From a virus, in IMG/VR virus record IMGVR_UViG_3300000116_009546, positions 50,386-80,766 of that record: a stretch of 30,381 nucleotides of DNA; one strand, 5' to 3'. Positions 1 to 30,381 of this stretch are shown piece by piece. The position numbers and the translations under genes are program-made. Numbering within the stretch: the first letter of the stretch is position 1; each line of letters begins with the position of its first letter. Below the pieces are notes generated by a model. The model saw only the letters and a program-made list of their open reading frames with translations, ran no database searches and had not been told where the DNA came from.

Positions 1-829
1 TGACTGTTTCGTCTCCAGCCTGTCTCCATCTTCCGCTTTCTAATAAGCTTAATTGAACACCAGAAAGTGCAGCGCATTGACGCATAGTAAGCTCTTCGTA
101 TGACATTTCTCCGTTATCGAAATGCAAAATAGGGACATGATTATTATTAGAAGAAACTTTTGTGCAAAAATCCATACAAAATTGTGTTTTACCTATTCCA
201 GATCTAGCAACAATAACACTTATATTTCCTGGTCTAAGCAAAGACCCATAGATTTCATGTAGCCTTTGATGGGGGCCAGCTAAACCAAAGTCATCTACTG
301 GATTATTGCCTCTTTCTTCAATAATCTCCTCCATGGTGTCATAAATGTTTTGAGGAGAGGATGTGTTTGATTCGTAAGAATTAATTCTTTTATTATAAAT
401 GATATCACATTTATCTATAATTTCTTGATACGAAGAATTCGTGGAGGATTTCATTTCACTAATCAATGACTTTCCTACATCACAGATTTCCCTTCTAATT
501 GTTAACTTTTTAAGTTCTTTCGCAGAATCTATTGTAGATTTTTTAGTGACAGTTCTCAACGAAAGACTTTGAAGATACTCTAAACAATCAATACCTTCTT
601 CAAAAGTGATACCTAGGGATTTGATTCTTTCTGATATTAAAACTGCATCTATAGATTCCCCTTTTTCTAAGCAATTTTTAAAAAAAGAAAATATAGTTTG
701 ATTTACCAAGCTATATTCATTGTAAAAATCTTTATCAGATATAAACTGAGATACCTCAAAAAACCAATCTGGATGCTGATAGATGCCTGCCAAAAAATGT
801 TGCTCTATTTCGTAATTATATAATGACAT
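1..829 (-). CDS. dnaB: Replicative DNA helicase, DnaB family (3' part cut by window edge)
   Basis: This is the N-terminal 276 residues of a hexameric helicase that would unwind the phage replication fork. The reading frame opens at an ATG at 829 and runs off the left edge with no stop. Residues about 1-105 match the helical DnaB N-terminal domain in character. A linker follows, then the RecA-fold motor domain starts near residue 175. The Walker A loop is ARSGIGKT (208-215), with alanine in place of the usual first glycine. DNGEMS (238-243) carries the catalytic glutamate expected of DnaB-type motors. It is the most downstream visible gene of a leftward recombination/replication group. The family call is firm. 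Whether the motor is intact, or carries a primase or intein, cannot be seen here. Confidence 0.9.
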   Translation of the reverse strand, partial: MSLYNYEIEQHFLAGIYQHPDWFFEVSQFISDKDFYNEYSLVNQTIFSFFKNCLEKGESIDAVLISERIKSLGITFEEGIDCLEYLQSLSLRTVTKKSTIDSAKELKKLTIRREICDVGKSLISEMKSSTNSSYQEIIDKCDIIYNKRINSYESNTSSPQNIYDTMEEIIEERGNNPVDDFGLAGPHQRLHEIYGSLLRPGNISVIVARSGIGKTQFCMDFCTKVSSNNNHVPILHFDNGEMSYEELTMRQCAALSGVQLSLLESGRWRQAGDETV

Positions 830-875
830 GAATTGATCATAGCACACAAAAGACGAAATGTCAAGAAACTTTAGC

Positions 876-1130
876 TTACTCTCCTGAGCCTAGAGTGCTT
901 TCATCTTCTTCTGACATTATTAAATAATGCTCCATGGATTTTTTAAGGCCCATAGATATAATGTCTGAACTAGATTTACTAACAACAACAGCTTTTCCTT
1001 CGTCATTTACATATGTTAAAACAAAACCTCCATTACCCTTTTTATCGCCTGTAAAATCATACAATCTAGATAAAAAACTTTCTGGAATATGAAAGTTGAA
1101 GTTTTGATTAGGGTCGAATTTATCTTTCAT
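876..1130 (-). CDS. Hypothetical protein, 84 aa
   Basis: This is a small, mildly acidic protein of unknown function. It begins MKDKFDPNQN, has a glycine-rich beta-like middle part (GDKKGNGGFVLTYVNDEGKA, about 28-47) and ends in an acidic tail (EEDEST). There is no signal peptide, membrane segment or cysteine motif. The ATG at 1130 directly abuts a strong inverted repeat (1134-1163), so its expression may be controlled there. It lies between the dnaB helicase and a PD-(D/E)XK-like nuclease in the same orientation, so a role in replication or its regulation is possible but not shown. Confidence 0.6.
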   Translation of the reverse strand: MKDKFDPNQNFNFHIPESFLSRLYDFTGDKKGNGGFVLTYVNDEGKAVVVSKSSSDIISMGLKKSMEHYLIMSEEDESTLGSGE

Positions 1131-1133
1131 TTA

Positions 1134-1163
1134 AGTGTCAATATATATAGTATATATTACACT
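1134..1163 (-). promoter_or_regulatory. Inverted repeat abutting a start codon
   Basis: The arms are AGTGT-c-AATATATA (1134-1147) and TATATATT-ACACT (1151-1163). They pair over 13 positions around a 3-base loop, with one bulged C. On the minus strand the hairpin ends three bases before the ATG of the 84-residue gene, where a ribosome-binding site would be. It could be an operator for a dimeric regulator or an RNA hairpin that limits translation. There is no following T-run, so a classical terminator is unlikely. Confidence 0.5.
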
Positions 1164-1168
1164 AAAAA

Positions 1169-1582
1169 CTATTTCAATATAATATTTAATTTACTGAAGA
1201 ACTCTTCATTCAACTCGGATTCTTCATAAATTTCTATTAAATTTATATCATTAATTTTACAAAAATTAGCTTTTTGATGATCTCTTCTTACCTGGTCTAA
1301 ATAATTAGCTTTATTTTTTCCATGAAAATGAGGTACATATTTTCTATGCTGAGCACCTTGAACCTCAATGGCGATTTTTTTTGTAGCATTATAAAAATCT
1401 AAAGACAGCTTAGTTCCTGCAACTGGAAATTCTTCAAAAACAACATGATTCTTCCAGTAGTCTTTGAAAAACTGTTTTGCTTGGAACTGAAATTTGCTTC
1501 TGCTGGACTCTTCCCAGTCAATTAAATAATTTCTGACTTTAGGAACTCTTTTTAATCCTCCATGAAGTGTTTTGAATTTCAT
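1169..1582 (-). CDS. Putative PD-(D/E)XK-type endonuclease, 137 aa
   Basis: This is a small, probably metal-dependent nuclease. After a basic N-terminus it shows LSLDFYNATKKIAIEVQGAQH (about 59-79). That pattern, an aspartate, a beta hairpin, then E-x-Q, is the core of restriction-endonuclease/Vsr-like folds. It is followed by DQVRRDHQKANFCKINDINL (about 96-115), the helix and strand usual in DUF559/Vsr-like phage nucleases. Its ATG at 1582 directly follows the stop of the recA-like gene at 1583, so the two are probably translated together. A role in recombination or repair, or as a freestanding homing-type nuclease, fits the context. The exact family is uncertain because the similarity is read from motif pattern only. 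Confidence 0.6.
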   Translation of the reverse strand: MKFKTLHGGLKRVPKVRNYLIDWEESSRSKFQFQAKQFFKDYWKNHVVFEEFPVAGTKLSLDFYNATKKIAIEVQGAQHRKYVPHFHGKNKANYLDQVRRDHQKANFCKINDINLIEIYEESELNEEFFSKLNIILK

Positions 1583-2665
1583 TTAAAAGTTAGAATTAAT
1601 TTGCTTTAGAATAAAGTCGCAAAACTTAGAATCTTCTTCTATGAATTTTAAAAGTTTATTCTCACCTTGAATTTTTTCTGGCAATTCTACATTTTTTGAT
1701 TTTGCCAATTCTAATATTTCAGAATCAAAAGATATCCATGCACCTTTTTGCTCTATATACCCCCAAAGTTTCATCATGTCTATTATTTCTCTTTCTGCCC
1801 AAACACTTTTGCCATTTTTTTGACCATATCTTATTGGATATCTAACTGTAGCCCCAGTCTTTTCATTCACGCTTTTTCTAAAAATAATTTTACAGAAATG
1901 CCCTATAGGATTACCTTTGTCTTCTATTTTAGAAGCAGTTGGGTTGGGGAATATAATATCATTGGAGTATCTTTCTTGAAACTCTAATATGAAATTAGAA
2001 TAATGTTTTACAGCATTGCCTCCAGCCTGCTTAACTTTTGGCCCTCCCCTGCTTGCATATGGGTTAGCTGCAACTTCCACTCTGACTTGAGAGGTTAGGA
2101 TCATCATGTGGCCCATTTTTGTGATTGGTAAAACCATTTTCTTTAAAAAGACTGATGTGACCAAGGCTCCCCCAGCAACCTGCTCACTCTCATCAAAAGG
2201 TTTGTCTATATCTCCAATCCTGCAAAGTGCATCGACACTGTCAATGATAAACATATATTTTTTACCTTCTTCATTGTCCTCAACTAACATTCTGATGAGT
2301 TGAAAAACTTTTTCAAAAATATTGCAATCGAACCTGAAAAATTTTTCTTCACTAGTGTCAATGCCACTTCTAGACAAAACCTCTGGAGATAATCTACCTT
2401 CACTTCTGATATATATTACCATGCCTTTTTTTCCAAAATGTTTTTGGAAGTTTTTTGCTACAGTCAAAGCGCAGCTAGTCTTTCCGCCCTCATTGACTCC
2501 AGTAAATCTATGCGCTCCAGAAGGAAATCCCCCTCCCAATGCTAGATCTAAATTAATACTACCAGATGGTATTTGATAATGTTCTTCTTCGTAATGATTG
2601 TAATGATATTTTTTGTTTTCTTTATCGGAAAGAAAATTGTTTATTTTTTCTAATGCTTCACTCAT
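1583..2665 (-). CDS. uvsX: RecA/UvsX-like recombinase
   Basis: This is an ATP-dependent strand-exchange protein for phage recombination and recombination-dependent replication. At 360 aa it has the usual RecA/UvsX length. The core begins IPSGSINLDLALGGGFPSG (32-50), a RecA signature. The Walker A loop is GVNEGGKT (56-63) where bacterial RecA has GPESSGKT. The likely catalytic glutamate is in RSEGRL (E89). Walker B is MFIIDSVDAL (138-147), and TSQVR (191-195) corresponds to the switch glutamine that senses ATP. The ATG at 2665 overlaps the stop of the preceding 112-aa gene by 8 bases. It could be called RecA or UvsX; the symbol follows the T4-like setting. Confidence 0.9.
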   Translation of the reverse strand: MSEALEKINNFLSDKENKKYHYNHYEEEHYQIPSGSINLDLALGGGFPSGAHRFTGVNEGGKTSCALTVAKNFQKHFGKKGMVIYIRSEGRLSPEVLSRSGIDTSEEKFFRFDCNIFEKVFQLIRMLVEDNEEGKKYMFIIDSVDALCRIGDIDKPFDESEQVAGGALVTSVFLKKMVLPITKMGHMMILTSQVRVEVAANPYASRGGPKVKQAGGNAVKHYSNFILEFQERYSNDIIFPNPTASKIEDKGNPIGHFCKIIFRKSVNEKTGATVRYPIRYGQKNGKSVWAEREIIDMMKLWGYIEQKGAWISFDSEILELAKSKNVELPEKIQGENKLLKFIEEDSKFCDFILKQINSNF

Positions 2666-2996
2666 TTTCTAAAAAATCTTTTATAGTTTTAGGTTTGTTA
2701 TTTATTTTAAAATCTTTTCCAGACTTTGTTGTTAGTTTTATGGGAGTTGTAATTCGGGGTACATAATTATATTCGAGAAATTTTTTTTTAATTTTCTTTA
2801 ATCCTGATTCGCCTTTGAGAAGTAATAGCGAATCAATTTTCTTTTCAAGGATAAAATTCTCCCAAAAATCTTCTTGAGGGAAAATATCAAACAGCTCATT
2901 GAAAAATTTTATTTCTTTAGGCCAAAATGCTCGCTTATTTTTTAAAGGCTCAATAACTATGTTTTTGATTATAGTTTTTTTCTTGTTGTGTTTCAA
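2658..2996 (-). CDS. Hypothetical basic protein, 112 aa, non-ATG start
   Basis: This lysine-rich protein has no recognised family. The frame contains no ATG at all: the earliest plausible start is TTG at 2996, and an in-frame stop lies about 35 bases further upstream. The middle region (FFNELFDIFPQEDFWENFIL, about 28-47) looks helical and aromatic. The C-terminal part (residues 80-112) is basic and probably extended, ending KTIKDFLENE. It sits between a glycosyltransferase and the recA-like gene and overlaps the latter by 8 bases, so the reading frame is supported by operon packing rather than by homology. A DNA-binding accessory of the recombinase is possible but only a guess. Confidence 0.6.
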   Translation of the reverse strand: MKHNKKKTIIKNIVIEPLKNKRAFWPKEIKFFNELFDIFPQEDFWENFILEKKIDSLLLLKGESGLKKIKKKFLEYNYVPRITTPIKLTTKSGKDFKINNKPKTIKDFLENE

Positions 2997-2998
2997 AA

Positions 2999-4246
2999 TT
3001 AAAAATACTGAAAAGCTTGTCTTGTTGAATTATAAATCATACAATCATCTATGTCAAGACCATAATTATGATTAACCTTATGATTTATTGGAGCTTGTTT
3101 AATATCATGTGATAATTTTAAAAAATTTTCATAATTATAATCAAAATTTTCATAGGGAATACCTTTATTGAAATCAATATTAAGCTTAGACAAAGATATT
3201 ATATGGTTTTTTTTATCTTCAAAATTTTGATTTAGTCTTGAAGACTTATTGATTATTTTTTGAATTAAATCTTTTGACAATACAGTTTCAGGAAAAATTG
3301 GACACAAACATGCACCTTCTATAAAATGAAAGATTGTATTAATTATATTTTTATAATCTTTTTTTCCCGAAGCATAATTAAAATTATAAAATAAAATTGA
3401 ATTTTTATGATTGCGAGGAAAATCATTTAAGTATTTTTTAAATTTAAAAGTGCATTTAGATTCATTTAGTAAGATTAAATTCGCTTTGCCTAAAAATTGT
3501 TTTATAAGATTCAATAATGAAATAAAGTTTTCTTCAGTTATGCGATTCTTTTTAAAATCTAACAAGAATGAGGTAAGTATTCTTCTGCCTCCGTTCTCTT
3601 TATATTTTACGTAATTAGTTCGTTCAAGTATGCGAGAAGATTTCGGGTGGTACATATGCACACCAGCCACACTATTTATTATATCATGTGATCGATTAGG
3701 TAGTCTATTATTTACAAAATCTAAATCTTCCCATCCCCATCCTTCAAACGATTCGTCAAAACCTTTTACTGAATTAAAGATTTCTTTTTTGATTAATATT
3801 GCATGTTTGCCAAAAGCATTTGATTTCTTTACATTATGCAGAGTAGTTTCTAGACCTTTTATAAATTTTTGGGTGCTGGTTTTTTCAAGAAGGTGGATTT
3901 GTTTGAAGGGCTTAATAACTCCTGAATTTGGATTTTCATTTAGAAACTTTTGTATATGCCCAAAAGGTAAAACAACATCAGAATCTAAAAATAAAATGTA
4001 ATCCGTTCTGCAAAAATTTATAGATTTATTTATTAATAAGCTTTTTTTAAAATGACCTTTTAATGGAACTTTAACATATGTAAAATTTTTACAATACGAA
4101 ACCGATTCTTTTTCTTCATCGGAATGATCTATTTGTTCCATTACGACGAAGGGTATTTGCTCTAACTCTAATACATTCGTAAGAAACTTAAAATTCTTAT
4201 AACGAAATGGGCAAGTATTTTTGAAAGTTATAACAACAGTAAACAT
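2999..4246 (-). CDS. Glycosyltransferase family 2, with extra C-terminal domain
   Basis: This is a GT-A fold sugar transferase. Residues 1-215 form the catalytic domain. It starts MFTVVITFKN, carries the metal/nucleotide-binding DSD (88-90), and has the acceptor-side motif GFDESFEGWGWEDLDF (162-177). That motif is typical of the galactosyltransferase-like C-terminal region shared by chondroitin/galactosyl transferases and many GT2 enzymes. About 200 further residues (215-415) have no motif I know and may bind the acceptor. Its ATG at 4246 immediately follows the nrdB stop at 4247. It is thus embedded between DNA-precursor and recombination genes, well away from the main glycan cluster. Donor and acceptor cannot be inferred. 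Confidence 0.85.
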   Translation of the reverse strand: MFTVVITFKNTCPFRYKNFKFLTNVLELEQIPFVVMEQIDHSDEEKESVSYCKNFTYVKVPLKGHFKKSLLINKSINFCRTDYILFLDSDVVLPFGHIQKFLNENPNSGVIKPFKQIHLLEKTSTQKFIKGLETTLHNVKKSNAFGKHAILIKKEIFNSVKGFDESFEGWGWEDLDFVNNRLPNRSHDIINSVAGVHMYHPKSSRILERTNYVKYKENGGRRILTSFLLDFKKNRITEENFISLLNLIKQFLGKANLILLNESKCTFKFKKYLNDFPRNHKNSILFYNFNYASGKKDYKNIINTIFHFIEGACLCPIFPETVLSKDLIQKIINKSSRLNQNFEDKKNHIISLSKLNIDFNKGIPYENFDYNYENFLKLSHDIKQAPINHKVNHNYGLDIDDCMIYNSTRQAFQYF

Positions 4247-5260
4247 TTAAAAATCGTCTTCTAAAGATCCACTTTGTTGATATTCTCTAACCCTACGCTC
4301 GAAAAAGTTTCCCATAGCTTGCACATCGACAACCTCGCCCAACCAAGGGAAAGGATTTTTGTCACTTGGGAAGCGATAATCTAACCCTATCGCCTCTAAT
4401 CTTCTGTTTCCTATGTAATGCATATAGTCTACAAACATTTCTGCATTCAAACCTAAGATACCAGTGGGTAAAACATCATGTGCATATGCTATTTCGAGTT
4501 CAACAGCTTTTTTAATATGGTCAACGAATTCGTCTTGGATAGATTTAGTCCAAATAGATGGATTCTGCTCAATTAAAGTATTAATCAAGTATGTCCCAAA
4601 TGCAATATGAGAACTTTCATCTCTTAAAGTATATTTAATTTGATCTGATATACCTTGCAATTTATTTTGCCTGCCTAATGCAAGTAGCATTGCGAAACCA
4701 CTAAAGAAAAAAGTGCCCTCACAAACAATCCAATATGTTAAAAAATTTCTTAATATTTCTTGCTTGCCTTCTTTGCTATGAGCATCAAAATCTTGACGAC
4801 TAATGTCATTCGTAATAGACATCAAAAAATCATCTTTAGCTTTTATGCTTGGAATCGTTTCGTAGGCCGCAAAAACTTCTTCGATATCAAGGTCCAAACT
4901 GTCACAAATATATACAACGGTAAGGTTATGAAGGCTTTCTTCAAAAGCTTGACGCAAAATATACTGACGGCACTCAGCATCAGTAATAAATCTAAAAGCC
5001 GAAAGGAGCAAATTATTGCCAACCAAAGACTCGCTTCCAGCAAAAAAGCCGAGGCATCGTTTAACCAAGAGTTTTTCGTCATCTGTGATTTCATCATTTT
5101 TCCATTGTTTGATGTCATTTTGCATCGAGATTTCTGTAGGCATCCAGTTGTTTGCACAGCTTTTAAGGAATAAATCCCATGCGTATTTATGCTTGTGGGG
5201 TAAAATTCTATTTACTCCAGCGATATTTTTAGTTAAAAGTTCTCCTGTTTTGTTGATCAT
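4247..5260 (-). CDS. nrdB: Ribonucleotide reductase small (beta) subunit, class Ic-like
   Basis: NrdB generates the radical that NrdA uses to reduce ribonucleoside diphosphates to dNDPs. At 337 aa it is complete. All six metal ligands are visible: E77 (SESLVGNN), E108 and H111 (FEESLH), E181 (CEGTFFFSG), E215 and H218 (RDESSH). The residue four after H111, where class Ia has the radical tyrosine and the chlamydial class Ic enzyme has phenylalanine, is valine (V115). Y117 matches the accessory tyrosine described in the chlamydial protein. W53, D214 and Y327 of the radical-transfer chain are kept, and the tail ends in EDDF. From memory, sequence and layout are closest to Chlamydia R2. The first ligand being Glu rather than Asp also fits class Ic. 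A sigma70-like promoter precedes it. Confidence 0.95.
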   Translation of the reverse strand: MINKTGELLTKNIAGVNRILPHKHKYAWDLFLKSCANNWMPTEISMQNDIKQWKNDEITDDEKLLVKRCLGFFAGSESLVGNNLLLSAFRFITDAECRQYILRQAFEESLHNLTVVYICDSLDLDIEEVFAAYETIPSIKAKDDFLMSITNDISRQDFDAHSKEGKQEILRNFLTYWIVCEGTFFFSGFAMLLALGRQNKLQGISDQIKYTLRDESSHIAFGTYLINTLIEQNPSIWTKSIQDEFVDHIKKAVELEIAYAHDVLPTGILGLNAEMFVDYMHYIGNRRLEAIGLDYRFPSDKNPFPWLGEVVDVQAMGNFFERRVREYQQSGSLEDDF

Positions 5261-5274
5261 AATTATATAAAACG

Positions 5275-5303
5275 ATTATAACGCATATTGGGACCATTTG
5301 CAA
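5275..5303 (-). promoter_or_regulatory. Sigma70-like promoter for nrdB
   Basis: Read on the minus strand, TTGCAA (5303-5298) and a perfect TATAAT (5280-5275) are separated by exactly 17 bases in the gap between the LamG-like gene and nrdB. The expected transcription start is near 5268, only about 7 bases before the nrdB ATG at 5260. No Shine-Dalgarno sequence is visible, so the message may be almost leaderless. Confidence 0.6.
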
Positions 5304-5312
5304 GAAAAAAAA

Positions 5313-6341
5313 TCAAGTATTGAAAGTTTTATATAAACTGTTCTTATATGGGTGTGCGATATCTAGCTTTGATACTAGTCCCCACTTGTAAGCTAGGTAG
5401 GCCTCTATGTTTTCACGAGTTTCTTGAGTAAGCTGTTCTCCTTCGTTGTTTAAAAATAAAACTTCTGCAATATATCCTTCGTGATTATTTACGTTTCCTT
5501 CCCTGCTACCTAGTTGTAGTTTGAGCATATCTTCGTTGTTTGGTTGCGTTGAAGTTATCTCGTGAACATATGCTACGTCTGGTTTGGAGCCTTGAAAAAC
5601 TCCATCTCTATATAAAAATGTTCCAAGGTTTCTTTTTGTTGTCCCTAGCACAGTTTCTTGCATAGAAATTCTTTCGTCTGTGTCATTTTGGCTTAAAAAA
5701 TTAATTTTGTCATTTTGTGCGCTGTCAAATGAACCTATGATAGATGAATCTGACCGCAGGTAAAATCTAGATTTGTTGGGGTTTTCGTTTCCTGAGCCAA
5801 GAATGTAATCTTTGTTTGCTGCGTCTGATTTGTATACGATAAATACGGTTGTGTATCCAAATGAAATTACGTCTTTGCTTGAAAATGTAAGGAAATTGTC
5901 TACTCCATCGAAGTCTATAACATTTAATCCGTTAAGGGTTCTAGAATTCGTGCTTGGCATTTGGTTAGCCGTTGAGGTTGATGCATGAAAATTGTTTCCG
6001 CTAATATCTCTCCATTCGCTAACGCTTCCAGAAGACTCTGAGATAGAGTTGCTTACTGTTGCATCAAGGTGGGCTCTTATTGTGATGTCTAAAGCATTTA
6101 ATTTGCTTTTTCTTTGAGGTCTAAATCCTGAATCGTATTCATCTTTGATCTCTAACTCTAGATCAAAATTGTATAATTTTCTAAATAATTCTCTGCCTGT
6201 ATGATTAATAAAATAATGTTCGTCTGCTTCTGTTCCCGCTAAAAGTATTGTATTAATCTGAGATTTCCATGTACTTAAGTTTGTCTGCAGCTCTTCTTTT
6301 GTCGCAGAGTGAATAAGTTTATTTAATTCTTGAAGGTTCAT
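5313..6341 (-). CDS. LamG/concanavalin A-like jelly-roll protein, probable virion or adhesion protein
   Basis: The protein has 342 aa. Residues 1-80 are a short N-terminal module (MNLQELNKLIHSATKEEL...) ending in RPQRKSKLNALDI. Residues about 85-320 look like a LamG/laminin-G jelly roll: an early W-R-D-x-S-G-N motif near 107-113, strands around NVIDFDGVDNFLTFSS, and a C-terminal signature IEAYLAYKWGL followed by HPY. That ending is characteristic of LamG-like domains in phage and bacterial surface proteins. Such domains usually bind sugars or serve as trimeric structural parts. A ribosome-binding-like AGGAA lies about 11 bases before the ATG at 6341, and a TTGAAT/TATTAT promoter-like pair lies further upstream. 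Its neighbour is another likely virion protein, so a tail or head-decoration role is inferred, with host-glycan binding as a possibility. Confidence 0.75.
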   Translation of the reverse strand: MNLQELNKLIHSATKEELQTNLSTWKSQINTILLAGTEADEHYFINHTGRELFRKLYNFDLELEIKDEYDSGFRPQRKSKLNALDITIRAHLDATVSNSISESSGSVSEWRDISGNNFHASTSTANQMPSTNSRTLNGLNVIDFDGVDNFLTFSSKDVISFGYTTVFIVYKSDAANKDYILGSGNENPNKSRFYLRSDSSIIGSFDSAQNDKINFLSQNDTDERISMQETVLGTTKRNLGTFLYRDGVFQGSKPDVAYVHEITSTQPNNEDMLKLQLGSREGNVNNHEGYIAEVLFLNNEGEQLTQETRENIEAYLAYKWGLVSKLDIAHPYKNSLYKTFNT

Positions 6342-6361
6342 GTATAAAGAATTCCTGTTTT

Positions 6362-6400
6362 ATTTTCCATATAATATGATCATTATTAGTCAATTCAAAA
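6362..6400 (-). promoter_or_regulatory. Possible promoter upstream of the LamG-like gene
   Basis: On the minus strand a TTGAAT/TTGACT-like element precedes a TATTAT box by about 16 bases in the 104-base gap between the two structural genes. Downstream lies AGGAA and then the ATG at 6341. In sequence this AT-rich, such matches can arise by chance. Confidence 0.3.
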
Positions 6401-6445
6401 GACCACAATATTATAAAGAATAATTTAATATAAGTCAAGATTATT

Positions 6446-6907
6446 TTAAGACTTGTCTACAGGCAACAAGAAAAAAGTATAATAAGAGGGGGTAAAGAGT
6501 CCGTGTGGACGAACATCGCTTTCTACCGAGAACCTTCTTCCATCAAACTCCAGGCGCTTTATTGATTTTAACTGCTTGTATCCAGCTTCATCAACTTTGA
6601 TTCTTACATACCCATCTGGTATTCTTAATTTTAATTGAGAATCTATTTCATGCGTAGAAAGCCTGTCTTCAGATTTATCTGTATCATATTGAATTCTGGC
6701 TTGAAATTCGCCAGTTTGAGTAACTTTTTTTATTGTCTGTTCTGGTAAAGAAGTTTGCTGATATATTGGATTAAAAGAAGGGTTTGTTGTTAAAACTACA
6801 CTTTTAGCCTCTTTGAAGTAATAAACAGGTCTCGAAAAGGTATCATGAACGTGTTGGAACACAGACTGAAGTTCGTTCTTCTGACTTGAATTTAAAAAAC
6901 TTGTCAT
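6446..6907 (-). CDS. Putative phage structural protein, 153 aa
   Basis: I chose the ATG at 6907 (MTSFLNSSQKNELQ) rather than the in-frame ATG at 6958. The longer form would add a 17-residue hydrophobic leader overlapping the divergent sulfotransferase gene. The N-terminus (SQKNELQSVFQHVHDTFSRPVYYFKE) looks helical. The rest is beta-rich (QLKLRIPDGYVRIKVDE, FDGRRFSVESDVRPHGLF). This arrangement resembles small neck/head-completion or head-tail joining proteins of tailed phages, though I cannot name the family. The next gene downstream encodes the LamG-like protein, consistent with a small virion module. The alternative is a hypothetical protein of no structural role. Confidence 0.6.
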   Translation of the reverse strand: MTSFLNSSQKNELQSVFQHVHDTFSRPVYYFKEAKSVVLTTNPSFNPIYQQTSLPEQTIKKVTQTGEFQARIQYDTDKSEDRLSTHEIDSQLKLRIPDGYVRIKVDEAGYKQLKSIKRLEFDGRRFSVESDVRPHGLFTPSYYTFFLLPVDKS

Positions 6908-6922
6908 GTAATATATATACAC

Positions 6923-7525
6923 ATGTATTCCAAGCAAAAAAATTTTATTTTTTTTCATATAGGTAAGTGTGCTGGAAGCAGTATCAGGAAAACCTTAATT
7001 GAAATACTCAAAGAAGAAGGGATAGAGGAAGATTCAGCTATGAAGAATTATCTAACTGCTCATCCAAAGTTCAATGAAATAACAAATCACATTAAAAAGA
7101 ATGGAGATGACCCAGATCAGTATTTAAAATTTACATCAATTAGAAATCCTTGGGATAGAGCTGTTTCATGGTATTATCATCTAAGAACTATAGACAATAG
7201 AAACAAAAGAAACGCACATAAAACACTACCTAAAGAAATAGAATTTCAGGAATTTGTAGAAGAAAGAAAAAGTTCTTGTTCTATGCCTCAATTCAAACTT
7301 TTAAAAAAAAATATATTTGATTTTATAATCAGATATGAAAACTTACAAGAAGATTTCGATACTATGTGTGATATGATAAATATCAAAACAAAAACTCTTT
7401 GTCATATTCAGTATGACACAAAAAGACCTAAGAGGAATTATCGTGATTACTATGACGAAAGAACAAAGAAAATTGTAGAAAAAAGAAATGAAGAATATAT
7501 AAAATTATTTAATTATGAATTTTAG
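6923..7525 (+). CDS. Sulfotransferase (Sulfotransfer_2-like), 200 aa
   Basis: This enzyme would transfer sulfate from PAPS to a hydroxyl, probably of a carbohydrate. Both PAPS-binding elements are clear. The 5'-phosphosulfate loop is FFHIGKCAGSS (10-20, with K15), and the 3'-phosphate motif is SIRNPWDRAVSWYYH (72-86, with R74 and S82). The C-terminus (ERTKKIVEKRNEEYIKLFNYEF, split here at about 179-200) is the usual last helix of this family, so the protein looks complete. It is the only plus-strand gene between about 1 and 23,000. It starts 15 bases from a divergent gene and its TAG overlaps head-on with the stop of the next gene. The isolated orientation suggests an inserted accessory gene. 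The substrate is unknown; the glycans made by this phage are the obvious candidates. Confidence 0.88.
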   Translation: MYSKQKNFIFFHIGKCAGSSIRKTLIEILKEEGIEEDSAMKNYLTAHPKFNEITNHIKKNGDDPDQYLKFTSIRNPWDRAVSWYYHLRTIDNRNKRNAHKTLPKEIEFQEFVEERKSSCSMPQFKLLKKNIFDFIIRYENLQEDFDTMCDMINIKTKTLCHIQYDTKRPKRNYRDYYDERTKKIVEKRNEEYIKLFNYEF

Positions 7526-8145
7526 TCTATTCTAACTTCTTTCCATTTAACTTTACCTTGTTTTATCTGATCTCTAATTTTACGCTGCTTAGAACTTAAT
7601 TGACTCTTCCCACTCTTAACTTCTATAAATGTAATTTCATCTTGACCAAAAGAAACATAATCTATTGGTTGACCTAAAAAACTACATTCTTCTGGTTCAA
7701 ACTCAAATTGATCTAAGAAAGGAGCTAGCGTTTCTGCAATGTGGCCAAGTCTTACTTCACTACTTTTTTTCTGAGAGGTAACCTTGTTCTTTAATTCTTT
7801 TTGTTCTTCTAAATCTTGGGTGAGTTTTGCTACGGCAATTTCAAAATCTTTTTCTTTAGTTTGTATTTCTAACTTTTTTTCTTCTATAGATTTTCTTTCA
7901 TGCTCAAAAGATTCTTTTAAGGATTCCATGCTAAGCCTATGCTGGCCCTCTTTTAAATCTAAATTTTTTTCTAAATCTTTAAATCTAGCTTGGATTAAGA
8001 AATTATCATTTTCTATATCTTTTAAATATTTAAAAGTTTTTTTAAATTTTAAATAAAACCCACCTGCTGATATCGAAAAAACTATTAATAGGCTAAAAAG
8101 TATAACATCCAAAACTCGATCACCTCTTCTTACTGGGAATGGCAT
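7522..8145 (-). CDS. Membrane-anchored Holliday-junction-resolvase-like endonuclease (Endonuc_Holl family)
   Basis: There are three parts in order: an N-terminal membrane helix (DVILFSLLIVFSISAGGFYL, near residues 12-31), a long charged coiled coil (about 40-130), and a C-terminal nuclease-like domain. The last contains LGQPIDYVSFG, then ITFIEVKSGKSQLSSKQRKI, ending GKVKWKEVRID. The D and E-x-K residues in this order are the PD-(D/E)XK core of the family described as distantly related to archaeal Holliday junction resolvases. ATG 8145 overlaps the upstream gene by 26 bases. However, a strong Shine-Dalgarno (AAGAGGTGAT) lies just before an in-frame TTG at 8112, which would start the protein at the membrane helix. 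That start may be the true one. A membrane-tethered nuclease could act on host or superinfecting DNA; this is inference. Confidence 0.8.
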   Translation of the reverse strand: MPFPVRRGDRVLDVILFSLLIVFSISAGGFYLKFKKTFKYLKDIENDNFLIQARFKDLEKNLDLKEGQHRLSMESLKESFEHERKSIEEKKLEIQTKEKDFEIAVAKLTQDLEEQKELKNKVTSQKKSSEVRLGHIAETLAPFLDQFEFEPEECSFLGQPIDYVSFGQDEITFIEVKSGKSQLSSKQRKIRDQIKQGKVKWKEVRID

Positions 8146-8554
8146 AAAAGCCAACTACCATAAAACATAAATCTATAAAAGAGCTAAGCATCAAACCACC
8201 ACTCAATGTAACAACCTCCCATTCTTTGCCCCCAAATATCCAACTGAAAAAACCCCACTTTGCCCCTTCACCCTTTGGCACAATGATGTCGTAAGTAATT
8301 GTTGGGTTGTGTGCATAATAAATCATGAGATAACACATTGTGAACGTTATCGTCATAAATAATATTCTACGAGTAGCCTTTACAAAAGGATCACTAGCCT
8401 GCTTTTCTTGATTTTTAATCATAGCTTCAAGCATAGCAGCATCCCTTGCCGCAAGCATCATTTGGTCTTGGCGTTTTTGCTCTAACCACGAATTAATTAG
8501 ATTGCAGGCCAATTTAATTCCTGCACCTAATATAGTATTAAGGATTGGACCCAT
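8120..8554 (-). CDS. Holin-like membrane protein, 144 aa
   Basis: The N-terminus (GPILNTILGAGIKLACNLINSWL) is an amphipathic or membrane helix. A charged, methionine-rich stretch follows (QKRQDQMMLAARDAAMLEAM). Two clear membrane helices come next, at about 64-83 (ILFMTITFTMCYLMIYYAH) and 114-138 (VTLSGGLMLSSFIDLCFMVV). The tail is basic (PSKKR). This layout recalls three-helix holins, which also combine a hydrophobic N-terminus, a charged helix and late membrane segments. I saw no family-specific motif, so 'holin' is a hypothesis. The ATG at 8554 overlaps the stop of the preceding small gene (ATGA). The next gene downstream also starts with a membrane helix. Confidence 0.65.
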   Translation of the reverse strand: MGPILNTILGAGIKLACNLINSWLEQKRQDQMMLAARDAAMLEAMIKNQEKQASDPFVKATRRILFMTITFTMCYLMIYYAHNPTITYDIIVPKGEGAKWGFFSWIFGGKEWEVVTLSGGLMLSSFIDLCFMVVGFYAIPSKKR

Positions 8555-8745
8555 CAGCCAATAGAGTCATAAGCATCTTTACTGCAAAATTTAGTAAGTT
8601 TTGTTCCGTCTTCATCGACAGCAGCAAGAGCGTATCTTACTGTTTTTTTTCCAGTTTTAGTTACTCGTTCGTAAATTTTTCTTTCGATTTCTGATTCTGA
8701 AATTGAAACTTTTTTCTTCTTTTTTACATTATAGAATTCTATCAT
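8554..8745 (-). CDS. Hypothetical small basic protein, 63 aa
   Basis: This lysine-rich protein begins MIEFYNVKKKKKVSISESEI and has a predicted helix (ESEIERKIYERV) followed by a beta-like segment (KKTVRYALAAVDEDGTKLTKF). One cysteine is present and there is no recognised motif. It lies between the Nudix gene and the holin-like gene with overlapping or near-overlapping ends, so it is probably expressed with them. Its charge would suit nucleic-acid binding, but nothing else supports that. Confidence 0.6.
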   Translation of the reverse strand: MIEFYNVKKKKKVSISESEIERKIYERVTKTGKKTVRYALAAVDEDGTKLTKFCSKDAYDSIG

Positions 8746-8750
8746 ATTAT

Positions 8751-9203
8751 TTATTGGTTGTAGTATTTTTTTAAATTTTGAAGTTTTGTTCGGTATTCAA
8801 TGATGCACTGCACCATGTCATATTGTATAGTATAAGGAAAATTCTCTATATTTTCAATAGGAAACCAAATATATTCTGTGTTTTCTTCATTTAATTTTAC
8901 GGTTGGGCGAGTTTTAAAGTAAGACATATATACTTCTAGCTCAACATTATCGTTCTCGTTGTAAAGTTTTCCTGCGTAATTTAAATCTTTAAGTTCAAGT
9001 TGTATGCCTGACTCTTCATAAGTTTCTCTAATTGCACCTATCATTGGATTTTCGCCTTCATCCAAAAGTCCAGTAAAGATACTCCAAAAGTTTGGCATAG
9101 ACGCAGGCTCTCCCTCGAAAAACTCACATCGTTTAGCTAACAATATTTCGTCTTCATAGACAATGCCGCATCCAGCAGCTCTTTTGCTATTGGCAAGATT
9201 CAC
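8751..9203 (-). CDS. Nudix hydrolase
   Basis: This enzyme hydrolyses a nucleoside diphosphate linked to another group, releasing a phosphate-containing product. The complete Nudix box is at residues 45-67: GLLDEGE, then REtYEESGI. It fits G-x5-E-x7-R-E-U-x-E-E-x-G-U except that the U after RE is threonine. Residues 10-24 (AGCGIVYEDEILLAK) form the usual first strands. At 150 aa the length is typical. It starts at GTG 9203, overlapping the end of nrdA by 17 bases, so it appears coupled to ribonucleotide reductase. Plausible roles are sanitising oxidised nucleotides, cleaving dinucleoside polyphosphates, or acting on nucleotide sugars, given the many glycan genes. The substrate is not deducible. 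Confidence 0.9.
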   Translation of the reverse strand: MNLANSKRAAGCGIVYEDEILLAKRCEFFEGEPASMPNFWSIFTGLLDEGENPMIGAIRETYEESGIQLELKDLNYAGKLYNENDNVELEVYMSYFKTRPTVKLNEENTEYIWFPIENIENFPYTIQYDMVQCIIEYRTKLQNLKKYYNQ

Positions 9204-11616
9204 AAATTTCTCCGTTTTTCATGGCTTCTATGCTGCAGGCAGAAGCTTCAGTTTTTTCTGTTGATTTTTCTATTTTTGAAGCGGCTCTATTTCTTAAATA
9301 GTAAGTCGTTTTTAACCCTTCTTCCCAACATCTAAAATAAATATCATTCAAATACTTTAGCGATGTGGTCTTATTATACAAGTTGAAACTGATAGCTTGA
9401 TCTATCCACTTCTGTCGAACAGCAGTACATTCTATTAGTTTGAACATATCCCTGTCAAAAGCTGTTTTGTATTTTTCTTTTAAATCGTCTGGTATATTTC
9501 CATTAGCTAGAGATAAATCGCCATCTATGCTTTTGATAAAAGATGAAATTTCGTGATTCCATAATCCTCTAGATTTCATATCATTTACAAAATGAGGGTT
9601 TGTTATATAAAAATTGCCACTTTTGTTTTCATAAACAAAAAGTACAGAAAAGTTTGGTTCTATACTTTGTTCAACTCCATTGATATAGCCAATTGTTGCA
9701 GTTGGTGCAATAGCCATAACATTGGAGTTTCTCATTCCGTGTTCTAATATGTGTTTTCGGATAGTTGTCCATTCCTTACGAGACTCTTTTTCTTTATTTT
9801 TTTTGCCTCTGTAGTTCATTAAATTGTTATATGAATCTATAGGCAAGATTGATTGACTCCATAAAGAACCTTCATAATTTTGATATTTGCCTCGCTCTTT
9901 GGCTAGCAAAGAACTAGCATGAATAGCATGCATAGAATAAAACTCAAATAATTCATCATTAAATGCGACAGATTCTTCGCTATCTATCTTTATGTTTTTA
10001 ACATGTAATAAATCATGTAATCCCATAATCCCTAATCCTATGGGTCTATTTTTTAGGTTAGAATTTTTAGCTTCCTGTGTTGGGTAAAAGTTTATATCAA
10101 TAACATTATCTAGCATCCTGATTGCTATACGAATAGTATTTTTTAATTTTGGGAAATCTATGTCACTTTTTGATTCATTAAGATGATTCAATAAATTTAT
10201 AGAGCCAAGATTGCAAACAGCAGTTTCGCCAATTTCTGTTTTTTCTCCTTCTTTATATTTAGAAGGTTTTGTATGTAATGTAATCTCCGTGCAAAGATTA
10301 GAACTTCTCACTGCTCCTTCATGTTGATTTGTATATCTAATATTGCAGGGATCTTTAAAAGTGTTCCATGGATGAGAAGTTTCAAATAGAACCTTTAGCA
10401 TCTTTTTCCACAATTCTTTTGCTGGGATTTTTCTGAAATTTTTAATAGTTCCAGCTTCTGCTGCTCGACAGGCGTCTTCATATCGATCATCAAAGTCTTT
10501 ACCGAAATAATCATGTAACGTCTTTCCGTCTTCGTAAACCATTTCGCTAGGGTTAAAAAAGTACCAATCTTCTTCAGCTTTAACTCTTCTCATAAATTCA
10601 TCTGGAATCCATGATGCTGTATTCATGTCATGACACCTAAGCCTATCATCTCCCGTATTTCTTCTGAGATTTAAAAAATCTTCATAATCCAAGTGCCAAG
10701 GCTCTAGATAGGCGCAACCTGCTCCTGGTCTTTTGCCGCCTTGATTTACTGCCACCAAAAGGTCATTGTATATTTTAAGCCAAGGAACAAGGCCGCTAGA
10801 GATACCATTAGTTCCCTGAATATGAGCGCCTGTAGAACGAAAAGGGGTAACATCAAGGCCAAGCCCACCAGCGTATTTTGATTTTCTAGCTTCCTGCCAA
10901 GCACCGTCAAAGATACCATCAATACTATCATCAAAAGTATTAAGATAGCAAGAACTAAGCTGTGAGTGTGTAGTTCCACTGTTAAAGAGGGTTGGTGTAG
11001 AAGGTGTGTATAGCTGTTGACTTATTAAGTCATAAAATTCTATAGCTTTTTCGTTTTTGTTTTTTTCGTTTATCGCAAGACCCATAGCAACTCTCATATA
11101 GAAAGCTTGAGGAGCCTCCATTACTTTATCCTCTAACCTAATGAAATATCGATCATATAATATTTGTACACCTAAATATTTTAAATTTCTATCTCTTCTG
11201 ATTTTTATCGCTTCTGATAATTGAACCAAATTAAAATCTAATAATCTCGTGTCAAGGCGATGCGCCTTGCATAATTTTTTAATATTTTGTATGAAGGTTT
11301 TTCTGTACTGTAGTTTAAAAATGTCAGAATCAACACCCTCTTTAAAAACTTCCTTGTATAAATTATTTAATAATAATCTAGCTGCAGCATAAGAATAGTT
11401 GGGCTCTTTTTCAATTTTTTCTCTAGCTGATAGGATTAAAGCTTGATCTATCTGCTTCGTGGTTATTTTATCGTATAGCTGCAACTGAGCATCTAGTACG
11501 ATTTCGCTGGCAGAAACATCCTCTATGGATTCGCAGGCTCTCTGTGCGCTTAAATTGATTTTATCGACATTGAAAGGTTCTAGTCTTCCGTTTCTTTTTT
11601 TGACCTTTATTTCCAT
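9187..11616 (-). CDS. nrdA: Ribonucleotide reductase large (alpha) subunit, class I
   Basis: The catalytic subunit reduces ribonucleoside diphosphates. An ATP-cone allosteric domain occupies residues 1-90 (KRNGRLEPFNVDKI). Active-site residues are present: C223 (QLSSCYLN), N440, C442 and E444 (SNLCTEITL), and C468 (AVCNLGSINL). The stacked radical-transfer tyrosines are Y772 and Y773 (TTYYLRNRA). The tail has the C-terminal redox pair C805/C808 (CESCQ). At 809 aa it is intact, with no intein or split, which are frequent in phage nrdA. ATG 11616 lies downstream of a TATAAT box and a 10-bp hairpin. The retained ATP cone suggests dATP feedback is preserved. Its partner nrdB lies about 4 kb further downstream on the same strand, separated by structural genes. 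Confidence 0.96.
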   Translation of the reverse strand: MEIKVKKRNGRLEPFNVDKINLSAQRACESIEDVSASEIVLDAQLQLYDKITTKQIDQALILSAREKIEKEPNYSYAAARLLLNNLYKEVFKEGVDSDIFKLQYRKTFIQNIKKLCKAHRLDTRLLDFNLVQLSEAIKIRRDRNLKYLGVQILYDRYFIRLEDKVMEAPQAFYMRVAMGLAINEKNKNEKAIEFYDLISQQLYTPSTPTLFNSGTTHSQLSSCYLNTFDDSIDGIFDGAWQEARKSKYAGGLGLDVTPFRSTGAHIQGTNGISSGLVPWLKIYNDLLVAVNQGGKRPGAGCAYLEPWHLDYEDFLNLRRNTGDDRLRCHDMNTASWIPDEFMRRVKAEEDWYFFNPSEMVYEDGKTLHDYFGKDFDDRYEDACRAAEAGTIKNFRKIPAKELWKKMLKVLFETSHPWNTFKDPCNIRYTNQHEGAVRSSNLCTEITLHTKPSKYKEGEKTEIGETAVCNLGSINLLNHLNESKSDIDFPKLKNTIRIAIRMLDNVIDINFYPTQEAKNSNLKNRPIGLGIMGLHDLLHVKNIKIDSEESVAFNDELFEFYSMHAIHASSLLAKERGKYQNYEGSLWSQSILPIDSYNNLMNYRGKKNKEKESRKEWTTIRKHILEHGMRNSNVMAIAPTATIGYINGVEQSIEPNFSVLFVYENKSGNFYITNPHFVNDMKSRGLWNHEISSFIKSIDGDLSLANGNIPDDLKEKYKTAFDRDMFKLIECTAVRQKWIDQAISFNLYNKTTSLKYLNDIYFRCWEEGLKTTYYLRNRAASKIEKSTEKTEASACSIEAMKNGEICESCQ

Positions 11617-11644
11617 GAATTGATTTTACACGATTAGATGGGGG

Positions 11645-11668
11645 TTTTTCTAAAACAATTTAGAAAAA
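11645..11668 (-). promoter_or_regulatory. Perfect 10-bp hairpin in the leader of nrdA
   Basis: TTTTTCTAAA (11645-11654) and TTTAGAAAAA (11659-11668) are exact inverted copies around the 4-base loop ACAA. The hairpin lies between the end of the fucose-synthase gene (11706) and the nrdA ATG (11616). On the minus strand it is followed by C-rich, not T-rich, sequence, so it is not a textbook terminator. It may end or stabilise transcripts of the sugar cluster, or form part of the nrdA leader. Confidence 0.5.
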
Positions 11669-11675
11669 ATTAAGA

Positions 11676-11681
11676 ATTATA
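11676..11681 (-). promoter_or_regulatory. Possible -10 element upstream of nrdA
   Basis: A perfect TATAAT reads on the minus strand in the 89-base gap before nrdA. No good -35 sits 16-18 bases upstream. Transcription would start close to the edge of the hairpin at 11645-11668. This is suggestive only, given the high AT content. Confidence 0.3.
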
Positions 11682-11705
11682 TATTAGCAAATAATCAAAT
11701 AAAGA

Positions 11706-12665
11706 TCAAGTGCAAAATTCAATATTGTCTTTAAACCATGAGTATGTTTTCAGAAGGCCTTGTTCTAAAGATGTTTGTGGATTAAACCCTAGGTTTTTTA
11801 ATCTAGAATTATCCATTTTTTTTCTATAAGTCCCATCAGGCTTTGTGGAATCAAAAATAATCTCCCCGTCAAATTTAACAATATTTTTTATAATTTTTAA
11901 AAGTTTTAAAATTGAAACTTCTTCGTCAGATCCGCAATTTATGTGAGATATATTTTGAGAGTAGATATCTTTAGCATGGATATTTTCCATTAAAAAACAG
12001 ATAGCACTAGCAACATCGCCTGCATACAAGAATTCTCTTAAAGGTTTGCCTGTTCCCCATAATGTAACATTTTCAGCATTTTCGATTTTAGCTTTATGGA
12101 CTTTATGAATTAAGGCTGGAAGAACATGAGAAGTTTCTAGATTAAAATTATCGTTTTTTCCGTATAAGTTGCATGGCATTATTGAATAATAATTTAATCC
12201 ATATTGATCATATAAAGCTTCGCACATTTTTAATGTAGCTATCTTGGCTATAGCATAAGGTTCGTTGGTTTTTTCAAGTAGGCCAGTAAGAAGGCTCTCC
12301 TCCTTAATTGGTATATCTGCATGCTTTGGGTAGATACAAGATGATCCTAAATTAATTAATTTTGAAACATTATTATTTCGACTTGCATTAAGTATATTAA
12401 TGCCTATCATGAGATTATCAGATATAAAATCAGACCTATAATTATTGTTAGCTAGTATGCCTCCAACTTTTGCTGCACATAAAATTACACAATCAATACT
12501 TAAGTTTTGGAAAAACAAATTAGTGTCGTCTTGATTTCTTAAATCTAACTCTTCTCGATTTCGTGTGATTATATTTTTATAACCTAAACTTTTTAATTTT
12601 CTTAAGACTGCCGAACCGACCATTCCGTTATGTCCAGCAACAAAAATACAAGAATCTTTATTCAC
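11706..12665 (-). CDS. fcl: GDP-L-fucose synthase (epimerase/reductase)
   Basis: This enzyme converts GDP-4-keto-6-deoxy-D-mannose to GDP-L-fucose with NADPH. At 319 aa it is a full-length short-chain dehydrogenase. The Rossmann motif is GHNGMVG (11-17). NLGSSCIYP (105-113) holds the catalytic serine, and YAIAK (137-141) is the Y-x3-K pair. The AAKVGGI segment (64-70) is typical of Fcl/WcaG. The start is GTG at 12665, overlapping the TGA of gmd by 4 bases, so it is translated directly after gmd, its pathway partner. It is the last gene of the 12-gene sugar cluster. Fucose is the best prediction; related enzymes making other 6-deoxyhexoses are possible. Confidence 0.92.
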   Translation of the reverse strand: MNKDSCIFVAGHNGMVGSAVLRKLKSLGYKNIITRNREELDLRNQDDTNLFFQNLSIDCVILCAAKVGGILANNNYRSDFISDNLMIGINILNASRNNNVSKLINLGSSCIYPKHADIPIKEESLLTGLLEKTNEPYAIAKIATLKMCEALYDQYGLNYYSIMPCNLYGKNDNFNLETSHVLPALIHKVHKAKIENAENVTLWGTGKPLREFLYAGDVASAICFLMENIHAKDIYSQNISHINCGSDEEVSILKLLKIIKNIVKFDGEIIFDSTKPDGTYRKKMDNSRLKNLGFNPQTSLEQGLLKTYSWFKDNIEFCT

Positions 12666-13720
12666 TGTCTACTTAGTTTGTTATAATCACTTTGATACAT
12701 TTTCTTGACCAAACCCTTGAAGTCGGTTTTTCTTTCCCAACCAAGGTCACGTTCTGCCTTTGAGGGGTCACCGCAAAGTTCATGAACTTCAGCAGGTCTA
12801 TAAAATTTTTCATCCACCTCCATTATTAAATGATCACCCTTTTTTGAGAAATATTTTTCTTTATCATTCGATCCAGTTGTATAATATTCTATGTTGGCAT
12901 TCAATAAAGTCTCTTCGAGAAACTCCCTGATGGTGTGCATTTTTCCACTTCCTAAAACATAGTTTTTGGGCTTGCCTTTTTGATTCAACATTAGCCAAAC
13001 TCCTTCCATGAAATCTTCAGCATCACTCCAGTCTCTTTGAGCTTCCAGATTTCCTAAAGAAAAATAAGGAATTTTTACATGTTGAAGATTTGATTTTTCT
13101 AGAGCTAATTTAAATTTAGCTACATTATATGTAATTTTTCTTGTGACAAAGTCAAGTCCACGCCTTACACCCTCATGATTGAATAGCCAGCCTTGAACGG
13201 CATAAAGACCATAGGATTCTTGATATACTCTTACAATATGTCTAGCGGCACATTTTGCTGCTCCGTAAGGTGATTGAGGTCTAAGTGGATGATCATCATT
13301 TTGAGGAGAATAAATTACATCTCCAAATTCTTCAGAAGACCCAGCGTTGTAAAAACGACATTCAGGAGCAAATCTCCTTATGCCTTCTAATATATCTAAA
13401 ACTGCATTAGCATCAGTACCCCATGTTTGTATAGGATATTTCCAGCTTCCTGCAACAAAAGATTGTGCGGCAAAATTAATGAAATAATCTGGTTGTAAGT
13501 CTATTATTACATCTCTAATACTATGGGCGTCATTTAAGTCTAAGTCCACTAACTCAAACCTATCTTCATTTTCCAGATGTAAAATATTTTCATGATTTTT
13601 AACACTAAGTCTTCTGACTGATCCATATATTTTATGGTTGGTATTTTTTAATAAATAATCAACCATATGGCTTCCGTCTTGACCAGTCACACCAGTTACT
13701 AGTATTTTTTTAGTTTCCAT
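12662..13720 (-). CDS. gmd: GDP-mannose 4,6-dehydratase
   Basis: Gmd converts GDP-D-mannose to GDP-4-keto-6-deoxymannose, the first step towards GDP-fucose. At 352 aa it is full length. GVTGQDGS (10-17) is the diagnostic Gmd nucleotide-binding motif. AGSSEEFG (126-133) and SPYGAAK (150-156) carry the serine, glutamate and Y152/K156 catalytic residues. NHEGVRRG matches the conserved NHES-P-RRG loop that contacts the neighbouring subunit and NADP. Its stop overlaps the fcl start. No mannose-activating enzymes (ManB, ManC) are seen here, so GDP-mannose must come from the host or from elsewhere in the phage. Confidence 0.95.
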   Translation of the reverse strand: METKKILVTGVTGQDGSHMVDYLLKNTNHKIYGSVRRLSVKNHENILHLENEDRFELVDLDLNDAHSIRDVIIDLQPDYFINFAAQSFVAGSWKYPIQTWGTDANAVLDILEGIRRFAPECRFYNAGSSEEFGDVIYSPQNDDHPLRPQSPYGAAKCAARHIVRVYQESYGLYAVQGWLFNHEGVRRGLDFVTRKITYNVAKFKLALEKSNLQHVKIPYFSLGNLEAQRDWSDAEDFMEGVWLMLNQKGKPKNYVLGSGKMHTIREFLEETLLNANIEYYTTGSNDKEKYFSKKGDHLIMEVDEKFYRPAEVHELCGDPSKAERDLGWERKTDFKGLVKKMYQSDYNKLSRQ

Positions 13721-13726
13721 ATATAT

Positions 13727-14650
13727 TTAATATATTAATTTACTTTTAATAAAATTAAACAAAAAATTTGAATTTAAATATTTTTTATTGTAACTCTCAC
13801 AAGAGAGCCCTATATTTTTATGATTCACTAAAATGTCAGTTATTTTTTGAGATAAAGTTTTATCATAGAAATCAAGACAGGGGATGTGCTCTGAATATGT
13901 TTCGCAATAATCAAAGCAGCTTTTATTTAAAACTACAGCATTGCCCAAAAAAGTTTGCTCCCATATTTCATGGCAGTGGTCTTCTTGGCTAGAATTTAAA
14001 ACTACAAGTTTACATAATTTAGACTTATAAATGTAATCTTTGTAATCTTTGATATTTAATTCTAGAATAGATGTATTATATTTTTTAATTCTATCAAAAA
14101 TATTAAAAGATCTATTATTTAATAAATATCCTGTATTCGAACTTTGACCAAAAATATTATATTGAGAGTGATCGTCGTGATTTATTAATGAATTAAACTG
14201 ACTAGGTTTAGCTAATTTTTGAGTTTTTTGGGGGTAAAAAATTCCTATATCATATTTCTTCTCTGGGCCATCTTCTTCCTTTATAGAATTTAAAATATTA
14301 AATTTTTCAGAATCTCTAATCCAATGAAAAAAGGGTATTAATTCTCCACCGTTTTCTTCAACTAAAGACTTTAGGTTTCTATTTAATTTTTTTGAATAAG
14401 AACACTTGAAATAAAAAAATTTTTTATCTTTATTTTTTTTAAGTAATGAAAATACTTTAGCGCAAGATTCTTGGGTATTTAATTCGCTAGAAATTCCATA
14501 GCAAATATCTATATAAAAATTAAAACTTTTCCCATAAAAACAAGCTAGATTTGGAATTGGCGATTTCCCATAAAAATTAGATATATTTTTAAGGTTGTTA
14601 TGTAGGTAGAAAAAATCTTCTTGATTATAAAATCCAGAAAGTTTAGTCAT
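13727..14650 (-). CDS. Putative glycosyltransferase-like protein, 307 aa
   Basis: No textbook motif is present, but the layout is GT-B-like. The N-terminal half (1-150) alternates strands and helices. The segment DIGIFYPQ (about 133-140) looks like the start of a second Rossmann-like domain. The C-terminal part HEIWEQTFLGNAVVLNKS (about 226-243) resembles the donor-site helix of GT-B enzymes, in which a glutamate precedes a strand ending in VVL. It sits between gmd and the epimerase with 6-base gaps on both sides, clearly in the sugar cluster. It could be an exostosin- or CgeB-like transferase. It is assigned mainly by context. Confidence 0.55.
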   Translation of the reverse strand: MTKLSGFYNQEDFFYLHNNLKNISNFYGKSPIPNLACFYGKSFNFYIDICYGISSELNTQESCAKVFSLLKKNKDKKFFYFKCSYSKKLNRNLKSLVEENGGELIPFFHWIRDSEKFNILNSIKEEDGPEKKYDIGIFYPQKTQKLAKPSQFNSLINHDDHSQYNIFGQSSNTGYLLNNRSFNIFDRIKKYNTSILELNIKDYKDYIYKSKLCKLVVLNSSQEDHCHEIWEQTFLGNAVVLNKSCFDYCETYSEHIPCLDFYDKTLSQKITDILVNHKNIGLSCESYNKKYLNSNFLFNFIKSKLIY

Positions 14651-14656
14651 AGATTA

Positions 14657-15565
14657 TTAAATTCCTAAGTCTTGTTTGTATTTAGGAATCCATTCTTCTA
14701 CGCTGACAGTTGGATTCCAGCCTAGCAAGCTTTTAGCTTTTGAGTTGTCGGCTAGAGTTTCTTGCGGTTCCAACCTTTTTTCAATATATTTTTTGGGGCC
14801 ACCAATTAGATCGGCGATTTGATTAACCGAACGATTGTCGCCATTACCTATATTTATAACATCTCCAGAACCCACATTTTTTGAGGTCATAGATAAAAAA
14901 TTGGCCCTGCAAACATCTTTAACATATGTAAAATCTCTTCTTTGTTCTCCATCTCCTGTAATTGTCAAGGGTTCATTTTTTAATCTTTGTTGAGCGAAAA
15001 TGCCCATAACTAAAAGATATGCTCCCTCTAAGGATTGTCTTTCTCCAAAAACATTAAAGTATCTCAGGCTAACTGTTTCTAAGCCATAGCAATGATAAAA
15101 TACTCGACAGTATTGTTCTCCGATTAATTTTTGCAACCCGTAAGGGCTCAAAGGGTCTGTAGGATGATTTTCTGGAGTGGGTAAAATTTCAGCATCTCCA
15201 TATGCTGAAGAGCTCGCACTATAAACAACTCTTTTAATTCCAGCTTTAACTGCGGCATCTAGAACGAAAAGTGTTCCATTTACATTCACTTTATTGAATT
15301 CATGGGGGTTTTCAATGGAAGGTTGCACTCTGGCCAATGCAGCCAAATGAAATATTCCATCGTAGCCAGAAATAGAATCAACTAAAGGTTGAAAGTTAGA
15401 GTGATGTGCAATGTCTAAAACTTTTAGGTCTGCTTTTTTATTTACATTAGATTCTTTTCCAGTAGAAAAATTATCAATGACTAAAACTTCATGACCTTCT
15501 TCGATCAGAAAATCCGTTAAGTTACTTCCTATAAAGCCAGCTCCGCCTATAACTACATATTTCAT
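14657..15565 (-). CDS. NAD-dependent epimerase/dehydratase, UDP-glucose 4-epimerase-like
   Basis: This is an extended short-chain dehydrogenase of 302 aa. It has GGAGFIG (7-13) for NAD, an acidic residue after the second strand (VIDNFSTG, D31) that favours NAD over NADP, SASSSAYGD (116-124), and Y142/K146 (SPYGLQK). RYFNVFGERQ and DFTYVKDV are typical of the GalE/WbpP group that inverts C4 of UDP-glucose or UDP-GlcNAc-type sugars. It could provide UDP-galactose, UDP-GalNAc or a uronic acid for the neighbouring transferases. The exact substrate cannot be determined by eye. Small gaps of 6 and 11 bases link it to its neighbours. Confidence 0.88.
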   Translation of the reverse strand: MKYVVIGGAGFIGSNLTDFLIEEGHEVLVIDNFSTGKESNVNKKADLKVLDIAHHSNFQPLVDSISGYDGIFHLAALARVQPSIENPHEFNKVNVNGTLFVLDAAVKAGIKRVVYSASSSAYGDAEILPTPENHPTDPLSPYGLQKLIGEQYCRVFYHCYGLETVSLRYFNVFGERQSLEGAYLLVMGIFAQQRLKNEPLTITGDGEQRRDFTYVKDVCRANFLSMTSKNVGSGDVINIGNGDNRSVNQIADLIGGPKKYIEKRLEPQETLADNSKAKSLLGWNPTVSVEEWIPKYKQDLGI

Positions 15566-15576
15566 ATTATTGTATA

Positions 15577-16314
15577 CTATTTTAATTTATTATAAATGTC
15601 AAAATAAACTTTGTATAAATTTTCAAAATCTAGATCATTAAAATCTTCATTAGAATCTAGATGCGAAAAATCTACATAATCCATATTTGGTTTGTTTGGG
15701 TTTTTACTGACATATTTTTCAGCACAAGACACAGCAGCACTTAATGTTGGTATCGATCTTAATTTATTCATGTTATATAAATAACCCCAATGCCCCCTGT
15801 AAAATCTATTAACTAAAGTGTTGCACACCTTGCTTGGGTATTGTAGATAATCATGCAAGTTTGTTAAAATGTCAAATTCCCTCATCTTAAACATAGGTTT
15901 AATTGATGTTGCAAAAGTTGACTCTGGCTTTTGAACGCTCTTCATTAAATGTTGGTTTTTATTTAAATGAATGAGTGGGGGCTTCTTGTGGACTGTAGGA
16001 GTACCTATCCTTCTCGCACTCATTAGATTGTCATAAAAAGCTCCAGTTGCCCAGACTAAGTCTGGATCTTTACATGCAATATCAAAAAGATCTGAAAGTC
16101 CCTGAAAACATAAACGATCAGCATCATTTCTAATAAAAATTTCAAAATTAGATTCAGATGCTATTTTAGCAAAATCCAAAAACTTTTTATCAAAACCACT
16201 TTCATCTTCTAGAATAATGTGGTTGTTGAATCCTAGTTTCTTCATACAATATATGGAAAAATCTTTTGTTTTCTCTCCTTGAGCGAAAGTTACTACTAAA
16301 CATTTATCTTTCAT
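15577..16314 (-). CDS. Putative GT-A-type glycosyltransferase, 245 aa
   Basis: The protein starts with a strand typical of nucleotide-diphospho-sugar transferases (MKDKCLVVTFAQGEK). After an acceptor-free helix it shows FEIFIRNDADRLCF (57-70), in which the N-D-A-D tetrad sits where a GT-A D-x-D metal site is expected. LVWATGAFYD follows. The C-terminal half is aromatic- and asparagine-rich and ends in an acidic helix. No close family is recognised. The ATG at 16314 overlaps the next upstream gene's stop by 4 bases, so it is part of the sugar operon. Call by fold pattern and context. Confidence 0.6.
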   Translation of the reverse strand: MKDKCLVVTFAQGEKTKDFSIYCMKKLGFNNHIILEDESGFDKKFLDFAKIASESNFEIFIRNDADRLCFQGLSDLFDIACKDPDLVWATGAFYDNLMSARRIGTPTVHKKPPLIHLNKNQHLMKSVQKPESTFATSIKPMFKMREFDILTNLHDYLQYPSKVCNTLVNRFYRGHWGYLYNMNKLRSIPTLSAAVSCAEKYVSKNPNKPNMDYVDFSHLDSNEDFNDLDFENLYKVYFDIYNKLK

Positions 16315-17123
16315 TTTATTAATTTATTTAATTGATTTATATTTACAAATTCGTTCTTGCCTTGACTTGAGGATCTGGCCGATTCTTTAAATGTGTGGCA
16401 GCAGCCTCCATCTAGAACACCTGTTTTTTTATTTAAATTGTGAAACTTTTCCCCAGCCCTGCATTCAAATCTTTGCATAACTGGGGATTGTTCGTCAAAA
16501 AAAGAATGTAAAACTTCTGACCTCCAGATAGTGGGCCTTGATACATAATGCCAATTAGTTTTATAAAAATTGTAATTCATGGATTTAATTGGTCCATCCC
16601 ATGATAACTTAGCTGAACTAGTGCAATTAACATTTTTTTCATCAAACCCTGTGTTCTGGTAGTGACGTACAGAATCTGGATTTACTGATTTAGGAGTTTT
16701 TTCTGAATTGAAATTATCCATTTTATTAAAATTCCAATATGGTATTCTAATACAAGAAGTGTCTTCATTACTGTTTAAGAAATTTATGCAAGGTTGCACG
16801 AAATCATATTTGTAAAAAACAAAATCGTCATATGTATAAAGACAATATTTGTATTGTCTAGATAAAGCTAAAAACGAAGATGTATATATAACAGAAATGT
16901 CCCAAAAATTTTTCTTTAAAATTATAGTTTCATCAAAAGTTTTTTCTTGTGATATTCTTCTGGAAAAAGATGGACTGCAGTTGTTGCAAACGGCAATTAT
17001 ATCACAGTGTGTTTTATCTATTTTACATAAAGAATCTAAAGATTTAAGGCAATTAGAGATTCTAAATCTTTTATTAGAATCATTGATGTAAAAAAGACAA
17101 GCTATTAAAATTTTATCTTTCAT
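16311..17123 (-). CDS. Putative GT2-like glycosyltransferase, 270 aa
   Basis: The N-terminus MKDKILIACLFYINDSNKRF and the helix ISNCLKSLDSL have the GT2 'start-strand plus recurring helix' look. DIIAVCNN is a second strand, and YTYDDFVFY (97-104) places D-D where the D-x-D metal site falls. HYVSRPTIWRSEVL (about 192-205) resembles the segment in which these enzymes recognise their acceptor or admit a donor loop. Cysteines near the end (GGCCHTF, about 239-245) are unusual. It overlaps the GT4-type gene upstream by 11 bases and the gene downstream by 4, so it is tightly coupled. Donor unknown. Confidence 0.65.
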   Translation of the reverse strand: MKDKILIACLFYINDSNKRFRISNCLKSLDSLCKIDKTHCDIIAVCNNCSPSFSRRISQEKTFDETIILKKNFWDISVIYTSSFLALSRQYKYCLYTYDDFVFYKYDFVQPCINFLNSNEDTSCIRIPYWNFNKMDNFNSEKTPKSVNPDSVRHYQNTGFDEKNVNCTSSAKLSWDGPIKSMNYNFYKTNWHYVSRPTIWRSEVLHSFFDEQSPVMQRFECRAGEKFHNLNKKTGVLDGGCCHTFKESARSSSQGKNEFVNINQLNKLIK

Positions 17124-17997
17124 CCAACAATGTTTGAAAAAAATCTATGTATTTGTTGACGCATTTAACTTTTTTAGGAAATTCAAAAGAATTTAATCTT
17201 CCTAATATACTCTGTATTAATCTAGGTAGTTCTTTTTCGTTCGTATATAGTTCTCCTGAGTTTCCGACTATTTCAGGGTGTCCCCCATCCTTTAATGCTA
17301 TAACTGGTGTGTGTGTAGATATTGCTTCTATTAATGAATTTGAGCATGGATCTTTTTGGCTAGCGGTAAGATAAATAGAAGAATTGCGAAGCTCATTAGA
17401 TAGTTGATTTGAATTCAAACAACCTATTGTCTTAATATTTTTAAAAACAAATGGAGAGTTTCCAGCGAATACATATTCTAGATTCGAAAAGTCAAGTTCA
17501 CTATCTAAAAATTTATATGTATCAAATCCTTTTTTTATGTTTGAAGAATAACTTGTGGATATTATTCTGAATTTTTTAGGCGGCGATGATTTTGGGAAAA
17601 ATACAGAAGGGTCAGCATCATTATATATAACACAATAAGGTTTATCACTTGAGAATCCTAACTGCATGTTTGCATCTAAAGAATAGGCGCTTTGAAATAC
17701 AGAAGCATCAGCAACTGATCCATTTAAAAAATAAACTATATCATCTCTGTCATCAGACATTTTATTGTAAAGACGCATTGGCCCATCAATTCTATGAACA
17801 AACTTCTTATTGGGGTAATTTCTTTTTAGATCTATTATATCTTGCGCATTTTGATGACTATTAAATAATACTATGTCACTGTCTTGCACTTCGGAAAGTA
17901 AGTTTAATTTTTCAAACTCTTTAGCTAAGAAACTTATGAATTGATTCCCTCCGCCCCAGGGGGAATTTGTGGTCTTATATGCTATATGTATTTTCAT
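17113..17997 (-). CDS. Glycosyltransferase family 4-like (GT-B), 294 aa
   Basis: This is a GT-B transferase. The N-terminal domain opens MKIHIAYKTTNSPWGGGNQF, a glycine-rich acceptor loop common in GT4 enzymes. The donor domain contains STSYSSNIKKGFDTY (148-161), with the K-K-G-F motif that contacts the nucleotide phosphate. It also has the late motif DPCSNSLIEAISTHTPVIA (216-234), carrying the conserved glutamate (E224), followed by DGGHPEIVGNSGELY. At 294 aa it is a little shorter than the usual 350-400. The stop overlaps the downstream gene by 11 bases. A retaining mechanism is expected; donor and acceptor are unknown. Confidence 0.85.
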   Translation of the reverse strand: MKIHIAYKTTNSPWGGGNQFISFLAKEFEKLNLLSEVQDSDIVLFNSHQNAQDIIDLKRNYPNKKFVHRIDGPMRLYNKMSDDRDDIVYFLNGSVADASVFQSAYSLDANMQLGFSSDKPYCVIYNDADPSVFFPKSSPPKKFRIISTSYSSNIKKGFDTYKFLDSELDFSNLEYVFAGNSPFVFKNIKTIGCLNSNQLSNELRNSSIYLTASQKDPCSNSLIEAISTHTPVIALKDGGHPEIVGNSGELYTNEKELPRLIQSILGRLNSFEFPKKVKCVNKYIDFFQTLLDER

Positions 17998-18905
17998 GTT
18001 ATATCGATAGAAAAAGATTCATCATTAATTGGTAAAGGATTTTTTATCCATTCTCCTTTATTGTTTATTGGCATTTGCCATTCTCCATAAGGTGTGGCAG
18101 ACTCTTCAATTGATACAGGCCTATTCATATTTTCCTCTAAGTGAGAAAAGTACTGATAGTACTGATCGTTTTTACCCCTCCAGTAATCTCCAAACCTTTT
18201 GTTGTTTCTCACTCTACAGTTAGTTCCAGACGCATCGGTGTATATGGTGATAGCGCAAGGAACTGACAAATAATATCTTTTTAGGTGTCCAGAATATTGA
18301 AGTGAAACTTTTCGAACAAAATCATCTTCTGCATTTATATCTGAATTGGTATTCCATCCACCGACCGTATCTAGCATATTTCTTGAATATGCTACATCTC
18401 CAGCGCCTGGAATGAATCCATTTGGGTCTACAAAATAATTGTAGTCATTAATGTTGATTTTTTGAAAATTAATTGAAGATAATCTAGCTTTTCTTTGTGC
18501 ATCAATGCAAACACATCCTACATTATTTTTCGTCTCAAACAAAGACTCTATTTCATTGAGCCATTTTTTTCTTACAAATTGCTGGTCTCCTTGAAGTGGT
18601 ATGATTACATCTCCGCTCGACTCTTTGTGTATGATATTCAATGCATCAGAAAAAGGATCTATGTGAGAGCTGTTATCTAGACCCACTTTTTTTGAAGATT
18701 TTCTTAATTGATCTTGGTGGATAACATTGAAGTTTATTGATTTTAGAAATTTTAGAAATTCTTGGGTTCCAGATTCGATGCTACCGTCATCAATGCAAAT
18801 AAACTCTATATCAGGGAAATCACTTGTGGTTTCAAGCAATGACTTAACACAGCTTTTAAGATAAAAAAGTCGATTAAAATTAACTATAGCTATTGTGAAT
18901 TTCAT
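17994..18905 (-). CDS. Glycosyltransferase family 2, 303 aa
   Basis: I chose ATG 18905 (MKFTIAIVNFNR) because the longer frame begins at a TTG at 18920 and adds only five residues. The protein begins with the standard GT2 strand-helix (AIVNFNRLFYLKSCVKSLL) and FICIDDGSIESG (35-46), the nucleotide-binding loop. The usual D-x-D site is QGDQQF (105-110), a weaker version. GFIPGAGDVAYSRNMLDTVGGW and NAEDDFVRKVSL are the conserved late GT2 acceptor/catalytic segments (E-D-D). The C-terminus (about 255-303) is extra. It overlaps the previous gene's 3' end by 26 bases. Confidence 0.88.
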   Translation of the reverse strand: MKFTIAIVNFNRLFYLKSCVKSLLETTSDFPDIEFICIDDGSIESGTQEFLKFLKSINFNVIHQDQLRKSSKKVGLDNSSHIDPFSDALNIIHKESSGDVIIPLQGDQQFVRKKWLNEIESLFETKNNVGCVCIDAQRKARLSSINFQKININDYNYFVDPNGFIPGAGDVAYSRNMLDTVGGWNTNSDINAEDDFVRKVSLQYSGHLKRYYLSVPCAITIYTDASGTNCRVRNNKRFGDYWRGKNDQYYQYFSHLEENMNRPVSIEESATPYGEWQMPINNKGEWIKNPLPINDESFSIDIT

Positions 18906-19788
18906 ATAAAAATTTATCAAAACCTTTTTTGTTTATAAAATAATCTAAACTTTTTTTGTAAGCAAAGTCGACATCAGGCTTAGCACACTCATGTTCACCA
19001 ATATTAAAAATAGATTTTTTATTTAAAAATATTTTTGCGCACCCAACATTTGTGGAGATAATAGGTGTTTGGGATGCCGCGCATTCTGGTATAGCTTGAG
19101 GACCTCCTTCATGCCTAGATGAAACTATGTAAAGATCTAAACAATTATACAGTTTGTTTAAGTCTTCAAAACTACACATTTCCTTAAACTCAAATGGTAT
19201 GCCTGTTTTGGTTAATCTGGATATAACATAATTCCTTCTCCAACCAGCAAGCAAGACCACCAAGTTTTTATTTTTGGAGAACTCTTTCTCAACTATGTCG
19301 CAAAATATATCTGGACCTTTTTCTAGTTTAGGACTAATGAGATCTGAGCCCTCAGTATCTCTTTGGAATGAACCTACATAAAATTTATCTTCTTTAAGAT
19401 TTAAATCAAGCAAGCATTTATCTCTATCTAATTTATTAAATAAAGAATTATTGATCCACCAATGTTTTATAAAAGATGGTTTGTTTATATAATTCTCAAG
19501 AAAAATTTTAGTCGAATCGCTAACGAAATGTATTTTATTTGAATGCTTGTTTATATTAAAAACGTTTTCTTCGTTGAACTTTTCTGGAACTATATGATGT
19601 ATAGTTGATATGACATTTTTAAGTTTTAGTATTGGGTTATTATAGTTAAATGTCCAGGGGCTAATAACCCAAACAGTATCTGCTTCAGCGATATTTTCAG
19701 TGCATATTTCGGGATTGTACTGATAGAATTCTTTGCGAAGCCTATCGCAAATCCAATTTTCTCCAGGATGATTTATGTAAATTTTCAT
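18880..19788 (-). CDS. Glycosyltransferase family 4-like (GT-B), 302 aa
   Basis: The acceptor domain is short (MKIYINHPGENWICDRLRKE...). The middle has VGSFQRDTEGSDLISPKLEKGPD (138-160), where K157-G-P-D corresponds to the phosphate-contact region. VLLAGWRRNYV follows at about 178-188. The donor motif is SSRHEGGPQAIPECAASQTP (223-242), in which E227 and E235 form the E-x7-E-like pair of GT4 enzymes, followed by IISTNVGCAKIF. The protein is complete. It overlaps the upstream gene by 4 bases and the downstream GT2 by 26. A retaining sugar transferase is well supported; the substrate is not. Confidence 0.87.
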   Translation of the reverse strand: MKIYINHPGENWICDRLRKEFYQYNPEICTENIAEADTVWVISPWTFNYNNPILKLKNVISTIHHIVPEKFNEENVFNINKHSNKIHFVSDSTKIFLENYINKPSFIKHWWINNSLFNKLDRDKCLLDLNLKEDKFYVGSFQRDTEGSDLISPKLEKGPDIFCDIVEKEFSKNKNLVVLLAGWRRNYVISRLTKTGIPFEFKEMCSFEDLNKLYNCLDLYIVSSRHEGGPQAIPECAASQTPIISTNVGCAKIFLNKKSIFNIGEHECAKPDVDFAYKKSLDYFINKKGFDKFLYEIHNSYS

Positions 19789-20726
19789 TTAAAAAGTTTT
19801 TTGTATGAATTTGCTACACTTGAAATTTTTAAGTCTTGCCTGGTTTCTGTTTTAGGAAATTGTATCAAATCTAAAACAGATTGAATTATAGTTTCTGTAT
19901 TCACTTTAGGGGGATTATATAAATCAATTCTTGATCCTGGTTGGTAATCTTCTTCTAGTTCTATAATGATTCCATTTTCTTTAACCAATTCTTTTGTTCC
20001 TCCATTGTGACTGCATAATAATGGAAGACCACTAGCTAAACCTTCAACCACTGTATTTGGACACCAATCAATCCAGGGTATATGTATCATTCCATCAGCC
20101 ATTTGATAAAAAGAGGGTAAGTTTTCGGGCGGAACCATATTTACCGAAAAAATATTTCTATCATGGAATTCCTGATCGCAACCAAGAACAACTAAAGCTA
20201 TGTTTTGAAGCTTGTGACTTCTAAATGCTTGTAGTATTTCTTCTAGCCTTTTATGCCTTCTCCATTGAGCGGAGGCAATTATAACTTTATCAAAACCTTT
20301 AGGTTTCCGTATCGGATTTTTTTTAGAAAAAAATGAATCTGGCACACCATTAGGTATAATTTTATATTTTTTACATTCTCCAAAAAAAGATTCATAGCAG
20401 ATTTTAGAGAACTCAGATTGAAATACTATTTGATCAAAAGTTTTATAAGAATTATATATCGGCCTATTTAATTCATCTGTATCTCCTACTGTATTTTTTG
20501 AATCTAAGTAAAGTCCATCCAGCCTAAGAATATTGTTGCAGTCAGACTTGGTATTACCTTGTATTATTGAAATTTGATTCACCGAATTTTCATGAAAAAG
20601 AAACTCCTGGTTTAAAAGTTCATTTTTTAATCTATTGCAAAAAATATTAGGCCCGCCGTTTTTCTGCAAATTATTGATGTAAAAATTATTTTTTAATCCA
20701 GTATCTGTTGTATTTTCCTTCTTCAT
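19785..20726 (-). CDS. Glycosyltransferase family 4-like (GT-B), 313 aa
   Basis: The N-terminal domain includes INNLQKNGGPNIFCNRL (17-33), a glycine-containing acceptor loop. VFQSEFSKICYESFFG and IIPNGVPDSFF (123-133) form the hinge motif typical of GT4. The donor domain has ASAQWRRHKRLEEILQAFR (151-169), with the R-K pair that binds the nucleotide, and DWCPNTVVEGLASGLPLLCS (220-239), with the catalytic-site glutamate (E228). Family membership is firm. The ATG at 20726 puts a 41-base overlap with the methyltransferase gene; a later start (TTG near residue 20) would remove it but would cut into the N-terminal strand. Confidence 0.88.
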   Translation of the reverse strand: MKKENTTDTGLKNNFYINNLQKNGGPNIFCNRLKNELLNQEFLFHENSVNQISIIQGNTKSDCNNILRLDGLYLDSKNTVGDTDELNRPIYNSYKTFDQIVFQSEFSKICYESFFGECKKYKIIPNGVPDSFFSKKNPIRKPKGFDKVIIASAQWRRHKRLEEILQAFRSHKLQNIALVVLGCDQEFHDRNIFSVNMVPPENLPSFYQMADGMIHIPWIDWCPNTVVEGLASGLPLLCSHNGGTKELVKENGIIIELEEDYQPGSRIDLYNPPKVNTETIIQSVLDLIQFPKTETRQDLKISSVANSYKKLFK

Positions 20727-21399
20727 ATTTCACATCTTTATAAAGATCTATTTTGTTTGATAAAAACTTATTGAAATCAATTGATTTATAATTTTCTACA
20801 AGTAAGCCGCCAACATTTAATTTATCAATCAAATTTGAGGTGATTTCATTGGCATTTTCTAAATATTCAATAATATTAATTAAATAAACAATGTCGAATG
20901 CATGTTGTATTTCGGGGGTTGATTCGCCATCTATTTTGTTTTTAATGACATCAATGTTTAAAATTTTATTTTTTGAAATGAAATTGTTTAATCTCCATTC
21001 TGCAAATTCAAGCTGGGGTGAATCAAGGTCAAATAGAAAAATTTTGATTTTTTTAAATAATCCATTCCTTTTATTTTGATTAATGAGAAGGTGAGATAAT
21101 GGAGATATACCGCAACCGTATTCACATATAGAAATTTCTTTCTTATCTACGAAGTTAGGGAATATGGAGTGGTATAATATTGATTGATAAGTTTCGCAGT
21201 TTTCAATATAGTTTGTGTTTTGTATAAAACACTCTTTTTCATCTAACCAATTTAATTTTTCATTTTTATCAAACCCTTGCTTGAAGCAATCCTCATTGCT
21301 TTTTTTCATGTATTCGCTGATGTCATCCATGAAAAATTTTGATTTAATTTTATCATCATCTGATGATCTTATATATCTGGAAAGATAATTAAAATTCAT
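20686..21399 (-). CDS. SAM-dependent methyltransferase, 237 aa
   Basis: A class I (Rossmann-like) methyltransferase fold is visible. Motif I is ISICEYGCGISPLSHLL (89-105), with E93 and the G-x-G-x spacing that grips SAM. The acidic end of strand 2 is FLFDLDSPQLEFAEW (121-135). Motif IV/post region is FDIVYLINIIEYLENANEIT (about 167-186), and KLNVGGLLVENY (about 198-209) is the family's motif VI-like strand. The N-terminal 80 residues are helical and may bind the acceptor. Its place between two glycosyltransferases suggests it methylates a sugar or glycan end. It could also act on a small molecule or protein. Confidence 0.8.
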   Translation of the reverse strand: MNFNYLSRYIRSSDDDKIKSKFFMDDISEYMKKSNEDCFKQGFDKNEKLNWLDEKECFIQNTNYIENCETYQSILYHSIFPNFVDKKEISICEYGCGISPLSHLLINQNKRNGLFKKIKIFLFDLDSPQLEFAEWRLNNFISKNKILNIDVIKNKIDGESTPEIQHAFDIVYLINIIEYLENANEITSNLIDKLNVGGLLVENYKSIDFNKFLSNKIDLYKDVKYEEGKYNRYWIKK

Positions 21400-22103
21400 T
21401 TCAAGTAACCTCTATTTCTAATTATCTTTTCATTATTAAGTTGGTCCGATCTGTATTTAGAGGGTTTAGATGGATCTTCTTTGTTGTATATGTAATGCAC
21501 TTTGTCAATATACTTGCATGTTCCATTTCTTTCTAAAATATTATTTATAATTGGAAGCATCAAAGCTTGATCATAGCAAGACTTAAACCATTCATTTGAA
21601 TCATCTTTGAAATTTGATTTGTTTATTTTATTAAAGTCTGAAACTTTAAAGGTTTTGAAGTGGCTTGAAACCCAAGGGTGTTTGTAAACACTTATTTCAT
21701 GATTTAGGCTAGCAGAATAGTTGATGCCTGTGCCAATTAAAGAGTTTGCGGTCCAAACACAATCAGCTCCTTTTTCATATTCCTTTAATACGTTTTTTAT
21801 ACAATCATTCCCCCATAAAAAGTCATCGCAATCTATTATTCCTACGATATCACTCGTGGATAATGTAGAGATACATGCATTTATATTTTTAAGAGCATAA
21901 GATCTTTTCTTAAACTTATTTTCAAAAAAAACTTTGTTGCCTCGACATATGTTTTTAAGATTTTTTTTAAAATTAGGAGACAATACATCTTCACAAAAAA
22001 AGACTTCAATCGAATTTGAATAAATTTGATTGTCTAAACTTCTTATCAAGCTGTTTAGATTTTCAGACTTATCTCCGTGTGATGGAATTATAATTTTAAT
22101 CAT
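21396..22103 (-). CDS. Glycosyltransferase family 2, 235 aa
   Basis: This compact GT-A enzyme begins MIKIIIPSHGDKSENLNSLI, the usual first strand and helix. SIEVFFCED (31-39) is the nucleotide-binding strand. The metal site is clear at IIDCDDFLWG (89-98). GADCVWTANSLIGTG (about 112-126) is the following donor-contact loop. At 235 aa it lacks the membrane helices seen in polymerising GT2 enzymes, so it is a soluble transferase. It overlaps the upstream gene by 8 bases and the methyltransferase by 4 (ATGA-type coupling). The sugar is unknown. Confidence 0.88.
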   Translation of the reverse strand: MIKIIIPSHGDKSENLNSLIRSLDNQIYSNSIEVFFCEDVLSPNFKKNLKNICRGNKVFFENKFKKRSYALKNINACISTLSTSDIVGIIDCDDFLWGNDCIKNVLKEYEKGADCVWTANSLIGTGINYSASLNHEISVYKHPWVSSHFKTFKVSDFNKINKSNFKDDSNEWFKSCYDQALMLPIINNILERNGTCKYIDKVHYIYNKEDPSKPSKYRSDQLNNEKIIRNRGYLK

Positions 22104-22953
22104 TTATCGTGTTCCAAAAAAAATCAGGTCTTGATCGAGTGAACTCATATGCGTCTTCATCGCTAGATTTCCACCATTTTTCAGTAGTATGTTGAGATAA
22201 ATCATTAGTTATAACATCTAGCCCCATGTACCTAGCTTCAAGAGTTATTCTTGGACATGTATCATGTATGATTGGCAAAGAAATTAATCCTTGATAATCT
22301 GAAAGTAGATCTAGCATTTCTTTATGACTTTTTGTTTTTAACAAATCAAAATTAATATTGTGTTTTTTTGCATACTCAATACTCTCTTTTATTCCTTTGG
22401 CTTGGGTGTGCCAACCTCCTTGACCATCAATAATAGCATATTTAGAATTTTTAGTTTTATTTTTTAATTCTTTAAATCTTAACATACTATCCTTTGTAAA
22501 GCAAGAAGATAATACTAAATCATTTTTTGATGTTCCTAATTTACTTTGGTGCATCTCCATTTGATTCTCTGACATGAAGAAGTTGAATCTTGCATTCTCT
22601 TTTATTTTTTTATAAATCTGATGGTAGTGGGAGTGAATCTCTGGACAACTACATTCACATCCTCCTAAAATTTTATGCGGTATGTCTCCACGGTATTTGC
22701 AATATCCGTAATCAAAATCAATTTTACAAAAAGGTTTTTCGTCCATGCAATACAGTATGGACTCAAGAGAATTTTGATTGATATTGGTTATATTTCCGAA
22801 AATAAAAAAATCAAATGAAAAAATATCTTTGAGGGAGAAATCCGAAGTCGGTACAAATGTTACCATTTCTTTTTGAGGTTCAATTATGGCATCTAGAGTC
22901 AAGCTGGTTCCCCCTAAAAAATTAACCGAATCATCTATTAAGCAAAATTTCAT
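22096..22953 (-). CDS. GT-B glycosyltransferase-like protein with cysteine cluster, 285 aa
   Basis: This is the first gene of the 12-gene sugar operon. The N-terminal loop NFLGGTSLTLDAI (11-23) resembles the glycine-rich acceptor loop of GT4 enzymes. The late segment LPIIHDTCPRITLEARYMGL (226-245) carries the E-x-R/donor-site pattern with E239 and is followed by DVITND. In between is an unusual run of cysteines and histidines at 76-111 (C76, C85, C99, C101, C103, H107, H109, H111) that could hold a metal. The promoter would lie in the 119-base gap upstream (22954-23072). The GT-B call is moderate; the cluster is direct observation. Confidence 0.7.
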   Translation of the reverse strand: MKFCLIDDSVNFLGGTSLTLDAIIEPQKEMVTFVPTSDFSLKDIFSFDFFIFGNITNINQNSLESILYCMDEKPFCKIDFDYGYCKYRGDIPHKILGGCECSCPEIHSHYHQIYKKIKENARFNFFMSENQMEMHQSKLGTSKNDLVLSSCFTKDSMLRFKELKNKTKNSKYAIIDGQGGWHTQAKGIKESIEYAKKHNINFDLLKTKSHKEMLDLLSDYQGLISLPIIHDTCPRITLEARYMGLDVITNDLSQHTTEKWWKSSDEDAYEFTRSRPDFFWNTIND

Positions 22954-23072
22954 ATATAATATATATATTATTATATAAATAAATTTTATTTTATATAGAA
23001 AATATTTATTCTTTATAAAAATATAATTTTATGCTTGATATTTTTTTTGCTTTCTGTTAAACTAGCCAAACT
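22954..23072. promoter_or_regulatory. AT-rich divergent promoter region
   Basis: This 119-base gap separates the leftward sugar operon from the rightward dut/sigma/ssb operon and must hold both promoters. On the plus strand TTGATA (23035-23040) and TAAACT (23058-23063) are 17 bases apart, placing the start within a few bases of the ATG at 23073. A T4-late-like TATAAATA is at 22974-22981 (plus), and TATAAAATA-like text reads on the minus strand. The AT-richness makes each single match weak. Confidence 0.5.
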
Positions 23073-23408
23073 ATGATTAGAGAATTCAGTAAAAATACGA
23101 AATTATTTATGGTTGTATGCGCAGACTGGGAAGGTGTAGTAGAAGCTGTAGATCCGAAGGAGGCTGCCGCTCTATCACTAGAGCAGGCAGATAATATATA
23201 TGGTAAAAATTTAAAACTATCTCCAACAATGTCTGTATACAATATATCAGATTCCTACGAAGCTAGTGTGGCTAGTAAACATGTTAACTTTATATATACA
23301 CCAGATGTGCTCGCTAATGCAGGAATGCACGGGCTTTCTAAAAAATATAACTTCTTAATAGAAGCTCAAGGGAAAGGGGGTAGTATAGATGATGAATTTA
23401 TTGGTTAA
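23073..23408 (+). CDS. Hypothetical protein, 111 aa
   Basis: This is the first gene of the rightward operon. The N-terminus (MIREFSKNTKLFMVVCADWEGVVEAVDP) looks like a small alpha/beta domain. The middle region KEAAALSLEQADNI is helical. The latter half (VNFIYTPDVLANAGMHGLSKKYNFLIE) has strand-helix-strand character. No catalytic or metal motif is visible. Its 3' end overlaps dut by 20 bases. Because it leads the operon that includes dUTPase and the sigma factor, an early regulatory role is possible, but I do not recognise it. Confidence 0.7.
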   Translation: MIREFSKNTKLFMVVCADWEGVVEAVDPKEAAALSLEQADNIYGKNLKLSPTMSVYNISDSYEASVASKHVNFIYTPDVLANAGMHGLSKKYNFLIEAQGKGGSIDDEFIG

Positions 23409-23967
23409 TGCAACTCATGATCCATCTTTAGATGATGGAGTTATATTGAAACCTTCTCATAATGGAGACGCAGGTTATGATTTATTTGCAGCATCTGAAC
23501 CTAGAATAGTCGGAGACTTATGGAGGAAAGATTTCTATAAAAACATTTCATACATCGAGTATGAAACCAACTTATCCATAGAACCTAGCAAGGGTATAAT
23601 CTCAAAATTACCCAGTGGAAAATATAAGGAAGAGTATAATTTCTTTTCTTTTCTTTTTCCTAGATCAAGCATAAGCAATTACAATCTGCAATTATGTAAT
23701 TCCGTTGGGGTTATAGATTCTGGGTATAGGGATAGCATAAAAGTTAGATTTAACTATTTAATGCAGCCAGAGAATTACTTTTTCTTAGAGGATGATAAAA
23801 AAAATAAATTCATGTTAGGATGTGTTGATCCTTCAAAAATTTATAAAAAAGGAGACAAGATAGCTCAGTTAGTTTTTAGCAAACATTTACATCCTTCCAT
23901 TACGATGTCGAGTCAATTAAATGAATGTGATAGAAATCTAGGGGGATTTGGTAGTACAGGGAGATGA
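23389..23967 (+). CDS. dut: dUTPase (trimeric type)
   Basis: Dut hydrolyses dUTP to dUMP, keeping uracil out of DNA and feeding dTMP synthesis. All five trimer motifs are readable: motif 1 DAGYDLFA (27-34), motif 2 PRSSIS (91-96), motif 3 GVIDSGYRDSI (107-117, with catalytic D110), motif 4 KGDKIAQLVF (154-163), and motif 5 GGFGSTGR (185-192). At 192 aa it is longer than the usual 145-155 because of added residues between motifs 1 and 2 and between motifs 3 and 4. In motif 3, Y-R-D replaces the common Y-R-G. Two consecutive ATGs at 23389 and 23392 follow the purine-rich GGAAAGGGGG, a good ribosome-binding site. Confidence 0.93.
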   Translation: MMNLLVNATHDPSLDDGVILKPSHNGDAGYDLFAASEPRIVGDLWRKDFYKNISYIEYETNLSIEPSKGIISKLPSGKYKEEYNFFSFLFPRSSISNYNLQLCNSVGVIDSGYRDSIKVRFNYLMQPENYFFLEDDKKNKFMLGCVDPSKIYKKGDKIAQLVFSKHLHPSITMSSQLNECDRNLGGFGSTGR

Positions 23968-24524
23968 TAATAGGATTAAGTGGTTTTGCTGGAAGCGGTA
24001 AAGATTCTTTTTATAAAATATCAAAAGAGCTGCTTTCTCTTAGTTTTAAAATTGACAGGTGTGCATTTGCCGATACATTAAAATCAGAATGCGATGAATT
24101 TTTAATTCAAAATGTAGGCATATCTTCTTTTACTGAAAATAGAGAAGAGAAAGAAATAATTAGACCTTTCCTAGTGACTTACGGAACTCATGTAAAAAGA
24201 AAAATCAACCCAATGTGTTGGATAGAAAAATTAGAATCTACAATGAGTCCTTCAGATTTAACTTCCAAAACTAAGTTAAAGTTTATTACAGATGTTAGGT
24301 ATGAAAATGAAGCTAAATGGGTTTTAGATAAAAAAGGTTTTTTGATATCAATCAATAGAGATGGAGTAGGGCCAGCCAACTCCGAAGAAAAAAATAATTC
24401 CACAATACTGAATTCTTTGTGTAATTACAGTTTTCAGTGGGCGAATTATAGCAATATGAATTCGCAAACTGTAAAGGGAAAAGTTTTTAATTTTTGGAAA
24501 AAGAAAGGTTTTATAGGTGAATAA
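23964..24524 (+). CDS. Deoxynucleoside monophosphate kinase, T4 gp1-like
   Basis: This enzyme phosphorylates dNMPs (in T4: dGMP, dTMP and hydroxymethyl-dCMP) to dNDPs, next to dUTPase in the pathway. The P-loop is GFAGSGKDS (7-15). FADTLKSECDEFL (about 36-48) is a conserved helix in gp1-like kinases. TYGTHVKRKINPMCWIEKLE (about 73-92) and FITDVRYENEAKWV (about 109-122) follow the family pattern, with a D-x-R-Y-x-x-E-A acid/arginine pair. At 186 aa the length is in range for phage NMP kinases. The ATG overlaps the end of dut by 4 bases. Substrate range cannot be read from the sequence. Confidence 0.82.
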   Translation: MIIGLSGFAGSGKDSFYKISKELLSLSFKIDRCAFADTLKSECDEFLIQNVGISSFTENREEKEIIRPFLVTYGTHVKRKINPMCWIEKLESTMSPSDLTSKTKLKFITDVRYENEAKWVLDKKGFLISINRDGVGPANSEEKNNSTILNSLCNYSFQWANYSNMNSQTVKGKVFNFWKKKGFIGE

Positions 24525-25116
24525 GGAATTTTTGTCGGCAGAGAAAGAATTGATATTGATTAACAATATCAAAAATGGTGTTAATCTAGATAGCAGTTTA
24601 AATATTTTAAAAGAACTGCATTCTGGTATTTTTTATAAAACAATACATAGTTATTGCTCCCACCCAAAACACAAAGAAATCAAACATGATCTTTTGTTAG
24701 ATTGCGATTATTATATATATCTATCAGCTAAAGATTTTAATGAAACAAAAGGGGCCAAGTTCTCATCTTACTTAGGGAACAGAGCTAGATGGGCAGCCTT
24801 AAATGCAATTAATAAAAGTAATAAAATCCCAAGAGAGCAATTCAAGCAAGCAGAAGATTTACGTGAGGATTCTGAAAATTTAGATCTTTATGAATCTATA
24901 GCTTCTAAAGAAGCTTTAGAAATGTTTTTTAATAAAGATAAAACTCCAGATAGAATTATTAAAATCTTTAAGCTGCGCTATCTAGATGGAGAAAAAAACA
25001 AGCTTATGTCCTGGAAAAGAATTGGAGAAAAGGTTGGGCTGAGCATTCAGGGTTGTATAAACATACACGACAATTATCTAAACAAAATCAAGAAGACTAA
25101 AAAATATGGTAAATAA
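24517..25116 (+). CDS. gp55-like late-transcription sigma factor
   Basis: The protein resembles small phage sigma factors that direct host RNA polymerase to late promoters. A region-2-like part spans about 58-100, with KFSSYLGNRARWAALNAINK (81-100). This resembles the KF-S-Y-L/A core that contacts the -10 and the polymerase clamp. A region-4-like helix-turn-helix follows at about 145-192 (DRIIKIFKLRYLDGE, SWKRIGEKVGLSIQGC). The start is GTG at 24517, overlapping the kinase gene by 8 bases. TATAAATA at 22974 is the sort of element gp55 would read, but the match is weak given the AT content. The alternative is another sigma-like regulator. Confidence 0.72.
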   Translation: MNKEFLSAEKELILINNIKNGVNLDSSLNILKELHSGIFYKTIHSYCSHPKHKEIKHDLLLDCDYYIYLSAKDFNETKGAKFSSYLGNRARWAALNAINKSNKIPREQFKQAEDLREDSENLDLYESIASKEALEMFFNKDKTPDRIIKIFKLRYLDGEKNKLMSWKRIGEKVGLSIQGCINIHDNYLNKIKKTKKYGK

Positions 25117-25516
25117 ATATATATGCATGGGTTATGTAGCGGCTGATCCCGCTGTGAAAAAATTTCAATCAGGTAAAGTTAAGGCTAATTTTACATTAGG
25201 TGTATCCTATGGGAAAGATACTACATGGGTAGACTTTGAGTGCTGGGATAAAATGGCTGAAAATTGCCAATCTTTTTTAAATAAAGGTGACTTAGTTTTT
25301 GTAGAGGGCAAATTAAAGTATTTATCCTGGAGTGATAGTGGGTCGAAAAAAACCAAATTAATTTGTGTCTGTGATTTTTTTAAAACTTTAAAACAAAAAA
25401 ATGAAAAACAAAACGAAAATAAAGTCGAAAAAAGATTAGAACAATCTGTTTCTGTAGATAATATAATTAAATCAGACATACAAACTCAAGAAGACTTGGA
25501 AGATATACCTTGGTAA
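25106..25516 (+). CDS. ssb: Single-stranded DNA-binding protein (bacterial type)
   Basis: An OB-fold SSB occupies residues 1-100: VNKYICMGYVAADPAVKK is the classic opening, TLGVSYGKDTTWVDFECWDKMAE (about 30-52) forms the middle strands, and FLNKGDLVFVEGKL (about 57-70) the later ones. A charged flexible linker (lysine/glutamine-rich) leads to the acidic tip EDLEDIPW (129-136), the hook that recruits replication proteins. At 136 aa it is a little short. T4 itself uses gp32 instead, so this replisome pairs a bacterial-style SSB with a RecA-like recombinase. It overlaps the sigma gene by 11 bases. Confidence 0.92.
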   Translation: MVNKYICMGYVAADPAVKKFQSGKVKANFTLGVSYGKDTTWVDFECWDKMAENCQSFLNKGDLVFVEGKLKYLSWSDSGSKKTKLICVCDFFKTLKQKNEKQNENKVEKRLEQSVSVDNIIKSDIQTQEDLEDIPW

Positions 25517-25517
25517 A

Positions 25518-26603
25518 ATGAAAAAAATTATAATAAAAGCGGCTTTTAATTCCCTATCGTTTGGGAATGTTTCTTATAATATCGTTAGAGAAATATATAA
25601 AAGAGATTTTAATGCATCTATATTCCCTATTGGCGATAACTTTGACTTTAGCGCATTCGACAAATTAGATAAAGATTTCAAAAAATGGATTGAGGCCTCT
25701 GCTAATAATAGATTAACATCAATGAAATCTGACACCCCTTGCCTTTCTTTATGGCATTTAAACGGTAGTGAACAATTTCCTGGAAAAAAAAGTTGCCTGT
25801 ATACATTTTATGAGTTAGACAACCCTACATTTACCGAAAAAAACATTTGCGAAATGCATGATAAAGTTATTTTCAGTAGCTCTCATGCCAAAAGCTGTTT
25901 TCAAAATGTTAATTGCGATAATACATATAATGTACCATTAGGTTTTGACGAAGATTTTGAAGTTTTAGATAAAAACTATCTTCAAGACAAGATTCATTTT
26001 GGTCTTGTAGGTAAATGGGAAAAAAGAAAAAGCACCGCTCAAATAATTAAAAATTGGGCAAAAAAATACGGTAATAATCCTAAGTATCAATTAACTTGTT
26101 GTGTAGTAAATCCCTTTTTCAAGCCAGACGACATGAATGCCATAATTAGTCAATCTCTAGATGGAAAAATGTATGGAAACATCAATTTCATCCCAAGGCT
26201 TAGAACTAATTCTGAAATTAATGAATTGATTAATGCAATAGATATTGACTTATCTGGTTTAAGTGGAGCGGAAGGTTGGAATCTCCCAGCTTTCAATGCA
26301 ACTGCATTAGGAAAATGGAGTATTGTACTTAATCATACATCTCATAAAGATTGGGCCAACAAGGAAAACTCAATATTTTCAGATCCAGAAACCGAAGAGA
26401 ACGCAGAAGATGGAGTATTCTTTACTAAAGGAACGCCTTTTAATCAAGGCAACATCAATTTGATTTCAAACGAAAAAATGATAAGTTTATTTGAAGAGGC
26501 GGAAAAATTTAAAGGAAAAACTAATGAAAAAGGATTAATGTTAAAGAAAGATTTTTCATATGAAAAAACGGTAGACTCCATTCTAAATATATTATTTGAA
26601 TAA
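25518..26603 (+). CDS. Glycosyltransferase family 4-like (GT-B), 361 aa
   Basis: This is a full-length GT-B enzyme. KAAFNSLSFGNVSYNIVREI (8-27) is the N-terminal acceptor loop. FGLVGKWEKRKSTAQIIKNW (161-180) contains the nucleotide-phosphate contact. GLSGAEGWNLPAFNATALGK (247-266) is the donor-site E-x-x-x-L-P-x-x-x-A pattern, followed by SIVLNHTSHKDW. The ATG immediately follows the ssb stop. Along with the gene at 2999-4246, it lies outside the big sugar cluster but may act on the same glycan. Its placement behind ssb and a sigma factor suggests early or middle expression. Confidence 0.87.
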   Translation: MKKIIIKAAFNSLSFGNVSYNIVREIYKRDFNASIFPIGDNFDFSAFDKLDKDFKKWIEASANNRLTSMKSDTPCLSLWHLNGSEQFPGKKSCLYTFYELDNPTFTEKNICEMHDKVIFSSSHAKSCFQNVNCDNTYNVPLGFDEDFEVLDKNYLQDKIHFGLVGKWEKRKSTAQIIKNWAKKYGNNPKYQLTCCVVNPFFKPDDMNAIISQSLDGKMYGNINFIPRLRTNSEINELINAIDIDLSGLSGAEGWNLPAFNATALGKWSIVLNHTSHKDWANKENSIFSDPETEENAEDGVFFTKGTPFNQGNINLISNEKMISLFEEAEKFKGKTNEKGLMLKKDFSYEKTVDSILNILFE

Positions 26604-26620
26604 AAAGTGTAAGGTAAGTT

Positions 26621-26962
26621 ATGAAAGAAATCAAATTTGAATCTAAAGCATATTCTCCAAAAAGTTTTGGTGTAGAAGAACTTCAAGAATCTATAAAAGG
26701 AATTAATTCTAGTCCAGATAAAAAAAGAACAATATGCAATGTTCTTCGCATGGCTTATAATTGTCTATCGGATGAATCTTCTAATATAAATGCATCAAGA
26801 TCTTTACTTCTCGAAGCTTTCTGGATGGGAAAACGCATGAATGCCAAACTTACGAAAAATAAAAAGGATCAATTAGATAACGAAATTCATGATGATGACG
26901 ATGATGAATATTGTTTTTCTGTAGATTTTTCGCAATTCCCTGCTCGCGGCAATTGGGATTAA
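26621..26962 (+). CDS. Hypothetical acidic protein, 113 aa
   Basis: The first 85 residues form a mostly helical domain (GVEELQESIKGINSSPDKKR; NVLRMAYNCL; ASRSLLLEAFWMGKRM). Then comes a very acidic run (HDDDDDE at about 91-97) and an aromatic tail (YCFSVDFSQFPARGNW). Such an acidic C-terminus can bind partner proteins or mimic DNA. I recognise no family. GTAAGGTAAG precedes the ATG at 26621, giving a modest ribosome-binding site. It sits between a glycosyltransferase and an FmdB-like protein. Confidence 0.6.
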   Translation: MKEIKFESKAYSPKSFGVEELQESIKGINSSPDKKRTICNVLRMAYNCLSDESSNINASRSLLLEAFWMGKRMNAKLTKNKKDQLDNEIHDDDDDEYCFSVDFSQFPARGNWD

Positions 26963-26969
26963 TATAGTT

Positions 26970-27356
26970 ATGCCTATTTATTTATATGAGCATCCAGAAA
27001 CCGAAGAGGTTATTGAAATTATTCAGGGGATGAATGATGAACATATTTATATAGATGAAAAAGGTGTTGAGTGGAAAAGGGTTTTTCTGAGCAGTCAATT
27101 AAAGACCGAATCGTCAATTGATCACTGGAACTCTAATGATTTTGTTGAAAAAACTAAAAATACTAAAGGTAGCTACGGAGATATGCTGGATAGAAGTGCT
27201 GAATTATCTGAGAAAAGAGCTAAAGATCATGGAGGTATAGACCCTATTAAACAAAAATATTTCGATAAGTATTCAAAAGATCGAGGCGGATCAAAACATT
27301 TGCAAGACCCGTCTCGTAAAAAACCTGGAAATGGAATCGTAGACATAAAATATTAA
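26970..27356 (+). CDS. FmdB-like small phage protein, 128 aa
   Basis: The start MPIYLYEHPETEEVIEIIQGM has the shape of FmdB/zinc-ribbon regulators (M-P-x-Y-x-Y/F). However, the cysteine pairs of a zinc ribbon are absent, as in many related phage proteins. The middle is helical (GDMLDRSAELSEKRAKDHGG, about 70-89). The end is glycine- and lysine-rich (RGGSKHLQDPSRKKPGNG). At 128 aa it is complete, with its own start 8 bases after the previous gene. A transcription role is suggested by the family name only; no DNA-binding part is proven. Confidence 0.55.
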   Translation: MPIYLYEHPETEEVIEIIQGMNDEHIYIDEKGVEWKRVFLSSQLKTESSIDHWNSNDFVEKTKNTKGSYGDMLDRSAELSEKRAKDHGGIDPIKQKYFDKYSKDRGGSKHLQDPSRKKPGNGIVDIKY

Positions 27357-27357
27357 A

Positions 27358-27591
27358 ATGAGCAATTCACCTAATATAGGAAATATAATAATATCTTTCT
27401 TGACTGACGATGATGTCTGCTCAAATAGTTACGGCAAGCACATTAAAGACTGCGAATTTTTAAAAAAAAGATTTAATGAAGATTTAAAAAAACCAGGTTG
27501 CTCTGGTTGTAAAAAGCCCGCATTGTATGCAAAGTACAAAAATATTGTAAGACAAAATATCATAATAAACCCAGAAGAAAACAATGACTGA
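27358..27591 (+). CDS. Hypothetical cysteine-containing protein, 77 aa
   Basis: This short protein carries four cysteines: C21, C32 and the pair in GCSGCKK (C48, C51). They could bind zinc or an iron-sulfur cluster, though no known knuckle spacing is obvious. The rest is polar, with a short helix FLKKRFNEDLKKP and an aromatic stretch YAKYKNIV. It starts two bases after the stop of the FmdB-like gene, and its own end overlaps the next gene by 8 bases, which supports real translation. Function unknown. Confidence 0.6.
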   Translation: MSNSPNIGNIIISFLTDDDVCSNSYGKHIKDCEFLKKRFNEDLKKPGCSGCKKPALYAKYKNIVRQNIIINPEENND

Positions 27592-27985
27592 AAAACTAAT
27601 TCTTTATTTATTTGGGGCATTAATATGTTCTAATATAATTATTATCTGGCAAAACACCTCTATCGCAGTCAAAATCTGCAAGATGATTAATCTTATTTCT
27701 TTTAATTTTATATTTAAAAATATAAAAAATCATGTAGACACAAGAGAAGATTTAGAAAAATATTTAATAATTAACTTTGGTTCATTTGGAGAACTAATTA
27801 CATGCCCCCTTTGTTTCTCCACTCATATTTCGTGGCTCACATATCTGATTTTATCTTTTTTATCCAGTGAAATTATTATTTTCGACAAAGTATTTTTTCT
27901 TAATTTATTTATTTGCACATTCACATGGCCAATGATATCATACTTCTTTTTATATAAAATTAATCACCTAGCCTCTAAAGGTTAA
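27584..27985 (+). CDS. Membrane protein, DUF1360-like, 133 aa
   Basis: This small integral membrane protein has a hydrophobic N-terminal segment (about 5-23), a charged loop, then ELITCPLCFSTHISW (about 69-83). The C-P-L-C-x-S-x-x-x-S/W motif is typical of DUF1360-type proteins. Two further membrane helices follow (about 84-101 and 104-125). The function of the family is unknown. It ends the rightward operon, and its TAA overlaps head-on with the stop of the second sulfotransferase (4 bases). Possible roles are in the host envelope or lysis. The DUF match is from memory of the motif. Confidence 0.6.
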   Translation: MTEKLILYLFGALICSNIIIIWQNTSIAVKICKMINLISFNFIFKNIKNHVDTREDLEKYLIINFGSFGELITCPLCFSTHISWLTYLILSFLSSEIIIFDKVFFLNLFICTFTWPMISYFFLYKINHLASKG

Positions 27986-28605
27986 GAAAATTCGTAATTA
28001 AATTTTAATATATCATCTAAATAAATATTTGCAACAAAATCTATAGTATCTAAATTATAAAATTGCTTATAGTCAGGTCTGTCAATTTTATTTAAATTTT
28101 TAATTGGTTTTGTTTCTCTACCTATTTTTTTTGCAACATATTTCATGTCTTCATTTATTGATTCTACTTTTCCTATAAAATCTATATCTGTGTCTATAAA
28201 AAAAGTTTGTGGCAAAAAATGCAAACACATTTTTTTAGAAAAATATAAAGAGCTTTGTTTTTTAAAAAAATCTCCATATAGAAAATCTTCGAAATCATTA
28301 TATTCATTAATTTCTTGTGCAACTAACCCGTCTAGTTCACACATAAATTTATAAAATTTATTACTTTTATTTTGTTTGTTTTTGCTAGTATAATTTATTC
28401 CACCCTTTTTTAAGTAATTGTAAGCACTAACTAGTCTGTCCCAGGGGTTTCTCACAAAAGAAAAAGAAAAATAATCATGATGTTGACCAATTTCTTTACT
28501 CAAAGGCTTATGAGAATGTCCATCAATATTTAAGAAATCTTTTATAGAATTTCCCGCACATTTTGGTACATGAATATAAATATATTTTTCTTTACTGCAA
28601 ATCAT
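27982..28605 (-). CDS. Second sulfotransferase (Sulfotransfer_2-like), 207 aa
   Basis: PAPS-dependent sulfotransferase signatures are clear: YIHVPKCAGNSI (10-21, with K15) and SFVRNPWDRLVSAYNYL (49-65, with R52 and S60). The spacing between them is shorter than in the first sulfotransferase, and overall identity appears low outside the motifs. The two genes therefore look like separate family members rather than a recent duplicate. The C-terminal FNYEF ending is shared. It is complete. It sits next to a tail-fibre-like gene, with its stop overlapping the membrane protein gene head-on. Sulfation of a phage or host glycan is the reasonable guess; the donor would be host PAPS. Confidence 0.87.
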   Translation of the reverse strand: MICSKEKYIYIHVPKCAGNSIKDFLNIDGHSHKPLSKEIGQHHDYFSFSFVRNPWDRLVSAYNYLKKGGINYTSKNKQNKSNKFYKFMCELDGLVAQEINEYNDFEDFLYGDFFKKQSSLYFSKKMCLHFLPQTFFIDTDIDFIGKVESINEDMKYVAKKIGRETKPIKNLNKIDRPDYKQFYNLDTIDFVANIYLDDILKFNYEFS

Positions 28606-28624
28606 GCAGTATATAATAAACAGT

Positions 28625-30381
28625 TTATATATAAGTTTCTAGGTCTAAGGTAACAAAAACTCCTTGATTGATCATTGATTCATAACATTTCTTACCCTCT
28701 ATTCCCCCTAGGTCCATAGCTATTGATAAAAATGTGTTTGGTGTAAAATGTATACCAGATTTAAATTCGTAAGTATATTGATATCCTTTTTTCGGTGTAC
28801 TAAAAACTGAATTTAAAACTCCATTTGATGCGAACTCTGCCTCGCATGGATATTTTCCGCCTTGATCTATTGAATAAATACCTAGAGTGTCAGTCCATTC
28901 TTCATAATTAAACCTAGTTCTTTCTGCAATCATGCCTGGGCTTGTTTTGTAATTGATATCAATACCAGCTTCGCTCTGATATGTATATTTATTGTAAACT
29001 CCAGATTCTGTATAATCCGTAGTAATTTTATTTCCCGTAACAACATAAAACTGCAAGTTTTCCATTGCCTGCGGATTCGTGTCTGTTATCGAAAAAGAAA
29101 TCTTTTTTAATCTTCCAGTAGAATTCATTATTCTTAAATTCTGTAAACCCAAACCTGAATTAAAGTACGATTCCTCATTGCCGCCTCGCACAGCAGTTCT
29201 TGAGTTTCTGTAATTACTATTAAAATAATGTCCGTGTTCTGAATTAGCTATAGGCAAATAACATATATTAACTGGATTGTCCCACCAAAAATTTGATATA
29301 ATTGTGTCTGTATGTTTTAGATATTTAGATATTTTGTCTCCACTAATTAAAATATTACCCCTGAAGTTTTTATCTCCATCGATTGTTTGATGTCCAGTAG
29401 TGTATACTGCATCGACAAGTTTTCCAGAAAATAAATTTGCTTTTACATTTCCATTTACTATTACATTTGAGTTTGCTAATCCGCTTAAATTTCCTGAAAA
29501 GTTTATTCCACGATTAAAGAATATAGAGCAAGTTTCTTCTACCCCTAATGCAGTTTTAGAGCTATCATCTGTTATCACCAACCCTTTGTTGGGTGAATAT
29601 ATCGCTTTTAAGCCGTCCATGACTTCACATTCGCAACTGTCAGGGTAGCTAATTAATTGATCCCATTCAAATTTTCTTCCACTTATATATAGAGAGTTTT
29701 CTAAATATAAATTTCCTCCACCCGTAACGAAAACTCCGCTATCAAATGCTAAGGATAAGGAAGAGTTGTTTTGTTGAAAACTATAAGGATTCCTGCCGTC
29801 TGTAAGAACCATGGACCCAGTGTTACCTAAAATAGTTTCTACAGAACCTACCGATTCAGCCCCTAGGGTTCCTTTTACTACAAGATCATTTTCTATATAA
29901 ACGTCTGTGTTTCCAGTAAAGAAAACTCCATTTTTGTATCCAATTAAAAGTTTGTTGGGGTCTGTAAGTGAACTGCCTGTCTTTAAAGTTCCATCACTTA
30001 AGACTAACCCTGCTCCAGAAATAGATCTTACGCCTGTAAGGCTTTCTAGTTTTAAAGTGTTATCTAATGGGCTGTAATAATTAAAAGGTTTACCGCTGAT
30101 ATAGAGATCTCCAACAAAATCTTTTCTTCCCGTAACCTGCTGATTACCAGTAATATATACTCCATTTTGTACATATCTAGCAGTACCAGTAAGATCTCCA
30201 GTTATGGGTTTTAAGAAGGTTTTTCTTCCGCCTATTGTCTGTTCGCTAGTGGTATGGACTACATCATTTAATTCTACATACTCAGTAAAAGGTTTGCCGC
30301 TGATGTAAAGTCCATTCTCTAGGTAAAGATTTCCTCCACCCGTAATGAAAACTCCGCTATCAAATGCTAAGGCAAGGGAAG
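28625..30381 (-). CDS. Repetitive tail-fibre-like virion protein (5' end beyond window)
   Basis: The C-terminal 585 residues are visible. The frame is open from the right edge to a stop at 28625; the ATG at 29812 is internal. The upstream part is made of short beta-rich repeats: T-x-x-x-Q-x-I/V-x-G-x-K/R-x-F (TTSEQTIGGRKTF, ITGNQQVTGRKDF, TTGHQTIDGDKNF), alternating with LYISGKPF-type and SGVFxTGGGNLYLEN strands. These resemble repeats of phage fibre and baseplate proteins. A longer unit recurs with a spacing of 206 residues. The last 200 residues (from about 29230 down) are a non-repeated beta domain, probably the receptor-binding or tip domain. It is adjacent to a sulfotransferase, and the region is likely late-expressed. 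Confidence 0.82.
   Translation of the reverse strand, partial: SLALAFDSGVFITGGGNLYLENGLYISGKPFTEYVELNDVVHTTSEQTIGGRKTFLKPITGDLTGTARYVQNGVYITGNQQVTGRKDFVGDLYISGKPFNYYSPLDNTLKLESLTGVRSISGAGLVLSDGTLKTGSSLTDPNKLLIGYKNGVFFTGNTDVYIENDLVVKGTLGAESVGSVETILGNTGSMVLTDGRNPYSFQQNNSSLSLAFDSGVFVTGGGNLYLENSLYISGRKFEWDQLISYPDSCECEVMDGLKAIYSPNKGLVITDDSSKTALGVEETCSIFFNRGINFSGNLSGLANSNVIVNGNVKANLFSGKLVDAVYTTGHQTIDGDKNFRGNILISGDKISKYLKHTDTIISNFWWDNPVNICYLPIANSEHGHYFNSNYRNSRTAVRGGNEESYFNSGLGLQNLRIMNSTGRLKKISFSITDTNPQAMENLQFYVVTGNKITTDYTESGVYNKYTYQSEAGIDINYKTSPGMIAERTRFNYEEWTDTLGIYSIDQGGKYPCEAEFASNGVLNSVFSTPKKGYQYTYEFKSGIHFTPNTFLSIAMDLGGIEGKKCYESMINQGVFVTLDLETYI
29699..29763. repeat. Near-identical direct repeat, copy 1
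   Basis: This copy lies in the tail-fibre-like gene and matches 30317-30381 at an offset of 618 bases (206 codons, in frame). It encodes SLAFDSGVFVTGGGNLYLEN. The match ends at or beyond the window edge, so the repeat may be longer. Confidence 0.8.
30317..30381. repeat. Near-identical direct repeat, copy 2
   Basis: This is the partner of 29699-29763 at 618 bases distance, encoding LAFDSGVFITGGGNLYLENG. It differs from copy 1 at only a few bases, mostly synonymous or conservative, which suggests fairly recent duplication or ongoing recombination within the gene. It is cut by the window end. Confidence 0.8.

Follow-up and report, generated by a model that had tools for sequence, protein, structure and literature searches.

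How a class I ribonucleotide reductase (RNR) could be driven by a small subunit (R2) that carries no tyrosine at its radical site is the question raised by the nrdB gene of this virus. The gene, which starts with ATG, is located in a window (the whole stretch of DNA analyzed here, 30,381 nucleotides) of an 80,766-base IMG/VR virus record, and a megablast search of the window against phage records returned no match. Its product was recognized by the Pfam profile PF00268 (256.8 bits) and the NCBIfam model NF005550 (450 bits; cut-off 309), and the best PDB matches, both by sequence and by fold, were to Chlamydia trachomatis (Ct) NrdB, including its Mn/Fe forms; the alignment with C. trachomatis R2c (1SYY/4D8F) gave an E-value of about 1e-112 and 52% identity. 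The best fold match of an AlphaFold2 model of NrdB (mean pLDDT 83, with a poor C-terminal part) was C. trachomatis Mn(II)Fe(II)-NrdB, although the large rmsd (about 8-10 A) means that this match contributes little beyond the sequence.

An earlier note on this DNA had described NrdB as a chlamydial-type subunit with six metal ligands and with valine rather than tyrosine four residues after H111. Both observations were confirmed: E77, E108, H111, E181, E215, H218 and V115 passed a codon-level check, as did Y117, D214 and Y327 from the same list, and the six ligands were also aligned to those of Ct R2c. The window motif EESLHNLTVVY aligns without gaps to Ct EEAVHTHTFLY, and V115 is thus the equivalent of Ct F127 (Table 1); an alignment was named in the note as a possible refutation, and it placed no tyrosine at the radical site. 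The presence of W53 was checked in the alignments. The roles given to two of these residues had to be revised, however. The conserved W53 and Y117, which the note had taken as relay residues, W53 being the conserved one of the two, are the equivalents of Ct W65 and Y129, whereas the published activation relay of C. trachomatis R2c is formed by Y222 and W51 (PMC4118035), which correspond to Y210, absent from the note's list, and W39.

Table 1. Positions in the window of the two RNR genes and of the principal residues of NrdB, with their C. trachomatis (Ct) equivalents
Feature	Position	Strand	Basis
nrdB, class I RNR small subunit R2, class Ic lineage, 337 aa	4247..5260	minus	ORF and profile matches
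nrdA, large subunit, 809 aa, one N-terminal ATP cone	9187..11616	minus	
Codon 115 (GTT), Val at the radical-tyrosine position (Ct F127, E. coli Y122)	4916..4918	minus	codon check and alignment
E77, first metal ligand, site 1 (Ct E89); Asp in Tyr-bearing relatives	5030..5032	minus	
E108 to H111, metal ligands (Ct E120, H123)	4928..4939	minus	invariant
C180 (clade-specific; Ct M192) and E181, site 2 ligand (Ct E193)	4718..4723	minus	
D214, E215 to H218, second-sphere Asp and site 2 ligands (Ct D226, E227, H230)	4607..4621	minus	
W39, relay tryptophan (Ct W51, E. coli W48)	5144..5146	minus	codon check, alignment; Ct number by offset
Y210, equivalent of Ct activation-relay tyrosine Y222	4631..4633	minus	codon check, alignment, PMC4118035
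Y327, C-terminal radical-transfer tyrosine (Ct Y338)	4280..4282	minus	alignment

Among the 81 closest viral loci (89.5-100% identity), position 115 is occupied by valine in 69 and by isoleucine in 12, and all of the metal ligands are invariant. Together with remoter viral members (62-83% identity to the window protein), found with viral locus L171 as the query, these phage proteins form a Val/Ile (V/I) clade of 131 distinct sequences, 120 with valine and 11 with isoleucine, in which every ligand is retained. Across this wider clade, codon 115 takes the form of every valine and every isoleucine codon (GTA, GTT, GTG, GTC, ATA, ATC and ATT), indicating that the residue was maintained despite drift of the DNA. 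Pairwise dN in the clade is about 0.06, with dS saturated for most pairs, and Val/Ile at position 115 is held by strong purifying selection. This selection and the full range of codons rule out a sequencing error or a pseudogene.

The residue at the radical site is strictly coupled to the first metal ligand. In 236 distinct relatives with both positions present, comprising bacteria (from one genome-contig scan), other viral contigs, a few phage records and the phage clade itself, an Asp first ligand was accompanied by tyrosine in 67 of 67 cases and a Glu first ligand by another residue in 169 of 169 (V 120, F 37, I 11 and L 1), and neither mixed pairing (Asp/non-Tyr or Glu/Tyr) occurred. As this pairing is without exception, the window NrdB is not simply a class Ia protein minus its tyrosine, and a chance loss of tyrosine from such a protein is ruled out. 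The bacterial Glu/Phe R2 proteins (Planctomycetota, Chlamydiota, Verrucomicrobiota, Actinomycetota and others; e.g., 6Y2N) have the same ligands and pairing as the window protein at 46-52% identity, and Val or Ile was never seen among those fetched, only the 37 Phe and the single Leu. The Asp/Tyr NrdB proteins (NrdBza, e.g., Acinetobacter; Pseudomonas phage Peetri) belong to the same family at 43-49% identity, but their Asp first ligand and Tyr radical site constitute the class Ia signature, which the window protein lacks.

Two further observations were made among the relatives. The top protein hit in the phage collection, 'Acinetobacter phage MD-2021a' (CAKLQH020000007.1), was rejected as a phage because it is probably mislabelled bacterial DNA; its nrdAB genes are flanked by bacterial chromosomal genes (RstAB, PhzF and LysR-type). 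In addition, a separate viral Glu/Phe R2 lineage (L172, L176 and L180/L266, on contigs of 176, 436 and 74 kb) carries Phe at the position of Ct Y222, which is Y210 in the window.

The phylogenetic tree was rebuilt after removal of distant outgroups, whose very long branches had disturbed the first tree. The V/I phage clade was monophyletic (support 100/100), and another 100/100 branch united 14 phage rows with 17 Glu/Phe-Leu rows, the latter including C. trachomatis R2c and, among the Glu/Phe members, proteins of Chlamydiota, Planctomycetota, Verrucomicrobiota and others. Outside this branch were the Asp/Tyr proteins and the Saccharopolyspora-type Glu/Phe proteins. The tree names no donor lineage, as a long stem (about 1 change per site) leads to the phage clade and the branching order within the 100/100 group was not settled by it.

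This grouping with C. trachomatis R2c agrees with the class Ic pattern of the residues. The first sphere of NrdB (E77, E108, H111, E181, E215 and H218) and its second sphere (E107 and D214) reproduce the E,E,H,E,E,H and E,D tabulated for NrdBzc (PMC6370689), and the equivalents of E107/D214 set class Ic apart from Id, Ie and Cyano SP (PMC6370689). Replacement of the tyrosine by valine also falls within class Ic of RNRdb, for which Phe, Leu or Val is named (Lundin 2009, as cited in PMC6370689). The remaining classes are distinguished by their residues: Val and a Glu first ligand are found here instead of the Tyr and Asp of classes Ia and Ib; V115 and E107 are found instead of the class Id combination of Tyr, a Glu first ligand and C/S at second-sphere position 7; and all of the carboxylates are present, with none of the Q/V, S/P or K replacements of class Ie. 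The Cyano SP or class O phage R2 proteins (PMC6370689, PMC9531940) similarly have a redox-inert residue (Phe/Leu) for the radical Tyr, but they are minimal proteins that carry Asp at second-sphere position 7 and, in those papers, branch away from class Ic, unlike the window NrdB with its Glu at that position and its place beside C. trachomatis.

The partner subunit NrdA contains all of its expected motifs (C223, C442, C468, Y772-Y773 and C805xxC808), and in each of the 128 phage loci that yielded an nrdA, this gene lies upstream of nrdB in the same orientation. The gap between the two matches is 0-273 bases in a second set of loci and 47-4243 bases in the window's subclade, and this range among close relatives (L002-L081) makes the interval look like an insertion hot spot. 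Exactly one R2 is encoded by each of seven long relatives (125-211 kb), which for these records rules out an inactive second R2 beside a normal one. A terminase-like match was present in all seven (one under the family cut-off); searches of the relatives for a T4-like capsid (PF07068) and glutaredoxin (PF00462) gave no match, but as the capsid search was the control and stayed equally silent, this absence carries no information. Further genes of the window code for a RecA-like protein, a DnaB-type helicase, a dUTPase, an SSB and a Nudix protein, together with a possible deoxynucleotide monophosphate kinase (a weak match, below the cut-off), a gene content that fits a large tailed phage making its own DNA precursors.

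Several other genes were observed around the RNR genes. The interval between nrdB and nrdA in the window (5261-9186) holds the Nudix gene, a Holliday-junction-resolvase-like endonuclease, a sulfotransferase and other genes without assigned function, and the two sulfotransferase-family genes of the window are at 6923-7525 and 27982-28605. A run of sugar-nucleotide and glycosyltransferase-like genes (11706-22953), including GDP-mannose dehydratase and epimerase types, adjoins nrdA. In the sister phage subclade (L171, L186-L258) a DUF1501 (PF07394) gene is often directly downstream of nrdB; in the window's subclade, about 23 loci have distant homologues of it (about 30% identity) in the vicinity of nrdB, and a gene for an A-type Fe-S carrier is nearby in a few loci.

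Taken together, we consider it probable, at roughly three chances in four, that NrdB is a working R2 of the class Ic lineage that, like its C. trachomatis counterpart, holds Mn at site 1 and Fe at site 2 and drives NrdA with a Mn(IV)/Fe(III) oxidant. The note's assignment to the chlamydial type, with an oxidant that should be metal-based, is supported by sequence, phylogeny and structure comparison, and the inference of such an oxidant, which would most likely be Mn(IV)/Fe(III), is well founded. As position 115 offers no tyrosine, the oxidizing equivalent would be stored in the metal cluster itself. By analogy with C. trachomatis, which supplies the metal identity, the oxidation states, the activation relay and the radical pathway, Mn would bind E77, E108 and H111 and Fe would bind E181, E215 and H218; Mn(II)/Fe(II) would react with O2 to give Mn(IV)/Fe(IV), and reduction of this state by way of Y210/W39 would yield Mn(IV)/Fe(III). 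The oxidizing equivalent would then travel by way of D214/W39 and Y327 to Y772/Y773 and on to C442 of NrdA, where the reduction of ribonucleoside diphosphates for phage DNA synthesis would begin.

Compared with C. trachomatis R2c (1SYY, 4D8F and 4M1I), the window protein shares the six ligands, the equivalents of E107/D214, W39, Y210 and Y327, and the combination of a Glu first ligand with a non-Tyr radical site. The window clade differs in having Val/Ile instead of Phe and in G75, S109, N112, L113, C180, I208 and T211; moreover, the window protein is phage-encoded and its NrdA has a single ATP cone. The class Ic ligand pattern, the pairing in 236 relatives, the 100/100 branch, the PDB matches, the selection, the complete NrdA and the single R2 thus speak for a class Ic enzyme, whereas the clade-specific residues near the ligands, Val/Ile instead of Phe/Leu, the long stem and the moderate model with its large rmsd speak against it.

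The clade-specific residues deserve particular attention. G75, S109, N112, C180, I208 and T211 are invariant in all 131 proteins of the V/I clade, whereas the other groups have T/A, A and T/S at positions 75, 109 and 112 and M/F/L/T, mostly F/Y, and I at positions 180, 208 and 211; C180, directly before ligand E181, occurs in no other relative. Judged by sequence, these residues flank E77, E108, H111, E181 and Y210, and such clade-wide changes beside the ligands may tune the cofactor or the metal site. Because they are unlike every other class Ic protein compared, the metal preference could differ. A tentative extension of this idea, to which we give rather low odds, is that the V/I clade stands functionally apart as a sub-branch of class Ic, in which G75, S109, N112, L113, V/I115, C180, I208 and T211 would bring about a metal preference, redox potential or activation route unlike that of Ct R2c, as an adaptation to the metal supply in infected marine bacteria.

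The same residues would favor an oxidant that is metal-only but built on another pair, either dimanganese (class Id-like) or high-valent diiron. Classes Ic and Id share the same first-sphere ligands (PMC6370689), the six invariant residues are absent from other class Ic relatives, and C. trachomatis R2c is readily mismetallated in vitro (PMC8463856). However, class Id retains the radical-site Tyr and C/S where the window protein has V115 and E107, the matches to class Id structures were poor (17-20% identity), and the tree places the clade with C. trachomatis, which together make a different pair unlikely. An organic radical on another residue, such as Y117 or Y176, made by the metal cluster is far less probable still. 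Y176 is present in 130 of the 131 clade members and in about a third of the other class Ic relatives, and V80 and Y176 are spaced from their ligands like the cross-linked Val-Tyr pair of R2lox (PMC6060897), but Ct R2c possesses Y129, Y188 and V92 and yet uses Mn(IV)/Fe(III), and Thr replaces Y117 in two clade members. As Ct R2c has the same V/Y pair and R2c proteins were reported without the cross-link (PMC3824934), none is predicted here. Although R2lox and unorthodox secondary R2 subunits have lost the radical Tyr as well (PMC3824934), it is equally improbable that NrdB is a decaying or auxiliary (beta-prime type) subunit or an R2lox-type oxidase rather than a radical generator, considering the conserved ligands and C-terminal radical-transfer Tyr (Y327), a residue that R2lox lacks, its status as sole R2 in the seven long relatives, the strong purifying selection and an R2lox score (best model 72.5 bits) far under the cut-off of 194.

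Returning to the class Ic reading, related proteins were reported previously. According to a preprint of February 2026 (PMC12918982), 269 marine viral alpha sequences from GOV 2.0 form a new clade nearest NrdAz, and their beta subunits, with Ile or Val at Y123, were named subclass Ic-like; the group was kept separate over Val/Ile instead of Phe/Leu, and its cofactor was stated to be unknown. The 131 distinct phage proteins described here are likewise viral beta subunits with Ile/Val at the radical site and all ligands kept, and marine viral class I RNRs with an alpha subunit nearest NrdAz are common to both data sets. Matched by this published description, the window NrdB almost certainly belongs to the Ic-like clade. 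Val, Ile and Leu at the radical position of R2c proteins had been recorded earlier (Hogbom 2010, as cited in PMC3824934), and since RNRdb class Ic admits Val and the preprint reports the viral Ile/Val clade, the novelty of our finding is limited. A beta phylogeny, the ligand pairing and a second-sphere analysis are not given in the available text of the preprint, and the clade-wide changed residues are what the present analysis adds.

The advantages that the note had attached to such an oxidant require more caution. Such an oxidant does not imply hydroxyurea resistance, since in the C. trachomatis enzyme this compound intercepts radical transfer and reduces the cofactor during turnover (PMC8463856, PMC11883743); the tolerance of class Ic to NO is a published hypothesis only (PMC4118035), and any benefit to the phage when its host mounts an oxidative defence is speculative. 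A saving of iron in seawater is no less plausible, as the viral Ic-like group was anti-correlated with iron (PMC12918982), although the same preprint states that its pattern is not explained by single metals.

As viral Ic-like R2 proteins with Val/Ile are already described in the preprint, the remaining value of this locus is mainly biochemical. Class Ic chemistry rests largely on one protein, C. trachomatis R2c, and a large marine phage clade with an aliphatic radical site and a conserved second sphere of its own is a natural test of Mn/Fe selection and oxidant strength, with a bearing on how phages make DNA precursors under iron scarcity.
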